Made by a program: the position numbers and the translations under genes. Positions 1 to 64,000 of a stretch of DNA of 64,000 nucleotides are shown here, in pieces. Position 1 is the first letter of the stretch, and each line of letters begins with the position of its first letter. The notes beneath the pieces are model-generated. The model ran no database searches and was not told the DNA's origin. It saw only the letters and a program-made list of their open reading frames with translations. Origin of the DNA: Thermofilum uzonense (lineage in GTDB: Archaea; Thermoproteota; Thermoprotei; Thermofilales; Thermofilaceae); assembly GCF_000993805.1 (NCBI RefSeq), contig NZ_CP009961.1, positions 1,388,453 through 1,452,452 on the forward strand, written 5' to 3'.

Positions 1-2
1 CT

Positions 3-1127
3 TTGAGGGAGGTGAGGCGCCACGGCTTCGACTACCTCCCGGATCCCGAGGATTTAGCCCTAGGCTCTGCGAGGCTGGACGGCTACAGCGAGCGGATGAG
101 GCGTGTACTCGAAGCGGCGGTTGAGGTGCAGCGCAGCGGCTCACGAAGCGCTCTCGAGGAGAGGCTAAGGGACGTCCTCTCGGAGCTCCGCACGACCCTC
201 GATACCGCGGACTACAACATCAGCAACCTCTACTCGCTCGTCAGCACGTTCACCTCGACGGTGCCAGCCACGATAGTCGCCACCCTAGCGCTCGTAGGCG
301 GCGGAGCAGGCGCGGCAGCGCTCACGCTCATATCGGTCGGCTTGGTGCTCGCCTTCATCAGCGGAGTGGTCATCTTCCCCTGGGAGTTCGGCACCCCCAC
401 GCCGCCCCTGCGCACTTACCTGGCGCTACTGGCAGCTCTACCGGTGGCCCTGCTCGCCTACCTGCTCCACGCCCCGCAGCCGCTGACCCTGTCGCTTGCT
501 GTGGGCAGCGTCCCGGCAGCGGTTCTGCATCTCCACTGGTCCAGGCGGGAGCTTAAAAGCCTGGAGAGGGCTAGGGAGATGGTAAGGGTCGCGTCCAGGG
601 CCGTCGTTAACCCCTTCCACTCTCTGGTTAGAGAGGGATTGATTCAGGACCCCGAGGATCTACTGAAGCCGGAGTGGAAAGGCTTCGCCAGGGCTGCCAC
701 CCTGGGCTTGTGGCAGGTGCTATTGCACGGGGGCTACGAGAACCTGCACAAGCTCGAAGAGTACACGAGCCAGATCCTGGAGTTCGTAAAGAGGCTTAGG
801 AGTAAGACCCGCGTATTCATGGTATACACGTTGATAGAGGCAGGGATAGTCGGAGCCATATACGCCGTGGTGCTCGCCACGTCAGCGCTCTTCGCGGGCG
901 GCGGGGAGTGGCTCTCCAGGGCCGGCATCAGCTCCGCAGGCCTCCTCGAGCTCCAGCAACTCATCGACCCCGTACTCGCTCTGACCAGTCTAACGCTGGC
1001 GGCCGCCACTGCGGGAGCCAGGGAGGGCCGGCCCCACCTCCTCACGATATACTTACCCATAACCGCCGGCGCGGTCTGGCTGTTCTACACTGCTGCGAGC
1101 GCGCTGGCCCCCTCGCTGTTCGGGTGA
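3..1127 (+). CDS. TadC/ArlJ-like membrane platform protein (5' end outside window)
   Basis: 374 residues are visible and the frame is open to the window edge, so the true start is probably upstream. The layout is a cytoplasmic helical segment (about residues 30-75), a TM block (about 85-180), a second cytoplasmic helical segment rich in charged residues (about 185-265), and further TM helices (about 275-300, 320-370). Two cytoplasmic helical domains between TM blocks is the plan of GspF/TadC/ArlJ platform proteins, which sit in the membrane beneath type IV pili and couple the assembly ATPase to pilin insertion. No ATPase is visible; in this family it usually lies just upstream, here outside the window. 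It is followed 6 bp later by a small gene and then pilin-like genes, which fits the role. The family call rests on architecture, not on a diagnostic motif; another polytopic secretion protein is possible. Confidence 0.55.
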   Translation: MREVRRHGFDYLPDPEDLALGSARLDGYSERMRRVLEAAVEVQRSGSRSALEERLRDVLSELRTTLDTADYNISNLYSLVSTFTSTVPATIVATLALVGGGAGAAALTLISVGLVLAFISGVVIFPWEFGTPTPPLRTYLALLAALPVALLAYLLHAPQPLTLSLAVGSVPAAVLHLHWSRRELKSLERAREMVRVASRAVVNPFHSLVREGLIQDPEDLLKPEWKGFARAATLGLWQVLLHGGYENLHKLEEYTSQILEFVKRLRSKTRVFMVYTLIEAGIVGAIYAVVLATSALFAGGGEWLSRAGISSAGLLELQQLIDPVLALTSLTLAAATAGAREGRPHLLTIYLPITAGAVWLFYTAASALAPSLFG

Positions 1128-1133
1128 CGAGGC

Positions 1134-1454
1134 GTGAAGGCTGGAGTTAAGGGTGAGGATCACAGCGCACTGCAAGCATCGACTAGTGGCGACTGGCACG
1201 AGCTGAGCAGAGTGCTCACGCGCTTCCTCGCCTCGCAGAGAGGCAGGGTCGCGGTGCTCACGCTGAAACGCCTCCAGCGAGCCGGCTTCAAGCACCCCAG
1301 AAACCTATCAGGCTTCTACGCTGTGCTCAGGGAGCTCTTCCTCCTCAACGGCCTCCCCGACCCCCTCGGCCGTGGCACCTGGAGGCTAGTCAGGGAGGAG
1401 CACGACCCCGTCAGGTTTGTCCTCTTCCTCGCGGGTGATGAGAGTGAGGGTTGA
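1134..1454 (+). CDS. small basic hypothetical protein
   Basis: 106 residues from a GTG start 6 bp after the platform protein gene. No signal peptide or TM segment is visible. The middle (residues 20-75) is helical and Arg/Leu-rich, and the C-terminus is a short amphipathic stretch. I do not recognise a family. It overlaps the start of the next gene (about 1438), so it is translationally coupled in the pilus-like operon; a cytoplasmic accessory role is the most that context allows. Confidence 0.6.
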   Translation: MKAGVKGEDHSALQASTSGDWHELSRVLTRFLASQRGRVAVLTLKRLQRAGFKHPRNLSGFYAVLRELFLLNGLPDPLGRGTWRLVREEHDPVRFVLFLAGDESEG

Positions 1455-1758
1455 CGCCGTTGTGGCTATGGCAGTGGCTGTGGGGGGCACCCTGCTACTA
1501 CTCGCGCTCTACGCGAGGCTTTACAGTGCATACGCCGGCGCTCTCGACTGCTACGCTGCGGCGCAGCGAGTAGCCAAGAACGCGTCGCTCTACGCCTCCA
1601 ACCCCCTCGCCTACACGCCACCGCGGGGGTTGAGGGTGACGTTCTACTACTCAAACGGGACCGTCGTGGCCAGGGGCTCGGCGTCGAGGTCCCGGTGCTA
1701 CGCCTACGCCCTCGCGAACGCGGGCGGGGTGGTCGTCCTTGTCAGGGTCGACGGGTAG
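1438..1758 (+). CDS. pilin-like single-TM protein
   Basis: 106 residues from the ATG at 1438, which lies inside the end of the previous gene. After a short Arg-containing N-terminus (MRVRVDAVV) there is one hydrophobic helix (about residues 8-30), then a small external domain with two Cys and N-glycosylation sequons (NAS, NGT). A short positive N-terminus, one hydrophobic helix and a compact glycosylated domain is the plan of archaeal type IV pilins and pseudopilins. The usual class III cleavage site (K/R-G) is not obvious. It overlaps the next gene by 20 bp. Called by architecture only. Confidence 0.55.
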   Translation: MRVRVDAVVAMAVAVGGTLLLLALYARLYSAYAGALDCYAAAQRVAKNASLYASNPLAYTPPRGLRVTFYYSNGTVVARGSASRSRCYAYALANAGGVVVLVRVDG

Positions 1759-2992
1759 CCGGCTCGCCCTCCTCCTCGCTGCCTTGACGGTGCTCGCCGT
1801 CCAAGCGCTAGCCGACCCTGTAATCACGGGCGTCGCGTGCACTGACGGCCGTGTAGCCGTGCTCTACAACGGCACCGTGCTCTCGCTCCCCACGCTACAG
1901 AGGCTATTCGACGCCGGCAACCTTCTCTCCTGCGACGTGAACGGCTACATCGCGGTCCAGAGGTACGGGAGGGTGGACGTCTACGACCCTAGCGGCAGGC
2001 TACTCGCGAGCGTGGAGGCGAGCGGTAAGCCCCTCGTCGGGCAGCGCTTCCTGCTCGTGGCCGGCGACGCTGTGATCCGGGCCTTCGCGCTTCCCTGGGG
2101 CTTCGAGGCCTTCAGGCTGGACGAGCTCTCCTCGCCCAAGTGCGTCAAGGTGCTCTCGGCTACGAGGGCTGCCTCCAAGGCGGTGACCGTCGCTAGCCCG
2201 TGCACGTGCCCAGTGAGGATGCGCGTCGAGAGCTACGTCCTCCTCTTCGACCTCGACACCGGGCTCTGGGACGTCTTCAGCACGGGGCTGGTCGCCGCGT
2301 GGGCTGTGCCCTCCGGCGCCCTCTGGGTGAAGAACGCCACGGTGTACTTTAACGGGAAGCCTGTGGCTACGGGGGGCCAAGCCCTTCCAGTGAACGGCTT
2401 CGACGGCTTCGCAGTCGTGGACAGGGAGGTCAAGGTCTACGATACGGCTGGCAGGCTGGCAGCGGCACTCCCCCTGCCGAGGGGCAAGGGGCTGGCCGTA
2501 AGCAGGGTTAACGAGGGCTTCCTCGCGTGCAGTGACTACGAGTGTTCTAGCCTCAACGCCTCCATTGATTTGGAGGGAATATACCAGCCTCCAGTGGTGC
2601 TTGACGGCGATACATACTATGTATTGCTGGCTGGGGGCCGGCTGAAGCTTGTTCTAAAACCCATGAATACCAGCGTTACCCCCCAGCATGGAAACTCGAC
2701 GCCACCCGTAAAGCCCCGTAACGACACAGCTCAACCCGACAAGACGACACGGCTGGAGCCCGAGGCCCAGCAGTCAACCGTTGAGCAGGCTACCGGGTAT
2801 AAGCCCGGCCTGGGAAACGCCTCTAGCGCGTTACAGGCGCCTCAAAACGCTACTCCGAGCCCCGTGGTCACGCCGGCTGTGGCCACGCCCCCGCAGGGCG
2901 CCAGCTGGCTTCTCGTGCTCTTACTGCTCGGCGTGGCTGCCGCAGCTTTTCTCTGGCTTCGCCGGAGGAGCGTCTACCGCTACGTCTTCTAG
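1739..2992 (+). CDS. secreted, C-terminally membrane-anchored glycoprotein
   Basis: 417 residues from a TTG start overlapping the previous gene. A signal peptide is clear (hydrophobic core about residues 8-24, ending near ALA-D). Residues about 28-310 are beta-rich with short repeated strands of the form 'G-R-V-x-V-Y' that resemble beta-propeller blades. Residues about 315-385 are a Thr/Pro/Gln-rich linker with several N-x-S/T sites, a typical glycosylated stalk. A C-terminal TM helix (about 388-408) is followed by Arg residues. It is likely displayed on the outer face of the membrane next to the pilus-like machinery. No enzymatic motif is visible. Confidence 0.6.
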   Translation: MSGSTGSRLALLLAALTVLAVQALADPVITGVACTDGRVAVLYNGTVLSLPTLQRLFDAGNLLSCDVNGYIAVQRYGRVDVYDPSGRLLASVEASGKPLVGQRFLLVAGDAVIRAFALPWGFEAFRLDELSSPKCVKVLSATRAASKAVTVASPCTCPVRMRVESYVLLFDLDTGLWDVFSTGLVAAWAVPSGALWVKNATVYFNGKPVATGGQALPVNGFDGFAVVDREVKVYDTAGRLAAALPLPRGKGLAVSRVNEGFLACSDYECSSLNASIDLEGIYQPPVVLDGDTYYVLLAGGRLKLVLKPMNTSVTPQHGNSTPPVKPRNDTAQPDKTTRLEPEAQQSTVEQATGYKPGLGNASSALQAPQNATPSPVVTPAVATPPQGASWLLVLLLLGVAAAAFLWLRRRSVYRYVF

Positions 2993-3001
2993 CCCCCGCA
3001 A

Positions 3002-3019
3002 AGTTAAGTATATGTTATA
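3002..3019 (+). promoter_or_regulatory. TATA-box promoter for the InlB-repeat surface protein
   Basis: A TAAGTATATG-type AT-rich element interrupts a very GC-rich region about 25-30 bp ahead of the ATG at 3040. That spacing fits an archaeal BoxA driving a leaderless transcript. Confidence 0.45.
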
Positions 3020-3039
3020 GTGTGTCGCGTTTTTTCTTG

Positions 3040-4428
3040 ATGGATAGAAAAATATTATTTATTACAGGCGTAGCGTCAGCCATCATTCTAGCACTCATAG
3101 CATTGCAACAGGCTGCCCGGCCCGGCGAGGCACCCCTCAACCCCTCAACACCCCCCACAACCCCTGTAAAGGTGAAGCTGTCCGTGACCGTGCTGGGGCA
3201 GGGTAGCCTTGCCATCAACGGCACGCCAGTCTCGAACAGCACCCTGCTCCTGGAGCCCGGCGTCGTCAGCCTGGAGGCCAGGCCTGCAAGCGGGTGGAGG
3301 CTCAAGCAGCTCCTCGTCAACGGCTCGCCCGGGGTCGCTGACTGGCTAAGGATCAGGGGCAACACGAGCATCGCTGCTGTCTTCGAGCGGGTAAAGGTGA
3401 GGGTGGTGCTGGTGGTGACTGGTGACGGGTTGCTCTACGTGAACGGTAGCTTAGCCGTGAACGGCACGGGCTCCAAGGAGCTGGAAGCCGAGCCGGGCGT
3501 GCTCCTGCTCGCTAGCCTAGAGCCCTGGAGCCCTTTCCTTCAGGCTAGGCTCTACGTGAACGGCACGCCCGTGGAGCGCTGCCCCTCCTGCCCTCCGGTC
3601 TACGCGGTGGAGGTGCGCGGCGACACTGAGCTCAAAGCAGTCTTCGAGCCCAGGAAGGTGGTGCTCCGCGTCGACGCTAAGGGCCTCGCCGCGAAGCTGG
3701 CCTCGAAGAGCTGGGAGCGCGGGGTCAACGGCTCGGAGGTCATCGGGGCTGTAGCCGGCGAGCCCGTGAACGTCACCTCTTACTGCCCCCCGAGCCCCGA
3801 GGCGAAGCCCTGCATCGTCGGCTGGGCCGTCAGGGTGCACGCGCCTACGGGCGTGCTCAACTCCACGGCCTCGGCTAATACAACCGTAGTCCCCGTCTAC
3901 GACACCGAGCTCGAGGCGATCGTGCAGAAAGTGGTCGGCGGCATACCCAGCCCCGTACCCGGCGGAGTCCTCTACGCTGGCAGGGAGATCCCGGCGGAGG
4001 CGGTGCCGAGGCACGTGTGGCTCGACGTGAGGCCGTGGACCGCCAGGGTGGAGTACCTCGGCAACGGCACCTGGCTCATCGACGAGCCAGTCGGCAATGA
4101 TCTCTACATCGCGGTGCCCCCCAACTGGTCCCTCGTGACCGTGGAGGCTTGGCTCGTGGACAGCTACGTTAAGCCCTACCTCGACGTCTACGTCGTCACC
4201 AGCAATAACCCCGTCCTCCGCTACAAGGGGGCGGGCACCTGCAGCTCCTTCCCCAGCTATGTGAGGATAACCCTCACCAGGGACGGCAGAGTCCTCGAGA
4301 AGCCCAAGTATTGGTGCCTGGGAGGGGGGTACAGCACTATCGGCCCCGACCCGCAGGCCAGGGAGGGCTACCTCCTCCTCACCGTGGCCAGCGCTAAGCT
4401 CAAAGTGCGGGTATCGCTCCAGCCCTAA
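3040..4428 (+). CDS. secreted glycoprotein with InlB-B-type repeats
   Basis: 462 residues. I prefer the ATG at 3040 over the upstream GTG (3022) because it sits at leaderless distance from the TATA element. An N-terminal hydrophobic helix (about residues 4-22) is a signal peptide or anchor. Residues about 45-215 contain three copies of a ~60-residue unit (V-x-V-x-G-x-G-x-L-x-V-N-G ... ending in A-V-F-E), the signature of divergent InlB B-repeats, small beta-sandwich modules used in surface proteins. The C-terminal half is beta-rich with further N-glycosylation sites and paired Cys. No catalytic motif is seen. It probably belongs to the cell-surface apparatus built around the pilus-like genes. 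Confidence 0.65.
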   Translation: MDRKILFITGVASAIILALIALQQAARPGEAPLNPSTPPTTPVKVKLSVTVLGQGSLAINGTPVSNSTLLLEPGVVSLEARPASGWRLKQLLVNGSPGVADWLRIRGNTSIAAVFERVKVRVVLVVTGDGLLYVNGSLAVNGTGSKELEAEPGVLLLASLEPWSPFLQARLYVNGTPVERCPSCPPVYAVEVRGDTELKAVFEPRKVVLRVDAKGLAAKLASKSWERGVNGSEVIGAVAGEPVNVTSYCPPSPEAKPCIVGWAVRVHAPTGVLNSTASANTTVVPVYDTELEAIVQKVVGGIPSPVPGGVLYAGREIPAEAVPRHVWLDVRPWTARVEYLGNGTWLIDEPVGNDLYIAVPPNWSLVTVEAWLVDSYVKPYLDVYVVTSNNPVLRYKGAGTCSSFPSYVRITLTRDGRVLEKPKYWCLGGGYSTIGPDPQAREGYLLLTVASAKLKVRVSLQP

Positions 4429-4439
4429 GGGGCTGAGTG

Positions 4440-4451
4440 ATAAATAAATAC
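4440..4451 (+). promoter_or_regulatory. TATA-box promoter for the 903-residue surface protein
   Basis: ATAAATAAATA about 25-35 bp upstream of the ATG at 4475, with no ribosome-binding site between. This looks like a strong BoxA with a leaderless start. Confidence 0.5.
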
Positions 4452-4474
4452 TGGCTGTTTCTCTCATTTACTCG

Positions 4475-7186
4475 ATGAGGCTAGCATTCGTAGGGCTATT
4501 CGTAGGGCTAGCGCTCCTAGCAGCCACTCTCTCAGCGGCGCTCGCCGCGGCGTCGCCCGACCTCGTCAGCGTCTCCTGTCCCAACGGCAGCAAGGGCTAC
4601 GTCGCCTACGACCTCAACCTGATATGGATCTCGTACGTGCCCCGAAACGAGATAAGGGAGAGGTACGGGAGCATCCGGCCCGGCGTCTACCTGCGGAACT
4701 TCACCTGGAACTCGACGCTGTGGTACGCGGTCTGGAGGCGCTATGCCACGTACCTGTCGTACCCGTCTGGGGCCTCGTGGGACGCGTGGTATCGCATGAA
4801 CTACACTGTCCAGTTCAGCTTCGACGTCAAGCTGGTCAACAGGACCGCGGGAGGATCGCTGAAGCCCACGTGGTACGTCAACCGGAGCGGCACGATGAAG
4901 GGCTACGTAGTGTATGGGGGCGGTATCGGAGGCACCCTCTTCGAGGACTACGTGGTGAAGGCTGGGGGGGCAGTGGCGAATGTGACCGTGTACAACTGGA
5001 CCGTGTGGCTGCAGGTCTACGGGGGGCAGAGCGGCCTCGACTACTTCGGTGTCTCTGCTTACACATACCTCGACGCAGCTTGCTTCGCGGAGGCCGGCGG
5101 CGGTGGCGGCGGAGGAGGGGGGCAGGGCGTCACCCTGACCACGAAGGTCGACGGGTGCGCGGAGATAGACCCCAAGCCTGGAACCTACACGTACTCGAAG
5201 GGCTCCACCGTCACGGTGAAGGGTAGGGCGCAGAGCGGGGCCGCGTGGCAGGGGATGCACGTGCTGTGGGAGGGGAGCACGCAGTGGGAGTGGCTGAGCT
5301 GCACCTGGCAGGACGGGTGGTGCGTCGCCACGCTGACGCTCGACAAGAGCGCCACCGTCGAGGCGAGCGCTTCGTGCCCGCCGAAAGGCGCGGAGGCCTG
5401 GCTAGTCCTGACGGCCCCCTTCTCCACCACGGTGAAGGCCACGATCACCGACCCTGAGGGCAACACGTTCACGACCCTGCTCCCCGTAGACCCGAGCGGC
5501 TGGGTCATCGGGTACTCCAGATCCCCCCCCGACCCGACTGAGACGTATCAGTGCTACAAGAAGACGTGGAGCGTGGTGCTGGAGCCGAGCGGCTTCGCCT
5601 CTGCGGTCTACACGGTGCAGAGGTACTGGTGGGACGGCTCCCTCGACGGCTACCCCGACCCTTCGCGGCTCACGGGCGGTAGGCTCACCGTGAACGTGGA
5701 GATGGGGAAGTGCATGGCGGGGAACCACGTGGTGTACAGCTACGCCGTCTTCAGGTTCAGCAACGGGACTACGACCACCTCGACGTGCAGCGACACGACC
5801 TGGTGGTCGGGGTGCCGCTACTACGCGCCGAAGGACCGCGTACACATCTCCCCCACGCCACAGACGCAAACCCGGCTCGTGGGCCTTGAGCGGCTTGGCA
5901 CGCTGTTCCTGCCGGGTGAGGCGATAGCGTCGCCTCTCTTCAACTCGAGCTGGGGCTGGGCTGGGGACTGGGCGATCCGCGCCGACCCCCTGCATTCTTG
6001 TGGCGAGTACGTCGTGGCGCACCTGTACGGCGTTGGTAGCGGGCGTGACTTCTACGTGTCCCTAGGCAGGGACGTGCGGCAGCTCAACGTCACGCTGCCC
6101 GTGAACTGGAGCAGGGGTGGGGCGAGGTACGTGAAGGGCAGCGTCATGGTGATCCCGAGGAATACTACGGAGCTTTCAATGTACTTCCCCAGGGTGGTGG
6201 GGGGCGTGCCGGGCCTCCCGCAGGACACCTACTACCTCATCGGGTTGGCGGCGTGGGACCCGTACAAGTCGCCCCTGGCAGCAGGGCTCGGCGTCGGCAG
6301 GGGTAGCTGGGACACGGGCTGCTGGCTAGGCAACGGGACTACGCTGGCGGTCTACAACCTCACGTACACCTACACCTTCAAGAACGGCACCATGGTGGTC
6401 TTCCTCCAGCCCGTAGTAGTATCCGCTTTGAAGGTCAAGGACGTCCAGGCCAGATACGTGGTCGGCAGCTTCGACGCGGAGAGGCAGCACAGGCCGATCC
6501 TCGCAACGCTCACCGCCGAGATCACCTGGGCGTACCTCCCGAGCCTGAGCGACTCGCAGAAGCTAGGCATCAAGCTCCACCCGCCCAGGCAGGAGCTCAC
6601 AGCTGCACTGGTGGTCGCCGGCAGGCCCCTGCTAGTCGCGGGCAATAGGAGCGAGAGCGGTAACAGCTTGTTCTTCACCTTCAGCTTCGACGCTGAACGG
6701 CTGGTCGAGGCGCTGGACTGGAGGCTCACGCCCGCGAGGCTCGAGGCGTGGTGGCTCGGCGCCTACGGGCAGCCCCTGGGTCCCGTGGAGCAGCAGCAAG
6801 CAATGGACCTCTACATCGTGCCGGCGATGGCCTACCCCCTCGAGTGGCGGGAAGGCGACGGCTTCACGCTCAGGGCACAGCTCCTCGCGTGGCTGAACAG
6901 GAGCACGCCCCTGGACATGCCCGTGGGCTACGTGAACGCGTGGGTCGAGTTCTACAACATCGTGGGCGGCCAGCCCCTCACCCAGTACAATGGAGTATTG
7001 TATGGGCCGTATGGCTCGAGCGGGACCGAGGTTAGCGTCAACGTGAACCTGCAGGGGAGCAAGGGACTCGCTGTGGGCATGTACGTGGTGCCGATGGACT
7101 ACTCCCTCGCGGGTAAGCGCTACGCCTGGGGCAACCTGCCCGCGCTGATAGCGCCCTTACCCGCGGTCTACCCGCCACGCTCATAA
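4475..7186 (+). CDS. large secreted surface glycoprotein
   Basis: 903 residues. A signal peptide is clear (hydrophobic core about residues 4-25, cleavage near AAA-S). Residues about 30-205 form a Tyr/Trp-rich beta domain with many N-x-S/T sequons, followed by an eight-glycine linker (about 208-215). Residues about 217-300 are one InlB-B-like repeat, and the rest is a long beta-rich ectodomain with dispersed sequons and Cys pairs. No C-terminal TM helix is visible, so it is released or held by other surface proteins. It stands between a TATA promoter and another promoter (7191), so it may be transcribed alone and abundantly. I do not recognise the C-terminal ~600 residues as a known family; an S-layer-like or adhesin role is inference. 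Confidence 0.65.
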   Translation: MRLAFVGLFVGLALLAATLSAALAAASPDLVSVSCPNGSKGYVAYDLNLIWISYVPRNEIRERYGSIRPGVYLRNFTWNSTLWYAVWRRYATYLSYPSGASWDAWYRMNYTVQFSFDVKLVNRTAGGSLKPTWYVNRSGTMKGYVVYGGGIGGTLFEDYVVKAGGAVANVTVYNWTVWLQVYGGQSGLDYFGVSAYTYLDAACFAEAGGGGGGGGGQGVTLTTKVDGCAEIDPKPGTYTYSKGSTVTVKGRAQSGAAWQGMHVLWEGSTQWEWLSCTWQDGWCVATLTLDKSATVEASASCPPKGAEAWLVLTAPFSTTVKATITDPEGNTFTTLLPVDPSGWVIGYSRSPPDPTETYQCYKKTWSVVLEPSGFASAVYTVQRYWWDGSLDGYPDPSRLTGGRLTVNVEMGKCMAGNHVVYSYAVFRFSNGTTTTSTCSDTTWWSGCRYYAPKDRVHISPTPQTQTRLVGLERLGTLFLPGEAIASPLFNSSWGWAGDWAIRADPLHSCGEYVVAHLYGVGSGRDFYVSLGRDVRQLNVTLPVNWSRGGARYVKGSVMVIPRNTTELSMYFPRVVGGVPGLPQDTYYLIGLAAWDPYKSPLAAGLGVGRGSWDTGCWLGNGTTLAVYNLTYTYTFKNGTMVVFLQPVVVSALKVKDVQARYVVGSFDAERQHRPILATLTAEITWAYLPSLSDSQKLGIKLHPPRQELTAALVVAGRPLLVAGNRSESGNSLFFTFSFDAERLVEALDWRLTPARLEAWWLGAYGQPLGPVEQQQAMDLYIVPAMAYPLEWREGDGFTLRAQLLAWLNRSTPLDMPVGYVNAWVEFYNIVGGQPLTQYNGVLYGPYGSSGTEVSVNVNLQGSKGLAVGMYVVPMDYSLAGKRYAWGNLPALIAPLPAVYPPRS

Positions 7187-7190
7187 GGGT

Positions 7191-7203
7191 GAAAAATAAA
7201 TAT
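7191..7203 (+). promoter_or_regulatory. TATA-box promoter inside the apparent 5' end of the next ORF
   Basis: AAAAATAAATATTTC immediately follows the stop of the 903-residue gene, 22-34 bp before an in-frame GTG at 7225. It argues that the codons between 7189 and 7225 are promoter, not coding. Confidence 0.5.
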
Positions 7204-7224
7204 TTCTTTACCCTTCTACCCATC

Positions 7225-7770
7225 GTGGATCTCAGGATAGTATTGCTTGTATTGGCGCTAGCAGTGGCTTCCACGCTTGCCCTGTACGCGTACCGCTCCT
7301 CCGTGCTGAGTAGCAAGCCCCTCCCCGGCTACGAGGCTGCCCTCGCTGTGAGGGACGCCCTAACGGCCGGCAGGCTCTCGGGCTTAGAGGTCCACGTCTC
7401 CCAGGTGCCGATGCTGTTGAACATCACCGTGGACGGTAGGGAGTACGTCGTCCAGGCAAGCAGGGTGCTGGTCTGCTTCAGGGCTAGGGGCGCGCCCGTC
7501 TACGAGGAGCCCTCGGCGAGGCCTTGGCGCTCCTGGGGCAACGGTACTCATGCTGGTGCAGTGAGCTGGATTGGGGTGCGTGACGACGGCTCCACTGTTC
7601 ATGTATACTTTTATTCCGCAAGCATTACAGGGAAGGCTTCAAGCCTATGCGTGTCCTCGCAGGGCAACGCCGTGCTCACACTCGCGTCTAAGCAGGGATG
7701 CGTATCGGGTTATTGCTGGAGCGGAGCAAGGAGCTTGATTGTGCTAAGGCGCGTCGTCGGCTCTTGTTGA
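7225..7770 (+). CDS. pilin-like single-TM protein
   Basis: 181 residues from the GTG at 7225, chosen because the preceding codons are the AT-rich BoxA. It begins MDLRIVLL, then one hydrophobic helix (about residues 4-22), then a mostly beta external domain with one early sequon (NIT) and four to five Cys in the C-terminal half. It resembles the minor pilins and pseudopilins that follow. No class III signal-peptide cleavage motif is obvious. Function is inferred from architecture and position. Confidence 0.55.
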   Translation: MDLRIVLLVLALAVASTLALYAYRSSVLSSKPLPGYEAALAVRDALTAGRLSGLEVHVSQVPMLLNITVDGREYVVQASRVLVCFRARGAPVYEEPSARPWRSWGNGTHAGAVSWIGVRDDGSTVHVYFYSASITGKASSLCVSSQGNAVLTLASKQGCVSGYCWSGARSLIVLRRVVGSC

Positions 7771-7811
7771 CGCGTGGAAATGTTTAATTATTCCCAGCGG
7801 TTTTAACGCTT

Positions 7812-8105
7812 GTGATTGACGAGGCTATAATAGTTTTAGCCGAGGCGGTATTTCTCGCAGGGCTACTTATCCTCGCGTCACGTTTATGGCTTTTCCACGG
7901 AGATCCCTACCCTATGCTCGTAGCAAAGGCGGTGAACGCTAGTGCCAGCGATGCGGAGACAATGATAGTTTTGCCTAAGCCTGTACACTGCGAGGCGTGG
8001 AAGGTGTGCTACGCGGGGCAGTGCTACCCTGCAAGCCTCTCAGGCTTCACCGGTTCATCCTGGAATTACATAATCGTGGATAGGGGGTACGGGGTGGGAG
8101 GGTGA
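7812..8105 (+). CDS. pilin-like single-TM protein
   Basis: 97 residues from a GTG start. A TTTAATTATT element about 25-30 bp upstream suggests its own leaderless promoter. N-terminal hydrophobic helix at about residues 6-27, then a small domain with one sequon (NAS) and three Cys in a tight C-x7-C-x4-C pattern. It overlaps the next gene by 4 bp. Second member of the ladder of short single-helix proteins. Confidence 0.55.
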   Translation: MIDEAIIVLAEAVFLAGLLILASRLWLFHGDPYPMLVAKAVNASASDAETMIVLPKPVHCEAWKVCYAGQCYPASLSGFTGSSWNYIIVDRGYGVGG

Positions 8106-8413
8106 GGCACCTCGAAGCCCTGGCCATCGCATCCGTGGTGGCGGTGACAGCCACACTGCTGTACAGGCTCTACGTGAGCCAGGTATACCCGGTGCACCAG
8201 GTCGGCGCGCAGAGGGCCTTAGCCTTCGCGCTGCTCAAGTGCCAGTCGCTCGAGTGCTTCCTCAACGCTACCAGGGAAACTGTCCCTGTTCAAGCCATCT
8301 ATGTTGACGGAGTGCTCGTGGCGGGCTCTCTCGGGGGGCCCTCCCAGTGCTACGCCGTAGTCGTGGTGAACGCTACACAATACCACGTGGTGAGGGTGTG
8401 TGCGAAGGCGTAG
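8102..8413 (+). CDS. pilin-like single-TM protein
   Basis: 103 residues, GTG start overlapping the previous stop. Hydrophobic helix at about residues 5-24, then a compact domain with two sequons (NAT twice) and four Cys. Its size and plan match its neighbours. The end overlaps the next gene by 14 bp, so translation is coupled. Confidence 0.55.
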   Translation: MRHLEALAIASVVAVTATLLYRLYVSQVYPVHQVGAQRALAFALLKCQSLECFLNATRETVPVQAIYVDGVLVAGSLGGPSQCYAVVVVNATQYHVVRVCAKA

Positions 8414-9023
8414 GGGCCAGCTCGCACTGCTGGGAGTCATAGTGTTAAGCGTGACGCTGCTAGCCTTGGCCAGCATGGTCCCGGTGGAGCCAATATACGC
8501 GTACGAGAGGGGGCATATGCAGTGCGCGCAGCTCGTCCACGTCGCTAGGGCCTGCCTAGCCTCGGGGAGGTGCACGAACGAGACGCTGCAGGAGCTTGTC
8601 TCGAGAGTATTAGCGGTGAACGCGACGGAGCCCATGCTGATGTACCCCGTGCTCCAGTATACGAGGTATGAGGTGTCGAGCTGGAGCGTGGCGAACAGGA
8701 CCGTGTTCACGATTAAGACGCTGAGGGCGTCCTCGGAGAGCGTAGAGGTCTATGTGCTCGCGGCGAGCTATCCGTATTCTGGAAAATACAGGAAGTTCTG
8801 GCTGGGCAAGGAGTGGACGCTGTACAACCTGACCCTGTGGTACATGCACAGCTATGCCTCTCCGTTCTTCAACGTCCCCCAGCTGTGCCCGCGCATCTAC
8901 GACCCCTCCGGCCTCGCGGACGTGAAGCCCCTGGAGCAATGCCTCTGGAGGGTCGGGGTGCCGGGCAACTACACCCTGAGGGACGAGTTCGGTATCCCCG
9001 TCAGGGTGGTGGTGCGTGGATAG
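8400..9023 (+). CDS. pilin-like single-TM protein with larger external domain
   Basis: 207 residues, GTG start. The N-terminus RRRRGQLALL is a cluster of Arg directly before a hydrophobic helix (about residues 8-28), the closest thing in this ladder to a type IV pilin leader. The external domain has Cys residues and several sequons (NET, NAT, NRT, NLT, NYT). Overlapped at both ends by neighbours. A larger or minor pilin is likely; unproven. Confidence 0.55.
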   Translation: MRRRRGQLALLGVIVLSVTLLALASMVPVEPIYAYERGHMQCAQLVHVARACLASGRCTNETLQELVSRVLAVNATEPMLMYPVLQYTRYEVSSWSVANRTVFTIKTLRASSESVEVYVLAASYPYSGKYRKFWLGKEWTLYNLTLWYMHSYASPFFNVPQLCPRIYDPSGLADVKPLEQCLWRVGVPGNYTLRDEFGIPVRVVVRG

Positions 9024-9345
9024 GCTTATCGCGGGCCTAGCCTTCATCATAGCGCTGGGCGCGGCGTTGGCTGTGTTCAGGCCCCCCAGCCCCGACCGCT
9101 GCAGCGACGCCCGGCGCCTAGCAAGGGACGTTCAAGCCGCGCTGCACGGCGCCGTGGTCGAGGGAGTGTACTACCTACCCCCAACAACTGTGAACGCTAC
9201 CGGTTTATACTGCTGGGAGTGCCTCGCCGCCGCAAGGGTAGCGACGGCGAACAGCACCACACTGCAGGGAAGGGTCCGTCTCCTGGTGTACTCCGACCGG
9301 TCTGGCAGTGAGGCAGTGGTAATTTTTAAATACTCTAAACAGTAA
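9016..9345 (+). CDS. pilin-like single-TM protein
   Basis: 109 residues from a GTG overlapping the previous stop. Hydrophobic helix at about residues 5-20, then a small domain with three Cys (one C-x2-C pair) and sequons (NAT, NST). Last of the five short single-TM proteins. A strong TATA element follows at its 3' end, so the next gene starts a new transcript. Confidence 0.55.
   Translation: MDRLIAGLAFIIALGAALAVFRPPSPDRCSDARRLARDVQAALHGAVVEGVYYLPPTTVNATGLYCWECLAAARVATANSTTLQGRVRLLVYSDRSGSEAVVIFKYSKQ
9323..9334 (+). promoter_or_regulatory. TATA-box promoter for the VirB2-like pilin
   Basis: TTTTTAAATACTC about 22-33 bp before the ATG at 9356. The pilin gene therefore has its own promoter, consistent with a highly expressed structural subunit. 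Confidence 0.5.
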
Positions 9346-9355
9346 TAATTATTCG

Positions 9356-9760
9356 ATGAAGAAAGCCAACTTTATTGTATTTGTTTTGATGATGAGCCTC
9401 ATAATAGCAAGGCACGCGTATGCTCAGCTCCCACAGCCGAACATACCACAGATTACGGATACGTTGAAGTTCATCGCAAGCTTCGCGTACTGGTTTGTGA
9501 TATTCACAGTGCTGATAATCATGGTTGTAAAGCTGGCCTACGGCAGGCTACAGGCGAGTACCGGTGTACCTGGAATTTCATCTAGGGGGTACACAGAGAC
9601 ATGGGAGGCTGTCTCAGGGCTGGTGTGGACGCTGATAATCCTCCTGGCAGCACCCTGGATTGCCTACATTGCGGCAAGTGCTTTAGGGCTTCCACAGGTC
9701 CCGCAGTTAATCGTGGACGTCATGACGTATATTTACACGCATAACCCCCTTAGCCCTTAA
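9356..9760 (+). CDS. VirB2/TrbC-like two-helix pilin (Ced/Ted-type)
   Basis: 134 residues. A cleavable signal peptide (about residues 1-24, ending AYAQ) precedes a short Pro-rich segment. Helix 1 is at about 39-61. A basic/Gly loop contains RGYTETWE, and helix 2 is at about 83-107. A signal peptide plus two hydrophobic helices joined by a short polar loop is the plan of VirB2/TrbC conjugative pilins. It is also that of the archaeal DNA-import pilins described as CedA1 (Sulfolobales/Aeropyrum) and TedC (Thermoproteales). The loop-helix 2 segment (RGY-x3-WE-x3-G) recurs near the N-terminus of the next protein. It is probably the main subunit of a conjugation-type pilus. The family assignment rests on architecture and remembered literature, not on a search. 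Confidence 0.6.
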   Translation: MKKANFIVFVLMMSLIIARHAYAQLPQPNIPQITDTLKFIASFAYWFVIFTVLIIMVVKLAYGRLQASTGVPGISSRGYTETWEAVSGLVWTLIILLAAPWIAYIAASALGLPQVPQLIVDVMTYIYTHNPLSP

Positions 9761-9785
9761 CATTTTTTTTCCACCGGTGTAAGTC

Positions 9786-10610
9786 TTGCTTGAGTGGCTG
9801 CTCAGCGGAGTAAACTGGTCATACATGGCACTGGCCTTCTCAGCCGTGCTTGTAGAGGCCCTCTGGGGGCTACACTTAACGCATAGCCCCGTGCCCTCCG
9901 TACGGGAGCGAGGCTACAGTTTGATATGGGAGAGCCTCGAGGGGTTCACCTTTGGAGCTCTACTGCTCCTATCCATCGCCGTATTCGAGGGCCCGATCCT
10001 GGGATGGGTGAAGGGCGTGGACGTGGCTACAGCGGAAAGGATGTGGGCGGAGGCCCAGCAGAGGCTGTCAGATTACTTGTTAAGCATAGCGTTGCTCGAG
10101 CGTGACTTATCACTGACCGTGGTTTTCAGCAGCCTCGCCGGTACAGTCGGGGCTAGCAGTATACTTGCCCGCTTCATGGCGCAATACCTGTTGTTCTTCT
10201 CGACGGCTATGCTCTTCCTGACGTATATAGTTAAAGGCTACGGCTCGCTCATGTTCAGCATAGGCATAGCCCTGGCGAGTGTTAGGCGCGTGAGGAGTAT
10301 AGGATCATACCTTGTCTTTAGTGTGATTGCTATAGTGGTGGCAAGCTGCTCTCTCGCACCCTTCGTCTACAACAGTCTTCAAAGCCTCAGGTTCAGTTAT
10401 AAGCCAGGAATAATAGACGTGCTGAGCGAGGCGTTCAAGCAGCTGTTCACAGACCGGCTACGAGACCTGATAGAGGATGGCAAGCTGTTAAGCTATATAG
10501 CTACCGTGGCAACCGTGGCGGTAGCGGTTATCACGGCGGTGGCGGCGGCGCTGTCGAGGGCTTCTGGGGGCCTGATGGACACGTTGATGTCGCGTGTAAG
10601 AGGCTTGTAA
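9786..10610 (+). CDS. polytopic membrane protein next to the VirB2-like pilin
   Basis: 274 residues with about six TM helices (about 15-30, 52-70, 108-125, 130-155, 175-200, 232-255) and a charged loop at 205-228. Residues about 38-58 (RGYSLIWESLEGF) echo the pilin's RGYTETWEAVSGL, so the first two helices may derive from a pilin-like module. The start is TTG with GGTG just upstream. In Ced/Ted loci a multi-TM channel protein (CedA) lies beside the pilin; this one, or the 1403-residue protein next to it, could fill that place. No enzymatic motif is present. Confidence 0.55.
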   Translation: MLEWLLSGVNWSYMALAFSAVLVEALWGLHLTHSPVPSVRERGYSLIWESLEGFTFGALLLLSIAVFEGPILGWVKGVDVATAERMWAEAQQRLSDYLLSIALLERDLSLTVVFSSLAGTVGASSILARFMAQYLLFFSTAMLFLTYIVKGYGSLMFSIGIALASVRRVRSIGSYLVFSVIAIVVASCSLAPFVYNSLQSLRFSYKPGIIDVLSEAFKQLFTDRLRDLIEDGKLLSYIATVATVAVAVITAVAAALSRASGGLMDTLMSRVRGL

Positions 10611-10625
10611 TTAATCTGAAATTAA

Positions 10626-10637
10626 TTATTTATTAAA
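10626..10637 (+). promoter_or_regulatory. TATA-box promoter for the 1403-residue protein
   Basis: ATTTATTAAAG about 22-33 bp before the GTG at 10659, in an AT-rich gap of 48 bp. Leaderless start inferred. Confidence 0.5.
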
Positions 10638-10658
10638 GCGTTCAACGTTTATTATAAT

Positions 10659-13600
10659 GTGGATCCAGGCCTAGCGCCTGTTATAGCGTACGTATTATTC
10701 CTACTCGAGACGCTTTACATATCATACAAGCTGTACGTGGGGGGCAGGAGGGACTACGAGGAGCGCTTCTGGTCAACCCTTGCAGCACTGGTCGTAGCCC
10801 TCCCGTTAATGTTTCTCGATGTCGCCCTGGTCGCAGGGCTTTTCGGCGTCCCAGGCAGCTACCTGGACTACAGCCTCACGCTTAGGTACGCGTACGCGGT
10901 TCAGCAGGCCGCTAACCAAACCCTGAGCGGGCTACCGAGGTGGTCAGCGTGGCTCGGCACGGGCATAGCCATAGTTGAAACGCTTGCATGGGGTGCGGCC
11001 CTAGTCAGCGGCGGGCTCAGCCTCCTGATAGGCTACGCATCGGCGGCGGGCCTCGGACTCGTCAAGGCGACGCTGGACGCGGCGACGATGAGTGCTCAGG
11101 CGATGTACGCGGTCTCACGCCTCTACGAGCTAGCCGGACTGCTGGCTCCTTACGCGAGGACGCTTGTCCCCGTCGGCCTAGCACTGGCAGTTTCCAGGAG
11201 GACGAGGCCCCTTGGAGCGGTGATTGTTGCCGTGGGCGTGTTCTTCGGCTACGCCATGCCCTTCGCTCTAAATGTTGTGGCGTGGAGGATCCAGGAGGTT
11301 CAGGCCCCCGGGGCGCCGCAAGGCGCGCTCGGAGCGGTGTGCCTCAACGTCGTCACGTGCGGCAGCGTGGGGAAGTGGGGTAACACGACGTGTGCTGGCT
11401 TTCCAGCACTTGTCGAGCTCGGGGACCTCACGCATAACAGGACAGTTGTTAGGCAGTCGGGGAGGTGCTTCGTGGATCTGGCGGGCAACTACACTGTTAG
11501 AGCCGTGTGGTTCGGCCCCCTACGTGTGAGCCCGAACGAGTCGTTGATAGCGCCTAGCGTATTCGAGGTGAAGCCCGCGGCTAGGGTGAAGCCCGGGCGC
11601 GAGGTCCCCGACGCACTCACCGGCAGGGTGCGGGACCTGAACTACACGGAGTTCAACAACGTCACGATAGTTGTGCACTGGGGGCCCGGCGGCAGGGACC
11701 GCGACGTCTTCACGATCACGTGGGTGCCGGGCCAGGGCGCGTCGTGGGTGGCTACGGACGGCTTCCACTTCCCGTGGGTCAATGTGGAGTGGAGCAGGGA
11801 GCCGTGGTTCAACGCGACGTACTTCTCGCGTGCAGACTACGTCGAGGCAAGCCTCTGGGGCGTGGGGAGGCAGAAGATGTATACGGGTAACGTCACGCTG
11901 CCGGGTAACAGGACGGTGACTGTGAACTGCACGGAGGTCGAGGCGTACGTGTACGGCACGCTCCTCGGCGACCCGCAAATAGTGGACAGGGGGTTAACCT
12001 ACATCGAGGTGAACGGGACCAGGCACTACCTGGTGCCCGAGGTAAAAGTCACCGTTAGGCGCTACCTGGGGGTCGACCCTGAGTCGTACCTATCCATGAT
12101 GCGCCGAACCATTGCCCCGTGGTTCAACCAGTCCGCACGCGTCCTCAACGCTACGCTCCGAGGCCACGTTTACCTGGAGCTGGTGAACAACACGGTGGCG
12201 AAGATGCACATCTGCCCCACGACCGGGCCCGGCTACTGGGCGAAGTGCACGACTTTCGAGAACCCCGCTTACAAGTGGGGGATACCGTACGACTTTATCC
12301 CTATTGAGTTCGCGGAGGCGAGGTACTGCGGCCACCTCGTGAGGCCCGCGAGGGTGAGGCATTGGCTAGCGCTGGACACGCATATAAGCGTCGGCGCGTC
12401 CACGGTGGCGGCCACGTTCTACGACTCGTCGCTGGAGTGGGTGGCGGAGCAAAAGCTGGAGCTCTACGAGAGGGCTAGGGGCTTCTTCATCAACGTGTAC
12501 GAGTTCATAGCCCTGCTAGGCATAACATTCGGCCTCGCGGTCGCAGGGGTTGACGCGTTGTCGGGTTTCCTCGAGGGGCCCTCGGTCACCTTCGCGTTCA
12601 TGCCGAGGGGGCTGCGTAGGAGCTACTGGAGCATCGTTGTGTCTAGGCTCCCGAGCATCGCGTCTGCACTGGCTGGGAAGGCGCTGCCGGTGCCGAGGGT
12701 CGCGTATGACGCTGCTTTAAGCGTCTACGTGGAGGCTTTGCCGCGACTGATACGGCAGCACGCGTCCACGTATCCCCTGCGGAGGCTCAAGGAGGCCTTG
12801 AGGGAGAAAGGCAGGGCCCTGCTTGCAGACGTGAGTGGCAGGCTTTCAGTAGTGGAGGAGGCCTTGAATAGGCATAAGCGGCTGTTGTCGGGCGTCAGTG
12901 CTGTAGACCGGGTGGTTAGCGCTGTTAGGGGGCTCGCGGAGGCCACCAGGCTAAGCGACGTCGCCAGGATAACCGTCACGTTTGCGAGGCTTGTATGGGA
13001 GGAACGTGACACGCATGCCGTGAATTCGTTTCTTAGAGCTGTGGCCGGGACGCTTAGAAGCGAGGCCCGCAGGATGGCTGGGGAGGTGCCCGTCCAGCTA
13101 CACCCCCGGGCTAGCGTGCTGGCGAGCATTGCGGGCAGGATAGAGTGGCTTGAGGCATTCCTAAACCCCCGGGAGCTCTACAAGCGTGCAGTGTTCATCA
13201 CGGGTATGGCGTTGTACAACACTCCACGCACCGTGGTAGGAAGGGACGCGCTCGCGGTGGCGCTTCTAGGCGTGAGGATCAGCCGTGCCATGAGCTTTAC
13301 AGGCGCGTTAGGCGTAGTGGACGTGGAGGCTAGGAGGGCTAGGGAGAGGCTTGTCGAGGCCTCTGCCAGGCTGATGTCTGGCGATGTCAAAGGGGCTGCC
13401 AGGGTTTTGGAGGATGTTGAGAGAGTTGTAAGCGGCAGGCTTCGAGTAATGGGTTTGAGCGAGGCCGAGGTTAACGCGTTAACGGCCGTGTGGAGGGCTG
13501 GCGAGGCGTTGCAGAGGGCTCTGGGCTCAGGGCTCGAGGAGGGGATGCTCAAGGAGTACGTTAGGGTGCTGGAGGAGGCCTTGAAGACGATAGTCAACCC

Positions 13601-14870
13601 GGAGGTCAAGTCGTACCTAAGGCAGGAGCTCGAGTTTCTCAGGGGGCTTGAGTGGGAGAGGTTTGTGGAGCTAAACGCTGGTCTATCGGAGCCGGAGCCG
13701 GGCTCTCTTCGAAGGGAGCTCGAGGCGTTGAGGCGTGTAGCCGAGGCTGCAGGGAGGAGTGAAGCCGCGAGGTTGTTCGAGGAGGCCGCGCGAAGGGCAG
13801 AGGTGGACGTTTGGGAGGCGCTCGCGATTGCCGGTAGGGCCCTCAACCTTATGGGGCTGCCGAGCAGCGTGGAGTCAAAGCTCGTCGAGGCGTTCAGCAC
13901 CCGGGACGCTGACAGTTTTAGAAGGCTTTTGGTGGAGGCCGCCGGGCTTTGCAGGCAACACGGGCTGGGCGAGCTCGCGGAGAGGCTTGAAAGGCTCGCA
14001 GCGGTCGAGGGGAGGGCTGCGGCGACGCCGGGCCCCTTGGAGCTCGGGGAGGCTGTCTGGGACCTGCGTGTAGTCCTTGACAGGCTTGCAAGGGGTGATT
14101 GGAGGGCTGTCAGGGACGCGGAGGACCTTCTACGAGTCCTTCAACGGGTCGGCGACGGGAGGCTCGCCAGGATACTCGAGGGCGGGCTGCTCGCCGCGGA
14201 GGGCGAGCACGTGGAGGGGAGCTGGGAGGCCGTAGGGGCGATATACGTCAGGGCGCGTCGCCAGCCGGAGCTCCAGCTCGGCGAGCTCGTGTTGAGGGGC
14301 GCGGTAGTCGAGGAGGCCGCGGCGAGCGCCATGGACGACGTAGTTAGGCTGGGGCTCGACGCCGCGGTGGAGCAGGCGAGGAGGAGGGTTTTGGAGGTAC
14401 GGGAGGATTTCGAGGTGGATTTCGCCGAGCTCGTGCTTCTCGTCTCTGCGGTGGAGGGCGAGGAGGGTGCTAGGCTGGAGGCTGAGAGTCTCCTGTGGAC
14501 GGTTGTCTCCAACCCTCCTAGCGTCGAGGCCGCCGGGAGGCTGGCTGCCTACGCGTCGAGGGTGGTCGAGAGGGAGTACAGGGAGGCGTTGGAGGCTTAC
14601 AGCCGGGCGTTGTCCCTCTCCGGGAGCCTCAACCTACACCCGGGGGAGTCCAGGGCCATGCAGGCTTTTCAGGCGGACCACGCGAGGAGGGCGTACCACG
14701 CCCTGACGGAGGCGGTCGAGGAGGTACATGCCAGCCGAACACGCATCGCCTCCCTAAGGATTTACGCGGACATCCTCCCAGAATACAGGAAGACACTCAA
14801 CGATATTGACGCGATGCTCAGAGAGCTGGAAGAACTCCGAAGCAGGATAGAAGGACTCCTAGAGGAATAG
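10659..14870 (+). CDS. giant multi-domain membrane protein, CedA/VirB6-like N-terminus
   Basis: 1403 residues in three parts. (1) Residues 1-210 contain about five hydrophobic segments, ending in a block P-V-G-L-A-L ... R ... G-A-V-I-V-A-V-G-V-F that resembles polytopic CedA/VirB6-type channels. (2) Residues about 211-605 are a beta-rich external domain with many N-x-S/T sites and several Cys. (3) A TM segment at about 607-635 is followed by ~750 residues of almost continuous charged helix (Glu/Arg/Ala/Leu), resembling a helical-repeat or coiled-coil tail in the cytoplasm. A polytopic core with a giant inserted or appended domain is known for 'extended VirB6' proteins. The stop overlaps the convergent protease gene by 12 bp. 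A decayed copy of its last ~45 residues lies at 30222-30372. Specific function unknown. Confidence 0.6.
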   Translation: MDPGLAPVIAYVLFLLETLYISYKLYVGGRRDYEERFWSTLAALVVALPLMFLDVALVAGLFGVPGSYLDYSLTLRYAYAVQQAANQTLSGLPRWSAWLGTGIAIVETLAWGAALVSGGLSLLIGYASAAGLGLVKATLDAATMSAQAMYAVSRLYELAGLLAPYARTLVPVGLALAVSRRTRPLGAVIVAVGVFFGYAMPFALNVVAWRIQEVQAPGAPQGALGAVCLNVVTCGSVGKWGNTTCAGFPALVELGDLTHNRTVVRQSGRCFVDLAGNYTVRAVWFGPLRVSPNESLIAPSVFEVKPAARVKPGREVPDALTGRVRDLNYTEFNNVTIVVHWGPGGRDRDVFTITWVPGQGASWVATDGFHFPWVNVEWSREPWFNATYFSRADYVEASLWGVGRQKMYTGNVTLPGNRTVTVNCTEVEAYVYGTLLGDPQIVDRGLTYIEVNGTRHYLVPEVKVTVRRYLGVDPESYLSMMRRTIAPWFNQSARVLNATLRGHVYLELVNNTVAKMHICPTTGPGYWAKCTTFENPAYKWGIPYDFIPIEFAEARYCGHLVRPARVRHWLALDTHISVGASTVAATFYDSSLEWVAEQKLELYERARGFFINVYEFIALLGITFGLAVAGVDALSGFLEGPSVTFAFMPRGLRRSYWSIVVSRLPSIASALAGKALPVPRVAYDAALSVYVEALPRLIRQHASTYPLRRLKEALREKGRALLADVSGRLSVVEEALNRHKRLLSGVSAVDRVVSAVRGLAEATRLSDVARITVTFARLVWEERDTHAVNSFLRAVAGTLRSEARRMAGEVPVQLHPRASVLASIAGRIEWLEAFLNPRELYKRAVFITGMALYNTPRTVVGRDALAVALLGVRISRAMSFTGALGVVDVEARRARERLVEASARLMSGDVKGAARVLEDVERVVSGRLRVMGLSEAEVNALTAVWRAGEALQRALGSGLEEGMLKEYVRVLEEALKTIVNPEVKSYLRQELEFLRGLEWERFVELNAGLSEPEPGSLRRELEALRRVAEAAGRSEAARLFEEAARRAEVDVWEALAIAGRALNLMGLPSSVESKLVEAFSTRDADSFRRLLVEAAGLCRQHGLGELAERLERLAAVEGRAAATPGPLELGEAVWDLRVVLDRLARGDWRAVRDAEDLLRVLQRVGDGRLARILEGGLLAAEGEHVEGSWEAVGAIYVRARRQPELQLGELVLRGAVVEEAAASAMDDVVRLGLDAAVEQARRRVLEVREDFEVDFAELVLLVSAVEGEEGARLEAESLLWTVVSNPPSVEAAGRLAAYASRVVEREYREALEAYSRALSLSGSLNLHPGESRAMQAFQADHARRAYHALTEAVEEVHASRTRIASLRIYADILPEYRKTLNDIDAMLRELEELRSRIEGLLEE

Positions 14871-16919
14871 GATCCTCCAGGCTATACGCGGTGGCTTTAC
14901 AGCGACACGCGTGCTCCAGGAAGGGTTGCCGTTAGCTATGAGAATAATATCGTTCAGCTGGTTCAGGGTGAAGTTTAGATCAGTGGACAGTTGAGGCTTG
15001 CTGCCGCATTGAAATTTGGAGACTCCGATGATGGAGGAGTTCACTCTAACGGTCACCTCGTATTCCACGGGATAAGCTGGACAAGACGAAGTGAATACCG
15101 TGGCGTTGACGCTCGCGAGTAACCATCTGGGCGCCACGATCTTCGGCGAGGCTGTCAGAGTTACAGTATAGCGGGGCAGGTCTACTGTCACAACTCCAAC
15201 ATAGTAAGTTGCGTACGGCACGGCAACACTGCCCGAGAAGCCGGAGATCTGAACCTGTGTCTGTAATGATAGAGGCTGTATAGTTACGCTGACAATCGTC
15301 TTGTCGCTTTCGGAGTTATACGAGGCAAGGGTCACGGCAAGCGAGGCGGGCTCCACAGGGAGGCTTGCCTCAACATTATTGGCAGGGTCTAGCTGGAGTA
15401 TAATTTTCCCAAGGGCTCTACTAATAGATCCAACAGTCTTGAATTCTATCCTTACCTCTGTGGCTCCAGGCTGCAGTGTAAGGCTCTGGGGGACGTTGGT
15501 GTACACGAGTATACTCTGGTTGTCAACCTTGGGCTCGACAACCTTCAAGAATGCTAAGACTTTGAACTTGTTGGGGTTAATCACCCTCGTGATTATGCTC
15601 CCATATGCACTGGAAGACAGGTAGAGGGGGGTCGGGGTTACGAGTTGGAGGGAGGGCTTTTCAACGCTAACGGTGATAGTGGTTTTCTCGCCAGAATACT
15701 CTATGCCGAGGGGGTAAACGCCCCAGCTCACGCCCTGTAGTGTGAGGTCCACGTAGCCCGAGGAGGCTGTGAGCATCGTCCCGTTAACTAGTACAGCACC
15801 GTCTACGGGCTTGCCTGCATAAGTTACGTAAAGTCTAAGCTGGAGGGTTCTATCTATGGGGTTAAAGACGCCATCCCTTATCTCTGCCGCAAGTGGTGGT
15901 GAGAATGTTATTGAGACTTGATAGTTCGCCTGGGAGAGACTAGGATTTACCAGGACCAAGATGAGGCTTCCGTTTGACACGTAGAAGGGCTGGTTTAATG
16001 CTAGATTGCTCCTTAGAGTCCCTGTCGTGGAGATAGTGACTAGGCCCGGTGAGGGCAAGCTGATCGTGAAGTATTTAGCACTCAAACCGTCGAGAGAGAA
16101 CTGCGTGCTCCAGCCAGAGGGGGCCAGCGTTACCTGCTGGTAGCTAGGTCGGTATGTCGTCCCGCATATTTGGACACCTTTAGCGAGTGCAATGAGAAAA
16201 CTCGTGTAGGCGGAGTTTATCCAGTCCGAGATGACCGAGCTGCCTGAAAACGATGCTGAGAAAGAGGTAGCGGCACCCGCATACCCCGACGAGATGACCC
16301 AGTTGTAGAAGGCTCCATAAGCGTAGCTCTGCGGGGCAGCGTTGCTGAAGGAGTAGGGGTTGGTGGTGTAGAGGTTGTACTGGAGGAAGTAGGAAGGCTC
16401 CCACCCGCAGATACCCGAGAGCGCCCCGGCAACCCCCTCAGCGCTGGCCTCTACGTACCATGGATAACTCTCCAGTACGTTCTTGTACTGTACATAGGCT
16501 AGCTGTGCTACGTGATTCATCTCGTGGTAAGCAGTGTGTGTTAGGACAGACTGGGATAGACCCGGAGCTATCTTTATATCCACTATACAGGTGCTCAGAA
16601 TCTTCCCAGTATTAGGGTCGTAAGAGTACTGCCATGTGGTAAGTCCAGCCTCACTACCGGAAAGGCTCTGAATGTAGACAGCGTACTTGTTACCGTTACA
16701 AGAGGACGAAAGCCCTACTCCCCGGTTGACAAGAGCTGATCGTGCAGCCTCAAATGCATTGGCAACGCTCTGTGCGTATGCTGATCCAGCGCCAGCATTG
16801 TCGTACACGTCAAAGTTCTGGGAAGAATAAGTAGGAGCAGAAAAGGATACGCGTGCCGCAAAGGCTAGGATAAGTATCAGGATTACCAGCAGGATTAGGC
16901 TTCTACCACTAAGTCCCAC
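14859..16919 (-). CDS. secreted HExxH zinc metalloprotease with beta-sandwich C-terminus
   Basis: 686 residues from a GTG start. Signal peptide at about residues 7-27. The catalytic part (about 30-270) holds HEMNH at about residue 133, an HExxH zinc site. About 25 residues later comes WYVEASAE, whose Glu is positioned as the third ligand of a gluzincin. From about 275 to the end are several beta-sandwich-like domains with many NxS/T sites, typical of extracellular substrate-binding or surface-attachment modules. It probably degrades or processes proteins outside the cell. It is convergent with, and overlaps by 12 bp, the end of the giant membrane protein gene; a BoxA-like AT-rich stretch lies about 30 bp upstream. 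The peptidase family cannot be fixed by eye. Confidence 0.65.
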   Translation of the reverse strand: MGLSGRSLILLVILILILAFAARVSFSAPTYSSQNFDVYDNAGAGSAYAQSVANAFEAARSALVNRGVGLSSSCNGNKYAVYIQSLSGSEAGLTTWQYSYDPNTGKILSTCIVDIKIAPGLSQSVLTHTAYHEMNHVAQLAYVQYKNVLESYPWYVEASAEGVAGALSGICGWEPSYFLQYNLYTTNPYSFSNAAPQSYAYGAFYNWVISSGYAGAATSFSASFSGSSVISDWINSAYTSFLIALAKGVQICGTTYRPSYQQVTLAPSGWSTQFSLDGLSAKYFTISLPSPGLVTISTTGTLRSNLALNQPFYVSNGSLILVLVNPSLSQANYQVSITFSPPLAAEIRDGVFNPIDRTLQLRLYVTYAGKPVDGAVLVNGTMLTASSGYVDLTLQGVSWGVYPLGIEYSGEKTTITVSVEKPSLQLVTPTPLYLSSSAYGSIITRVINPNKFKVLAFLKVVEPKVDNQSILVYTNVPQSLTLQPGATEVRIEFKTVGSISRALGKIILQLDPANNVEASLPVEPASLAVTLASYNSESDKTIVSVTIQPLSLQTQVQISGFSGSVAVPYATYYVGVVTVDLPRYTVTLTASPKIVAPRWLLASVNATVFTSSCPAYPVEYEVTVRVNSSIIGVSKFQCGSKPQLSTDLNFTLNQLNDIILIANGNPSWSTRVAVKPPRIAWRILFL

Positions 16920-17074
16920 ATCTTAAGTTTTCTCAAAGCGAGCTTTTATCTTTTCCACTAAAGCTTACACTTTGTTAAATGTCAGGGTCCAGCTTCTTAG
17001 GCCCCCTCCTGAATCTTAACGCCTCTGGTTGGGTTAATTTCTCCGAGCATTTCTCGATAATCTTACGGCGAGGG

Positions 17075-17176
17075 CTAAGCAATACGAGCCCCTCTAAGGT
17101 CCAAAACCTCTGATGCGAGCTTGAACAGTGCCTTATAAACAGGCTCCAGGCCACAGTCGGCGGCGAGTATTCTCAT
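17075..17176 (-). CDS. very small ORF coupled to the preceding gene
   Basis: 33 codons (starting MRILAADCG) whose ATG overlaps the stop of the 110-residue gene (TAGATG) and has GGAGG 6 bp upstream. Beyond its stop no frame continues. It may be a real micro-gene or the stump of a longer lost gene. No family recognised. Confidence 0.25.
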   Translation of the reverse strand: MRILAADCGLEPVYKALFKLASEVLDLRGARIA

Positions 17177-17505
17177 CTACTTCCTCCTGTAATCCTGATG
17201 AGTGTCTTGAAAAAGTGCTTCCTAGCTAGCTCGCAAGCCTTCCCGGGAGACTTAGCCATGTAAGTATTCCATATCGACAGGTAAAAGATGCCTGCTAGTA
17301 TCCTGTAAACCAGGTTATCTATAGTTGTATCTTCTATATACAAGATATTTGTGTACTCGTCGACAACAAGCCCTTCTGTGACAGTGTTTCCGTGCGGAAT
17401 TTTCTTGTCGATTTTAACGGTTATAAGATCAGGTGGCTGGAGGCCCTCAAACATCGCTAGGGACTTAGCGATCTCAAGCAACCTAGCTAGCTGATCCCTA
17501 TTCAC
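17173..17505 (-). CDS. hypothetical protein, 110 residues
   Basis: Acidic/aliphatic N-terminal helix, a beta segment (about residues 28-60) with a hydrophobic run containing YIEDTTID, then a helical C-terminus ending in basic residues. No signal peptide and no motif that I recognise. It follows the winged-helix gene on the same strand with a 56-bp gap, so the two may be co-transcribed. Confidence 0.5.
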   Translation of the reverse strand: MNRDQLARLLEIAKSLAMFEGLQPPDLITVKIDKKIPHGNTVTEGLVVDEYTNILYIEDTTIDNLVYRILAGIFYLSIWNTYMAKSPGKACELARKHFFKTLIRITGGSR

Positions 17506-17561
17506 CTAAACCATCTCTAATATCATAAGGTGCAAAAAATAAGGATTAATACTCGAGAGCC

Positions 17562-17939
17562 TTAAGCTGCAACCCTCAGCACAAATTTTCTTATTATCTC
17601 GTCAAGGTCTTCGAGGCTCCTCAGAGTAACCTTGTCATAGTTTTTGGCGAGAGCCCAGAGAGGGCTGTCCCGTGTGACCGAGTACTTCACGCCATGCTTG
17701 GATTTGCCTACTTCGTTTATGTATTCCCGCTCTTTCAGCCTCTCTAGAACGTCTTTAATCAGTGTAAGCACGACTGGGTGAGTGTCTATGCCTGCCAACA
17801 CAGCTATCTTCTTCGTGTTGAAAGTTATCATTCCACCCCTAGTATGTCTGATCATCTCAAGGATCGTCAGTATAACCTTGGAGCTAAACTCTCCATAGTT
17901 ACGGTAAAGTGGAGGGACGCTCACACTCAGACAGAACAT
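17562..17939 (-). CDS. winged-helix DNA-binding protein
   Basis: 125 residues. Residues about 20-95 read as a winged helix: helix (SSKVILTILEMIRH), a short turn, helix (TKKIAVLAGI), recognition helix (PVVLTLIKDVLERLKEREYI), then a beta wing (GKSKHGVKYSVT). The C-terminal 30 residues are an amphipathic helix that could dimerise. It is divergent from the ArsR-type gene at 18079, so the shared 140-bp gap may hold operators for both. Target unknown. Confidence 0.55.
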   Translation of the reverse strand: MFCLSVSVPPLYRNYGEFSSKVILTILEMIRHTRGGMITFNTKKIAVLAGIDTHPVVLTLIKDVLERLKEREYINEVGKSKHGVKYSVTRDSPLWALAKNYDKVTLRSLEDLDEIIRKFVLRVAA

Positions 17940-18078
17940 CTTCTTAGTCCATTAGTTGAACACTTAACATGACTTGAACTCCCTTCATATTTCAATAGAA
18001 ATACATTGTACTTCCTGCGAGGCTCCACGGGCATTGAACATTTTAGTTTCGGTATGTGTGGTAATAAAGGTATCATTG

Positions 18079-19935
18079 ATGTCGAAGGACATGGCCAGCA
18101 GTAGACGGCTACGAGGACTTGCCACAATCCTATCAGCCGTTGCGAACCCGCACAGAATAATGATACTTGAGTTCCTCGAGCAAAACCCGAGGCGTTACGG
18201 GGAAATTGCAGAAGCACTTGGGGTAACGCAGGCCGCGCTTGCGCACCACCTCAAGAAGTTAGAGGCTGCAGGGCTAGTCGAGCACAAAAACGAAGTCTAC
18301 AAGACAACATCACTGGGAAGAAAAATACTCTACCTGATAAAAAACATGGATGTAATATCAGCACAAGATGTTCAAGTATACACCACTTACGGTTTTTCCG
18401 TACCATTGGAAGAGTACCTGGACTTAATCCTCTCATCAAGCACAGTCTCTTGCAGGAAGAGGCTTCTCAGCGAAGTTGTCAAGGAGGTCAAAGAGGCTAT
18501 AGGAAGCGATGAGGGGGTCCCTCAGTCCACCGTGAACTCTATGGCGGAGGTATACGCTGCCAGGCTAAGATGTCCCCTTAAGCTCCAGGGTAATGTTCTC
18601 GGCCTCATGGGACGCGAGATCACAGAACAAGCTGTGAGTATTCTTTCAGAGGCTGGGTTATGGGATCTCGTCAGGTCAAACCTTATCCTATTCGACTCAG
18701 AATGGGAGAGAGGTGCTTCCTCTATTTTTCTTCCCTCGCCTAACAGTGAGCAGTTGAAAAAAATATTAAAGAACGCAGAGCTCTTCCCCGAAATAGTTCT
18801 AAAGATATCGCCAGAGACGGGAGGAGAGATTAATTATCTGCTAGATCTGTTACTGGCCGCTAGTCCAAGCGGCTCTGCGACACTGCTTATGGATATCTCT
18901 CAGACAGGTGAGCTTACCGGCAGTATTCTGTCAACTATAGAGACGCGTTTACCCCTAGGAAACATTATCCTTGTTTTTAAAGGATGGGAACATGTGTCCG
19001 AAAAGATGATCCTGCTGCTAACCCGTCTAATAAACAGTGGTTTGCAAGTGGTTTTCTCGTCGGGAAACATATTCCCCTCAGGAAGATTATACGCCTTCAA
19101 AGACGACGATACGCCTACTATACACTTTGGCGCAGCTAGTTTTAACATGCCATTTGTTCTAGACAGGAAAAGGGTTCTAAGCGACCCCCGAGACTTTATA
19201 GCGGCGGCGTTCTCCCCATTAGAGCGCATCGTTTCGAGCTATAAGAAGCTTGCAATGAGGATCACCAGGGTTATAGAGTTGGACTTGTCGCGGGAGCCTA
19301 GCTATACCTTTCACCTAACATTCGCGGGTCTTGAAGCCGGTTTACTACTGCACATGCCTGTGTTCTCACAGACGTTCGACGACCCTAAAAGCTATAAACG
19401 CCTTGTCTTAAGTTATGCCTCTGAGCTGTTGGAAGAGACAATAAACCATTCGACGGCTGACGACGTCCCGATGTTCTCAACCTTCTATACTCCGGTACCC
19501 TACCTCTCCTTCTTAACGGCATTTCACTACAAACACAACAACCATCTAAACATTAACCCGTTAAGCCCATTTTCATTTAATCGAAAGCTTAGAACCGCGG
19601 AGAACCTGCTTGAGCTGGAGTCGAGCCTACAAGGGATTCTCAGAGACTCCATAAGCATACTCGACATCAGGACTGTGTCGCTCACCGGGACGCGTCTCAA
19701 GGAGATTTTCATGCTTGCCCAAAGAAAGGGTCTCAAACAGTTTACGATAACCCTCACGGGGCTACACGTCTGTAACACGTGTGGACACGTGATACCCTCC
19801 AGGGCTTCGCGGTGCCCTCGATGCTATTCGAGAGACCTTTCCGGCATGGTTAAGCCACAGCTATTCTACGTGAAGAGGGAGAGGCTCGATAAATGGACGC
19901 TCGAGGAGGTGGACAACCGAGTAGTCTTGGCGTGA
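18079..19935 (+). CDS. ArsR-type HTH fused to an NrdD-like (class III RNR-related) domain
   Basis: 618 residues. I prefer the ATG at 18079: AAAGGT lies about 7 bp upstream, and the earlier codons lack family character. Residues about 5-85 are an ArsR winged helix (EIAEALGVTQAALAHHLKKL). After ~430 residues of mixed alpha/beta comes a zinc ribbon, C-x2-C-x10-C-x2-C (CNTCG ... CPRC), at about residue 568. The final ~30 residues (RERLDKWTLEEVDNRV) align by eye with the 'RWNxGKxxExxxR' end of anaerobic ribonucleotide reductase NrdD. The glycyl-radical R-x-x-G-Y loop is missing. The likely reading is a regulator built from a catalytically dead reductase fold. The HTH and zinc ribbon are clear; the NrdD kinship is an inference. 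Confidence 0.55.
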   Translation: MSKDMASSRRLRGLATILSAVANPHRIMILEFLEQNPRRYGEIAEALGVTQAALAHHLKKLEAAGLVEHKNEVYKTTSLGRKILYLIKNMDVISAQDVQVYTTYGFSVPLEEYLDLILSSSTVSCRKRLLSEVVKEVKEAIGSDEGVPQSTVNSMAEVYAARLRCPLKLQGNVLGLMGREITEQAVSILSEAGLWDLVRSNLILFDSEWERGASSIFLPSPNSEQLKKILKNAELFPEIVLKISPETGGEINYLLDLLLAASPSGSATLLMDISQTGELTGSILSTIETRLPLGNIILVFKGWEHVSEKMILLLTRLINSGLQVVFSSGNIFPSGRLYAFKDDDTPTIHFGAASFNMPFVLDRKRVLSDPRDFIAAAFSPLERIVSSYKKLAMRITRVIELDLSREPSYTFHLTFAGLEAGLLLHMPVFSQTFDDPKSYKRLVLSYASELLEETINHSTADDVPMFSTFYTPVPYLSFLTAFHYKHNNHLNINPLSPFSFNRKLRTAENLLELESSLQGILRDSISILDIRTVSLTGTRLKEIFMLAQRKGLKQFTITLTGLHVCNTCGHVIPSRASRCPRCYSRDLSGMVKPQLFYVKRERLDKWTLEEVDNRVVLA

Positions 19936-19936
19936 T

Positions 19937-20536
19937 CTATATCTTCAAGCTGTCAAGCCACTCGTTTACAAAGGCGATACAGTGGCTGGCTAGATACGAT
20001 GTTGTCCCGAGACTAACGGTGAAGTGAGCTTTTCTCCTGAGCTCTCTAACGACATCCGCGGGGAAGCCTATCTGGTCACCTAGTATGAACGCGTACTTCT
20101 CGCCAGGACTAATGGTAATCCTACTTATGTCCACGCCGTCCTCGACCAGTAATACAACTTTGTAGCCATTCCTTCTAAGCCACTGAACGACTTCAAATAT
20201 CCCGGCTCGCTGTGCCTTTACAGCCCGGGAGAGCCCCTGAATCCCCCTCAATATTTCCTTAATGATCGTCGTCTCACTCGGAACTACGGGGAATGGTTCA
20301 AACAAGAGGGTTAGAGGGGGGTCTGGTGGGCCATTAAGCACAGCTATAAAGTATGAATCCTCTCGAATTGTATCCTTTAAGTCCCACAATGCGTAGATTG
20401 CGCTGCGCGCGACGACGTCCATCCTGCCTCCGGCAGTCGTATAGTCTTTCTCGGAAAAGCTAGGTGCAGTGACGCCAGTGTTCGAAAAGAGTACAAATAC
20501 TCGTTTGGGAAGCTTCCCGCCTAGAAGAAGTTCCAT
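19937..20536 (-). CDS. trmY: tRNA pseudouridine(54) N1-methyltransferase TrmY
   Basis: 199 residues, the normal TrmY size. The C-terminal part has the SPOUT signature: YAFILGDQIGFP (about 152-163) and VSLGTTSYLASHC (about 177-189), the SAM-binding knot. The N-terminal half has FVLFSNTGVTAP and the DVVAR segment found in TrmY. The enzyme uses SAM to methylate N1 of pseudouridine 54 in the T-loop, giving the archaeal m1-psi in place of ribothymidine. It overlaps the eS26 gene by 16 bp (TrmY starts inside the eS26 3' end), so the two form a translation operon. Confidence 0.85.
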   Translation of the reverse strand: MELLLGGKLPKRVFVLFSNTGVTAPSFSEKDYTTAGGRMDVVARSAIYALWDLKDTIREDSYFIAVLNGPPDPPLTLLFEPFPVVPSETTIIKEILRGIQGLSRAVKAQRAGIFEVVQWLRRNGYKVVLLVEDGVDISRITISPGEKYAFILGDQIGFPADVVRELRRKAHFTVSLGTTSYLASHCIAFVNEWLDSLKI

Positions 20537-20817
20537 TTAATATTTTCCTTCTTACGCTCATCTTCAGGCCTAATCTTTATTATGCCGCGGTGAATGGCGC
20601 AGCGCAAGCAGAGGTACTTGGTTACAGTATACTGAGGAATAATAGCGCCCTTGTCTCTGAGCTCCTTCACAAGCTGGGGATCAACCGCAACCACAGGCTT
20701 CGTTATCTTTACGGCCTTAGACCTTGGTATAAGTGCTCCACACTCGTCGCACTGAACTAGATCCTCTTTTCCTTTACCTCCCTTGTGACGTCCACGACTT
20801 TTCCTCTTTTTAGGCAT
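20521..20817 (-). CDS. rps26e: 30S ribosomal protein eS26
   Basis: 98 residues. A basic N-terminus (PKKRKSRGRHKGGKG) precedes a zinc ribbon: CDECG at about residues 23-27 and CLRCAIHRGIIK at about 74-85, the paired C-x2-C sites of eS26. eS26 sits at the mRNA exit region of the small subunit. It is found in Crenarchaeota and eukaryotes but not most Euryarchaeota, which supports the taxonomic call. First gene of an eS26-trmY pair. Confidence 0.88.
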   Translation of the reverse strand: MPKKRKSRGRHKGGKGKEDLVQCDECGALIPRSKAVKITKPVVAVDPQLVKELRDKGAIIPQYTVTKYLCLRCAIHRGIIKIRPEDERKKENIKWNFF

Positions 20818-20867
20818 GGATTATCCTACCCCCTTAGGAGTAGCGTCTTATATAAATCTTGTTGAAT

Positions 20868-21563
20868 CTACTCGGACAGACTCAACGCAAAGTTAACCTT
20901 TCTCTCGGGGATCCTGAGAGCCTCCACGGCAATCTCCCTTATAAACCAGTCGGGTGGAGCTGCTTTCTCCGCATTTAGACGAACACACATAGCATGTTTA
21001 AGCGTCTCCTTCTCAATCCTGTTTCTTACTCTACCAGCAGCTATCTCCTCTGCAATACGGTACGCTATATAGAACCTCTTGAATCCTTGAAAGTTCTTTT
21101 CAAGTTCAGGGAAATCTTTCTCAAACTCGAAAAGAATGTTTATGAATGTATCCTCACTCATAAAGCCGAGTAGGACTGCTGTCATCGCCAGCCTCAGCAC
21201 GCGGAACACCATGTTCTCATCAAAGGAGCCGAAAACCTCCTTCATCGCGGTCTTAGGGCTTTCCCCGCTCTGAATCTTCTGAATCACCTTCTCACTATGT
21301 ATTTCGATGTTGAAGAGATCTGAGAATTTATCGAACTCCTCCTCTAATCCGAGACCGAACTTCCCGACAAGGTAGACGGTAGCCAACTCCTTGTCGTATA
21401 TATCTATTTTTGTCTTCCCGCGTATCGGCTCAAGGTTATTCTCCTTGTAAATCTCGCGAAGATACTCCGCAAGTTCTCGTCTATCGGTAAAAGCACCTGA
21501 AAGAATTTCACCCCAAATATTGATGGCTACCTCAACTCGCTTCTTATGTAGTTCTTGCAACAC
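20868..21563 (-). CDS. DUF2192-like crenarchaeal protein
   Basis: 231 residues, soluble and mostly helical, with no signal peptide. The N-terminal segment (ELHKKRVEVAINIWGEIL ... REIYKENNLEPIRGK) and the overall length match the crenarchaeal DUF2192 family as I remember it; function is unknown. It lies between eS26 and uL16 on the same strand with short gaps (50 and 20 bp), so a link to ribosome biogenesis is plausible from context only. Confidence 0.6.
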   Translation of the reverse strand: MLQELHKKRVEVAINIWGEILSGAFTDRRELAEYLREIYKENNLEPIRGKTKIDIYDKELATVYLVGKFGLGLEEEFDKFSDLFNIEIHSEKVIQKIQSGESPKTAMKEVFGSFDENMVFRVLRLAMTAVLLGFMSEDTFINILFEFEKDFPELEKNFQGFKRFYIAYRIAEEIAAGRVRNRIEKETLKHAMCVRLNAEKAAPPDWFIREIAVEALRIPERKVNFALSLSE

Positions 21564-21583
21564 TGTTCACCAGCGACCCCCAA

Positions 21584-22090
21584 CTAGCTCGCCTGCTCCA
21601 CGACGATACGCGTTGGAAGGGGGATTTTTGACGCGGCTCTACGCAGGGCCTCCTTTGCATGCTCCACGTTCTTCGCATCTATCTTTACGATTATTATGGG
21701 CTGGTTAGTCTCTACTCTTGCCGCGCGCCCGACAGGTGTGCCAAAGGAGAGACGCATACCGTCCTGAAGCCTGTCTGCTCCAGCCATGGCCATCATTTTG
21801 TTCTCGCGTAGTATATGGTGTGGATAAACAGCTATGCGTAGAAAGTAGTTGGCGTCACCCACCTTCGCTGAAAGATACTTGTTGACGTGCTGCCTAGCCG
21901 CCTCAAGGGCGTTTGCCCGTATCTGTCCTGGCTTCAGGACCATAAGTTTAAGGGTAGTGTTAAACGAGCCCTTGGCGTTGCCTAGATCAAACTTTGGTAT
22001 AAGCACCGGAGGATTGCTCTTAATATACTCCAGCCTAGTGTAAGGGGGTGTCCCAAAGTGTCTATAGCATTTGCCCGGCCTAAGTGGCAT
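21584..22090 (-). CDS. rpl10e: 50S ribosomal protein uL16 (archaeal L10e)
   Basis: 168 residues. The N-terminus LRPGKCYRHFGTPPYTR is diagnostic of archaeal/eukaryotic L10e, as are VYPHHILRENKMMAMAGADRLQDGMR and the following SFGTPVGRAARV. uL16 sits near the central protuberance and tRNA elbow of the large subunit. The ATG-containing start matches the family N-terminus exactly. It is upstream of the DUF2192 gene in the same direction. Confidence 0.92.
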   Translation of the reverse strand: MPLRPGKCYRHFGTPPYTRLEYIKSNPPVLIPKFDLGNAKGSFNTTLKLMVLKPGQIRANALEAARQHVNKYLSAKVGDANYFLRIAVYPHHILRENKMMAMAGADRLQDGMRLSFGTPVGRAARVETNQPIIIVKIDAKNVEHAKEALRRAASKIPLPTRIVVEQAS

Positions 22091-22189
22091 CTACATCACC
22101 AGTGTGCTCGCTTATAGCCTGCACAATTCTGTTATAAATCTTCCCCCTCATCGACACGTTCTCTGCCGCCTGCACACCGTCACACCACA

Positions 22190-22945
22190 TCATTTCTGCC
22201 CTTCATCCCGGCTACTGGCTTTACATCTATCTCTTATGAACCGGTACGAGTCTCCTAAATAGCTTAACAAGACCCTCAGATCTATTGCCGAAACCCTTCC
22301 CTCAGTTATAACTCTACGCATGATAATCTTACTCCTCTGCCTTCTTTCCTCTCCATAGCCTAGCTCCCGGCCCAAGAGATCAATAAATTCGAGAAGCTTG
22401 TCTATCTCTTCACGTCTAGGTCTCTCAATACTCGGTGATCTTACCTCGTTCAAAGCGTTGAAAATCTCATAGAACATGATTACAGCGGCATGAGAGGCGT
22501 TGAGAGAGGGATAATCCGGGTTAGCCTCTATGGTTACAAGCAGGTCGCACTGAGACAGCTCCTCGTTGGACAACCCCCAGTCCTCTCTTCCTATGACTAT
22601 GACCTTCCTTCCACTACTCTCCGCGATAATCCTGGCAGCGTCGCGAGGCGAGACGTATCTGCGAAGCACCCTGTCCCCTTTCACCCCTGAAGTGCACACT
22701 ACCATGTCGAACTCCCTGACAACCTCGTGGAAAGACTCGAGGATCCTTGCCTTCTCCACAATGTCAGCCGCATGCATGGCGTAACGCTTAGCGTCCAAGC
22801 CAACACTACACCGCGGTTTAACGAGGACCAGGTTGTACAAGCAGAAGTTCTTCATGCAGCGCGCAAGATAACCTATGTTCTGCTCGTAGAGTGGCTCGAC
22901 AAACGCCACACTAATATCGGTGCTTCTTGTGCAGGCGGAGGACAC
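22190..22945 (-). CDS. trmJ: TrmJ-like SPOUT tRNA 2'-O-methyltransferase
   Basis: 251 residues. The N-terminus VAFVEPLYEQNIGYLARCMKNF is the SpoU/TrmJ beginning. The SAM-binding knot motifs are present: IVIGREDWGLSNEEL (motif 2, Tyr replaced by Trp) and YPSLNASHAAVIMFYEI (motif 3). The ~80-residue C-terminal helical extension is the usual TrmJ tail. Archaeal TrmJ methylates the 2'-OH of C32 in tRNA anticodon loops. The 2'-O-methyltransferase call is firm; the exact nucleotide target is inferred from the family. Confidence 0.82.
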   Translation of the reverse strand: MSSACTRSTDISVAFVEPLYEQNIGYLARCMKNFCLYNLVLVKPRCSVGLDAKRYAMHAADIVEKARILESFHEVVREFDMVVCTSGVKGDRVLRRYVSPRDAARIIAESSGRKVIVIGREDWGLSNEELSQCDLLVTIEANPDYPSLNASHAAVIMFYEIFNALNEVRSPSIERPRREEIDKLLEFIDLLGRELGYGEERRQRSKIIMRRVITEGRVSAIDLRVLLSYLGDSYRFIRDRCKASSRDEGQK

Positions 22946-23000
22946 TATTCTTCGTCGAGTAGCGGTAAAGGTTTTTAATTAATCTTTGTCCTAGGGGTGC

Positions 23001-24641
23001 GTGGTTGATGATAGGTACGAGGGCTTCAGGAAAAGCTACAGGTGGCTCTTCAGTCTTCCAAGCCTCTGGCTGGTGTTGTTATACAATATACTATTATTAC
23101 TTGTAGCTATCTTTCTCGGGCTTCTAAAGGGCTACGAGTTAAACAGTTTGCTCGTCGCCTTGGCGTCGATTGCCATCCCGTTCACGGTTACCTTCATTAT
23201 TGATAGAAGAGTGCTTACCCTGAAGCGTTTACTCGGGCTTTACTCAATATATCTTGTATTTCTGTTTCCAGTCATACTTCTCGGTAAACAGCTCCTGCTC
23301 GCCACGATACCCTTCGTGCTTCTCTCCTTCTTGGTTTTTCTTGCAATAGCAAGGAGAACCGCACTAGCATCATTCCTTGCAGCTTACCTTTCAACGATTT
23401 ACTTTCTGCAACACCAGTTTCTACTCTATGTCATCATACCGGTAGCCGTGTACATTACAGTGGCATTTCCCATCCTCTACAACATCAACAGGAGGGTGAA
23501 GCTTGTAGCAGGAGTGGGTGGACTAAAGTATCTTAGATCGTTTCTCAGGTACACGTTGGCTGGTGAGAAGAAGGAGGTGGAAGAGTGTCTCAGTGCAGCT
23601 GCTGTTAAGAAGACAGTTCCAATACACGTATTCGAGCTCTACAGTGATGGCGTTCTCCTAGGCAGGATAGTTGTATCAGGCGTTCATCCCGGCCCACTCC
23701 GAACCCTTGGGAGCAGCACTCTCCCTGAAGCCATACTCGAGAAATGTCACTCTGCACTCTTCTTGAAAGCCCCTGCGGGACATGGGGAGAACCTGGCTTT
23801 GAGTAGAGACGTCGAGAAAGTAGCAGAGAAAGTCTGCGGCGAGACCAGTAGGGCTGAGCAGACCGGCTCGGCTACCCTAGGGGTAGCTGACGGAAAGCTT
23901 GTCAGGAGTATATCTTTAAGGTTTTCCAATGGGGTTTCTCTATGCCTCCTCGATCCCCAAGTATCCATGGAGGACTTACCAGCAACCCTCCGTGAGGAGT
24001 TCGAAGAAGATCATGTAGTTGTTGCGGATCTCCACAACATGATCGACGACAACTTTATCCAGCTGCCTGAAGACCCACAGGAAAACCCTGAACTCCATCT
24101 CGACGTTAAGCAAACTATCCTGGAGTCTCTACGGGATGTGAGAGCCGAGGGGGTTCTAAAGGCCGGGCTTGCACGGGTCAAGTACAGTGACAAACTTAGT
24201 GTTGGGAAGGGCGGGATATCCTGCGCAGTCTTCTCAATAGACGACAAGAAGCTCGCCATAGTGAGCGTAGATGGCAACAATATGGATCCAGTATTCAAGG
24301 CGCTTGTCAACCGGGAGCTTGCCTCGGGATTAGATTACCTTCTCTTGGCTACAACGGATACACATGTCATGACAGGACTCTTCCAAGGCGTGGACTACTA
24401 CCCGGTGGGTTCACTGAACAAAGAGCAGATATTAAGGAATATAAGGGACTGTCTACTGGAAGCATCCCAGAACCTGAAAGAGTGTAGAGTATCCTACAGG
24501 GTTGTCCCAGTTAACGCGCTTTTCATGGATGGCTCGAAACTCAAAGGCCTCTCAAGGGTTACAAGGCTGAACGTCCGTGATGGGTTGTTACTCGCCATGT
24601 TGGCTTTGCTGAGCCTTCCCATCCTTCTCCTTCTCCTTTAA
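23001..24641 (+). CDS. DUF2070 family membrane protein
   Basis: 546 residues from a GTG. Six to seven TM helices fill residues about 15-170. A large soluble domain (about 185-525) contains H-x-G-P (VHPGPLRTLGSS), AGHGENL, VVADLHNMID and TTDTHVMTGL, each rich in His/Asp and consistent with a metal-dependent hydrolase-like site. A final TM helix lies at about 527-546. This fits archaeal DUF2070, whose function is not established. Its 3' end overlaps the convergent agmatinase gene by 54 bp. It is probably a membrane enzyme facing the cytoplasm; the substrate is unknown. Confidence 0.72.
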   Translation: MVDDRYEGFRKSYRWLFSLPSLWLVLLYNILLLLVAIFLGLLKGYELNSLLVALASIAIPFTVTFIIDRRVLTLKRLLGLYSIYLVFLFPVILLGKQLLLATIPFVLLSFLVFLAIARRTALASFLAAYLSTIYFLQHQFLLYVIIPVAVYITVAFPILYNINRRVKLVAGVGGLKYLRSFLRYTLAGEKKEVEECLSAAAVKKTVPIHVFELYSDGVLLGRIVVSGVHPGPLRTLGSSTLPEAILEKCHSALFLKAPAGHGENLALSRDVEKVAEKVCGETSRAEQTGSATLGVADGKLVRSISLRFSNGVSLCLLDPQVSMEDLPATLREEFEEDHVVVADLHNMIDDNFIQLPEDPQENPELHLDVKQTILESLRDVRAEGVLKAGLARVKYSDKLSVGKGGISCAVFSIDDKKLAIVSVDGNNMDPVFKALVNRELASGLDYLLLATTDTHVMTGLFQGVDYYPVGSLNKEQILRNIRDCLLEASQNLKECRVSYRVVPVNALFMDGSKLKGLSRVTRLNVRDGLLLAMLALLSLPILLLLL

Positions 24642-25508
24642 CGAAAACAATAACTCCATTACAAGCTTGCCAGCCAGCAGAGAGGTTATATCGTTGCAGT
24701 CGACCATAGGGTTGACCTCGACCAGGTCAAATCCAACAAGAGATCTAGCCTGGCCCGCGATCACGCGTAGCGCCTCTACAACCCCGTGAGGGGTAAGTCC
24801 CATGGGCTCAGGTGTACCTGTTCCAGGGGCGAAAGCTGGGTCTAGAGCGTCTATGTCCAGGGAGACGTAGATATTCCTATAGGAGCCAAGTAGCTGTTCA
24901 AGCCGTTGAATGTCCTCCACGATAAATATCCTTTTTTCAGTCCTCGCGAGCTCGTATTCCTCGCGCGAGAACCCCCGCGGCTTGAAGTATGCTATAGATA
25001 TTTTCTCGTTATTCTCGAGGAGTCTTCTCATCACCGTTGCATGGGAAAAACGCGTGCCTAGAGGGTACTCGTCGCGTAAGTCCATGTGCGCGTCGAAGAC
25101 AACTACTAGAAGTTCATCCAGGTTAAACGCGATCTCCGAGATTAACGGGTAGCTTACCAGGTGGTCTCCGCCAAGCGCCAGAGGGGTTTTACCTGTTTCT
25201 ATAAACTCACGTACGGTCTTAGAGACTATGTCTCTTAAAACCGAGAATTCTGTCGTGAGCGGGAGGTCCCCAGCATCAAAGTATTCAAGCTCCTCGACAT
25301 ACATGTTGAGCTCCGGGGAAAAAGTCTCGAGCTCCACCGAGACCTCTCGTATCCTCCTGGGTGCGAACCTTTGACCAGGGATCCTCGTCGCTGCGCTGTC
25401 GAAGGGAATCCCGAAAACCACGAGGGGTTCATGGCCCCTTCCATGTCTGCCGAAGAGAGGCTGGCTAGGCGGGGAGAAATAAAGGTCTAAGACGCTCAAG
25501 ATAAACAC
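24588..25508 (-). CDS. speB: agmatinase / arginase-family ureohydrolase
   Basis: 306 residues. Binuclear manganese-site motifs are complete: GGDHLVSY (about 115-122), DAHMD (about 138-142), and SLDIDALDPAFAPGTGTPEP (about 216-235). Agmatinase hydrolyses agmatine to putrescine and urea in polyamine synthesis; arginase, or another guanidino substrate, is the alternative. The start follows directly on the stop of the DUF211 gene, so the two are one transcript. Confidence 0.85.
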   Translation of the reverse strand: MFILSVLDLYFSPPSQPLFGRHGRGHEPLVVFGIPFDSAATRIPGQRFAPRRIREVSVELETFSPELNMYVEELEYFDAGDLPLTTEFSVLRDIVSKTVREFIETGKTPLALGGDHLVSYPLISEIAFNLDELLVVVFDAHMDLRDEYPLGTRFSHATVMRRLLENNEKISIAYFKPRGFSREEYELARTEKRIFIVEDIQRLEQLLGSYRNIYVSLDIDALDPAFAPGTGTPEPMGLTPHGVVEALRVIAGQARSLVGFDLVEVNPMVDCNDITSLLAGKLVMELLFSLKEKEKDGKAQQSQHGE

Positions 25509-25766
25509 CTATTTCTCAGCTGCCACGAAATCGATACTCCTGATCACGGTCGCGTACTTTTCAAGAGCGGCCTCGATCTCCCGTATGTCTAGATGTGATC
25601 CCTCCAGGCTTATCTTAAGCGTCTCAGTCTTGACGTCTACCTCAGCCACGTTTATCTCTACGCGTGCCACTGAGTCGAGATTAATGAGTGTGCGGGCGAT
25701 CTCAACTACACTAACGTCCCGTGGCTTCAACGCGTCTATCAAAAGGCGGGTTATGCGAGCACTCAT
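25509..25766 (-). CDS. DUF211 family protein
   Basis: 85 residues. The pattern LLIDALKPRDVSVVEIARTL ... VDVKTETLKISLEGSHLDI ... IRSIDFVAAEK matches archaeal DUF211, a small ferredoxin-like alpha/beta fold of unknown role, thought to bind a ligand or assemble in rings. It lies directly upstream of the agmatinase gene with no gap. A regulatory link to polyamine metabolism is possible but only contextual. Confidence 0.78.
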   Translation of the reverse strand: MSARITRLLIDALKPRDVSVVEIARTLINLDSVARVEINVAEVDVKTETLKISLEGSHLDIREIEAALEKYATVIRSIDFVAAEK

Positions 25767-25804
25767 AGTACAGGATAAAATTAACGAATAAGCTATTATT
25801 AAAA

Positions 25805-26398
25805 CTAGTCTTTGCCTAAGACGAGCTCCAGCATTATGATCAGGAGACCGGAGGCTAGCGCAAGCAATCCATATTTTAATGGGTTTTCCCTGGCACTCTT
25901 ACCCAGTGTGTAGCCAAGGCCGAGAAGCAGGAGAAGAACGAGGACGAGGGCAGAGACGCTTGCGGCCTGCATGGGGAGGAGTCCCCGCTCGCATAACGCG
26001 AAAGGTACTAGGGAAAGGAAAATAGGTGTTGATGTGCTAGCTGCGTTTACAGTGCTCAGAAAGATTCCCGCGACGTAGACCTGTCTTCTCCCAAGCCGGA
26101 TAAAGAGATGCTTTTCAAGCTCCCTTAGTTCACGTGCGAGCTCAGCCCGCTCGACCAGGAATGCCCCCATAAACCCTGAGACGGCCGACGAAAAACCCAA
26201 TACCAGTCCGTTGAGAACAGTCTTGCTCGGGGGCAAGTTAATTAGTAGGGAGCTCACTATTACGCCAAGCGCCAGGAGCGAGCCATCATACAGGTTTACC
26301 GCCATGTACCGCCTCGCCACGCCCGGTACCAGGTTCCCAAGCGAGGGGATCTTCATGAGAGAATGAAGCCAGTTGTGCAGGTCTTCGAGTAAACCCAT
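25805..26398 (-). CDS. VIT1/CCC1-like membrane protein
   Basis: 197 residues with a soluble N-terminus and four to five TM helices (about 38-55, 60-80, 105-125, 145-165, 172-192). The segment YMAVNLYDGSLLALGVIV resembles the first helix of the VIT/CCC1 iron-manganese transporter family and its archaeal TIGR00267 branch. It may export or store metal, but the loop glutamates of plant VIT1 cannot be confirmed by eye. It stands 38 bp upstream of the DUF211 gene, in the same direction. Confidence 0.6.
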   Translation of the reverse strand: MGLLEDLHNWLHSLMKIPSLGNLVPGVARRYMAVNLYDGSLLALGVIVSSLLINLPPSKTVLNGLVLGFSSAVSGFMGAFLVERAELARELRELEKHLFIRLGRRQVYVAGIFLSTVNAASTSTPIFLSLVPFALCERGLLPMQAASVSALVLVLLLLLGLGYTLGKSARENPLKYGLLALASGLLIIMLELVLGKD

Positions 26399-26462
26399 GA
26401 CCTATATCCAATAATAACGGAAGAAGTATGCAAATAAATATTGCTGGGAGCCTTAACAACTT

Positions 26463-26711
26463 GTGAAGAAACCATATCCTCACAATAACGATATACGCGG
26501 TGCGGTACTAGAGGTTCTAGCAAAGGATCCTCTTATTAAACCAGACGAGTTCGTTGAGCGTGTACGCGAGAGCCTAGAAGAGAAAGGGTTCTACGCGGGA
26601 CTCGTAACACCTAAGAGAATCTGGAAAATATATGAGGAGCTTGTTAGGAGCGGCGAGATTTACGATTACCTCGGGGTCGTCCAGGGCATGAGTAGCGAAA
26701 ACTCTTTTTAA
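26463..26711 (+). CDS. small winged-helix-like hypothetical protein
   Basis: 82 residues from a GTG. It reads as helix (RGAVLEVLAKDP), helix (KPDEFVERVRESLEEKG), recognition helix (TPKRIWKIYEELVRSGEIYDYL), a compact HTH-like plan. No ligand or metal site is visible. It sits just upstream of LeuRS with its own AT-rich flanks. Function unknown. Confidence 0.5.
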   Translation: MKKPYPHNNDIRGAVLEVLAKDPLIKPDEFVERVRESLEEKGFYAGLVTPKRIWKIYEELVRSGEIYDYLGVVQGMSSENSF

Positions 26712-26747
26712 AACTTGTTTTTTTAAACTTGCAAGAGGTGAAGCCTG

Positions 26748-29678
26748 ATTGCTAACGCGCGAAGCATCAGCTTTCCCGGAGTCAACAAAGAGAGAAGGAA
26801 TTTCCTGAAGAGCATAGAGGAGAAATGGCAGAAGCGTTGGTCAGAGCTTAAGGTTTTTGAAGCCGAGCCGGATCCTTCGAGACCTAAGTTCTTTGTGACC
26901 TTTCCATACCCCTACATAAACTCCTATCCGCACCTCGGGACAGCATACACGGTGCTCAGGGTTGACATCCTTGCACGTTTCAAGAGGATGAAAGGCTACA
27001 ATGTGCTGTTCGCACAGGGCTGGCACGCAACGGGTGGACCAATCGTCGCCGCCGCGTTGAGGGTTCGGGAGGGTGATCCTAAACAGATAAGCATTTTGAA
27101 GTCCATGGGCATCAGCGACGATGAGATCCCTAAGTTTAGGGATCCCGAGTACTGGGTCAGGTTCTTCTCCAAGGGGTTTAAGGAGGACTTCAGCAGGTAT
27201 GGTCTCTCTATAGATTGGAGAAGAGAGTTCTTCACCACGTATCTTAACCCGCCCTACAACAAGTTTATACAGTGGCAATACAGCGTGCTCCGCGAAAAAG
27301 GCCTGATCACGAAGGGATCCCACCCGGTCGTCTGGTGTCCAAAGGAGGGGAAAGTCGTCGGCGATCACGACAGGCCTGACGAGTATGCAGGGATAGGTCC
27401 GGAAGAAGTTGTCGTGATAAAGTTTAGAGGAGAGGATGGGCTTACCTACCCCTGTCTCACCTATAGACCCGAAACGGTGTACGGCGCTGTAAACGTATGG
27501 GTTAACCCTGATGCCGAGTATGTTATAGCGGAGGTTGACGGTGAAAAACTCGTCCTGGGAGACTACAGTATAGCCGAGCTCAAGGATCAGGGGCATAAAG
27601 TTCAGGTTTTGGGGAAGATCAAGGGTAAAGAACTGGTGGGTAGATTCGCGGTAAACCCGGTGACCGGGGCTCGAATCCCAATACTCCCAGCATCCTTTGT
27701 GGATCCAGAGTCAGGTACGGGAATAGTGATGTCTGTACCAGCCCATGCGCCATACGACTGGGCGGCTCTAGAAGACTTGAAAAGGGATCCCCATCTCCTC
27801 GACAGGTATGGTGTTGACCCGACGATTCTCGACGCGGTACAGCCCGTCAGCCTTATCTCGATCGAAGGATACGGTGAGTATCCTGCAGAGACAGTTGTGA
27901 GGAAGTATGGTGTCAAGTTCCAGGGAGACAGGTCGAAGCTTGAAGAAGCCACCAGGGAGATCTACTCGAAGGAGTTCTACAACGGTGTTCTCAAGGTAGA
28001 GGTGTACGGCGAGAAGTGGGGTGGGCGTAAGGTTTTCGAGGTTAAAGAGGAGATTATAGAATTCCTGGTCAAGAACGGCTACGCGTTCAGGCACTATACG
28101 CTTCCCAGGCCCGTCTACTGCAGGTGCGGTGCACGTACACACGTGAAAATAGTTGAGGACCAGTGGTTCCTGCGGTACAGCGATCCCTCATGGAAGGCCA
28201 AGGCGCATGAGTGCATAAACTCGATGCTATTTCTACCTGCTGAGCTCAGGGAAGAGTTTCACAGGCTCGTAGACTGGTATGAGGACTGGGCTTGCACCCA
28301 CGAAAGGGAGCTTGGAACCCCGCTTCCCTGGGATGAGAAGTGGGTCTTGGAGTCTCTAAGCGACTCCACGATATACATGGCTTACTACACTATCTCGAAA
28401 TACCTCCAGCACCCCGAGCTATACAACATAGACTGGCAGCGGATAGACCGCTCGCTCTACGACTATGTCTTCCTGGGCATCGGGGACGCAGAAACCGTAG
28501 CCAAGAAGCTCGGAGTGGACGCCGGGCTCCTCAGAAGGATGCGTGAAGAGTTCCTGTACTGGTACCCCGTAGACCTCAGGGTTTCAGGAAAGGATCTGAT
28601 ACCCAACCACCTAGTATTCTTCATAATGCACCACGTAGCCATCTTCCCATCCCCTCACTGGCCCAGAGGCATAGCGATAAACGGCTGGATCAACATCAAC
28701 GGCGAAAAAATGTCGAAGTCTAAGGGTAACTTCATACTCCTCAGGGAAGCCCTCGACTACTGGGGTGCCGACGCTACACGTCTGGCAAACGCCTACGCCG
28801 GGAACACGGGTCTCGACGATGGAAACTTCGAGCTTGAATTCGCCTCAAGGGCCGTCGACCTGCTCTACGAGTGGTATAGCTTCGCCATCGAGAATTATGG
28901 TAAAGGCGACGAAGAATGGAAGTTCATCGACGACTGGTTTGAAAGCGTGCTAAACCGCACCTTGAAGACCGTAGAGGAAGAGTATGAGAGGCTAAACATG
29001 AAAAACGTCATCATTTACGGTTTCTTCAACCTACAAAACTCGTTCAAGTGGTATTTGAAACGCCGAGGGTCTCCAAACAGACGGCTCCTCCAGGAATTCA
29101 TAGAGAAACAGACCCTAATACTCGCCCCCATAACACCCCACATAGCTGAAGAAATATGGGATAAAATAGGAAAGAAAGGGCTTATACAGCAGGAGAAGTG
29201 GCCTTCTGTAGACACTTCCAAGATAAACGACGAGGTGGAAAGAGCCGAGAAGATAGTCCAGAAAGTACTAGAGGATATCCAAGAGCTACTCAGAATAGTT
29301 AAGGTCGAGACCATACAGGAGCTTAGAATAGTCCTTCCCGCTAAGTGGAAGTACATGTTCATTGAGAAAATCAAGGAGAGCTTCCAAAAACACGGTAAGG
29401 TCCAACAGGCGGTACGCGAGGCCCTGCACCTCATGCCACCCGAGCTGCAGAAGCAGGCGGGCAGGCTGGTAGAGCTCATAATAAAGAACAGCGAGATTCT
29501 AGACCTGCTTGTAACACCCGAACTAGAAGAAAAAGCTCTACGAGACGCTCAGCACGCTTTTGAAGAAGCTATAGGTAAAAGAGTAGAAGTCATATATGAA
29601 GACGAAGCCACAGACACCCAGAAGGCTAAACAATCGCTCCCGGCAAGGCCCGCAATCATAGTCGTAACTGCCCGCTGA
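26748..29678 (+). CDS. leuS: leucyl-tRNA synthetase, probable non-canonical ATT start
   Basis: Class I aminoacyl-tRNA synthetase charging tRNA-Leu; ~976 residues, the archaeal LeuRS size. The HIGH-type site is PYPYINSYPHLG, the KMSKS loop is GEKMSKSKGNF (about 28706-28738), the CP1 editing domain lies between, and a helical anticodon/C-terminal domain follows. Conserved N-terminal sequence (SIEEKWQKRWSEL ... DPSRPKFFVTFPYPY) is encoded upstream of the first GTG at 26895. No ATG, GTG or TTG exists in frame back to the TGA at 26739. GAGGTG at 26735-26740 is 7 bp before ATT (26748) and 4 bp before CTG (26745), so I start at ATT. Protein identity is certain; the start codon is inferred. Confidence 0.85.
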   Translation: MANARSISFPGVNKERRNFLKSIEEKWQKRWSELKVFEAEPDPSRPKFFVTFPYPYINSYPHLGTAYTVLRVDILARFKRMKGYNVLFAQGWHATGGPIVAAALRVREGDPKQISILKSMGISDDEIPKFRDPEYWVRFFSKGFKEDFSRYGLSIDWRREFFTTYLNPPYNKFIQWQYSVLREKGLITKGSHPVVWCPKEGKVVGDHDRPDEYAGIGPEEVVVIKFRGEDGLTYPCLTYRPETVYGAVNVWVNPDAEYVIAEVDGEKLVLGDYSIAELKDQGHKVQVLGKIKGKELVGRFAVNPVTGARIPILPASFVDPESGTGIVMSVPAHAPYDWAALEDLKRDPHLLDRYGVDPTILDAVQPVSLISIEGYGEYPAETVVRKYGVKFQGDRSKLEEATREIYSKEFYNGVLKVEVYGEKWGGRKVFEVKEEIIEFLVKNGYAFRHYTLPRPVYCRCGARTHVKIVEDQWFLRYSDPSWKAKAHECINSMLFLPAELREEFHRLVDWYEDWACTHERELGTPLPWDEKWVLESLSDSTIYMAYYTISKYLQHPELYNIDWQRIDRSLYDYVFLGIGDAETVAKKLGVDAGLLRRMREEFLYWYPVDLRVSGKDLIPNHLVFFIMHHVAIFPSPHWPRGIAINGWININGEKMSKSKGNFILLREALDYWGADATRLANAYAGNTGLDDGNFELEFASRAVDLLYEWYSFAIENYGKGDEEWKFIDDWFESVLNRTLKTVEEEYERLNMKNVIIYGFFNLQNSFKWYLKRRGSPNRRLLQEFIEKQTLILAPITPHIAEEIWDKIGKKGLIQQEKWPSVDTSKINDEVERAEKIVQKVLEDIQELLRIVKVETIQELRIVLPAKWKYMFIEKIKESFQKHGKVQQAVREALHLMPPELQKQAGRLVELIIKNSEILDLLVTPELEEKALRDAQHAFEEAIGKRVEVIYEDEATDTQKAKQSLPARPAIIVVTAR

Positions 29679-29853
29679 TACCCAAACTCTCCTAGGCTTA
29701 CCCTGCATTTTTCTACATCTCTCTCGAATAATGTTACCCTTATCAGCCTGACAGCAATTTTTTATTCTAGCTTCTACTTTCTTTAGTAACCGGCGGATGA
29801 TCTAAGCGTTGACAACTGAGAGATGATGTAAAGGAGGTGAATGGACGCCGCTG

Positions 29854-29974
29854 GGGCCCGTAGCGCAGTCAGGAAGCGCGGCGGCCACGCTCCACGAGCG
29901 CCGCACTTCGGTGTATCAAAACGCTTAAAAGCGGGGACAGCCGTAGGTCCCGGGTTCGAGTCCCGGCGGGCCCG
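29854..29974 (+). tRNA. tRNA-Arg(TCG), two introns
   Basis: Acceptor GGGCCCG pairs with CGGGCCC; D-stem GCGC/GCGC; T-arm CCGGG-TTCGAGT-CCCGG; discriminator G. Anticodon stem GCGGC (29881-29885) pairs with GCCGT (29940-29944). The loop is complete only if two introns are removed: about 29887-29906 (position 32/33) and 29912-29938 (position 37/38). That leaves loop C-TTCGG-A with anticodon TCG and a 74-nt tRNA. No encoded CCA. The gene is certain; the intron borders could shift by a base. Confidence 0.82.
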
Positions 29975-30221
29975 CTATTTCTCATATTTATTCGGGAAGC
30001 TTTGCTGGCCGGCCTGCGCCACTGGGGGCTCCCCTGGTTACCCTTCTGAAGTGTTTTCTCCTGGTGGTCGTAGCTTTTGCTTCTAGTCTTTTGCTGTGGC
30101 TTTGCTGTGCGTTGTGGTGTAGGCTTTGATTTTAATCAGTGTGGGTGGGCTGTGTCCTGCCAGGTGGGCGATGTTTGTAGTGTTTACGTCTGCATTGCTT
30201 TCGGGGCCCAAGTCTTGCACA

Positions 30222-30372
30222 TGTATAGCCTCGCTGTGGATATACCCTAACGTCCTGCTAGACTACGGGAAGGCACTAAACGATATCGATGTAATGCTCG
30301 GGGGGGCTCGAAGAGTATAGGAGCAGGATTGAAGGCTTCCTCGAGGAATGGGAGGCGGAGAAGATATACTAG
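30222..30372 (+). pseudogene. decayed C-terminal remnant of a homologue of the 1403-residue membrane protein
   Basis: Read with one frameshift in a run of seven G (30296-30303 region), this stretch encodes IASLWIY ... KALNDIDVML ... EYRSRIEGFLEE. That matches the last ~45 residues of the 10659-14870 product (IASLRIY ... KTLNDIDAML ... ELRSRIEGLLEE), also at the DNA level. The rest of the gene is gone. It lies between tRNA-Arg and tRNA-Pro, a typical scar site of integration or rearrangement. The surrounding 29975-30221 holds no gene that I can support. Confidence 0.75.
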
Positions 30373-30400
30373 GGATATCGGAAGTAAAACAAGCCGATAA

Positions 30401-30512
30401 TGGGGCCGCCGGGATTTGAACCCGGGACCACCTGGGCTCCCGATGGACTGTATCCCGAGTCCCGCGGCTTAAAAGCCGTGCCAGGCATCCTACCAGGCTG
30501 GACTACGGCCCC
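30401..30512 (-). tRNA. tRNA-Pro(CGG), two introns
   Basis: On the minus strand: acceptor GGGGCCG/CGGCCCC, discriminator A, D-stem GTCC/GGAT, anticodon stem CCTGG/CCAGG, T-arm CCGGG-TTCAAAT-CCCGG. The anticodon loop needs two introns, about 30459-30479 (32/33) and 30437-30453 (37/38), giving C-TCGGG-C with anticodon CGG and a 74-nt tRNA. The discriminator A and G37 support proline. No encoded CCA. Same intron architecture as the neighbouring tRNA-Arg. Confidence 0.78.
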
Positions 30513-30620
30513 CTCAGATAGTGTTTCCACACCTTGTTTTAAAGTATTTCTCCGTCTTAATCCTGAGGGGCCGTGAAAAAATCTTTATATTATGTTGTAC
30601 ACGTAGGGTCTGAGGTTAGT

Positions 30621-31076
30621 ATGCCTACATGGCGCTATAGTGTCGAGCTTGACCCGGTGAAGACGGTTAAAGCGTCTCTACGAGATGTCAGCATGTCGTA
30701 CAAGGCTACAGTGGAGACTCTAAGACTCATCAAAGGTAAGAAGCTAAGCGAGGCTAAAAAAATCCTTGAAGAAGTAGCATCCATGAAGAAGCCGGTCCCA
30801 TACAGGAGGTTTAATGGAAAAGTAGGGCACAAGAAGGGTGTGAGCGGTCCTGGGAGGTATCCCGTCAAGGTGGCTAAGAAGCTGCTAGGCCTCCTGGAGA
30901 ACCTAGAGAACAATGCCGAGTTCAAGGGGTTAGACGTGGAGAACCTCTGGATAGTCCATGCTGCTGCCCATAAAAGCTTCAAGATAAGGAATTATCTTCC
31001 CAGGGCCTTTGGAAGGGCTACTCCCTACTACGACCAACTTGTCCACGTGGAGGTCATAGGGGAGGAGAGAGTCTAG
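30621..31076 (+). CDS. rpl22: 50S ribosomal protein uL22
   Basis: 151 residues from the ATG at 30621, chosen over upstream GTG because GAGGTTAG precedes it and the family N-terminus (PTWRYSV) starts here. Features are AKASLRDV-like early helix (VKASLRDVSMSYK), VPYRRFNGKVGHKKG, and the C-terminal ENLWIVHAAAHKSFKIRNYLPRAFGRATPYY that lines the exit tunnel. First gene of a uL22-uS3-uL29-Rpp29-uS17-uL14 operon in the canonical archaeal order. Confidence 0.93.
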   Translation: MPTWRYSVELDPVKTVKASLRDVSMSYKATVETLRLIKGKKLSEAKKILEEVASMKKPVPYRRFNGKVGHKKGVSGPGRYPVKVAKKLLGLLENLENNAEFKGLDVENLWIVHAAAHKSFKIRNYLPRAFGRATPYYDQLVHVEVIGEERV

Positions 31077-31084
31077 GTGGTTAA

Positions 31085-31699
31085 ATGCCGACGGTCACGC
31101 GTGAAACCATATCTCAAGGAATCCGTTACATGATGCTTCACGAGTACATCCAGAGGCAGTTTGTCCGTGCAAGCTATGTACACACGCAGGTCTTTAAGAC
31201 ACCCATCGGAACCAAGGTCATCATTTATGCCGGCGTCCCAGGGATGGTTATAGGTCGCAGGGGAGCAAATATAAAGGCTCTCGCGGACGTTCTCGAGAAG
31301 GAGTTCGGTCTAGAAAACCCCCAGGTTGACGTTGTCGAGGTTCCAAACCAGGACCTCAACGCCAAGATAATGGCGTACAGGATAGCAAGGGCACTAGTTC
31401 GCGGAGTAAGGTTCCGCAGAGCAGCGATGATCGCACTTAACAGGATTATGGCCGCTGGTGCAAGAGGGGCGGAGGTCGTTATAAGCGGGAAGCTTACAAG
31501 CCAGAGACACAGGACAGAGAGGTTCACGAGAGGATACCTGCCAAAATCTGGTGAACCCGGTGAGGAGCTCGTCGACGAGGCCATAGTCCACGTCCTGCTG
31601 AAGCTGGGGATGTACGGCGTCAAGGTCAGGATAATGAGACCGTCCAAGATGCCGGATACTATCGAGCTAAAAGCGCCCCAGACCGTTACCTCTACATAA
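31085..31699 (+). CDS. rps3: 30S ribosomal protein uS3
   Basis: 204 residues. Type II KH domain with the GxxG loop in VPGMVIGRRGANIKAL (about 50-65). The C-terminal S3 domain contains NRIMAAGARGAEVVISGKL and QRHRTERFTRGY. It binds 16S rRNA and mRNA at the entry channel. It follows uL22 by 8 bp with GGTGG before the ATG. Confidence 0.94.
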   Translation: MPTVTRETISQGIRYMMLHEYIQRQFVRASYVHTQVFKTPIGTKVIIYAGVPGMVIGRRGANIKALADVLEKEFGLENPQVDVVEVPNQDLNAKIMAYRIARALVRGVRFRRAAMIALNRIMAAGARGAEVVISGKLTSQRHRTERFTRGYLPKSGEPGEELVDEAIVHVLLKLGMYGVKVRIMRPSKMPDTIELKAPQTVTST

Positions 31700-31737
31700 G
31701 TTTTATATGTAGTGGACAAACCTCATGGTTGAGACCT

Positions 31738-31953
31738 ATGCCTAAGGGATTACTCTCGATTAAGGAGATCAGGGAGATGAGCCCAGAGGACAGGAGGAAG
31801 AAGCTAGCAGAGCTCAGGGCGGAGCTGGCCCGACTAAGAACACAGGCCGCTAGAGGTTCTCTTGAGAAGCCCTCCCTCATAAGGAAGACTAGAAGGACCA
31901 TAGCAATGATACTCACAGTGGAGAGGGAGGCCGCGAAGGCTCAAAAACAATGA
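31738..31953 (+). CDS. rpl29: 50S ribosomal protein uL29
   Basis: 71 residues from the ATG at 31738. A two-helix protein: LSIKEIREMSPEDRRKKLAEL then a long second helix with SLIRKTRRTIAMILTVERE. Sits near the tunnel exit, where SRP binds. Its stop overlaps the next ATG (ATGA), so it is coupled to the RNase P protein gene. Confidence 0.9.
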   Translation: MPKGLLSIKEIREMSPEDRRKKLAELRAELARLRTQAARGSLEKPSLIRKTRRTIAMILTVEREAAKAQKQ

Positions 31954-32234
31954 AAATCACTCCTCGCAATATCCTAAGGCACGAGCTTATCGGGCTTCAG
32001 GTCGAGGTTGTCGAGGCTAGTAACCCGAGCCTTATAGGGATAAAGGGGTTAGTCCTCGACGAGACCAAGAACACTCTGCTTATAGGCGAGCCCGGCGGTA
32101 AGAAAAGGAAGGTCATAAAGCACCAGGCATACTTTTTATTCGAGCTCCCCGACGGTACACGCGTAATGGTCGACGGGAGATACCTCGTGGGGCGGCCTGC
32201 GGAGAGACTGAAGGCTAAGCTTTACAGTTACTAG
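31950..32234 (+). CDS. rnp1: RNase P protein Rpp29 (Pop4)
   Basis: 94 residues. Sm-like barrel with HELIGLQVEVVEASNPSLIGIKGLVLDETKNTLLI, the Rpp29 hallmark, and a C-terminal RYLVGRPAERLK. Part of the archaeal RNase P holoenzyme that removes tRNA 5' leaders; its RNA partner gene is at 39921-40226. Located in the usual archaeal site between uL29 and uS17, overlapping uL29 by 4 bp. Confidence 0.9.
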   Translation: MKITPRNILRHELIGLQVEVVEASNPSLIGIKGLVLDETKNTLLIGEPGGKKRKVIKHQAYFLFELPDGTRVMVDGRYLVGRPAERLKAKLYSY

Positions 32235-32295
32235 AAGGATAGTAAAATTTTAAAAAGCCCCGCGCTATTGGCACTCTTAGTCTGGTGTTTAAATT

Positions 32296-32628
32296 ATGCC
32301 TAAGAAACACGTTGGTATCCCGGGTCTCAACCCGCCCGATAAGAAATGCGACGACCCACTATGCCCGTGGCACGGTACGCTGCCCGTCAGAGGGCAGGTA
32401 TTAGAGGTCACAGTGGAGGACGTTAAGATGAACAGGGCTGCCGTCGTTGTACACGAGTACCTCTACTACAATAAGAAGTACAAGAGGTATGAGCGTCGGC
32501 AAACAAAGAAGCACGTAAGGGTTCCCGAGTGCATAGAGGTGAAGCCAGGCGACCGAGTCATAATAGGCGAGACAAGACCCCTCGCAAAATCTATATCCTA
32601 CGTCGTTCTTGCAAAGGTTCAGAGGTGA
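32296..32628 (+). CDS. rps17: 30S ribosomal protein uS17
   Basis: 110 residues. OB-fold with CPWHGTLPVRGQVLEVTV, the archaeal N-terminal extension (IPGLNPPDKKCDDPLC), YKRYERRQTKKHVRVPECIEVKPGDRVIIGETRPLAKSISYVVL. The C-x4-C-type Cys near the N-terminus may bind zinc. Starts 61 bp after Rpp29, ends 6 bp before uL14. Confidence 0.92.
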   Translation: MPKKHVGIPGLNPPDKKCDDPLCPWHGTLPVRGQVLEVTVEDVKMNRAAVVVHEYLYYNKKYKRYERRQTKKHVRVPECIEVKPGDRVIIGETRPLAKSISYVVLAKVQR

Positions 32629-32634
32629 AATTAA

Positions 32635-33060
32635 ATGGCCAAGAGAGGCCCAAAGACAGTTGGCGTTTCATACAGGCTTGGATTGACCCCTGGCATCTTC
32701 ATGGAGAGCCTGGTAAAGGTTGCTGACAACTCCGGTGCGACACTCGCCAAGGTTATAGGCGTCCCCCACTATAAGGCAGTCTGGAGGAGGGTCCCCGGCG
32801 CCGCGGTGGGAGACATGGTTGTTGTCTCTATAAGGGCAGGCAAGCCGGAGCTTAGAAAGCAGGTCATGAGGGCGATAGTGATCAGGCAGCGGAGACCATA
32901 CAGGAGAGCGGACGGAACCTGGATCGCCTTTGAAGACAATGCCGTGGTAATAATAACGCCTGAAGGCGACCCCAAGGGCACAGAGATAAGGGGGCCCCTC
33001 GCGAAGGAGGCGGCCGAGAGGTGGCCTAAACTACCCCCTATGGCCTCCATAATCATTTAA
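32635..33060 (+). CDS. rpl14: 50S ribosomal protein uL14
   Basis: 141 residues. Typical segments are [61 protein letters not shown] and [19 protein letters not shown]. It is last of the conserved ribosomal run. The genes that normally follow in archaea (uL24, eS4, uL5) are absent, and a nuclease-like gene follows 12 bp later. Confidence 0.94.
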
Positions 33061-33072
33061 AGGTTAAGGGGC

Positions 33073-33774
33073 TTGGGCTCTGTTCTTAGAGCCGAAATAG
33101 TCCTTACGTCTACTGTTCGATTGCTTTCTCAACAAAAAACTGTAAGTGTTTCAAATATAGCTCAGGCTTCTGGAGTCGACCAATTATTTGTCGAAGATTT
33201 TTTGAAAAGCATCGGGGTACTTGTTGAGCAAGGAATAGTCAAGACCCCGCTTAACAGTCTCCTACTTCGAGCCTGGCTAGCCGGCTACGATGTAGTCACG
33301 CTTGCACTGAATTCTGGTTGGAGCACATTTGAGGAAGTCGTAGCGCAAGCCTTACGCGAGGCAGGCTTCAATGCCTACAGGGCGCTGAGATTCAAGCACC
33401 AGGGAAAGCGCTACGAGGTAGACATCCTGGCCGTAAAGTCCAGGCTAGCCCTATGCGTTGACTGTAAGCGTTGGGAGAGGCTACGTGAAAGCATGCTTCT
33501 TAAAGCCGCCGAGGCTCAAAGGCATCGATGCGAGGCGTTGGCAAGGGTAATCGAGAGAGGCTTGCCCCAGGTCGACATACCCGTAGGGGATTACGAGATG
33601 ATACCAGTCGTGGTCTCCCTATACAGGTCATCCATACCTCTGTATTTTGGAGCACTGATAATAGATCTCAGGAGTCTTTCCCAGATAGCCTCAGAGGACG
33701 TGATAGTGTTCCTCAGGACCGGAGAGATTCAGCCTATACGTTTCCAAGTCTCACCCAGAACACGTCTTTTCTAG
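33073..33774 (+). CDS. winged-helix plus PD-(D/E)xK (Mrr/Holliday-junction-type) nuclease-like protein
   Basis: 233 residues, TTG/GTG-type start. Residues about 8-75 are a winged helix (VSVSNIAQASGVDQLFVEDFLKS). Residues about 85-180 carry a restriction-endonuclease-fold pattern: Glu in STFEEVVAQALREAGF, then EVDIL (about 118-122) and VDCK (about 132-135), corresponding to E-x(n)-D-x(n)-(D/E)xK. The C-terminus is beta-rich. It is likely to cleave or bind DNA. It starts 12 bp after uL14, so it may be co-transcribed with the ribosomal operon. The exact family is not determined. Confidence 0.6.
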   Translation: MGSVLRAEIVLTSTVRLLSQQKTVSVSNIAQASGVDQLFVEDFLKSIGVLVEQGIVKTPLNSLLLRAWLAGYDVVTLALNSGWSTFEEVVAQALREAGFNAYRALRFKHQGKRYEVDILAVKSRLALCVDCKRWERLRESMLLKAAEAQRHRCEALARVIERGLPQVDIPVGDYEMIPVVVSLYRSSIPLYFGALIIDLRSLSQIASEDVIVFLRTGEIQPIRFQVSPRTRLF

Positions 33775-33783
33775 CATAGAAAA

Positions 33784-33793
33784 AAATTTAATA
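33784..33793 (+). promoter_or_regulatory. BoxA of the tRNA-Lys gene
   Basis: AAATTTAATA about 30-38 bp upstream of the tRNA 5' end, in the gap after the nuclease-like gene. Confidence 0.5.
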
Positions 33794-33821
33794 TCCTCTC
33801 ACCCTCATATTAGCTCGCTAA

Positions 33822-33945
33822 GGGCCGGTAGCTCAGCCAGGTAGAGCGGCGGTCGAATAAAACTGGTCGAAGCTCTTAACCCGTAGAGGCGCCGTGCATC
33901 TGCACGGCGTAGCGGAAGCCCCGGGTTCGAGTCCCGGCCGGCCCG
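33822..33945 (+). tRNA. tRNA-Lys(CTT), two non-canonical introns
   Basis: Acceptor GGGCCGG/CCGGCCC, discriminator G, D-stem GCTC/GAGC, T-arm CCGGG-TTCGAGT-CCCGG. The anticodon stem is completed by splicing an intron at 30/31 (about 33853-33871), joining GCGG to G-CTCTTAA-CCCGT. A second intron lies in the variable loop at 45/46 (about 33887-33917) and forms a perfect hairpin (GCCGTGCA/TGCACGGC). The mature tRNA is 74 nt with anticodon CTT. Neither intron is at the canonical 37/38 site. No encoded CCA. Confidence 0.85.
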
Positions 33946-33966
33946 TTATTATAAGAAGTGTCGTTC

Positions 33967-35115
33967 TCAGGGCTTGAACTCCCAGTTCCACATCTCCTGC
34001 GCAAGCTTCCCGTCATACATGTACTTTGAAACCTTCTTTTCAACGTCTTTTACCTTCTCGTTGTGCAGGGCTAGGAAGTGATTGATCCTCTTAACCAGCT
34101 CCGCTTTACATTCACCGCACAGGAGTTTCCCAGTCTTACAGGCCCAGTATCTCTCCTCTAGTTTCTTGTCGTCCTCCTCGAATAAAAGGCTATACCAGTG
34201 GAAGACCGTGCAAACCTCGGGAACTCCTCCAAGCTTACGTTGTTCCTCGACAGTTGCTCTACCGCCTGTAAAAGCATTCATTATTTTCTTCTTCACCACC
34301 TCGGGAGGATCGTTGAGCATTATAGCGGTCTCAGGCTCGGAGGCAGACATCTTACTCTCTGGGCCCGTAAGCCCCCATGCAAGCTTGGATAGTAGTTCTG
34401 CAGTCTTGTACCTGTTCAGCCTGGGGGCTATATCGCGTTGAAGCCTGAAGTATGGATCCTGGTCTATACCGCATGGAATTAGGGGTCTGCGGTTCTCGAA
34501 GAGTGTCGGGACTATCTGGAGCGCAGGGTAGAAGATAAGCCCTATGCTAGTCTCGTTGTCGAAGCCGAAAACAGCCCTGGCGGTTGAGAGGTTTATATGC
34601 CGGGCGACCAGCACGGCCGGCCTGTACATCTTGCCGATGTACTCGCTGTCGCGAAAGATGAATGTCTTGTTCTCGTCAAATCCTAGGGCCGCTATATTAA
34701 GAATGTCCTGCCTGATATAGGGCTCAACTTCCTCAAGAGAGTCAACTTTTTTTGCGAGAAACTTCTCCTCGTCAGGGATCTCTATGTACGTGTTAACCCC
34801 AAAAGAGTGCTGAAGCCACCTCGTGGCGATAAAGGGAACAATGTGAGCAATATGCATAGGAGCCTTGCTAGGCGCTCTCCCAGTATACAGGAAGAAGCCT
34901 CTGCCAGCCTCGTAATCGTCCAACACGAGGCTGAGATCCCTGTGTGCGAAAAAGAAGCCTCTACGGAGGAGAGGGTGAAGACCACCCGCTAGGGTGTTAA
35001 TCCTGGCCAGCAGAGGTTCGCTGAGCCTTTCAACCCCGAACTCCTGGATCAGTTTATCATAGTCTATTTTTCCCCTAGCCTCCCAGGGTGTTACGTTATA
35101 TCCTTCCTGAGACAT
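33967..35115 (-). CDS. trpS: tryptophanyl-tRNA synthetase
   Basis: 382 residues, the archaeal/eukaryotic-type TrpRS. ATP-site motifs are PSKAPMHIAH (HIGH equivalent, about 81-90) and SKMSAS (KMSKS equivalent, about 255-260). Other family segments are YIEIPDEEKF, IPCGIDQDPYFRLQRD and the C-terminal KTGKLLCGECKAEL. It charges tRNA-Trp in the cytoplasm. It is flanked by tRNA genes on both sides and transcribed toward tRNA-Lys. Confidence 0.93.
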   Translation of the reverse strand: MSQEGYNVTPWEARGKIDYDKLIQEFGVERLSEPLLARINTLAGGLHPLLRRGFFFAHRDLSLVLDDYEAGRGFFLYTGRAPSKAPMHIAHIVPFIATRWLQHSFGVNTYIEIPDEEKFLAKKVDSLEEVEPYIRQDILNIAALGFDENKTFIFRDSEYIGKMYRPAVLVARHINLSTARAVFGFDNETSIGLIFYPALQIVPTLFENRRPLIPCGIDQDPYFRLQRDIAPRLNRYKTAELLSKLAWGLTGPESKMSASEPETAIMLNDPPEVVKKKIMNAFTGGRATVEEQRKLGGVPEVCTVFHWYSLLFEEDDKKLEERYWACKTGKLLCGECKAELVKRINHFLALHNEKVKDVEKKVSKYMYDGKLAQEMWNWEFKP

Positions 35116-35181
35116 CCTTCATCCCCAATATCCTGCTTGTTTAATAGTTTTTACTCGAAAATTTAACCTAACCGGGGAAAG

Positions 35182-35273
35182 TGCCCCGGCCGGGATTTGA
35201 ACCCGGGATCCACGGCTCGAAAGGCCGTTATCCTCTCAGCCTTGTGCAGTTGACCGGGCTAGACGACCGGGGC
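35182..35273 (-). tRNA. tRNA-Glu(TTC) with a D-loop intron
   Basis: Minus strand: acceptor GCCCCGG/CCGGGGC, discriminator A, anticodon arm ACGGC-CTTTCGA-GCCGT (anticodon TTC), T-arm CCGGG-TTCAAAT-CCCGG. The D-loop is 16 nt too long: after AGCCCGGTCAA the segment at about 35234-35249 must be an intron, restoring D-stem GTCT/GGAT. Intron borders could move by one base. Confidence 0.82.
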
Positions 35274-35382
35274 CTAACTCAAAGAAATTAAAAATCTTGA
35301 TAAACTTTTCTTTCGCAAACGGGAGGTCTTTGAGACTACTTCACGTCCTCGCCTGAGAATAAGAGTCCTCAAAAAGACGTGG

Positions 35383-35480
35383 CGCCGGGGCCGGGATTTG
35401 AACCCGGGCGCCCTTGCGGGCAATGGCTCTCCGAGGAGCTAACTCCAGGCCATCGCCTTGGACCGCTCGGCCACCCCGGC
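35383..35480 (-). tRNA. tRNA-Ser(GGA) with canonical intron
   Basis: Minus strand: acceptor GCCGGGG/CCCCGGC, discriminator G followed by encoded CCA. Anticodon stem ATGGC/GCCAT, loop C-TGGAG-A with a 14-nt intron at 37/38 (about 35429-35442), long variable arm TGCCCGCAAGGGCG. It shares acceptor, variable and T-arm sequence with the tRNA-Ser at 37738 on the opposite strand. Confidence 0.87.
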
Positions 35481-35679
35481 TCAAAGTTATTAGGCTCGTT
35501 AATGGATATATAAACATCGCTTCAGGTAAACGAGGGGCATGTACCTCCGAGACACCACCGTTTCGTGTATACTGCTTTGTAATACGATTGTATTTAAAGC
35601 ATTATAAAGCCGAAAGCCTTTGCATTGTAAATTGTTTTGGTAAAATTATTTCTCCTGTTATGAAAATCAGGGGTATCTA
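35481..35679. other. AT-rich gap upstream of orc1/cdc6, possible replication origin
   Basis: 199 bp with no gene. It contains two inverted copies of an AAACGnGG-type sequence (GTAAACGAGGGG at about 35526-35537; on the other strand CGAAACGGTGGTG at about 35553-35565), followed by a TTAAA/TATAA-rich stretch. Crenarchaeal origin recognition boxes carry an AAAC plus G-string core and often lie beside cdc6. This is suggestive only. Confidence 0.3.
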
Positions 35680-36873
35680 ATGTCGGTAGAGGACATTTTT
35701 CACCAGTACTTAGAGTCTAAAATCTTCAAGCAGCGGGAAAAGCTCCTACCCGACTATGTACCTGAGGAGCTGCCCCATAGGGATGAACAGATCATGACCC
35801 TGGCAAAGGTTCTGGCGCCCGCCCTCTCGGGGTCTCGCCCATCTAACGTTTTCATATACGGGTTGACGGGGACCGGTAAGACTGCCGTCACCAAATATGT
35901 CTTGAGGAAGATGCGTGAAAGCTCTCAGCGAAGGATAGACTACGTCTACATCAACTGCAGACAAAACAACACTAGCTACAGAGTCTTAGCTGAGCTGGCA
36001 AAACACGTCGGGGTTAAAGTCCCCTTCACAGGGCTAGCCCTCGGAGAAGTCATGAAGAGGCTTATCCAGGGCCTGGAGAGGCAGAGAAGCATAATAATAG
36101 TCGTCCTAGACGAGATTGATAACCTCGTTAAGAGGCAGGGCGACGACGTACTTTACTTCCTCACGAGGGTCAACGAGGAGCTCTCCAACTCTAAGGTGAG
36201 CCTCATAGGTATAACTAACGATTTGAAGTTCACCGAGTTTCTCGACGCCCGGGTCAAGAGCAGCCTGGGAGAGGAGGAGCTGGTGTTCCCGCCCTACAAC
36301 GCTGTCCAGCTTGAAGACATTTTGCAGAGAAGGGCTAGGGAGGCGCTCAAGGAGGGAGCAATCGAGGACGACGTTATCAAGAAGGTTGCCGCTATAGCCG
36401 CAAGGCAGAACGGTGATTGCCGGCTAGCGTTGGACATACTCCTTAAGGCAGCGGATATCGCTGATCGTGAAGGGGCTAGCAAGGTTACCCTGACTCACGT
36501 GGACAAGGCTAGGAGCGAGATAGAGAAGAACCTAGCCGTAGACATTATAAAGACTATGCCTCTCCACGTCAAACTGGTCCTGGCATCTATATACCTCCTC
36601 TCCAAAAACGAGGGATCAAAAATGATAACAACAGGCCTGGTCTACGACAAGTACAAGGAGCTCGTGAACAAGCTGGGGATGGAGCCCGTAACCTCGCGGA
36701 GAATCAGCGACATAATTAATGAGCTCGACGTCGTGGGCATTATAAACGCCAGGGTTATAAGCCTTGGACGCTACGGCAGGACAAAAGTCGTCTCGATAGG
36801 CGTGCCACTAAAAAACGTGGAGGAGGGTCTTGCCAGCGATACGCTCCTCAAATTCTTCCTCGAGTCTATGTGA
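35680..36873 (+). CDS. cdc6: Orc1/Cdc6 replication initiator
   Basis: 397 residues. AAA+ ATPase: Walker A GLTGTGKT (about 60-67), Walker B VVLDEIDNL (about 144-152), sensor 1 region LIGITNDLKF (about 176-185), sensor 2 region NGDCRLALDIL (about 247-257). The C-terminal winged helix (about 295-390, MITTGLVYDKYKELV ... ISDIINELDVVGII) binds origin DNA. It recognises origins and loads MCM. Its stop overlaps the convergent GPN GTPase stop by 8 bp. Confidence 0.93.
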   Translation: MSVEDIFHQYLESKIFKQREKLLPDYVPEELPHRDEQIMTLAKVLAPALSGSRPSNVFIYGLTGTGKTAVTKYVLRKMRESSQRRIDYVYINCRQNNTSYRVLAELAKHVGVKVPFTGLALGEVMKRLIQGLERQRSIIIVVLDEIDNLVKRQGDDVLYFLTRVNEELSNSKVSLIGITNDLKFTEFLDARVKSSLGEEELVFPPYNAVQLEDILQRRAREALKEGAIEDDVIKKVAAIAARQNGDCRLALDILLKAADIADREGASKVTLTHVDKARSEIEKNLAVDIIKTMPLHVKLVLASIYLLSKNEGSKMITTGLVYDKYKELVNKLGMEPVTSRRISDIINELDVVGIINARVISLGRYGRTKVVSIGVPLKNVEEGLASDTLLKFFLESM

Positions 36874-37615
36874 GGTCCCCGCATGCGCAGAATATCTCGT
36901 GAAGAAGATCGTACAGTTCTTCAAGCCCCTGACCCGTAATGCTCGAAATCAGGGGTATCCTTATAGCTAGCCTGTACTCGTCCAGCAATTCCAGTATCCT
37001 CTCCGATATCTCGCTGCTCAAGCCTTTCGTCCCTGCGAGCTGTTCACGTAGGTAAGCCGCGTCCGTGAGTAGCCTTGGGTTAAAAGTCTGGGCATCGGCC
37101 TTGTTTACCACGGGTATAGCGTCTATCCCCAGCCTGAGGCTTACGATCATCGCTTGTAGCTTTAGCGAGACCACGTCGTGGGCCTTGGCTACAAGCGTCG
37201 GGTCTAGTATCACGACACCTATTATGTACCCTACCTCCCGGAACTCCTCCACGAAACGCGGCCCGAAATCCCTGTAAAGAAACAACTCCATCTGGCCAGG
37301 GGTATCTACGAGGACGTAGGGCGAGGGGTACTTCTCAACCTTCTCCCTAATCTCCGGAAGATGCTTACAGGCTATCTCGGCGCTCTTAAGGAGCGCCCCG
37401 TTTGGGCCCAGCTTGTAGTCCTGCATCACCTTCTCTACTGTCACATAGTCCCTCACGTCCACGTCTGGCCTGTAGGGGAGATACTCGACACCAGGGTCTA
37501 GGTTCACATAGGTTGACGGTATCAGCATCTTAGCCTTTAGCCATCTACCGAAGGCTGCCGTAAGGGAGGTTTTGCCGCTCCCGGCTGGGCCTAGAAAAAC
37601 GACAATATTCTTCAT
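36866..37615 (-). CDS. GPN-loop GTPase
   Basis: 249 residues. Motifs in order: G1 GPAGSGKTSL (about 9-18), the GPN insertion GPNGAL (about 70-75), G3 DTPGQMELF (about 106-114), G4 NKAD (about 171-174), G5-like SSITGQG (about 229-235). GPN GTPases dimerise; eukaryotic homologues help assemble RNA polymerase and the archaeal role is open. The size matches the family. Confidence 0.92.
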   Translation of the reverse strand: MKNIVVFLGPAGSGKTSLTAAFGRWLKAKMLIPSTYVNLDPGVEYLPYRPDVDVRDYVTVEKVMQDYKLGPNGALLKSAEIACKHLPEIREKVEKYPSPYVLVDTPGQMELFLYRDFGPRFVEEFREVGYIIGVVILDPTLVAKAHDVVSLKLQAMIVSLRLGIDAIPVVNKADAQTFNPRLLTDAAYLREQLAGTKGLSSEISERILELLDEYRLAIRIPLISSITGQGLEELYDLLHEIFCACGDLT

Positions 37616-37737
37616 AAAAACTCAAAATGAAAGGAAAAACACTCACCTTAAAAACGTGTTTGTAGCGTCTTGAACGCCCAGCTAGTAGGCGTCGTTGCGG
37701 TAAAGTTCATTACCCTCCCCGCCTGAGATGTCATGGT

Positions 37738-37841
37738 GCCGGGGTGGCCGAGCGGCCTAAGGCGGCGGACTCGAGATCCCACGATCCAAGAAATCCGTTG
37801 CCCGCAAGGGCGCCCGGGTTCAAATCCCGGCCCCGGCGCCA
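37738..37841 (+). tRNA. tRNA-Ser(CGA) with canonical intron and encoded CCA
   Basis: Acceptor GCCGGGG/CCCCGGC, G73 at 37838, then CCA (37839-37841). Anticodon stem GCGGA/TCCGT, loop C-TCGAG-A with a 17-nt intron at 37/38 (about 37776-37792), variable arm TGCCCGCAAGGGCG. It is convergent in sequence with tRNA-Ser(GGA) 2.3 kb away in inverted orientation. Confidence 0.88.
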
Positions 37842-37943
37842 AAGCTTTGCCTCGAGGATCGGTCTTTAAAGGCTCTGGCAAACCAAGTAAGTAAAGCAAA
37901 AAGCTTTAAATTGCGAAGCAACCATGAATTCCAGGCGTTAAAC

Positions 37944-38165
37944 ATGGAGGGAACAGTAGACTTGCTCGCCGAATCAGTGGGTAAAAGCGTGCTTGTCAAG
38001 CTGAAAGGTGGACGAGAGATACGGGGCACCCTTAAGAGCTTCGATTATCATTTGAATCTTATACTAGAGAACGCGGAGGAGGTGAAAGGCAACAAGACAA
38101 GACAGTATGGAACAATAATTGTCAGGGGCGACAACGTGGTTTTAATAAGCCCCGCGCCAGCCTAA
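37944..38165 (+). CDS. LSm (Sm-like archaeal) RNA-binding protein
   Basis: 73 residues from the ATG at 37944, preferred over the longer ORF because the Sm fold begins here. Sm1: SVLVKLKGGREIRGTLKSFDYHLNLILENAEE; Sm2: IIVRGDNVVLISPA. It forms a ring that binds U-rich RNA. It is paired with eL37 12 bp downstream, a conserved archaeal LSm-eL37 operon that ties it to ribosome or tRNA biology. Confidence 0.9.
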   Translation: MEGTVDLLAESVGKSVLVKLKGGREIRGTLKSFDYHLNLILENAEEVKGNKTRQYGTIIVRGDNVVLISPAPA

Positions 38166-38176
38166 GGTGAGGCGGG

Positions 38177-38374
38177 ATGGTCAAGGGGACGACTTCTTTC
38201 GGTAAGAGGGGCTCCGGGAAGACGCACATACGGTGCAGGAGGTGTGGCCACCACAGCTTCAACGTCAGGAAAGGCTACTGCGCACACTGCGGATTCGGGC
38301 GCTCAAAGAGGATACGCAGCTACGACTGGAAAAACAAGAAAACAATAACCCGTCTAAGGCTGCCTTCTAAGTAG
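38177..38374 (+). CDS. rpl37e: 50S ribosomal protein eL37
   Basis: 65 residues. [28 protein letters not shown] ... YCAHCGFG gives the C-x2-C / C-x2-C zinc ribbon of eL37, followed by KRIRSYDW. The start has GGTGAGG-type sequence upstream. Its 3' end overlaps the convergent gene by 21 bp. Confidence 0.92.
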
Positions 38375-38857
38375 CTCGTTAACCCTGTAAAGCGAGATAG
38401 CGACCAGGGCGACAGTCCCTATATCCTCCTCAACCCCCTCCGGGCTAACCATTTCTCCAAGCTTTAACTCGCGCTGCGACAGCCCTGGCTCTACACCCCC
38501 GAACACCAGGAACACCTTGTCACCCTCTCGCAACTCTTTAGCCGCCTCTGCCAGGGCCTCGTGGAGCCCCCGCCCACCATACTTGCCAGGCATAACCAGG
38601 AGAACCTTCCTGGGCTGTAGGAGCTCTATAGCCTCTGAGAGGTCTGCCAACACTAGGAGGTTTCTACCGAACTTGTATGCAAGCTTCTGGGCCTCGGGGA
38701 CACCCACCTGGGCGGCTGACCCCACAGCTTTCGTGACTATGAGGTAGTTAAATCCGAGCCCATAGACTGTGCGTGCAACCTCGGCTAGGCGCTGAGAGCT
38801 CTGAGTATTATGGAGCACAGGGATTATAGAGTTTTTCTCCAAGCTATCCCCCTCCAC
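38354..38857 (-). CDS. DUF531-like, probable SPOUT-fold protein (often called RecB-like)
   Basis: 167 residues of regular alpha/beta: beta strands [46 protein letters not shown], and near the C-terminus the knot-like [20 protein letters not shown]. The G-G-x-E-P-G plus hydrophobic alternation suggests the SPOUT methyltransferase fold and fits archaeal DUF531 as I remember it. Substrate unknown. It is convergent with eL37. Confidence 0.5.
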
Positions 38858-38910
38858 GCTTTCTCAAGCATAAGCATTAAAATTTTTGCCTGGCGGCACG
38901 AGCATGGACA

Positions 38911-39882
38911 CTAGGTTTGAGTCTCAAGATACTTTTTCACCTCCCTTGCTATGGCCCTTGCAAGCGGGACAGGCACAGCCTCTCCCACCTCGTTAAACTG
39001 GACATCCCTGCCCCCCAGGAAAACGTGGTAGTCGGGGAACCCCATTAGACGCGCCTGCTCTCTCACTGTGAGAAGCCTATCCTCAAACGGGTGCACAAAC
39101 CTGGAAGAACCCATAACCGTGGGGGCAACCCTGTAAGGGTGGAGCCTCACGATGTTCCCAAGTATCCTACCCTTATAACCCCTATACCTCACCAGGGGCT
39201 CGCCCCACCTCAACCTGGCTATACGCTTCAAGCGACGGTGACCCAGAGGAACAGGCTCGTGGTTCGGGACGCCATAGAAGGGGTCCGGGGGAGGCAGCCC
39301 CTCCAACGCCTCCGCGACGACAACCTTACGCTGCTTAGGCGGCTCTATCGGGATATTCGAGATGAAAACCCGCGTCCTGTGGGACGGGGTCCCGTAGTCC
39401 TCCGCGTGGAGGATATTAAAGTAGATCTTGCTATACCCGGCCTCTGCAAACTCCCTCCTGAGGACGAGATCCAGGCCGTCGTCCATTATGCCCGGCACGT
39501 TCTCCATAACGAAAACCTTCGGCTGCAGGTCCCCCACCATCCTTATAAAGTGGAGCACCAGGGAGCCGAGAGGGTCATCATAAAGCCTCTCATACGGGTC
39601 CTCCCGCCGACGAGGATTAGCCCGCGTATAGGCCTCGCAGGGGGGGCCACCGATGATAACGTCGGGCTTGCCGGTAATCTTGTACACGTCCAGTGAATGA
39701 ACCTCCTTTATGTCGAGCGGTAACACCTTTGCCTCCGGAAAGTTGGCAGCGTAAGCCTCGGCTACGGGGGGCATGTTCTCAACCCCAAGGAGGATCCTAA
39801 ACCCCTCTTCCTTAAACCCCCTCGAGAACCCCCCAGCCCCCGAGAACAGGTCCACTACACCAAACACGTTAAAATCTCTCAA
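38911..39882 (-). CDS. dcm: DNA (cytosine-5) methyltransferase
   Basis: 323 residues. C5-MTase motifs: I DLFSGAGGFSRGF (about 12-24), IV GGPPCEAYTRANPRR with the catalytic Cys (about 77-91), VI VMENVPGI (about 124-131), VIII-like PSHRTRVFI (about 163-171), X NEVGEAVPVPLARAI (about 296-310). The target-recognition domain (about 175-275) is short. It methylates C5 of cytosine at an unknown site. No restriction endonuclease is adjacent, so it is an orphan; regulatory methylation, or an anti-restriction remnant, is possible. Transcribed toward the DUF531-like gene. Confidence 0.9.
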   Translation of the reverse strand: MRDFNVFGVVDLFSGAGGFSRGFKEEGFRILLGVENMPPVAEAYAANFPEAKVLPLDIKEVHSLDVYKITGKPDVIIGGPPCEAYTRANPRRREDPYERLYDDPLGSLVLHFIRMVGDLQPKVFVMENVPGIMDDGLDLVLRREFAEAGYSKIYFNILHAEDYGTPSHRTRVFISNIPIEPPKQRKVVVAEALEGLPPPDPFYGVPNHEPVPLGHRRLKRIARLRWGEPLVRYRGYKGRILGNIVRLHPYRVAPTVMGSSRFVHPFEDRLLTVREQARLMGFPDYHVFLGGRDVQFNEVGEAVPVPLARAIAREVKKYLETQT

Positions 39883-39920
39883 GTAAACGGTTATTTATTT
39901 TACCCAGGGCCCAGGCCAAG

Positions 39921-40226
39921 GGCGCGGTGGACCGCTCGTACCCCCTCTTCTGTTTAGGCGGGATCCGTCTAAGGGTCCACCCGGCCCTCACCGCGGCCCC
40001 TCACAGGGCCTGTTTGACCCTAACCCCGCGGGGAGGACATTCCACGCAAACCCAGAGCGTCATCTCCCCGTGACTCGGGGGTCATCTCCATTCGCGCTGG
40101 GAGGCCTCGCCCTCCCTCGGCTCTTCGCCGAGCTGCTTGCGCAGCCGCGCGCCGCGGAGGGGAGGGGGTTCCACAGCCAGCACGTCGCCGATGCTGGCCG
40201 GCGCCCGCCCGGCGGCCCACCGCGCC
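39921..40226 (-). ncRNA. rnpB: RNase P RNA
   Basis: Minus strand, ~306 nt, in a gene-free GC-rich gap. P1 forms from the 5' GGCGCGGTGG and the 3' CCACCGCGCC. P3 is GCCAGCA/TGCTGGC. The universal CR-I/CR-V pairing is visible: 5' TGTGGAA-CCCCCTC against 3' ACAGAA-GAGGGGG (P4, 7 bp). GGTGAGGG and TAGACGGATC in the expected order support it. It matures tRNA 5' ends with Rpp29 (31950) and other proteins. Ends are set by P1. Confidence 0.8.
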
Positions 40227-40249
40227 GTGAAAAATATGCTTCAGAAGCG

Positions 40250-40259
40250 CTTAAACTTT
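40250..40259 (-). promoter_or_regulatory. BoxA for RNase P RNA
   Basis: AAAGTTTAAG on the minus strand, 24-33 bp upstream of the inferred RNA 5' end at 40226. Confidence 0.5.
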
Positions 40260-40281
40260 TAGTTTACTCCAAGCTGTGAAA

Positions 40282-40604
40282 GGCCCGGCGGCGTCCCCCC
40301 AGGGTGGCCTGGGCGTGCATACCAGGGCGAGAGGGCTCCTTCCTCACCCCAGGCTTCCACGAACACGCCCCGCCGGCCTTAGGGCCGCTCCCTCCCGGGC
40401 CTAACCCGTTTCAGCCTTGCCGCGCTTCGCCCCTCCTACGAGGGGGTTAGCGCGGAGCGAGGCGTCCCGTGGGCCCAGGCTTCATGGGCGGGCCTTCTCG
40501 CCCCGGCATGCAGCTTACAGGCGCCCCTGAGGGTTGACACCCCCCGCCCTGAGCCCGTTTGCGGTTACAGGGGAGGGCTAGCCCCCCGGGGCTCCCGCCG
40601 GGCC
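40282..40604 (-). ncRNA. ffs: 7S SRP RNA
   Basis: Minus strand, ~323 nt. The 5' end GGCCCGGCGG and the 3' end CGCCGCCGGGCC pair to close the molecule (helix 1/5 of archaeal SRP RNA). Helix 8 is recognisable: GTTAGGCCCGGGAGGGAGC ... CCCTAAGGCC, the SRP54-binding internal loop with its GGGA tetraloop-type cap. It directs ribosomes making membrane and secreted proteins, such as those of the first 17 kb, to the translocon. Confidence 0.88.
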
Positions 40605-40626
40605 GTGATAATCTTGGCTGGGTGAC

Positions 40627-40634
40627 TATTAAAT
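40627..40634 (-). promoter_or_regulatory. BoxA for SRP RNA
   Basis: ATTTAATA on the minus strand, 23-30 bp upstream of the inferred SRP RNA 5' end at 40604. Confidence 0.55.
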
Positions 40635-40702
40635 GTAGCCTTAGTCGTGTTCATAAGAAAAATAAATATAACGATGCCAACGTGTGAGCCTCTAGAGATA
40701 TT

Positions 40703-41278
40703 ATGTATAAGCTAATATTGCTCGAGGACACGGTCAAGATACCTCCAAAGCTTTTCGGGAAGCCGTTGAATGAGGCGGCCCTAGAGGTCCTCAAGGAGGA
40801 CTTCGAGGGGAGGGTCCTAGAAGGCATAGGGCTAGTAGTCTCGGTGCTGGGTGCAGAGGTCTCCGAGGAGGGCTACCTCACCTTTGGAGATGCAGGCTCA
40901 TACCACCAGGCGAGGTTCACCGCCCTCGTCTTCAGCCCCGTGAACCAGGAGGTGGTTGAGGGCGAGGTGGTCTTAGTAGAGAATATAGGCATAACCGTCA
41001 GGCTAGGCGCGGTAGACGGGTTCATCCACAGGTCCCAGGTTTTCCCGAGCAAAGAGGTCATCTATGACAGGGATCAAGGCGTCGTGATAGCGGAAAGCGG
41101 CAAGAGGATAATAAGGAGAGGCGACGTTGTGAGGGCTAGAGTCACGGGCGTTACATACGACGTGCAGAGGGGACAGCTGCGGGTAAGGCTCACCATGCGC
41201 CAGCCCTACCTCGGCAAGCTCGAGCATATAAAGGAGCTAATCGAGAAGCAGAAGAAGGGTGAGAAGGATGCCTCGTAA
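40703..41278 (+). CDS. rpo7: RNA polymerase subunit Rpo7 (RpoE')
   Basis: 191 residues. N-terminal RNP-like tip domain (MYKLILLEDTVKIPPKLFGKPL ... FEGRVLEGIGLVVSV) and a C-terminal S1/OB domain (VVEGEVVLVENIGITVRLGAVDGFIHRSQV). With Rpo4 it forms the polymerase stalk, which aids initiation and binds nascent RNA. It overlaps the Spt4 gene by 11 bp, the usual archaeal arrangement. Confidence 0.93.
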   Translation: MYKLILLEDTVKIPPKLFGKPLNEAALEVLKEDFEGRVLEGIGLVVSVLGAEVSEEGYLTFGDAGSYHQARFTALVFSPVNQEVVEGEVVLVENIGITVRLGAVDGFIHRSQVFPSKEVIYDRDQGVVIAESGKRIIRRGDVVRARVTGVTYDVQRGQLRVRLTMRQPYLGKLEHIKELIEKQKKGEKDAS

Positions 41279-41477
41279 GAGAAAACTACCCCTAAAGGCT
41301 TGCACGACCTGCAAGGCCCTCGTCCAAGACGAGATCGAGGTATGCCCTGTGTGCGGTGGACGCGAGTTCTCAGACGACTGGGACGGGTTTGTGGCGATCA
41401 TCTCCCTGGAGGATTCAAGCATTGCCAAGCTACTCAAAACCCCCAAGCCCAGCATGTACGCCTTAAAGGTAAGGTGA
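41268..41477 (+). CDS. spt4: transcription elongation factor Spt4
   Basis: 69 residues from the ATG at 41268. Zinc ribbon KACTTCKALV (C-x2-C) and VCPVCGGREFSDDWDGFV (C-x2-C), the Spt4/RpoE'' pattern. It binds Spt5 and raises polymerase processivity. It begins inside the rpo7 3' end and is followed 3 bp later by deoxyhypusine synthase. Confidence 0.92.
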   Translation: MPRKRKLPLKACTTCKALVQDEIEVCPVCGGREFSDDWDGFVAIISLEDSSIAKLLKTPKPSMYALKVR

Positions 41478-41480
41478 ACT

Positions 41481-42461
41481 ATGAGCGGTGACAGATCCTC
41501 GCTACTACAAACCCCTGTAGTCGATTTAAGCCTTGATGAAGCCGCGGAGAACGCAGGCCAGCTCGTAAAACTCCTCGAAAAGCTCGGCGGCTTCTCAGCG
41601 AGATACGTTGTGAGGAGCGCAAACATACTGCTCGAGATGTACAGGAGCGGGGCAACAGTCATCTATAGCTTCCCGGCAAACCTAGTAGCTACGGGCCTTA
41701 GAGGCCTCCTAGCGGACACGGTGCGCCACGGCCTAGTCAACGCCGTCATAACCACTGGAGGTACATTCGACCACGACATAGCCAGGGGGCTGGGATACAA
41801 GTACTACGTGGGAGAGTTCGAGCTCGACGACGCCTACCTCAAGGAGCTCGAGATTCACCGCCTCGGCAACATACTCGTCCCAGCCGAGAACTATGGTCCA
41901 CCCGTGGAGGGCTTCACGCACATGATGCTCGAGGAGCTTTCACAGGTCAAGACAGACTGGTCTCCAAGCGAGCTGGCATTCGAGGCCGGCAGGAGGCTCA
42001 GCGACGAGAAATCCATACTCAGAGCGTCACACCTAAAGAACACCCCTGTCTTCGCTCCTGGCGTAGTGGACGGCGCGTTCGGGACGGCAGTATACACCTT
42101 TAACGAGAAGAGCCGGGCAAGCTCGACAGTCAAGCCGATACGCATAGACCTGGTCAGAGACATGGAGAAAATAGCGGACATAATATACTCCGCAGAAAAG
42201 CTTGGAGGAGTAATGCTCGGCGGCGGAATCTCCAAACACCATACAATCTGGTGGGCCCAGTTCAGGGGAGGGCTAGACTACGCAGTAGCCGTAACCTCGG
42301 CTCCAGAGTGGGACGGCAGCCTGAGCGGCGCGAGGACCCGCGAGGCGATAAGCTGGGGGAAGATTAAGCCGAAAGCCAACCACGTCACGGTACCCGGGGA
42401 CGCCACCATAATATTCCCGGTCATAATCGGTTACGCTGCAAGGGAGCTTGGGGTGGTCTGA
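41481..42461 (+). CDS. dys: deoxyhypusine synthase
   Basis: 326 residues. Motifs are SFPANLVATGLRGLLADTVRHG, TTGGTFDHDIARGLG and, near the C-terminus, GGGISKHHTIWWAQFRGG with the imine-forming Lys, then EWDGSLSGARTREAISWGKI. It transfers the aminobutyl group of spermidine to one lysine of aIF5A (gene at 61750-62148 here). Spermidine supply links it to the agmatinase at 24588. Start TATG with Spt4 immediately upstream. Confidence 0.94.
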   Translation: MSGDRSSLLQTPVVDLSLDEAAENAGQLVKLLEKLGGFSARYVVRSANILLEMYRSGATVIYSFPANLVATGLRGLLADTVRHGLVNAVITTGGTFDHDIARGLGYKYYVGEFELDDAYLKELEIHRLGNILVPAENYGPPVEGFTHMMLEELSQVKTDWSPSELAFEAGRRLSDEKSILRASHLKNTPVFAPGVVDGAFGTAVYTFNEKSRASSTVKPIRIDLVRDMEKIADIIYSAEKLGGVMLGGGISKHHTIWWAQFRGGLDYAVAVTSAPEWDGSLSGARTREAISWGKIKPKANHVTVPGDATIIFPVIIGYAARELGVV

Positions 42462-43474
42462 TGGAATTATATTTAGCTGTTTTAGCCTTCTCCACCTCGC
42501 TAATACTGACGGCCCTACTAGCAGAGCCCCTCATAAAGCTCCTCAGACGCATGGGCATAGTCAGGCCCGACGCACACAAGCCCGGAAACCCCACGGTAGC
42601 CCACAGCGGAGGAGTAATATTATTCCTCGGAGTCACGTCCTCACTCCTAACAACAATCCTCCTTGCAGGCCCCTCCACACCACTATCCCTGAAAATACTC
42701 ATAATGCTCGCCAGCGGGGCAACGTGCTTCGCCGTAGGACTCGTAGACGACGTCAAGATACTCAGGGGAGGCGTTAAAACAGTCCTCACGCTCCTCGGGA
42801 TACTCCCGGTCCTCGTCGCAGGCGTTCAAGCCCCCCAGCTCATAGAGTGGGGTCGACCCGTACTACCCCTTATCGGAAGGCTCAGGATAACAATAATCTA
42901 CTGGGCCCTCATGCCCCTCTCGATAGCCGGGGCAGCGAACATCGTGAACATGCTGGACGTGATGAACGGCGTGATCCCCGGGACATCGATAATCGCCTTC
43001 TCAGCCCTGGCAGTGGCAAGCCTGATCCTTGGCCGGGAGGCAACCCTTATAGCGTCTCTGGCCGTGCTAGGAGCCCTGATAGCCTACTACAAGTACAACG
43101 CGTACCCCGCTAGAGTCTTCAACGGTGACAGCGGAAGCCTCTTCCTCGGCGCACTCATCGGCGCGATAGCAGTCGTAGACCACATGGAATTCATAGCCCT
43201 AACACTACTCCTGCCACACCTGCTCAACGGCTTCTTCGTGCTCGTCAGCTTCCGAGGCTTCAAAGAGCACCGCCAAATAAGGAAAAGACCAATACAAGTC
43301 GACAACAACGGTATCCTCACCGCCAGCACAGACCCTGACGCACCACTCTCCCTTACACGAGTAATCCTCGCAGTAGGCGGCCCCTCCAGGGAACCCGAGG
43401 TCGCAAAGGCATACATCCTGCTCGAAGCAGTAGCAGCAGCCCTAGCCTTGGTCTCCGCCTGGCTCATGAGGTGA
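42461..43474 (+). CDS. UDP-GlcNAc:polyprenyl-phosphate GlcNAc-1-P transferase (MraY/WecA/Alg7 family)
   Basis: 337 residues with about ten TM helices. Cytoplasmic-loop motifs: GLVDDVKILRGG (DD pair, about 92-103), NIVNMLDVMNGV (about 161-172), FNGDSGSLFLGALIG (about 220-234), and the later LPHLLNGFF. The enzyme attaches a sugar-1-phosphate to dolichyl phosphate, the first step of archaeal N-glycosylation (AglH-type). That fits the many sequons in the first 15 kb. It overlaps the dys stop by 1 bp. Confidence 0.87.
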   Translation: MELYLAVLAFSTSLILTALLAEPLIKLLRRMGIVRPDAHKPGNPTVAHSGGVILFLGVTSSLLTTILLAGPSTPLSLKILIMLASGATCFAVGLVDDVKILRGGVKTVLTLLGILPVLVAGVQAPQLIEWGRPVLPLIGRLRITIIYWALMPLSIAGAANIVNMLDVMNGVIPGTSIIAFSALAVASLILGREATLIASLAVLGALIAYYKYNAYPARVFNGDSGSLFLGALIGAIAVVDHMEFIALTLLLPHLLNGFFVLVSFRGFKEHRQIRKRPIQVDNNGILTASTDPDAPLSLTRVILAVGGPSREPEVAKAYILLEAVAAALALVSAWLMR

Positions 43475-43701
43475 GTAGGTTGAGGCTTGGAAGAGTCATA
43501 GCATTCATAGGATCGCTCCTGGTAGCCGCATGGCTAGGGCTAATAGCAGTAGTGCTTGCCGCAGACCTGGTAGCTAAAACCCTCCGAGAACCCCTGAGAA
43601 GCATCACCGGCCTCCTTATCCTCGCAGCCTTCCTTGCCCTCGCCGTCGTAGTCGTAGAACTCCTGAGACGCAAAATACTCCCACGGATCACGCGTTATTA
43701 A
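43471..43701 (+). CDS. small two-helix membrane protein
   Basis: 76 residues from a GTG overlapping the previous stop by 4 bp. Two TM helices (about 10-32 and 45-62) with Arg-rich ends. Coupled to the GlcNAc-1-P transferase gene, so it may be an accessory or stability subunit. No family recognised. Its end overlaps the convergent PPAT gene by 14 bp. Confidence 0.5.
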   Translation: MSRLRLGRVIAFIGSLLVAAWLGLIAVVLAADLVAKTLREPLRSITGLLILAAFLALAVVVVELLRRKILPRITRY

Positions 43702-44167
43702 CCCTTCTACTCCAAAGGAGCGAGCTCGACAGCCTCAAGCCCCCAACAGTCAACATCTCCACCGAGTACACCTTAAGAGGCTCTAACCCCTTGATTCTCC
43801 GAAGAAGGTTCACGAGGAAGGCTCCACGAAACGTCTCCTCAGAGACAAATATACAGTCTGCCCCCTCGTCCTCGACAGACGGCCCGAAAGCATCGTCAAG
43901 CCTGTAGATGCTCACCTCAACACTCGGATCAACCTCCTTCAAGAAGCCCAGCACGGCCCTCACCCTCTCATCGAACGGCTCGACAGGATGCCTCTTATGA
44001 CGGGAAACATACTCGTCCGATGTAACCCCGACGAGAAGACTACATGAAAGTACAGTGGCCGTGCGTAAAAGCAGCTTGTGCCCCTCATGCAGGAGGGAGA
44101 AAGTCCCCCCCACAACGCCTCTCCTGCAAGGCTTCCCGCAGTACACACTATTCCCCGTCAAGTCCAA
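43688..44167 (-). CDS. coaD: phosphopantetheine adenylyltransferase (archaeal type)
   Basis: 159 residues. Nucleotidyltransferase motif GGTFSLLHEGHKLLL (the HxGH site, about 20-34), the central GVTSDEYVSRHKR, and the C-terminal GLRLSSSLL in the position of the S/T-x-x-R-x loop. It makes dephospho-CoA from 4'-phosphopantetheine and ATP. The short N-terminal extension has two Cys. Confidence 0.85.
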   Translation of the reverse strand: MDLTGNSVYCGKPCRRGVVGGTFSLLHEGHKLLLRTATVLSCSLLVGVTSDEYVSRHKRHPVEPFDERVRAVLGFLKEVDPSVEVSIYRLDDAFGPSVEDEGADCIFVSEETFRGAFLVNLLRRIKGLEPLKVYSVEMLTVGGLRLSSSLLWSRRVNNA

Positions 44168-44282
44168 TTCCCCTGCAAAACACGCGTTCTAACACTATGA
44201 GTCAAGCGGCGGCACACCCTTAAGTGCGATACAGTATTATCTTCCAGTAATACATATATCACCCTCCCACTACTAGGCAAAC

Positions 44283-45065
44283 ATGGGCATTCATGCCAGG
44301 GAACCCCCTCTTGATACACATGTACATAACACCAAACACATGCTTGTAAAGCTATTCGCAGAACGCGCTCTAGCGATGGCCGGGGGACTCCGGCTGGTCG
44401 ACTACTGTCTCTGCCTTAAAGCTGCTTACGTTGTCGTCGAGGGTCCAAGGGGCAGGGCACTTGGCTTCGCACACATCCCGCACGAAGACCTGCACGACTT
44501 AGGCGATACCAAGCCACCGAGGCTCGAAGAGATGCCTGAATTCGTAGTCGATCTAAACCCACTTAACAGGGTTCTCGGAGTCGCAATGCTCAACGCGGTC
44601 TCACAATACCATCTAGCCGAGCCTGTTTCAGCCAGCATCTACGAGTACATAGGGGAGGAGCCGGTTTGCCTCATAGGAAATATGGGTCCCCTGGCTGAGC
44701 AACTAAGGAGGCAGGGACGCAGGGTCTACGTTTTCGAGAGATCCAGAGAGCTGCGACGCCACGCATTCTCAGAGGTTGAGGAGGAGATACTGCTTCCAGC
44801 GTGTAAGACGCTGGTGATAACCGGGATGACTCTACTCAACTTCACCCTCGACAAGATCCTCGAGAACTCCAACGGGCTCAACATCCTCACGGGTCCCACA
44901 GCAGGACTCCACCCCGAAATCGTCAAGGGGACCAGGATACACGTCCTAGCCTCCATGAAGTTCAACGTAGAAGCCGCAGTACAACACCTAAAACTCGGAA
45001 ACTACGTATCTCTAGCCCTACACCCTCAACTCGGACGCCCATACGCTATAGACCTGAGAGTCTAG
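44283..45065 (+). CDS. DUF364-like protein (putative metal-chelation fold)
   Basis: 260 residues. The C-terminal half (about 120-255) has Rossmann-like segments: CLIGNMGPLAEQLRRQGRRVYVFERS, LLPACKTLVITGMTLLNFTLDKILE, and TGPTAGLHPEIV. The second and third are the DUF364 signature (TGxTLxNxT; GPTxGxxP). DUF364 proteins are proposed to bind heavy metals or process corrinoid/F430-type cofactors; not proven. AT-rich DNA upstream suggests its own promoter. Confidence 0.7.
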   Translation: MGIHAREPPLDTHVHNTKHMLVKLFAERALAMAGGLRLVDYCLCLKAAYVVVEGPRGRALGFAHIPHEDLHDLGDTKPPRLEEMPEFVVDLNPLNRVLGVAMLNAVSQYHLAEPVSASIYEYIGEEPVCLIGNMGPLAEQLRRQGRRVYVFERSRELRRHAFSEVEEEILLPACKTLVITGMTLLNFTLDKILENSNGLNILTGPTAGLHPEIVKGTRIHVLASMKFNVEAAVQHLKLGNYVSLALHPQLGRPYAIDLRV

Positions 45066-45132
45066 ACGCGGCCTTACCAGGCAACAAAAACGCTAAAAGC
45101 TTTTAACTGCCGGCCTGCTTCTAGTCATTGTA

Positions 45133-46108
45133 ATGAAAGCCATTTTTATGGTGGCGTTCTACGTTTAGATATGCATTTGGCCCTGTTTACTCGAGAAGGC
45201 TCGGGAGGAGCCTAGGCGTCAACAATATCCCCTACAAGCTCTGCACGTACTCCTGCATATACTGCCAGCTCGGTAGAACAATAAAAATGACCATAGAGAG
45301 AAAACCCTTCTATGACCCCCAAGACATAGTACGCGACGTAGCAGAGACACTCGCCCAGACCAAGGGTGAAGTAGACTTCGTGACCTTCGTCCCGGACGGA
45401 GAACCACTCCTCGACCTGAATATAGCCGCCGAGATAACAGGGATCAGGCACGAGACAGGCTCAAGGATAGCGGTTCTGACAAACGCCTCGCTACTCTACC
45501 AGGAGCAGTGCAGGCTCGACCTGGCAGAGGCAGACCTAGTCTCGGTCAAAGTGGACGCTGCGAGCGAGCAGGTCTGGAAGAGGATAAACAGGCCCCACCC
45601 CAGCCTAAGGCTAAGCGAGATCCTTGAAGGAATACGCGAGTTCGCGAACACCTTCAAGGGAAGGCTTATAACGGAGACCATGCTCGTAGAAGGCTTCAAC
45701 GACAGCAGAGGCGAGATAAGAGCAGTCGCCGAGTTCATCGCGAGCATAAACCCCCATAAAGCCTACCTAGCAGTCCCGGTACGCCCACCCGCAGAGCCAT
45801 ACGCTACACCACCTCCGCCCGAGAAGCTAGTAGAAGCCTACAACACCTTCACAGAACACATAGGAAGAGACAAGGTCGAGCTACTAAACATGCCTGAACC
45901 ACCCCCCGAGACACTCCACGGCGACCCAGCCCAGTGGATCCTATCCACGACCTCGGTACACCCCCTCAGATACACTTATGCCGTCAAGCTCCTAGAGAAG
46001 AAGGGAGAAAACCCTGAAAAACTACTCTCAAGCCTCAAGGAGAAAAACCTCATCAGAATAGTCGAATACCGCGGAGAAAAGTTCATCACAAGAACATACA
46101 GATCCTAA
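45133..46108 (+). CDS. radical SAM protein with apparent N-terminal frameshift
   Basis: The Fe-S ligands lie upstream of the first in-frame ATG (45287): the frame from about 45167 encodes RYAFGPVYSRRLGRSLG ... CTYSCIYCQLGRT, i.e. C-x3-C-x2-C that binds the [4Fe-4S] cluster. No ATG/GTG/TTG exists in that frame before a stop. Removing one T at 45164-45166 would join it to an ATG at 45133 or 45148. The rest has FVPDGEPLLDLN (a GGE-like SAM motif) and a helical C-terminus of COG0731-like proteins; substrate unknown. The lesion may be a sequencing error, a real inactivation or recoding. Confidence 0.7.
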
Positions 46109-46323
46109 GACGAACCACGCCAAATATCTACTCTCCATAAGGCCTACTCAATATACTCCTTTTCAAGCTAATAAATTCAGGCTATCATAGGGAGATTTCT
46201 TCTCATTAGGTCTATTCCCTAGAAAAAATGTGAATAAATATTATAATTGTGAGAAATTTCACATGATGAAAGCTCGCCCTAACTCCCCTCATGCGTATAT
46301 TCCAAGACCTATAGGGTGGAGGT

Positions 46324-46520
46324 ATGAAAGCGATTGAGTTGCTTAGAAAAGAGATTGAGGCAACACGTGTAGTAATTATGGCTGGAGGAGAGGGCAAAAG
46401 GATGGGTTACGCTGAAACACCAAAGGAGTATGGCTACCCGTAAACACCTTAAAAGAACTAGAAGAAGTAGAAAAACTGCTAAACAAAGAGATACATAAAG
46501 AAAAGGACTTAACAGCTTGA
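46324..46520 (+). pseudogene. internally deleted nucleotidyltransferase (MobA/CobY-like) remnant
   Basis: GTGGAGGT precedes an ATG (46324). The first 40 codons end in VVIMAGGEGKRMG, the nucleotide-binding start of NTP-transferase-3 proteins, then hit a stop (46441). Just after, in another frame, comes VNTLKELEEVEKLL, the typical C-terminus of the same family. The ~120 residues between are deleted. Probably once a nucleotide-sugar or cobinamide nucleotidyltransferase at the edge of the glycan island. The 46109-46323 gap holds nothing else I can support. Confidence 0.65.
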
Positions 46521-46622
46521 AAGTCCCAAAAAATAACATAGCTTGGAACATACAGTATTCCAGCTTTCCAATAATATGCGAAAGAATTAAGTATTTAATT
46601 ATTTTTAGTTAATTGGCCTCAT

Positions 46623-46904
46623 ATGTCGAGAGATCAGCTTATAGGCGTTGCACTAGCCGTCATATCTATCCTGGTTATCATCGTATACGGGTGGATCCTC
46701 TTCTTCACCGAGTGGAGCATGCTACTGTTACAGTTGTCGGCTTTTATCGCTGTGGTAGGGGTGTTCGGGATTCTGGCCTGGATAGGGTATACTCTGGCCA
46801 CGACTCCGCCTCCCAAGCCGATAGAGGAGATAGAGAAGGAGATCGAGGAGGAGCTCAAGAAGCTTGAGGCCGAGCAAAAGCAGGAAAACTCTGAGAAGCA
46901 GTAA
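46623..46904 (+). CDS. small two-TM protein with charged coiled-coil tail
   Basis: 93 residues from ATG. TM helices at about 8-28 and 32-56, then a Pro-rich turn and a highly charged helix (about 64-92, Glu/Lys heptads). A TATA-like TATTTAATTA lies about 25 bp upstream, so it may be leaderless. It resembles small crenarchaeal membrane proteins of unknown role. The 46905-47338 gap downstream shows no gene. Confidence 0.55.
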   Translation: MSRDQLIGVALAVISILVIIVYGWILFFTEWSMLLLQLSAFIAVVGVFGILAWIGYTLATTPPPKPIEEIEKEIEEELKKLEAEQKQENSEKQ

Positions 46905-47338
46905 GAAATAAACAGAAGAATCCAATGTTTTCTAGGATAGGTTAGATTTCACTGGAAGACATTATAAGTAAAAATGGATACATCACGCAATCCTCTTCTC
47001 TCCAAGCCGACTACCTCAATATAGTTGGTTGTTTGTAATATCGAAAATAGAAATTCGAGTGATTAATCTCTTGACCACATCGTCTGATACCTTCTCAACG
47101 GATATATACGGCTAACCTGACGCTAGACCGGAAGCTCCTTAGACCCAAGAGCGGAATAAATTCAAGTCCTCTCAATCCCTAGCACAATGTCTAGATGACT
47201 TTTTGCATGCAACCAATTTACTTTCGACAATAAATGAGCTATCTTTCGACGAAACGCGTGAAAAATATAAAAACAATCATTTTTAGAATTGGAGTCTTTG
47301 TTTGATGCCCACCCGGCTTTGAGCCTCCCCCGTCCTCG

Positions 47339-47494
47339 ATGCCTGTTCTGACTCCAAGTCTGGTTTACGCTGCTTACAGGCGTGCATTGCGTTTCGGTGT
47401 CTTCTGGGGGCTCAGGCCTGAGGAGAGGAAGGCTCCGGACCTCTACAGGTTCATCAGGGAGGTATTCAGGCCGCTGGTGGAGGGTGTCCGATGA
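47339..47494 (+). CDS. 51-residue protein coupled to a nucleotidyltransferase
   Basis: ATG at 47339; ends in ATGA overlapping the next start. Sequence is helical with many Arg/aromatic residues (YAAYRRALRFGVFWGLRPEER). In MNT modules the partner is usually a HEPN protein of >100 residues; this one is far shorter and lacks a visible R-x4-H. It may be a truncated HEPN, a new partner or an antitoxin. Confidence 0.5.
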   Translation: MPVLTPSLVYAAYRRALRFGVFWGLRPEERKAPDLYRFIREVFRPLVEGVR

Positions 47495-47784
47495 AGAGTC
47501 GTAACAACCCGCTCGAGGTCGCGGTGAAGGTTAAAAGAATAGTACAGAGTATAGACCCCGAGGCGAGGTTTTTCCTATTCGGCTCTGCTGTCTGCGGCCC
47601 CCGGACTGCTGCCGGTGACATCGACGTACTTGTGGTCTCGGAGTTTGTGGATCGCAAGTATGACGTCATGGTCAGCGTGTATGAGGAGGTTTTGGAGCCT
47701 GTAGAGGGTCATGTCACGACGCGGGTGAAGTTCGAGACATGGTATAAAAGATTCATCCCGTCCGGCGAGCTTGTCGAGGTGTAG
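47491..47784 (+). CDS. minimal nucleotidyltransferase (MNT)
   Basis: 97 residues. Pol-beta-fold signature FLFGSAVCGPRTAAGDIDVLVV (G-S-x(9)-D-x-D, about 28-49) with both metal-binding Asp. MNT proteins add AMP to partner HEPN toxins or other proteins. It is coupled to the preceding 51-residue ORF by a 4-bp overlap. Probably a toxin-antitoxin-type module. Confidence 0.8.
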   Translation: MKSRNNPLEVAVKVKRIVQSIDPEARFFLFGSAVCGPRTAAGDIDVLVVSEFVDRKYDVMVSVYEEVLEPVEGHVTTRVKFETWYKRFIPSGELVEV

Positions 47785-47847
47785 CTCTGGTATTAGTGGA
47801 TAGCTCTAGGGCTCTCTGATTCGACTAACAGCTTGAAAAAAGCTTAG

Positions 47848-48120
47848 TTACTTGTGGGGTTTTACGGTTTCTTTTAGCTGTGCTTTCTCAACGTCAATAG
47901 TGATGTAGTCCGCCACGCCCTTCACATGGGCGGTGCTTACGATTCCCCGTGGCTTGAAGGAGAGCCGTATGCCTATTTCTCTGGCTGCATCGCTTGTGAG
48001 TCTGAGGACGAGGTTTTGGACTTTCCAGTCTTCCGAGATTTCCAACTCCTCTACTTTTCCAACATGGAATCCGTCGAGGGTTACCACGACTTTGCCTACG
48101 AGGTCGCGGGTGAGCATCAT
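47848..48120 (-). CDS. PRC-barrel domain protein
   Basis: 90 residues, one PRC barrel: DLVGKVVVTLDGFHVGKVEELEISEDWKVQNLVLRL and a second half ending in DYITIDVE. Such stand-alone archaeal PRC-barrel proteins are thought to bind RNA or partner proteins; they are common near RNA-processing or division genes. No partner is evident here. Confidence 0.75.
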   Translation of the reverse strand: MMLTRDLVGKVVVTLDGFHVGKVEELEISEDWKVQNLVLRLTSDAAREIGIRLSFKPRGIVSTAHVKGVADYITIDVEKAQLKETVKPHK

Positions 48121-48236
48121 GAGGGGTTTTCGGGTATTAGATATAAGGTTACCGCTTGACTGTGTGTATTCCGGGAGGTTTTAGGAAAAGCGTGTTGGAT
48201 GGTAGCCGTGAATGGGTCTGTCCGTACCTCTTGGTT

Positions 48237-48482
48237 TCATGGGATAGTGCTCTTCTGGACTATAATCTCGTAGCTTGCGAGTCCAGTGCCTTGTAGCATG
48301 CTCCTACACGTCTCCACTGTGCTGTCGCTGCTGCCCCCGTCGACTATGATGACGGAGACCTTGTCCTTAGGGTACGTCTGCGAGAGCATCGATCTTAGCG
48401 CCTCTTTTATGACTTTTTCACGGTTTAGCGTTACGGTGCATATAGTAACACGTGGTAAGACGTTTTTAGCGGGGGCATCCAT
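48237..48482 (-). pseudogene. N-terminal fragment of a GT2 glycosyltransferase
   Basis: 81 residues covering only the first part of a GT-A fold: VTICTVTLNREKVIKEALRSML ... VSVIIVDGGSSDSTVE. Intact GT2 enzymes need at least ~200 residues including the D-x-D site, which is absent. It ends at a stop with no continuation in any frame. Confidence 0.65.
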
Positions 48483-48602
48483 GACTCTATTAGTACGTCA
48501 CTTATAGCTAAAGTTTACTTTCGTAAAAGTTATAGGAGTTTTTCACAATACCCTACATACCTCGAAATGAGTCTTTCCGAAGCTTTTAAAGATACGATTC
48601 CT

Positions 48603-49344
48603 CGAATCTCAAAGTAGCTGTAGAGAAGGGTCAGGCCCTCTTTGAAGAAACTTTGAACTCATCTCGAGAATGTATTTAATGTTTTCTCCGACGACTTGTG
48701 AGCCACGCGATATTTAACAGTTTGAGGATGGCTCTACCCAGATTCCGTCAATGATACAGTAAGAGACCTTTGAAGCCGAGGAGCTTGGCGAGGATGTATT
48801 TACAGCAGTCATTCCTGTGTTTGTCTAAATTGCTTCCGTAGATATCCTTGGAGCCCTCCTCGCGGATAAATTTAGCTAAGGGCGTTATGTATAAGCCTTT
48901 CAGGTGGTCTCGGAAGATTTTATATGAGAGGAGTACGTCCGCCATGCAGGAGTAACCTTCCAGGTTCTCGTCAAACTTATACTTTAAGAAGACTTCATGC
49001 TTATAGGCTGTGTTACTACTTGTCGGCCACTCGCAGTTTACGGTTCTTGTAAGCTGGGAAGGGTATTCGAAGAACTTGCACCTGTTTGGGAGGTACCTCT
49101 AATAGGCTTTGAATACTAGGTTGAACAGGTTTCTGAGTACTAGCAGCCTTGCCGTGCTACTGGCCTTTCCTATGTTGACTATGTAGCCGGAAACACTCAC
49201 AGTGTTAGGGTTTTCCTGAAATGTACAAAGGATTCCTTTCAGGTAGCCTGGTAGTAGCATCATATCCGAATCTTGCGCTAGCACTGTATGAGAGGCTTTC
49301 CGCGGTTCGTAGTGAACCTTTAATAAGTCCCTAGCTTTATACAT
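48603..49344 (-). pseudogene. GT2 glycosyltransferase remnant with in-frame stop
   Basis: From 49344 the frame encodes SHTVLAQDSDMMLLPGYLKGI (the GT2 nucleotide-sugar D-x-D region), then a TAG at about 49099-49101. It continues in the same frame through 48748 (NCEWPTSSNTAYKHEVF ... DVLLSYKIF) and in a shifted frame to about 48600. The N-terminal ~80 residues are missing; that part of a GT2 lies downstream at 48237-48482, out of order. Confidence 0.65.
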
Positions 49345-49350
49345 CCTTTG

Positions 49351-50490
49351 ATGACGCAGAGTGTATTTGTCACTGGCTTTGACCCCCTTGCCTACAGGCG
49401 TCCCTTATTTGCAAAAAAAGCTATTCCAGGCCTGAAAATTATCTCATACAAATATCTCATTAACAGGTTTGGAAAGTTGAGTTACATTCCTTTAAAAATG
49501 GTACCACGAATTGCAAAAGTTGAGAGTTTATTCACAAAACTCAGCACAAGCGGAGGGGATCGCTACGTAAGTGCGCTGTTGCGAGAGTTTTTCAGCCGGG
49601 TGGCACTCACAGGCATGAAGGTAGACCTTGTGATCGCCTTAAACCCGTATCTGGCGTCACGTAGGGTGTGGGGAGACAATGCCACCATTATTGTAGACTG
49701 GATGGATGTCTGGATGGATCCCCAGGGATCTATTCACCCGCTGGACGTCAGGATCCTGCGGGAGGCCAACGGCATAATATTCTGGAGCAGAGCTCTAATG
49801 GAGGTTGCAGCGCGTAAGCTCGGGCTCCAACGCTTCACTTATATACCTTATGGAGTCGATCCCTTGTTTAATCCGCCACGCTTTGGCGACGCTAGGTTCT
49901 TCAGGGAAAGGTACCGGCTCGGTGACAGCATTGTTTTCATGTACAGTGGCGGGATATGGAAGGTGAATGGGGTAGATCTCCAGGGTACTGACCGAATGCT
50001 GGCAGCCTTCGCGTCTGCCGCGAGGAGGCTCAGGAACGCTGTTTTAGTGCTGCAGGTTCCAAGGATGGACAACGCGACTCTGCGTGCCGTTAAGGCGCTG
50101 CGCGGGCGCGTAAGGGTTTTGGGCTCCCTCCCCTATGCTAGCTTCCTGAGGCAGAGCGCCTTCGCCGCAGCTGATGTCCTCCTCGCACCCAACAGCAGGC
50201 ACCCCATGGTTTTCTATGCCGAGCGTGTGAAGATGTTCCAGTACATGGCGGCGGGAAGAGCGATACTGGCAGAGCGGACCCCTGGAGCTACAAGCGCCTT
50301 GGGGGATGCTGCTATGTATGTCGAGCTGGGGAGCACGGAGAGCCTCGCCGAAGCCATAGTAGAGCTCGCAGAGGATAAAGAGCTGAGGGAAGAGCTGGGG
50401 GCAAAGGCACGCGAGAGAGCCCGCCTCTTCACGTGGACAAAGCTGGCGCCTAGGTACGCTGAGTTTGTACGTAGCATAAGAGAGGGTTAA
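49351..50490 (+). CDS. GT4-family glycosyltransferase
   Basis: ~379 residues. GT-B fold: N-terminal acceptor half, then the nucleotide-sugar half with FMYSGGIWKVNGVDLQGTDRMLAAFA, RVRVLGSLPYASFLRQSAFAAADVLLAPN and the conserved KMFQYMAAGRAILAERTPG. It likely adds a sugar to lipid-linked or protein-linked glycans on the inner face of the membrane. The ATG at 49351 follows a TTG at 49348. The stop is adjacent to the next glycosyltransferase start (1 bp gap). Confidence 0.82.
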   Translation: MTQSVFVTGFDPLAYRRPLFAKKAIPGLKIISYKYLINRFGKLSYIPLKMVPRIAKVESLFTKLSTSGGDRYVSALLREFFSRVALTGMKVDLVIALNPYLASRRVWGDNATIIVDWMDVWMDPQGSIHPLDVRILREANGIIFWSRALMEVAARKLGLQRFTYIPYGVDPLFNPPRFGDARFFRERYRLGDSIVFMYSGGIWKVNGVDLQGTDRMLAAFASAARRLRNAVLVLQVPRMDNATLRAVKALRGRVRVLGSLPYASFLRQSAFAAADVLLAPNSRHPMVFYAERVKMFQYMAAGRAILAERTPGATSALGDAAMYVELGSTESLAEAIVELAEDKELREELGAKARERARLFTWTKLAPRYAEFVRSIREG

Positions 50491-50491
50491 T

Positions 50492-51445
50492 ATGCCGGTA
50501 TCCGAGCCTCCTTCGCGTATGAAGACTCTCAGCGTGATCATCCTTTCGAAGAATAACGGAAGGACTCTCGGCTACACGTTGTTAAGCGTACTGCGCGCCG
50601 CGGTGCCCGAGGGCTGGGAGAGAGAGATCATTGTAGTAGATGCTCGCAGCAGTGACAACACGCCGAGGATACTTGAGGCCTTCAGGAAGTACATCCGGGT
50701 GATTCACGATGAGGGTAGGGGGATTGGAATAGCTAGGAACATAGGGGTTTCCTCAGCGAAGGGTGAGATAATCTGCTTCGTTGATGCCGATTGCGTGGTG
50801 GGCAGAGATCACTTCGTGAGGGTCGTAAACGCAATAGAGGACGGGGGGGCAGAGCTGGTGGACGTGAAGGGTGGGAAAGGGGTTGCGGAATCCCCCGTTG
50901 AGGAGCTTGAACAGAAGGTGTGGGAATGGGGGAGGGCCTATTCGAGTGAGCTTGCCAGGGATAGGTGCTTTGCCGGCGGCTCCTTCATCTCGTTCAAGCG
51001 GGATGTTTTTGAGAGGATCAGAGGGTTCTGGGAACACCCTCCCTATGGAGCTGATGACTTGGACTTCAGCTACAGGGCTTACCGCTCCGGCTTTAAGATT
51101 TCCGTGGTATCCTCACTTGGATCCTACTGTAGGCACAGAAGGAGCCTATTGGATCTCGTTAAGCAGCAAATGGGGTGGGGAAGAGGGTACGCTCATGTGA
51201 TAATCAAGTACAGGACTCATTATGATTTCTGGAAGTGTTATAGATGGTCCCATATAGTATACAAACTACTTGGAAAATTCATTTACCTTTACCCAATCTT
51301 TGCATGCATTTTAGCGCCCGTCAAGGGTTTGTACCTCGCCGTATGGTCGGGGGATTGGCGACTGCTCCCTTATTGGACGTTACGTCGATGGGCTTTCCTG
51401 TACGGTATGTTGAGAGAGTTGAGGGCGAGAAGGACGAGGCGCTAA
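50492..51445 (+). CDS. GT2-family glycosyltransferase
   Basis: 317 residues. GT-A motifs: SVIILSKNNGRTLGYTLLSVL (about 14-34), IIVVDARSSDNTPRIL, GIGIARNIGVSSAKGEIICFVDADCVV with the D-x-D (about 72-98), GGSFISFKRDVFERIRGF and YGADDLDFSYRAYRSGF (catalytic D-D-x-D region). The C-terminus has one or two hydrophobic segments (about 255-290). Forms a two-gene unit with the preceding GT4. Confidence 0.86.
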   Translation: MPVSEPPSRMKTLSVIILSKNNGRTLGYTLLSVLRAAVPEGWEREIIVVDARSSDNTPRILEAFRKYIRVIHDEGRGIGIARNIGVSSAKGEIICFVDADCVVGRDHFVRVVNAIEDGGAELVDVKGGKGVAESPVEELEQKVWEWGRAYSSELARDRCFAGGSFISFKRDVFERIRGFWEHPPYGADDLDFSYRAYRSGFKISVVSSLGSYCRHRRSLLDLVKQQMGWGRGYAHVIIKYRTHYDFWKCYRWSHIVYKLLGKFIYLYPIFACILAPVKGLYLAVWSGDWRLLPYWTLRRWAFLYGMLRELRARRTRR

Positions 51446-51475
51446 GGCTCTCTGAGATGCCTGGGAGGCTGCATG

Positions 51476-51787
51476 TTACGCGGAAGGTGCAAGCTCAGGC
51501 TCCTCGTTCTCCATAATACTGTGTAGATTCTTGTACAAAAGAAACTTTCCGAGTCTCCTTAACTTTTTGTTGAGACTTTCTGCTGCCTTCACGGTCAAGG
51601 GCTCTGGGATGATCCTGTAGGGTAGCTCGGGGAGTCCTAAAAGCGTGAAGATCCTTGGGTCAAGCCCTCTCGTTACGAGCTCGGCGTTAAACTCATTCTC
51701 GCGTAGTGCTCTGAGGAGAGAGCCCGGGAGCCTCTCAGCCCCTCCGACATTGTGGGAGGAGTAGTGAGCCACAGCGATGGAGACCAT
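51476..51787 (-). pseudogene. truncated GT4 glycosyltransferase (N-terminal stump)
   Basis: 103 residues. The first ~75 (VSIAVAHYSSHNVGGAERLPGSLLRALRENEFNAELVTRGLD) are the acceptor-domain start of a GT4 enzyme with the 'GGAER' turn. Then the sequence loses family character and stops; no donor-binding domain follows. It is 5 bp downstream of the intact GT4 gene in the same direction. Confidence 0.6.
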
Positions 51788-51792
51788 ACGCT

Positions 51793-52827
51793 TTACCGGA
51801 GAATCTCCGCGTAAAGTTGAACATATTTCTCAGTTATGACGTCCCAGTTGAACTCTCTTTCAACTTTCTCGCGTGCCCTATCAATCATGTGTCGAGGGGG
51901 GTTCATGAGGGTGTTGTTTACAGCCTCAGCGAGCTTAACAGGGTTCTCGGGCTCTACGAGCACTGCTAGGGGCTCGCCGAAGGCGCTGGTTATCTCGGGT
52001 ATTCTCGATGCTATAACGGGGACTTTCAGGGCCATGGCCTCCAGGATGACAGTCGGTAAACCCTCTGCACGAGAGGGGAGCACGAGGGCATCGCTTCCGG
52101 CTATGATCTTGAGGGTCTCGAAGTGCTCCTTGAAGCCCAGGTAGTGGAAGTTCGGAAGTTCTTTTGAGAGTCTTCGTGCCCGCTCTTCGAGCTCCTTGAG
52201 ACCAGAGCCGAGAACGACAATATGGATGCTGGGGTCCACAAGTCTCACTGCCTCTAGAAGTATGTCGAAGCCCTTTTCGTAGCTGAGCCTGCCCGCGTAG
52301 ACCACCTGTCTCTCGTACAGCCTCACCCCCTCGCGGGGAAGCTTCTCTAGATCCAGGCCGTTAGGTATGTAGTATGTTTTTACACCAATCTTTTGGTAGT
52401 ACTCGCAGACGCGTGGGGAGACGCAGGTTACAGCATCCACTCTTTTAAGCATCCACGACTCTAGCTTGGTTGCTATGTCGCCGGCAAGTCCCCCGTAGAG
52501 TATCCTTATGCTCTCCGAATATATACCATGAAGGGTGAGCACCTCGACTCTAGCCGGAGCTGATTTAACGCTTAACCAAACTGGGAGGTTGTGCCCGTGT
52601 ACAATGTCGAAGCCGTCTCTCTTCACTCGCAAAAGTAGGGTCTTAACGGCTGATGTGAGTGCGAAGCTTGGGTTGTATAGCCCCTTAACGGGTATGTGTG
52701 GCGTGTTTTCAGCCGAAACGACCTCTACTTCTAAGCCCTTTCTTCGAAGCCTTTCCACGAGAGCCGAGACGTGTCTTGAGATCCCTCCGATTCCAGTGAC
52801 CTTGGGGCTGACAAGCAATATTCTCAT
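51793..52827 (-). CDS. GT4-family glycosyltransferase
   Basis: 344 residues. GT-B: N-terminal KVTGIGGISRHVSALVERL (about 9-27), HGHNLPVWL, TLHGIYSESI; donor half QVVYAGRLSYEKGFDILLEAV, IHIVVLGSGLKELEERA, LGFKEHFETLKIIAGSDALVLPSRAEGLPTVILEAMALKVPVIAS with the conserved E-x7-E (about 260-270). Likely builds the surface glycan with the neighbouring enzymes. Confidence 0.88.
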   Translation of the reverse strand: MRILLVSPKVTGIGGISRHVSALVERLRRKGLEVEVVSAENTPHIPVKGLYNPSFALTSAVKTLLLRVKRDGFDIVHGHNLPVWLSVKSAPARVEVLTLHGIYSESIRILYGGLAGDIATKLESWMLKRVDAVTCVSPRVCEYYQKIGVKTYYIPNGLDLEKLPREGVRLYERQVVYAGRLSYEKGFDILLEAVRLVDPSIHIVVLGSGLKELEERARRLSKELPNFHYLGFKEHFETLKIIAGSDALVLPSRAEGLPTVILEAMALKVPVIASRIPEITSAFGEPLAVLVEPENPVKLAEAVNNTLMNPPRHMIDRAREKVEREFNWDVITEKYVQLYAEILR

Positions 52828-52959
52828 AGCCGGACATCTATGGTTTTATTACGGCGGAAAAATAATGTTTTGTTGAGGGGTAGCCACCTATGCATCCTGT
52901 GGAAACCTTTATCTCGGCAGCAAAGCTAGCTACCGGGGTAGCTCTCGCAATGTTTAGGG

Positions 52960-54499
52960 GTGGAATCATTGCAGAGTAGTGTAGGTGGACGCATGGCTTC
53001 GGCTACAATAATCCTTAGCGCTAGCCAGCTCTTGTCGGCTCTTGTTGCGGTGGTTTTCAGCATTCTTGTGGCGAGGCTTCTGGGACCTGGGGGTTACGGG
53101 CTGGTGAACCTTGCACTGGTCTACCCTTCTCTGCTCGCCGGCTTGCTGGATCTGGGGATCGGGACGGTGGTTTCCAGGTATGCCGCTGCAAACGGGGTGG
53201 ACGGGCTCGGACACGTGTGGTCTGGCGTGGTCCTCAAGCTTTTACTGGGTTTGATCGGCTCCCTGATAGTATTCCTTTACGCGGACTTCTTTGCGGGGCT
53301 TTTAATGAGGCCTGATCTTGCCCCTCTTCTCAGCACGCTGTCTCTCTATGTCTTTGCTGGTGCGGCTCTCTCAGCTGTGTCCTCCGCGTATGTCGGGTTC
53401 GGGAGATATGCGCTCGCCGGCTCTGTGAGCCTCGCTCTAAGCACTTTAAGGGGTGTTTTCGCCGTCGCCTTGATACTCGCGGGTTTGGGGGGTGTTCGGC
53501 GCGGTAGCCTCCTTTACAATCGCTTATACCCTGCTGTCAGTGCTTTATCTCCTATTATTCCTTAAGTTTTTCGGGAGGCCTAGGCTCTCCCGGGAAGCTG
53601 TCAAGGATGTTATCGGGCTGTCTCTTCCGCTCTACCTGGCTACTCTAGCAGGGTTACTCGTCCCGCCCATGGTAGACACCCTCGTCGCCAGGCGAGTCTC
53701 GGATACCGTTATTGGAAACTACAAGGTGGCAATGATCTCTGCTACGCCTATAGCTGTGATAACCTCCTCTGTCTCCACAGCAGCTTTAACCTCTCTACCA
53801 CTGCTCCTAGGCGATGAGGAATCTCTCAGGAATGGTGCAAGCTCCTATTCTCTATACGCCTCGGTAGCCCTCACAGGTCTCATGCTCGGCTACATGGCTG
53901 TGCAGCCGTGGCTGATCATCCTGCTCTACGGCTCAAGCTACTCGCTTGCCGCTAGCTACGCAAACATATACGTTGCCGGCTTCCTGGCAGACGCAGTATT
54001 AGGGAGCTACATACTGGGAAGCCACTTCATAACCGTTGGGGCTACCCGCTGGAATGGCCTTGTAGCAACGGTGAGAGGGGCTACGGTTATCCTTGCCGCA
54101 ATGCTGTTAGTGGAGAAGCTGGGAGCCACTGGAGCCATGCTCTCGTATAGCATTGGTGAACTCGTCGCGGCCACCACAATATACTTTGTCGCCAGCAGGG
54201 TTTACAGTGTGAGAATCGATCTTAGGGGCTCGCTTAAGGGGCTGATACCGGCGCTAGCGTCTTTCGCGGCTGCGAGCGCCGTGGCGTACTGGATCAACTC
54301 CACTCTTGCCTCCCTTCTCGCCTCCGGCCTCATCTTCGTCATCTTGTACCTCCTTCTTCTACCGTTCTTTCTCGATGACAAGGTTCTGAGCGGACTCGTG
54401 GGGTTCCTGACAAGCACGCCCTATATTGGATGGCTTTTAAAACCATTTAGGGAGGTATACCTCTCCCTCACGCGGGAACTTCACGGTAGACTCGTATAG
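52960..54499 (+). pseudogene. PST/MATE-type polysaccharide flippase, frameshifted
   Basis: Two overlapping frames together make one ~512-residue flippase with 12-14 TM helices. The first part (from GTG 52960, or ATG 52993) has LSASQLLSALVAVVFSILVARLLGPGGYGLVNLALVYPS, the polysaccharide-biosynthesis N-terminus, and runs to LILAGLGG at about 53490. The second continues from VFGAVASFTIAY to 54499. They join if one G is removed from the six-G run at about 53486-53491. It should move lipid-linked glycan across the membrane. Broken, mis-sequenced or recoded. Confidence 0.72.
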
Positions 54500-54613
54500 A
54501 ACACCTTATTCCTGACCAGTCATGCTTCTTCTGCATGTTCTTATGAATGCCCGGCTCTTAGTTTCCGCCTTCCCGCCGGGAAGAGGTTTATACGCTATGT
54601 TTTCCCAGAACCT

Positions 54614-55048
54614 CTACTCTACCGTCCGGGTATACTTTGATCCTGTCCCCGTTGATATACGTTTCAAGACTTCTTCTCCGAGCTGGTCTACGAGTATTAT
54701 CTTAGAGTTAAACCAGTTGTTGGCGAGTAGGACCCCGCTTACCGTCAGTGTGTCTGCTTGACGGGTGCATAGGATGGCCTTTGGTTCTAGCCTCATGCAG
54801 GCTATCTCTGCTATCACTAGTCCTCCCGTGGTTGAGCCTATGCCTTGCGGTATCACCAGTATCTTATGCGTTAAGTCCTTCCCGTAAATGTCGGGGTTGT
54901 TTTTGTCCGCACCTACAGCTTTCTTGGTTCTCGATACAATGGTCTTCTGGTATGTTGCAAGCCAGTTTAGACCGCTCCTGCTAACTACAGCTTCTCCTTC
55001 AGCCTCTCCGGCGACAACCGGTCGGCCTCTAAACTCCTCCCTGCTCAC
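54614..55048 (-). CDS. phosphomevalonate dehydratase small subunit (AcnX swivel, DUF126)
   Basis: 144 residues. The swivelling aconitase-like domain: GRPVVAGEAEGEAVVS (about 7-22), HKILVIPQGIGSTTGGLVIAE (about 60-80, the conserved G-S-T-T-G phosphate loop), LCTRQADTLTVSGVLLANNW. With the large subunit it dehydrates (R)-5-phosphomevalonate in the archaeal mevalonate pathway for isoprenoid lipids. It follows the large subunit by 6 bp. Confidence 0.8.
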   Translation of the reverse strand: MSREEFRGRPVVAGEAEGEAVVSRSGLNWLATYQKTIVSRTKKAVGADKNNPDIYGKDLTHKILVIPQGIGSTTGGLVIAEIACMRLEPKAILCTRQADTLTVSGVLLANNWFNSKIILVDQLGEEVLKRISTGTGSKYTRTVE

Positions 55049-55054
55049 ACCTTC

Positions 55055-55936
55055 TCACCTCCTCACGGTAAACGTCTCGACAAGAGCATCCTCTCGGAAG
55101 AAAACAGCGTGACTATAGTATGCTAGCTTGCCCGATACTGTTGCGATGTGGAGTCTCTTGGACGTTGGAATATTGGTGAACATTAATGGGCATATGCTTG
55201 ACAGCCTTACCCCGGCCTCTCTGAGACGCTGGTAATCCTTTGAGCCTTTAACATCGGATATTATCTTGGGAGCTGCAAGCATGAGGGTTCTCTTGATGAA
55301 TTTCCTGTCCTCGAGCCTCCGGGCCCAGTGAGAGACTTGTTCTCGTGAAAGGTGTGGGCAGCCTATAATGATGAGGTCAGTCTTCTCGGGGGAAGCACCT
55401 TTAGCCATCTCCGCCTCCATTTCCTTCAAGGCTTTATCGTCTACTACTAGGCGTCTGTGAGCGTCTTTGATTAGCCTAGCTCCTTCCTCGCGTGCCTCTG
55501 CGGTAAGCCCTTCGGCATGGAATAGTCCTACAGCACCCCAGGACGCCATGGCTGAGCCCATGTCTTTAAGCTCGTATTCCTCTAGGCCCCATTTCTCTAG
55601 CCCCGTGATGTATGGGACGTCTTCGCCTACTGTCTTGCCTATGAGGCTGCCTAGGATGAAGGGGTCTGGCTTTGAGGATGTTTTAACCTCTACTAGCCAG
55701 CTGGCCCTCCTGTTTTCGTCGAGTAGTAGCCCGAATTCAGGGGTTTCTCCGAGTATGCCTGAGAAGATCTCTATAATAGATGAGTTTCTGTTTGTTCTGG
55801 CTCCTATCACTGAATTGGCGTAGATTACGGCGGACGACTCCGCCCATGCTAGCACGTCCCCGTAGCTCGGCTTGTTGCCTATATAGTATGGGGTACACGT
55901 GAACGCTTCGCGGTCCATGAGCCCAAGCCTGAGCAA
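55055..55936 (-). pseudogene. phosphomevalonate dehydratase large subunit (AcnX), N-terminally truncated
   Basis: 293 residues matching only the C-terminal three quarters of a ~390-400-residue protein: TCTPYYIGNKPSYGDVLAWAESSAVIYANSVIGARTNRN, GCPHLSREQ, SSICPLM. Three Cys that could hold the [4Fe-4S] cluster are present. The frame extends upstream only to a TGA about 50 bp before 55936, and the first ~100 residues are not encoded. Either the gene is inactive with a copy elsewhere, or a shortened form works. The breakpoint (about 55960) is where low-GC, decayed DNA begins. Confidence 0.7.
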
Positions 55937-55986
55937 TAAATCCTCAAGTTGTTCCTGCTTACTGTATAATCAAAAATGCTGAAATA

Positions 55987-56851
55987 ATGGGTACCAATCG
56001 TAGAATAGTTTATATCGACAATGTATACACAGACAGGCAATTGGATTTGCTCAAAAAGATTGTCCTAGAGGATATAGAGATCAGGCATGGCAATTGGCGC
56101 GACTGAAATATGACGTTCATGAGTATTTTAAGAGATGCTAAAGAAGAAGGCTTAGATGCATTGGTCGTGGACAGCGATAACGTGCTGGATGGAAGATTGG
56201 CCAGGTTTGACAGGGAGCTTGTGAAAAGGTTCGGCTTCTACACTGTTATAGATTATGCGTGAGCAAAAGTGAAGGGGTAGTGGGATAGAAGCATAAAGCT
56301 GGGATCTATAAAAATGGATTGTGAGGAAAATTGAGGTCTATGGATTTAGAGCATTTAATTTATGGAAAACCGTCTTTTTTATAGGATCAAAACAAGCTGT
56401 CAGGCTGAGCAAAGATCTGCTCGAATCTCTCAACTACTCCATGTTCGAAAATATCGAAGAGTCCCTTAAAAACATCGATGCTGGGATTAGGTACTTTTTA
56501 ACTGATGAAACAGTTCTAGGGATGCCTCTGTTCTACAGCAACATTAGAACAACACCTTGGGTTATCATGAGTTATCATATACATCATGGCTCCACAGAAA
56601 CCAAGGGTATCAGCAGAACTTCAAAGTTGATGGTGGCCATGGTTCATACTCAGCTGGGCAAGGAATTGCTGAAGAGGAAGCTGAGCAAGGAAATGCTTTG
56701 GTACTATACAAGGTATAAGATAGCTCAATTATACAACTTTTTAGTAGAGTATATAGTATATAAAACAATAGATTATAGAATTATTATAAGCTCAAAATTT
56801 GATAAGAAAAATCAATTAAATATGCTGAGAAAAGTGGTGTTGAGGCCCTAA
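55987..56851 (+). pseudogene. decayed gene of unknown family with a DSDN motif
   Basis: Segment 55987-56262 reads IVYIDNVYTDRQLDLLKKIVLEDIEIRHGNW ... LDALVVDSDNVLDGRLARFDRELV with one in-frame TGA (56104). After a ~60-bp non-coding stretch, 56321-56851 is an open 176-residue frame with helical, Lys-rich sequence (LWKTVFFIGSKQAVRLSKDLL). The two may be halves of one gene. The D-S-D-N recalls glycosyltransferase metal sites but I do not recognise the family. Confidence 0.45.
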
Positions 56852-56870
56852 GGATCCCTGAGATTCCCTT

Positions 56871-57362
56871 ATGGAAGAAAAATGCTTAAGCAGAGCTGAA
56901 AACATAATAAAATATCCACAGGGGTTCAGAGTTGTTCACTACAGGCTGTTCAGACGCGAGGTCTTCGATAAAGTTGGCCTTCAGGATTCACGAATCCCCT
57001 ATGTGGAGGATCTTGATCTCTTCTTAAGGATGGAACTTGCAGGAATGAGGCTCAGCACCATACCGCTGGTCGATGATGCATTCATCCTGCACGATTAGAG
57101 CATTTCACTTCGATCCATAGTGATGAAGAGATATTACATAGGGCATCGGGACAGCAATCGCTTTGTGCAAATTCGGAAAATCTGATCTCTTCAGCAAGTA
57201 CTTCTCCTCTGGCACTCAAGAGGGAGCAAAGCTTTTTCAAAGTACAGATTTCTCATAAACCGTGCACGCATGGATCCATGCACCATCCTCCCACTGCTAC
57301 TGCTTATCCCCTTGAGGGCTATCTCCATGAGGATAGGTTTTTATCTCGGCCTGCTGTTCTGA
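56871..57362 (+). pseudogene. C-terminal remnant of a GT2 glycosyltransferase
   Basis: 75 open codons (56871-57098) include FRREVFDKVGLQDSRIPYVEDLDLFLRMELAG, the E-D-x-D acceptor region of GT2. After the stop, frameshifted pieces continue the same protein (SLRSIVMKRYYIGHRDS, then a hydrophobic C-terminus). The N-terminal half is absent. To the next gene at 57433 only an AT-rich TATA-like tract is present. Confidence 0.6.
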
Positions 57363-57432
57363 TACATTCTCTTGAAGGTACTACAAAACTAAAAAATATA
57401 TAAGTTTATAGCTTCTTAGTTCAGCTTGGGCA

Positions 57433-58194
57433 ATGCTGGCAATCTTCCTGAGCCATGATGTCGACTGGCCCAGGCATGGGCCGGGCATGGATCACATAAT
57501 GGCAAGAAGGGATAGATTTGAGGACAACATAATAGAAAAAGTGTTAAGAGGCTATAATCCCTATTTTGGAATTCCAGATATTGTTGAAATGGAGGAGAGG
57601 CTCGGAGTAAGATCCACCTTCTTCTTCAGGCCCTTTTATGATGACGGCACTGATGTGAACTGTTATTCTGATATAATTAAAGAGATCTCAAAGAAGGGGT
57701 GGGAGATAGGAGTTCACCTAAACGATCTCTCCTCTGTGGATGCAGTAAAAGCCCAGAAGGAGAAAATTGAGGAGATATCTGTCAGAACCCTTGGATGCAG
57801 AGTCCACTACCTGAGGATAAAGACAGAGGATTACCGAAAGATAAGGGATGCAGGCTTCCTATATGACTCCTCCCTGAAGAGCTTCAGGGACAGGATAGAT
57901 CCAAAGGACATGGGCCACCTTCAGATAGATGGTGTTGTCGTCTTCCCTGTGACGATAATGGATGCTTATCTATTCACATATATGAATGTAAATGAGGAAA
58001 GGATTATCAAGGTATTCGAGGAGGCCATTGACATCGCTAAGAGGATGAAGAAAGATGTGATCACAGTGCTTTGGCACGATTCCTCTGTGAAGATGAGAGG
58101 AGGCAGGGCATATGGAAAGGTGCTGGAGTTTCTCTACTCAAGGGAGGATCTGGAAATAATGAGAGGAGTTGACCTGCTGAGGAGGGTTATTTAA
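57433..58194 (+). CDS. NodB-type polysaccharide deacetylase-like protein
   Basis: 253 residues. NodB-fold pattern: LSHDVDW with two Asp at the N-terminus (residues 9 and 11), VRSTFFFRPF (about 57-66), WEIGVHLNDLSS (about 88-99), LRIKTEDYRKIRDAGFLYDSS (R-x10-G-F-x-Y-D-S-S), and the late VLWHDSS (about 213-219). Such enzymes remove N- or O-acetyl groups from sugars using a metal held by Asp/His. First gene of a three-gene cassette; AAATATATAAG about 25 bp upstream is a good BoxA. GC content is clearly below that of regions 1-3. Confidence 0.78.
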   Translation: MLAIFLSHDVDWPRHGPGMDHIMARRDRFEDNIIEKVLRGYNPYFGIPDIVEMEERLGVRSTFFFRPFYDDGTDVNCYSDIIKEISKKGWEIGVHLNDLSSVDAVKAQKEKIEEISVRTLGCRVHYLRIKTEDYRKIRDAGFLYDSSLKSFRDRIDPKDMGHLQIDGVVVFPVTIMDAYLFTYMNVNEERIIKVFEEAIDIAKRMKKDVITVLWHDSSVKMRGGRAYGKVLEFLYSREDLEIMRGVDLLRRVI

Positions 58195-59279
58195 TGGAGA
58201 TCAGAATATTGGTGACGGGATCCGGAGGGATAGGGGGTGTGAACTTTGTGAGAGCTCTGAGGCTTGCTGAGAGAATGGGAAAGCTGAAGTACTTCATAGT
58301 GGGGACTGATTACAACCAGTATCACATCCTCTTCCCTGATGTCAATCTGAGGATGAGATCTCCAAGGCATGATGATGTAGAGTTCATCCCCTTTCTCCTG
58401 GACATTGTGAGAAGATATGACATACAGTTCCTGCATCCTCATCCGAGCTCAGAGGCAAAGGTGGTATCGCAGAACAAGGATAAGCTTGATGAGCTGAGAG
58501 TTAAGCACTATCTGCCAAGGCCTGAGGAGATAGCCCCAGATAAATACACAATCTATGAGAAGTTGAGGGAGAGGAATGTGCCAGTTCCCCAAACTCTGCT
58601 CATATCATCGGATCTAGAGGGCGCATTTGAAAGGCTCGGATCCCCCCTGTGGATCAGAGCGAGAGCTGGGGCTGGAGGAAGGCTCAGCTTGAAGGTCAAC
58701 AATCCAAGGGAGGCAAGAGCATGGATCGAGCTGAATGTAATGCAGGGAAGGGCAAAGCCAGGCGATTTCATTGCTCAGGAATACCTTCCTGGCAGGGATC
58801 TGGCTTTCGACTCCCTCTGGTACAACGGGAAACTTGTGACTTCATTCGCAAGGGAGAGGCTTGAGTACCCATTTGCTCACATATCCCTCTCTGGCGTCAC
58901 AGGGACTCCTACAGTAGCGAGGATTGTGCACGATGATGAGGTGACAAAAGTCGGGATCTCAGCTGTGAAAGCGCTATCATCAAAGCCCCATGGCTTCTAC
59001 TCTGTTGACATCAAGGAGGATGCTGATGGCAAGCCCAGGGTGACGGAAGTTGATGGGAAATGGCACACAACAGCACCTCTGTGGGGTTATGCATTCAGCA
59101 AGTTTAAAAATGATATAAAGTATAATATAGCTTATATCTACGTTGAGATAGGGCTGAACGGAGAGGTGAAACAGGATATCCCTGAGATAAATCTCTTTCC
59201 TGAGGAGCTTTACCTCATAAGGCACATTGACTGCGGCGTCCTCCTGAAGCACAAGGAGGAGGTATTCAGGGTGCTCTGA
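58194..59279 (+). CDS. ATP-grasp protein (CarB/PylC-like)
   Basis: 361 residues, starting in the TAATG of the deacetylase stop. N-terminal Rossmann-like ILVTGSGGIGGVNFVRALRLAE and FIVGTDYNQYH. ATP-grasp core: DKYTIYEKLRERNVPVPQTL, PLWIRARAGAGGRLSLKV (flexible phosphate loop), FIAQEYLPGRDLAFDSLWYNGKLV and YSVDIKED ... VTEVDGKWHTT (metal-binding acidic residues). ATP-grasp enzymes form an amide or similar bond through an acyl-phosphate. The acid and amine partners here are unknown; a sugar-modifying ligase is a reasonable guess from context. Confidence 0.8.
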   Translation: MEIRILVTGSGGIGGVNFVRALRLAERMGKLKYFIVGTDYNQYHILFPDVNLRMRSPRHDDVEFIPFLLDIVRRYDIQFLHPHPSSEAKVVSQNKDKLDELRVKHYLPRPEEIAPDKYTIYEKLRERNVPVPQTLLISSDLEGAFERLGSPLWIRARAGAGGRLSLKVNNPREARAWIELNVMQGRAKPGDFIAQEYLPGRDLAFDSLWYNGKLVTSFARERLEYPFAHISLSGVTGTPTVARIVHDDEVTKVGISAVKALSSKPHGFYSVDIKEDADGKPRVTEVDGKWHTTAPLWGYAFSKFKNDIKYNIAYIYVEIGLNGEVKQDIPEINLFPEELYLIRHIDCGVLLKHKEEVFRVL

Positions 59280-59860
59280 TGAAGGTCATTGCCCTAGATT
59301 TTGATGGAGTTCTGACCAGCTTGAACATTAACTGGAGAAGGGTCAGGGAGGTTGCCTCCCTGAGGGCTGGGTTCAGAATAGAAAGCCTGCTCGACTTCTG
59401 GAGGGACAATTTCGGAAGCAAGATATTTCAAGATATCAGTGATGTTGTAAGGGAATTTGAGGAAAGAGCTGTTGAGACAGCAAAGCCATTTGAGGAAGCT
59501 GTGAAGCTTGTGGAGGAGGCATTCAAGAGGGGAATTAAGGTGTACATAGTGAGCATGCAGTCTAGGTCCTCGATCCTGAGATTTCTCGAGAAATTTAGTT
59601 TGCTTGAACATATATCTGGGGTGTTTAGCAGGGAGGATTTCCCAACGAAGCGTGAGATGTTGAGGAGAATACTGCAGATAGAGAAAATAGAGCCATCCGA
59701 GCTCATATTCATCGACGATCTTAAGAGAAATCTGGATGAGTGCAGGGATCTTGGCGTTAAATGCGTTCACGTAAGGGATATCAGCATGATAGCAGAATCC
59801 TTGAATTCACTACAACAAGAGATGTTTAGAAGGGAGAGCTCTGATCTGCACAGCCCTTGA
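59279..59860 (+). CDS. HAD-family phosphatase
   Basis: 193 residues, starting in the TGATG of the ATP-grasp stop. All four HAD motifs: I ALDFDGVLTS (Asp 7 and 9), II VYIVSMQSRSS, III FPTKREML (Lys), IV LIFIDDLKRNLDEC. A helical cap lies at about 20-65. It probably removes phosphate from an intermediate of the cassette's pathway; its co-translation with deacetylase and ATP-grasp suggests a shared substrate. Sequence after 59860 up to 60020 holds no gene. Confidence 0.82.
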   Translation: MKVIALDFDGVLTSLNINWRRVREVASLRAGFRIESLLDFWRDNFGSKIFQDISDVVREFEERAVETAKPFEEAVKLVEEAFKRGIKVYIVSMQSRSSILRFLEKFSLLEHISGVFSREDFPTKREMLRRILQIEKIEPSELIFIDDLKRNLDECRDLGVKCVHVRDISMIAESLNSLQQEMFRRESSDLHSP

Positions 59861-60049
59861 TAGCCCCGAGATGAGGTCTCATGAGTTCAAGCCCCCTGTC
59901 TGAATCTTAACATAAGCTCTTTAAGGAGACTTGAAGCCCCTTCCTACCACAGTCAAGCTATTTATAAAACAGAAAGGATTTTAGTCTTTTTTAACAAAAT
60001 TTCCTTTTTATATATCGCAGGGATATATTTAATACAAGCCTCTCTTCAG

Positions 60050-60268
60050 GTGCAGATCAGCTATGTTGCTTCAGAGGAGGAGGCTAGGGAGATAAGGAGG
60101 AAGAATGCAGACTGGAATTTCATAGAGGCACAAAAGCCCAGGATAAGGGAGGCCCCAAAGTACTGTGTGGAGAAGGGGGATCTATACATAGCCTCTCGGC
60201 TCGCTGGCCTGAAGGTGGAGGAGTTCAATGAGCTGAGGATCAGGGCTGGGATACCAAATGCCGCATGA
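60050..60268 (+). CDS. UPF0175-like antitoxin candidate
   Basis: 72 residues from a GTG with ATATATTTAATA just upstream. The C-terminal part KGDLYIASRLAGLKVEEFNELRIRAGIP reads as the 'A-x2-L-A-G-L-x4-F-x3-L-x3-G-I' HTH of UPF0175/VapB-type antitoxins. It overlaps the PIN gene by 11 bp. The partner is damaged, so this is probably an orphan. Confidence 0.55.
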   Translation: MQISYVASEEEAREIRRKNADWNFIEAQKPRIREAPKYCVEKGDLYIASRLAGLKVEEFNELRIRAGIPNAA

Positions 60269-60696
60269 GTTCACAGTAGCTGACACATGCTTCCTCATAG
60301 ACTGGTTCAGGTACAGGAAAATGGACTCTATTTTCAGGCTTTTTAAGGTAATTTTTGTCCCTGAGAACGTCCTGAATGAGATAGAATCTGAGAGGACTAC
60401 TTCATGGATATCGGAGGGGCTTAGAAGGGACTGCCTGGCCCTCTATACCCCTCTTGATGAGACTGGTGAGGTGAGGGAGCTTGTTGAGAAGAGCTACTTC
60501 CTTCATCTCAGCTATTGAATATACGGGCAATATCAACGTGCCGGAAACGGGTTTATACAATTTTTATACAATTCTATTCTCAGGAAATCATGGTCGTGTG
60601 TCAGGAGGATCCTTCCCTTCCTTTCGGGTTCTGAGCTACATATGTCTTAAAGACTATGTAGCTCTTGGTCTTCATCAGGCCTTGTCTCCCTCTTGA
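60258..60696 (+). pseudogene. decayed PIN-domain (VapC-like) toxin
   Basis: The frame from 60258 has VADTCFLIDWFRYR (first PIN Asp), then VPENVLNEIES (conserved Glu), before stopping at 60518. A second frame (60481-60696) carries on with SAIEYTGNINVPETG, suggesting one frameshift near 60500 and later decay. The acidic C-terminal residues of an active PIN RNase are not recognisable. From 60697 to 60985 I see no gene. Confidence 0.55.
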
Positions 60697-60985
60697 GTTC
60701 ATCGAGGGCTCAGCATCTTCCTACAACCCCGTCAGGGTGAACTCGCTCCAAGCCCTCATAAGCTTCAAAGAGCTTGGAGAAAGCTCCTCTATCTGAATTC
60801 ACTTTCACTCCCTTCGGGGGATTTAACATCCCACGTCTGGAGCACTCTTCAGAAGTAAAAGTTGCTACTCATGTTTATTTATCTATCTTTTTTAAACTGC
60901 TGACTACGGCAGTGTAAGCATGCTCTTAATTTAGAGTTGAGCATATAGTATCTTTTATAACGGGAGTTATTATGTTTATGGCATT

Positions 60986-61090
60986 ATGAAGAGCATATGG
61001 AGTGAGTTTGTTGTGAGCATTGTGAAGAAGCTTGAGCGTGCTAACTGGTTGGTGGGGAGGGTTAAGGAGCTTGAAGATAGGATTGGATAA
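60986..61090 (+). CDS. 34-residue helical ORF
   Basis: ATG at 60986, preceded by TTTTATAAC-type AT-rich DNA about 30 bp upstream. Encodes a single amphipathic helix (EFVVSIVKKLERANWLVGRV). It may be the N-terminal stump of a lost gene; weakly supported. Confidence 0.25.
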   Translation: MKSIWSEFVVSIVKKLERANWLVGRVKELEDRIG

Positions 61091-61191
61091 AGGAGGTTCC
61101 GGTAACAGTAAGGTACAAGGGGGGCTGCCAAGAACATCAAAAAAGCAGCCTCTCTCACATGAGGCAGAAATTATCGGTACAATACTGAAAA

Positions 61192-61422
61192 ATGGTTGTG
61201 GAGGAGAGACCTCTACTTTATCTAGGCCTTCCAGGGACGATATTCATCATTATAGCAATAGCGCTGGGAACACACATCTTACTATTATTTAATGCAACAA
61301 GATACTCTAGCCTTCCTATAGCCATCCTAGCTCTTGGGGCAGGCTTGGTGGGGATGATCCTGATAACCACAGCACTCATGCTATACGGTCTCAACAGGGT
61401 TATAAGAAGAATAGAGAGCTGA
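61192..61422 (+). pseudogene. C-terminal membrane segment of a GT2 (DPM1-like) glycosyltransferase
   Basis: 76 residues: RPLLYLGLPGTIFIIIAIALGTHILLLFNATRYSSLPIAILALG and a second hydrophobic helix. This two-helix tail, with 'RPL-x2-G-x-PG' and 'NxTRY', is typical of the C-terminus of archaeal dolichyl-phosphate sugar synthases; the catalytic GT-A part is missing. Might be kept as a small membrane protein, but remnant is likelier. The gap 61423-61749 shows no gene. Confidence 0.6.
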
Positions 61423-61749
61423 GAGCTTGAAACATTTTGTGGCAAAGCAGGCTAAAAAGTGTACGAGAACTTTTCCAAGAAGATCACAAGATTGACGATT
61501 CGGTCGGGATCCTATAACCGGCTATCATGGTTTTGAGGATTTTCATTATGGGGTAATGCAAAATCCTGCTGTTTTATTATAAAAATTACAAGGTTACCTT
61601 GATGTTTTTATGCTTTGATTAATCAGGTGAGGGTGGAAAGGCTTAGACGAGTGGGGTCAGCACTCAAGATCTCGGTCATCCCATTAGGGGTCTTGGCCTG
61701 CCTGGGTCATCATCTCCCTTTTATAGTGGGACGGGGTAGGCCTAAAAAC

Positions 61750-62148
61750 TTAGCTTCTTACACGCATTATCTTGTATCTTCCCATTACCTCCCATACTTC
61801 TACTTCTGCTCCTTCTGTTATCTTGCTCCTTATCTCCTCCTCGGTGGGCATAGGTACTTCTATTGTGGAGTAGTCGTCTAGGCTCATCAGCATCAGGGAG
61901 TCGCCTGTAACCGAGACTACCTGTGCGTTGAACTTCCTGATAATGGGGACGTCTACCCGGGCATCCGTGGGAACCACTATGCTCCTCTTGGCGCCGTCGA
62001 AGAACCCGATTCCAACTATTCTAGCTTTAGCCGAGCCGTGTTTCCCAGTCTTGCTCTTCTCAACCTCTACGACTCTGCATGGCTCGCCGTCGATTACTAC
62101 GAAGGAGCCGACCTTGATATTCCCCGCTTCTTCTGGACGTGTACTCAT
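61750..62148 (-). CDS. eif5a: translation factor aIF5A
   Basis: 132 residues. The hypusination loop [15 protein letters not shown] places the modified Lys in GKHG (about residue 36). The C-terminal OB-fold covers about 70-132. Hypusinated IF5A relieves ribosome stalling, e.g. at proline runs. The modifying enzyme deoxyhypusine synthase is at 41481-42461. Starts ATG; divergent AT-rich gap to SerRS is only about 50 bp, so the two may share a transcript. Confidence 0.95.
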
Positions 62149-62195
62149 ATTTGCTCTTGCTCTCTTCGACTTCGATACTTAAAAATTTAACCGGT

Positions 62196-63554
62196 TTATT
62201 CGAGGACGAAGACCTGGAGCTTTGGCTCGACAGGCTCAAGATACTTTCTAAGCGCCCTTGGGACGCGGATCACGCCGTCTGGAGTCTGGTAGTTCTCGAC
62301 TATGGCTGTTATTGTGCGCTGTATGGCGAGGGCTGTGCTGTTCAGCGTGTGGACGAACCCCTTGCTCGGCGCGCCTCTAGCCTCGGCGTACCTAATATTG
62401 AGGCGGTAGCTCTGCCAGTCCGTGCAGTTGCTGCAGGAGACCATCTCGCGATACTTTCCCTGGGCCGGCATCCAGGCCTCTAGATCGTACTTCTTAGCGG
62501 CGACAACCCCTAGGTCTCCAGAGGCTATGTTTACTACCCTGTATGGGATGCCTAGGCCCTGCCAGAGCTCCTCTGCGTTCCTTATGAGTCTTTCATGCCA
62601 CTCCCATGACTCGTCCGGGTGAGAGAACACGAACTGTTCCACCTTGTTGAAGTGGTGTACACGGAAAATCCCCTTCATGTCCTTCCCGTGTGCGCCCGCC
62701 TCCTTCCTGAAGGAGGGGCTTATACCCGCGTACAGGAGCGGGAGGTCCTTCTCAGGGATCACGTCGTTCACATGTAGGGCGGCTATAGGGTGTTCAGCTG
62801 TGCCTATCAGGTAAAGCTCTTCACCCTCGATCTTATACACCATGTCCCTGAAGTCATCGAAGCTTATAACGCCCTCGAGGACTTCTCTCCTAAGCATGAG
62901 GGGCGGCTGGAGAATAGTAAACCCTTTCTTGGCGAGGCTCTCAAGGGCGTACATCGTCAGCGCGAGGTCAAGCCACACGAGGTCGTTGAAGGTGTAGTAG
63001 AAGCGCGAGCCAGCGACCTCAGCCGCCTTCTCGGTCCCCGTTAGCCTCTTCCCCTCGAGGAAGTCCGCGTGTCCAACGGGCCTCCAGTCAACAACCTCGT
63101 AGTCCACCTTGAACCCCTTCCTCTCCGTCTCAGCAAGGAAGGCGTCGAGGAACTCTCTGGGGACCCTCGGCCTACCCCAGTACCTGACGGGGGCGTTGTG
63201 GCTGTCGTCAGGACCTATGGGCACGCTTTCATGGATTACGTTCGGGATCTTTCGGAGGATGTTTTCCCTTTCTTTCTCGAGGTTTGCAAGCTCCTGCTCT
63301 ATGGCCTGTATTTTTTCGCGGAGGCTCCTGGCCTGTGATACAGTTTTTTCCCTTTCGCCGGGAGGCAGCCTACTTATCTGCTCGGATATCTTATTCAACT
63401 CATGCCTTGCGTCATCGTACTCTCTTTTCTTTGCCCGCCACAACTCGTCCAGGCGAATGGCCTCGTCTACAAGGGATGTGTCCATGAACCTTGCCTTGAG
63501 GTTCCATCTTAGCTTTTCAGGGTTGTTTCGCAGATAGTATAGGATGCTCCACAT
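62196..63554 (-). CDS. serS: seryl-tRNA synthetase
   Basis: 452 residues from the ATG at 63554, where the family N-terminus (MWSILYYLRNNPEKLRWNLKARF) begins; upstream ATG codons exist to 63614. The long antiparallel coiled-coil arm (about 30-105) binds the long variable arm of tRNA-Ser (two such tRNAs at 35383 and 37738). Class II motifs: motif 2 FRKEAGAHGKDMKGIFRVHHFNKVEQF, motif 3 near NSTALAIQRTITAIVENYQTPDGVIRVPRALRKYL. Confidence 0.93.
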   Translation of the reverse strand: MWSILYYLRNNPEKLRWNLKARFMDTSLVDEAIRLDELWRAKKREYDDARHELNKISEQISRLPPGEREKTVSQARSLREKIQAIEQELANLEKERENILRKIPNVIHESVPIGPDDSHNAPVRYWGRPRVPREFLDAFLAETERKGFKVDYEVVDWRPVGHADFLEGKRLTGTEKAAEVAGSRFYYTFNDLVWLDLALTMYALESLAKKGFTILQPPLMLRREVLEGVISFDDFRDMVYKIEGEELYLIGTAEHPIAALHVNDVIPEKDLPLLYAGISPSFRKEAGAHGKDMKGIFRVHHFNKVEQFVFSHPDESWEWHERLIRNAEELWQGLGIPYRVVNIASGDLGVVAAKKYDLEAWMPAQGKYREMVSCSNCTDWQSYRLNIRYAEARGAPSKGFVHTLNSTALAIQRTITAIVENYQTPDGVIRVPRALRKYLEPVEPKLQVFVLE

Positions 63555-63654
63555 AATGGCTCTACCGGGCTTGATGTTATATTCTCGCATGTAATAAATT
63601 CTTTTATTCAACATAAAAACAAAATACTTGGAGTGCCAACTCTTTCATGGTAAC

Positions 63655-64000
63655 ATGACGAGTGTCGGAGAGCTTAGCGAGATGATGAGAAGCTACACGC
63701 GGAAGTTCAGCGAATACGTTGCCAGGAAAGACTATGACTCGGCTATACAGCTGGGTCTCCAGGTTCTAGAGAAGCTTCTCAAGATTGCTAGCGAGGAGAT
63801 AATTGCAAACATCTCCGACCCGAGTGTCGCAAAGATAGGTCAGGAGATACTGAAGAACTACGAGAGTACTCTTTCATACGTGTCCGGGGTCATGAACGGC
63901 CTGAAGTACGTGTCTCCCATATACGCGCTGGGTGAAAAGGAGCAGCTGGTAGGACTTGTAGCGAGCTCGGTCTCAGAGCTATTCAACTTTATAATGGGCG
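63655..64000 (+). CDS. unidentified helical protein, 3' end outside window
   Basis: An open frame from ATG 63655 to the window edge (115 codons, not closed). Sequence is soluble and helical (TSVGELSEMMRSYTRKFSEYVARKDYDSAIQLGLQVLEKLL), like a helical-repeat or HEPN-like protein. It is divergent from SerRS with ~100 bp between. No family recognised. Confidence 0.6.
   Translation, partial: MTSVGELSEMMRSYTRKFSEYVARKDYDSAIQLGLQVLEKLLKIASEEIIANISDPSVAKIGQEILKNYESTLSYVSGVMNGLKYVSPIYALGEKEQLVGLVASSVSELFNFIMG

Follow-up and report, generated by a model that had tools for sequence, protein, structure and literature searches.

In the Sulfolobales, type IV pili of the Ups system aggregate cells and the Ced system imports DNA, and both are needed for DNA exchange (PMC9905601, PMC11868833). 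A pairing of this kind is also known from a conjugative plasmid, the IncI plasmid R64, which encodes a type IV thin pilus needed for mating in liquid (PMC12102498). Chromosomal DNA exchange in hyperthermophilic archaea outside the Sulfolobales is an open question, and the Thermoproteales and Desulfurococcales studied in PMC9905601 are not genetically tractable. For the Thermofilales, VirB4 and CedD have been noted without a description of the locus (PMC11868833). The text of PMC9905601 contains no mention of Thermofilum, published work on Infirmifilum uzonense mentions no pili, and no DNA-transfer phenotype is reported for the Thermofilales in the literature examined.

We analyzed a window of 64,000 nucleotides from the genome of Infirmifilum (formerly Thermofilum) uzonense 1807-2 (1,611,988 bp, 47.9% GC). 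A preliminary description, made from the letters of the sequence, had proposed that positions 9356-14870 encode a relative of the Ced/Ted systems, or else a system that mixes type IV pilus components with conjugation-type ones. The hybrid reading is supported by our analysis, in which this region constitutes the membrane and pilus core of a Ted-type module inside a type IV pilus cluster. No description of such a combined locus was found in the literature outside subscription papers.

Three membrane protein genes adjoin a run of pilus genes

Three consecutive open reading frames on the plus strand at 9356-14870 code for proteins of 134, 274 and 1403 aa and start with ATG, TTG and GTG, respectively (Table 1). 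Hydropathy profiles agreed with the membrane architectures described earlier. The 134-aa protein has a signal peptide that ends in A-Y-A and is followed by two hydrophobic helices, the 274-aa protein is polytopic, and the 1403-aa protein has a set of N-terminal transmembrane (TM) helices and another one near residue 616. The three reading frames do not represent chance openings, because homologues of all three are found in the same order in several other genomes, the third-position GC is raised in each of them, and shuffling the 1403-aa stretch 100 times gave no open reading frame longer than 348 aa. AT-rich, TATA-like boxes were located about 30 bp before the first (TTTTTAAATA) and the third start (TTATTTATTAAA), such that each of the outer genes has its own box, as previously noticed, and none was seen ahead of the gene for the 274-aa protein. 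No model in Pfam or NCBIfam matched the three proteins above the cut-off, and a scan of positions 1-18000 of the window against Rfam gave no match.

Small signal-anchor or pilin-like genes, also noted in the preliminary description, are located upstream of 9356, together with genes for large sequon-rich proteins (Table 1). The same description had taken a TadC-like platform protein as the start of the cluster, but the cluster extends for about 17 kb upstream of the window. The TadC label itself should be used with caution, as the relationship to T2SSF/TadC is no more than suggestive: a comparison with the T2SSF profile gave a score of 27.2 versus 20.3 for the reversed control, limited to the C-terminal helix, and there was no Pfam T2SSF match in this protein. 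The orthologues are 58-78% identical in genomes of the same family and 26-36% identical in other families, and most of them adjoin a T2SSE ATPase gene.

Table 1. Coordinates of the pilus and Ted-type features in the window.
Feature	Position	Strand	Remarks
TadC-like membrane protein, putative type IV pilus platform	3..1127	+	Last 374 of 405 aa; start codon lies 91 bp outside the window
113-aa signal-anchor protein (minor pilin-like)	1417..1758	+	13 family members in the loci examined, mostly beside the TadC-like gene
417-aa surface protein with 8 sequons, a signal peptide and a TM anchor at the C-terminus	1739..2992	+	Homologue in genus-mate contig L146
468-aa secreted/anchored protein, type IV pilus module, 13 sequons	3022..4428	+	Family in 14 ORFs of the loci examined, same order
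903-aa secreted protein, type IV pilus module, 18 sequons	4475..7186	+	Family in 10 ORFs of the loci examined, same order
193-aa signal-anchor protein (minor pilin-like)	7189..7770	+	Same-order orthologues in G009, G016 and others
97-aa signal-anchor protein	7812..8105	+	Same-order orthologues
103-aa signal-anchor protein (minor pilin-like)	8102..8413	+	Same-order orthologues
207-aa signal-anchor protein (minor pilin-like)	8400..9023	+	Same-order orthologues
109-aa signal-anchor protein that ends the type IV pilus run and adjoins the Ted module	9016..9345	+	Same-order orthologues, then tedC in L045, L048, L050, L052
TedC/VirB2-type pilin candidate, 134 aa	9356..9760	+	Predicted cleavage AYA|Q; precedes tedA in relatives
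TedA (VirB6/CedA-type channel protein), 274 aa	9786..10610	+	Full-length profile match to Thermoproteaceae TedA
Giant TedA/VirB6 paralogue, 1403 aa	10659..14870	+	N-terminal TM domain, predicted sequon-rich outer domain (about 210-610), TM 616, predicted inner C-terminal tail
Repeated 3' end of the 1403-aa gene	14432..14872	+	About 24 dispersed genome copies, 70-93% DNA identity

The 274-aa protein is TedA and the 134-aa protein a candidate TedC

Significant similarity to TedA, in line with the Ced/Ted relationship proposed in the preliminary description, was evident for the 274-aa protein, the gene of which follows the pilin gene. The profile of this Thermofilaceae family matched TedA from Pyrobaculum and Thermoproteus (93%, E=3.5e-7, score 54.8), well above the reversed controls, none of which scored higher than 25.0 in 110 comparisons. 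A profile built from four sequences also matched the Thermoproteaceae TedA (86.6%, E=4.5e-6), and the match to the compact-locus TedA (see below) was stronger (97.9%, E=6e-13). In a Foldseek search with an AlphaFold model of the protein (pLDDT 70), VirB6 of R388 was placed at PDB ranks 1, 2, 3, 5 and 10 with E-values of 0.15-0.29, none significant on its own; with E about 0.2, we count the fold match as suggestive only. Thus, based on the profile comparisons we identify the 274-aa protein as TedA.

The 134-aa family matched the N-terminus of the 274-aa family with a score of 26.1, which resembles the relation between CedA1 and CedA reported in PMC9905601, but the direct comparison with TedC reached 19.1 and was below significance (95% level of the null, 19.4). 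A weak match to TrbC/VirB2 (E=0.26) fell under the cut-off in the Pfam/NCBIfam search. A predicted A-x-A type cleavage site is present in six out of six homologues, and processing at the predicted site would give a mature 134-aa product of 111 residues. The AlphaFold2 model, obtained from an input of four sequences, is a poor one that places helices at residues 3-24, 30-67, 72-109 and 115-128 with low confidence; Foldseek returned no informative fold match for it, and nothing was found in PDB sequence searches with single-sequence and six-sequence queries. Taken together, the position of the gene, the A-x-A site, the two-helix plan and the kinship with the N-terminus of TedA make the 134-aa protein a candidate TedC-type pilin.

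A giant paralogue of TedA follows the tedA gene

We assign the 1403-aa protein as a second, giant VirB6-like protein rather than as CedA itself. Its N-terminus matched the giant gene located beside tedA in the Thermoproteaceae Pyrobaculum and Thermoproteus (profile 95.3%, E=2e-8), and it is considered a paralogue of TedA because TedA and the giant proteins match each other, with mutual profile scores of 33-42. All 15 N-glycosylation sequons of the protein are located within residues 86-510 and none within residues 640-1403, a distribution in keeping with a predicted outer domain some 400 residues long and a tail on the cytoplasmic side. Counterparts of the giant gene adjoin tedA in nearly every Ted locus inspected, and a large TM gene is found directly after tedA in most other Thermoproteaceae tedA loci. 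In the relative genome G031, which we take to be P. calidifontis, one open reading frame of 5058 codons (L064 2415-17591) with N-terminal TM helices lies directly after tedA, and its N-terminus is homologous to the 1403-aa protein. The giant gene beside tedA is absent from the text of PMC9905601, and the literature on Ced/Ted systems that we examined contains no description of a giant TedA paralogue.

Copies of the last part of the 1403-aa gene occur at other places in the genome. They share the 3' end and have variable 5' ends (e.g. G000:C1:1504176, 1258987, 986900, 1576830). Many of them sit in a unit of about 550 bp, the opposite strand of which reads like the C-terminus of TnpB (IS200/IS605), and it therefore seems that a non-autonomous element has spread this 3' fragment. 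No match to the repeat was obtained in the six genus-mates and ten other relatives searched. We set aside the idea that the copies serve as cassettes for variation of the 1403-aa protein, since the tail probably lies in the cytoplasm and the antisense TnpB-like C-terminus is attached to many of the copies. A 686-aa secreted protein with a HEMNH (HExxH-type) motif is encoded convergently with the giant gene (14859-16919, minus strand), at the place where relatives carry tedB.

ATPase and DNA-handling genes are located upstream of the window

An ATPase of the HerA/VirB4 type and one of the TadA type, both sought upstream on the proposal of the preliminary description, were recovered within 17 kb of the window, in stretch L007. 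The first is TedB, encoded 17 kb upstream, a TM protein of 713 aa that contains an ATPase domain of the HerA/VirB4 type and the profile of which has VirB4 (4ag5) as its best relative in the PDB (E=4e-8). Orthologues of this protein that are 41-50% identical are present in six genomes of the same family, in records that include Thermofilaceae archaeon SKYB99, an uncultured Thermofilaceae archaeon and Thermofilum sp. KUA_Bin21. The second is a T2SSE/TadA ATPase of 433 aa with an above-cut-off match to PF00437 (E=2e-15). Two pilin-like genes are also located upstream, for which a search for class III signal peptides gave Pilin_N at E=0.003, below the curated cut-off.

The upstream stretch also encodes MinD/ParA (239 aa), a RadA paralogue (321 aa), two HerA-like P-loop ATPases (311 and 602 aa), a DinG-like helicase and a ParB-like protein, such that MinD/ParA, HerA-like and recombinase genes, as expected for a Ted locus, are all in place. 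Of the four Rad51-family genes in the genome, the one at 920 kb matches more strongly and probably encodes the canonical RadA. Directly after the RadA paralogue, a 177-aa protein (L007 11591-12124) is weakly similar to Cas4 (E=1e-3); a run of SWIM, Cas4-like, zinc-finger and radA genes is also found beside the type IV module in genome G018 (L156). PADLOC identified no full defence system among the scanned proteins, only mad8-like and HerA-like ATPase domains and the Cas4-like nuclease.

A similar set of genes surrounds the Ted genes in P. calidifontis (G031, L063-L064), where minD, a gene for an ATPase the size of TedB, a radA-family gene, a SWIM gene and a counterpart of the 602-aa ATPase gene accompany the genes for a 153-aa pilin and a seven-TM TedA. 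The pilin carries AVA|QA at residues 20-24, exactly as published for TedC. Thus, minD, tedB, radA, the 602-aa ATPase homologue and the SWIM gene around tedC, tedA and the giant gene are common to P. calidifontis and the I. uzonense locus.

These results bear on two alternative explanations. One is that the region is an ordinary archaeal type IV pilus cluster with three membrane proteins unrelated to conjugation, as might be suspected from the TadA ATPase, the pilins, the minor pilin-like genes and the non-significant match between the pilin and TedC. The profile matches of TedA, the giant paralogue and TedB and the gene set shared with Pyrobaculum strongly disfavor this explanation, which we consider hardly credible. 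The other is that a type IV secretion-like machine delivers proteins or effectors, or serves for attachment, rather than moving DNA. Several type IV secretion systems do move proteins, and large sequon-rich surface proteins dominate the cluster. However, RadA, the Cas4-like nuclease, the DinG-like helicase and the SWIM protein co-occur with the Ted genes, of which radA and the SWIM gene do so also in the P. calidifontis Ted locus, and no effector-like cargo gene was recognized, leaving protein delivery highly improbable.

The linkage of type IV and Ted genes recurs in relatives

In five relatives (G009, G012, G014, G015 and G016), a signal-peptide pilin-like gene of 127-148 aa precedes a homologue of the giant gene (about 1240-1290 aa), with the orthologue of the 713-aa TedB directly 3' of the latter. 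The homologue of the 274-aa gene lies between the pilin-like and giant genes and was called in G009, G015 and G016. The small signal-anchor genes are located upstream of the Ted genes in these relatives, in the order seen in the window, where the contig reaches that far. In several of the five, the wider set of type IV genes, for the TadA ATPase, MinD, the pilins, the TadC-like protein and the minor pilin-like proteins, likewise adjoins the Ted genes with its order kept. A single contig of G016 contains the pilin, the TadC-like protein (67% identical) and the homologues of the 468-aa and 903-aa proteins in order. According to a profile annotation of further loci, type IV and Ted genes are also linked in G010 and in G024, the latter from another family. 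The adjacency thus recurs in at least six other Thermofilaceae genomes and in one of another family, in line with the proposed hybrid, for which the TedA match and the VirB4-type and TadA ATPases also argue. The type IV module also occurs without adjacent Ted genes in the genus-mate G003 and several other genomes, including other families; since several of these are metagenome-assembled genomes in fragments, genes missing near contig ends may not be truly absent.

The locus is part of a high-GC island and has a compact counterpart

The locus belongs to an island of 35 kb (1369-1404 kb) with a GC content of about 60%, mostly 53-66% as compared to about 45-52% on both sides; one gene at 1360 kb is a high-GC exception outside the island. 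In a tree of the TadC-like protein, the I. uzonense sequence groups within a clade formed by another genus and supported at 99/98, as does that of its genus-mate G003, and the island pilin was found in none of six genus-mates. Based on the GC contrast, the placement of the TadC-like protein and the missing pilin, the island was probably acquired horizontally. Short high-GC fragments that are 82-95% identical are scattered in the genome (G000:C1 1331-1332, 1346-1347, 1354-1355, 1359-1360, 1370-1377 and 1391 kb) and include pieces of the 468-aa gene; the genome paper of the species lists 192 pseudogenes.

Instead of a domesticated chromosomal system, the island might be an integrated conjugative element whose machinery serves to export the element itself, a reading to which its GC content in a 47.9% GC genome, the MinD/ParA and ParB genes and the position of the TadC-like protein in the tree lend some weight. 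We consider it very unlikely. Of those island genes that were scanned with Pfam, none was recognized as an integrase or relaxase gene, no tRNA was found at the island edges in the stretches scanned, and searches revealed no relatives of TedB in viral contigs and none of TedB or the 1403-aa protein in plasmids. Moreover, the loci in relatives have a GC content typical of their surroundings and adjoin the same chromosomal genes.

A second, compact Ted locus is present in the same genome (L164 6656-16221; G000:C1 about 1190.7-1200.2 kb). It shares a TedC candidate, TedA, the giant paralogue (here 818 aa), TedB, MinD, the TadA-type ATPase and the DinG-like helicase with the island, and differs in having no TadC-like gene, pilins or minor pilin genes alongside, as is the case also for L055, L056 and L166 of Infirmifilum. 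Its TedB is split into a TM part and an ATPase part, a split that is kept in most compact loci. Counterparts were found in G001, G004 and G006; the one in G002 is partial, at a contig end, and that of G003 lacks the TadA-type ATPase. The DinG-like genes of the two loci (L007 4605-6005 and L164 14821-16221) are 99.2% identical over 1423 bp within different surroundings, and the island copy lacks a TadA gene between the DinG-like gene and its coiled-coil neighbor. The island and the compact locus have therefore exchanged DNA recently.

The TadA-type ATPase of the compact locus might act like VirB11. A single composite machine can also be envisaged, in which the TadA-type ATPase/MinD pair would work for the type IV pilus and, in a VirB11-like role, for the Ted channel as well. 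The giant TedA paralogue would in this case be an unrecognized third core part of Ted systems forming a large extracytoplasmic vestibule, and the contact and DNA-transfer pili would make up one integrated apparatus; we regard this idea as rather doubtful. It is also conceivable that the island encodes two independent neighboring machines, a type IV pilus for adhesion and a Ted system for DNA import, with no cooperation between them. The compact locus and the type IV modules without adjacent Ted genes in G003 and other families are consistent with such independence, and because of the latter the cooperation of the two pili is not proven. Yet, the adjacency recurs across the genomes listed above, and the Sulfolobales need both the Ups type IV pilus and Ced for DNA exchange (PMC9905601), which makes independence unlikely in our view.

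Proposed function of the locus

Having identified TedA, TedB, the giant paralogue and the TadA ATPase from sequence comparisons, along with the conserved gene order and the paralogy, we consider it likely that the locus encodes a Ted-type DNA-transfer machine, i.e. a domesticated type IV secretion-like system, that lies within a type IV-type pilus module and has been conserved together with it, the two presumably forming one DNA-exchange apparatus. The type IV module comprises MinD, a coiled coil, the TadA-type ATPase, pilins, the TadC-like putative platform, and minor pilin-like and large glycosylatable surface proteins. By analogy with Ups in the Sulfolobales, the pilus and the large surface proteins may bring related cells together. 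The TedC candidate would assemble into a second pilus which, with a pore of TedA and giant TedA, would carry DNA across the envelope, presumably inwards, driven by TedB. The RadA paralogue, the Cas4-like nuclease, the DinG-like helicase and the HerA/VirB4-like ATPases may prepare or recombine the DNA. We infer this division of labor between contact pilus and transport, since Ups with Ced (PMC9905601, PMC11868833) and R64 (PMC12102498) show such a pairing.

If so, predicted contact-type and DNA-moving pili, which are encoded far apart in other archaea, share one conserved locus in I. uzonense, and a locus that joins an aggregation-type pilus with a DNA-transfer machine directly predicts their cooperation. 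The giant VirB6-like protein beside tedA points to a missing pore component. Finally, the results extend Ted to the Thermofilales, in which filaments can be studied in a type strain that grows in culture (I. uzonense, DSM 28062).

Comparison with known systems

By description, the locus resembles plasmid R64 in having a type IV pilus alongside conjugative type IV secretion (PMC12102498), whereas R64 is a bacterial plasmid that exports itself and uses other components. The likeness to Ced and Ups is likewise one of description: a type IV pilus for aggregation would be paired with a DNA importer of the VirB2/VirB6/VirB4 type, and with CedE the Ced system has a second CedA paralogue comparable to the giant TedA. 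However, Ced and Ups are separate operons, CedA1 is unprocessed, and CedB/CedD take the place of VirB4 (PMC9905601, PMC11868833). The predicted cleavable signal peptide in all six pilin homologues and the position of VirB4 as the best PDB relative of the ATPase speak against Ced. Thus, within the Ced/Ted relationship proposed at the outset, the locus is probably of the Ted rather than the Ced type, as judged from the predicted cleaved signal peptide and the TedA and TedB matches.

The closest system is Ted of the Thermoproteales (P. calidifontis Pcal_0765/0766, PMC9905601), with which I. uzonense shares an A-x-A pilin, TedA, a giant TedA paralogue after tedA, a VirB4-type TedB, and MinD/ParA, RadA-family and HerA-like genes nearby. 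In contrast to that system, the I. uzonense TedC candidate is too diverged for a significant direct match, TedB is located upstream after a rearrangement, and a co-conserved type IV pilus module is interleaved with the Ted genes.

Follow-up and report, generated by a model that had tools for sequence, protein, structure and literature searches.

What is a stretch of about 150 nt that lies between two tRNA genes of Thermofilum uzonense and resembles the last part of a giant membrane protein gene located elsewhere in the same window (the window being the whole stretch of 64,000 nt analysed, positions 1,388,453 to 1,452,452 of contig NZ_CP009961.1)? The sequence-only reading took 30222-30372 for the scar left by another copy of this gene, noted that tRNA genes are common integration sites, and suggested that the pilus module is or was mobile or multicopy. 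The genes concerned are the following (window coordinates):

10659-14870, plus strand: giant membrane protein gene (1403 aa) of a pilus/plasmid-like island; four genomes of the family have a conserved cluster that includes a homologue (1282-1291 aa)
29854-29975, plus strand: tRNA-Arg with an intron, left neighbour, 3' end towards the element
30401-30512, minus strand: tRNA-Pro with an intron, right neighbour, 3' end towards the element

The similarity is real in both DNA and protein. With the interval 29979-30400 as query, 30219-30353 aligns with the 3' end of the giant ORF (14739-14872) at 98 of 135 nt (73%, one 1-nt gap, E 2e-19), and the alignment stops at the stop codon of the giant gene. 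The gap is a frameshift: tblastn of the giant protein against the interval gives 20 identical residues out of 39 in one frame and 12 out of 14 in the next (summed E 4e-8). No other significant match was found between the interval and the remaining giant gene. The similarity with its single frameshift, the absence of the rest of the gene and the location between tRNA-Arg and tRNA-Pro are thus as first described, and an RNA or gene conserved in its own right and dissimilar to the giant protein does not fit what was seen.

The remainder of the interval (about 30005-30212) is repeat sequence too, and each half has dozens of copies across the genome (searched as one contig of 1,611,988 bases). 50 matches to the 422-nt interval were listed in its own genome, 40 of them at E<=2e-4 including itself; among 40 relatives, six of the same genus, none matches. 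Consensus queries at E<=1e-3 find one module, LE, at 39 places and the other, RE, at 37, the latter with a query emitted by a contaminated profile, though none of the five artefact sites of that profile is among the 37. Of the 32 rows in that first RE profile, at least four came from the island and a further one was mixed; the RE matches at 1402888, 987384, 1259420, 1504128 and 1576834 are artefacts of it, and the matches behind the tail classes, the tRNA-distance counts and the 25-copy boundary tests given below come from the same profile. An alignment of 36 segments (1200463 and 1307916 left out) has RE as the left module and LE as the right one, with deletions between them. The parts of the window copy are:

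30007-30212, minus strand: RE module, remnant of a tnpB 3' end (Zn-ribbon C-terminus) with a terminal hairpin, a putative omegaRNA/right end (nhmmer match at genome 1418459-1418664)
30216-30381, plus strand: LE module, the giant-gene 3' end including the stop codon with about 25 nt of conserved tail, one of the 39 places in the genome
30382-30400, plus strand: outer tail of LE, class T1, extending to the tRNA-Pro 3' end

The supposed scar is the LE module of this copy. Across the family, LE consists of the giant-gene 3' end and a tail of about 25-40 nt, and its true terminus is uncertain because the outer ends fall into at least three classes; a tail like class T1 is found on seven copies, some with a tRNA behind it and some without. 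25 paired RE/LE copies span 223-734 bp, too short to encode a transposase, and among the matches listed only the giant gene itself and two others overlap a same-strand ORF of at least 150 aa. Two short copies, at 1094890 and 1200463, are 98.4% identical over 372 bp and are among the most recent duplications of the family.

Former presence of another giant gene or pilus island between the tRNA genes, followed by its loss, would explain the similarity to the giant 3' end, and pilus-region DNA is indeed present elsewhere. But the match ends at a module boundary common to about 40 dispersed copies, the adjoining 200 bp are a reversed TnpB 3' end rather than giant-gene sequence, in the same order at dozens of other places, and the genome-wide search with the interval returns many dispersed places, not one extra gene copy. 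The window copy is also nearer to another short copy (242 bits) than to the giant gene (86.8 bits), with the window copy as query and in one scoring. In congeners G001 and G006, moreover, tRNA-Arg and tRNA-Pro are 133 bp apart with no repeat between them, upstream of the same ORF (30573-31076 here, which we take to encode ribosomal protein L22); the gap in T. uzonense is 425 bp. These two congeners have the site without the insert; the other four congeners have a different gene arrangement here, and the exact insertion point is unreadable because the gap between the tRNA genes has no alignable sequence in the congeners. We regard a lost second gene as extremely unlikely.

RE corresponds to the 3' end of a tnpB gene on the reverse strand, terminal hairpin included, and on that strand it ends in the Zn-ribbon motif of TnpB. 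PF07282 (TnpB domain) is found at 14 places in the genome (five long TnpBs and nine RE modules), and on a Thermofilum contig a TnpB C-terminus aligns with part of the query at 74% identity, the 3' end of that gene matching the RE model (E 8e-29). The two arms of the RE stem fit one another better than arms exchanged at random between copies do (187 of 20000 re-dealings as good; 22 RE copies, with related copies treated as independent). This test used 22 of 23 RE rows (1267685, 1174974, 1497438 and partial copies were left out), the window copy (1418431) being dropped for its truncated arm; one hairpin alignment was unused for pair counts since its arms shift register.

Longer relatives of the short copies show what lies between the two modules, and the following parts of the window recur in or beside them:

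14434-14872, plus strand: 3' part of the giant gene recurring as a long LE module, 93% and 90% identical in 3-kb tnpB elements
3187-4549, plus strand: pilus-region segment (a 468-aa ORF and the start of the next), with a 95% copy between RE and LE at 1489910-1491260
15948-16128, plus strand: two adjoining pieces (15948-16047 and 16053-16128), 98-99% identical, directly outside LE in two dispersed copies
37838-37973, plus strand: piece beginning at the 3' end of a tRNA gene (37738-37838), 98.5% identical, directly outside LE of copy 1501605-1504640

The two 3-kb copies (986881-989909 and 1501605-1504640; 82% identical over 3044 bp) have the order RE, tnpB (535 and 534 aa, the 535-aa TnpB being a TnpB/Cas12f relative), a GC-rich leader of about 900 bp, and LE, where the long LE comprises about 440 bp of the giant 3' end. 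The leader is present in the island as well (1370585-1371389), where its neighbours are an unrelated TnpB and, following it, a 602-aa HerA-like ATPase. The segment 3187-4549 forms the insert of copy 1489336-1491569, and position 3187 is the left edge of the matches at 46514 and 1360094 as well. Copies at 73.2-74.3 kb and 1575.9-1577.3 kb contain the end of the 602-aa gene followed by giant-gene pieces, and those at 1346.6-1347.3 kb and 1248.7-1249.3 kb contain 1377189-1377399 followed by LE. All seven composite copies keep island order and orientation. The suggestion that the pilus module is mobile or multicopy survives in part: DNA of the region has moved, including window 3187-4549, 14434-14872 and pieces left of the window, and island pieces are found elsewhere between RE and LE or beside LE, but not as the scar of a second gene. 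In addition, genome 1198802-1200224, near the LE copy at 1200468, is a 99% identical copy of the helicase-like gene of the island (1374601-1376023), and the TnpB genes at 420674 and 1574512 (the latter at the left edge of a composite copy) are 99.5% identical over 400 aa, a recent duplication.

Several junctions in the composite copies fall at short repeats, and others have no repeat or have inserted bases. Both 3-kb copies have an identical deletion junction and the same base change, so that one deletion event must have been multiplied; six short copies (1084539, 1094895, 1104948, 1187337, 1200468 and 1549770) have the junction RE96|LE22 in common, and another junction, RE|1403024-1403035, is common to six copies. 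It is thus very probable that 30222-30372 is the right half of an end-only derivative (RE|LE) of a TnpB-type element, roughly 370-395 bp long, between two facing tRNA 3' ends. One end of this element is the tnpB 3' end with its hairpin (RE), and the other the 3' end of the giant pilus-island gene with a short tail (LE). Its longer relatives (the RE-tnpB-leader-LE form of about 3 kb and the island-carrying copies) show internal deletion between short direct repeats to be the origin of the short forms, and several of these deletion forms to have multiplied afterwards.

The island that supplies these pieces extends over genome 1369319-1403322, with window 1-14870 as its right part, and is plasmid- or conjugation-like. 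It encodes a TnpB, three HerA-type ATPases, a helicase-like ORF, a Rad51 paralogue, ParB and ParA-like domains, a secretion ATPase, pilin-like proteins (with weak pilin Pfam matches) and giant membrane proteins. Its left end has an unrelated TnpB without RE, and its right end has no LE tail. In the four family genomes the cluster around the giant homologues contains ParA-like, secretion ATPase, membrane-protein and HerA-like genes (not all in every stretch), with the HerA-like gene directly after the giant gene, whereas here it is left of it. No relatives of the giant protein were found in PLSDB plasmids, viral contigs or GTDB contigs, and the 134-aa protein of the source cluster has no sequence match in PDB. 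We rejected the idea of one 43.7-kb element bounded by the unpaired RE at 1359608 and the giant 3' end, because this RE precedes its own truncated copy (a 534-aa ORF) and then a probable arginyl-tRNA synthetase ORF (our reading of that ORF). That the 33-kb island is itself the parent transposon is an attractive idea that the data only suggest. Tentatively, the island (about 1369.3-1403.3 kb) could be a very large TnpB-bounded transposon whose right end is where its own giant gene stops, and which would have been converted by serial internal deletion into about 40 end-only passengers, several at tRNA 3' ends and most with a tnpB 3' hairpin that may serve the remaining TnpBs as a separate guide-RNA gene.

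The giant gene could have given its end to the element, or received it. The last 200 residues of the giant protein score 15.0 bits against a profile of the C-termini of four homologues, where the best shuffle reaches 9.7 bits (4952 reported of 5000 shuffles) and other windows of the giant protein 5.7 at best. In G015, which belongs to another genus, there is a lone piece of the giant C-terminus (L039 1492-1626, 64% over 42 aa) with the rest of the gene absent; a search for a second copy of this piece in seven family genomes gave a single place in G015, plus a match of 33 nt in G012. If LE were an old native end of the TnpB element, the giant gene would owe its C-terminus to read-through into an inserted copy; in favour of this reading, LE greatly outnumbers the giant gene, and the module stands alone in G015. 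Against it, the giant C-terminus has a resemblance to those of four homologues outside the element that is weak but exceeds every shuffle, and upstream of LE the composite copies contain further parts of the giant gene as well as other island genes. We consider this reverse direction unlikely. We infer that capture went from the giant gene to the element; that LE began as the gene's own 3' end has weak to modest support from these sequence comparisons.

LE ends lie 15-22 nt from a facing tRNA 3' end at seven of 39 places by Rfam, and one more lies beside a tRNA-Leu found by ARAGORN and missed by Rfam (in total eight of 39, within about 15-30 nt); for RE, 2 of 39 matches are within 31 nt of a tRNA 3' end. 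With about 50 tRNA genes assumed, less than one such adjacency is expected by chance even with intergenic-only insertion. The eight cannot all be counted as independent, because the tRNA-Pro copy at 1174858-1175254 and the window copy are 80.6% alike, tRNA included. This adjacency would fit an integrative element whose tyrosine recombinase used tRNA genes as attachment sites and whose ends are the repeats, but most copies are away from tRNA genes, and the insertions are beside tRNA genes, not inside. The direct repeat of a tRNA 3' end expected at the borders of such elements is likewise missing: the flanks of the 25 paired copies share no words beyond chance. The integration-site reading also meets a single phage-type integrase, at 174230-174715, outside the island, and we hold such an element to be very unlikely. 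Five tRNA genes, several with introns, are found in this part of the window (29854-29975, 30401-30512, 33822-33945, 35383-35480 and 37738-37838); ARAGORN with default settings finds one of the five and Rfam four (tRNA-Arg missed). The gene at 29854-29975 is labelled Ser by ARAGORN with introns, and its intronless orthologue in G001 is tRNA-Arg(TCG).

Among the 25 paired copies, whose ends are approximate, the longest common flank word averages 4.76 for a copy's own flanks vs 5.0 for crossed flanks, i.e. there is no target duplication; nor are there terminal inverted repeats, the longest inverted common word having a mean of 5.4 vs 5.8 after shuffling. Orientation was compared for 40 copies (the 39 LE places and one at 431565): at 0.786-1.34 Mb, 24 are on the minus strand and one on the plus strand, and elsewhere two are on the minus and 13 on the plus strand (Fisher 1e-7, with arc borders picked after inspecting the data). 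The best freely chosen two-arc split leaves three of 40 as misfits (37 fit), and none of 20000 sign shuffles is as good when copies are treated as independent. The arcs are not distinguished by GC skew (24 vs 26 of 59 stretches, p 0.19), which does not confirm the switch points as origin or terminus, and no Orc1/Cdc6 was recognised by eye near 1.34 Mb among ORFs of at least 300 aa. According to the available part of a review (PMC5371812), the orientation of IS200/IS605 elements mirrors the direction of replication. The lack of inverted repeats and target duplications, together with the two-arc orientation, therefore points to IS200/IS605-type, replication-coupled transposition. Neither a Y1 transposase (PF01797; found in five of 14 control genomes) nor a serine recombinase (PF00239; found in 10 of 14) has a match in the genome. 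Movement was most likely of the IS200/IS605 type, single-strand and replication-coupled, and would have depended on a TnpA, the gene for which no longer remains. The absence of a transposase would also suit dispersed pieces made by double-strand-break repair or gene conversion (filler DNA) rather than by transposition, as would the mosaic structure, the microhomology junctions and the near-identical short pieces that adjoin LE on its outer side. The strong orientation bias argues against it, as do outer ends and junctions that recur at many unrelated sites, and we think such an origin unlikely.

The nearest known systems are the palindrome-associated transposable elements (PATEs) of Haloquadratum walsbyi, some of which, in the part of PMC3119063 available, include part of the C-terminal coding end of a transposon. 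Colinear island pieces, short-repeat junctions and partly common junctions in the composite copies imply that the supposed scar is, in all probability, the LE half of a PATE-like internal-deletion derivative. As in PATEs, the RE|LE copies have no terminal inverted repeats or target duplications and are too short for a transposase. For palindromes near both ends, a PATE trait, what is seen is a partly compensated RE hairpin and CCTCGAGG near the LE end in 15 of 25 copies; for ends in common with an IS605-type transposon, what is seen is that the 3-kb tnpB elements have the same RE|LE ends and that the genome gave no tnpA. Unlike PATEs, this family has at one end the 3' coding part of a large island gene that is unrelated, its intermediates still carry island pieces, some copies abut tRNA 3' ends, and the host is of a different archaeal group.

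TnpB with a TNB domain, the hairpin at the tnpB 3' end, the lack of inverted repeats and target duplications and the chromosomal orientation bias are features of IS200/IS605 and of IS1341-like (tnpB-only) elements, but an ordinary left end is replaced by the leader and the giant-gene 3' end, and we do not claim membership in IS200/IS605 proper, because TnpA is absent. The family differs from IS607 in having no serine recombinase TnpA. The tnpB 3' end with a hairpin directly at the outer end, here a putative omegaRNA judged from sequence, resembles omegaRNA-bearing TnpB right ends as described in the accessible part of PMC12558985. The source cluster, with HerA-like, secretion-type and ParA-like ATPases and small membrane proteins, resembles the Ced/Ted archaeal DNA-transfer machinery, a likeness based on Pfam ATPase matches and on the available portion of PMC9905601. 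No description of the RE|LE family was found in the literature searched, as far as its text was available.

The closed genome contains a deletion series of 3 kb, 1-2 kb, 540 bp, 380 bp and 220-260 bp; with such intermediates in one genome, one can follow how a cargo-bearing element became a set of end-only repeats. The family makes the guide-RNA role of solo TnpB right ends a testable question, and it cautions that where a gene's 3' end has a short match elsewhere, the match may be a transposon end rather than a pseudogene. For this archaeon, the finding suggests that pilus-cluster DNA has moved around the chromosome, and it links a conjugation/pilus-like island to TnpB-type mobility.
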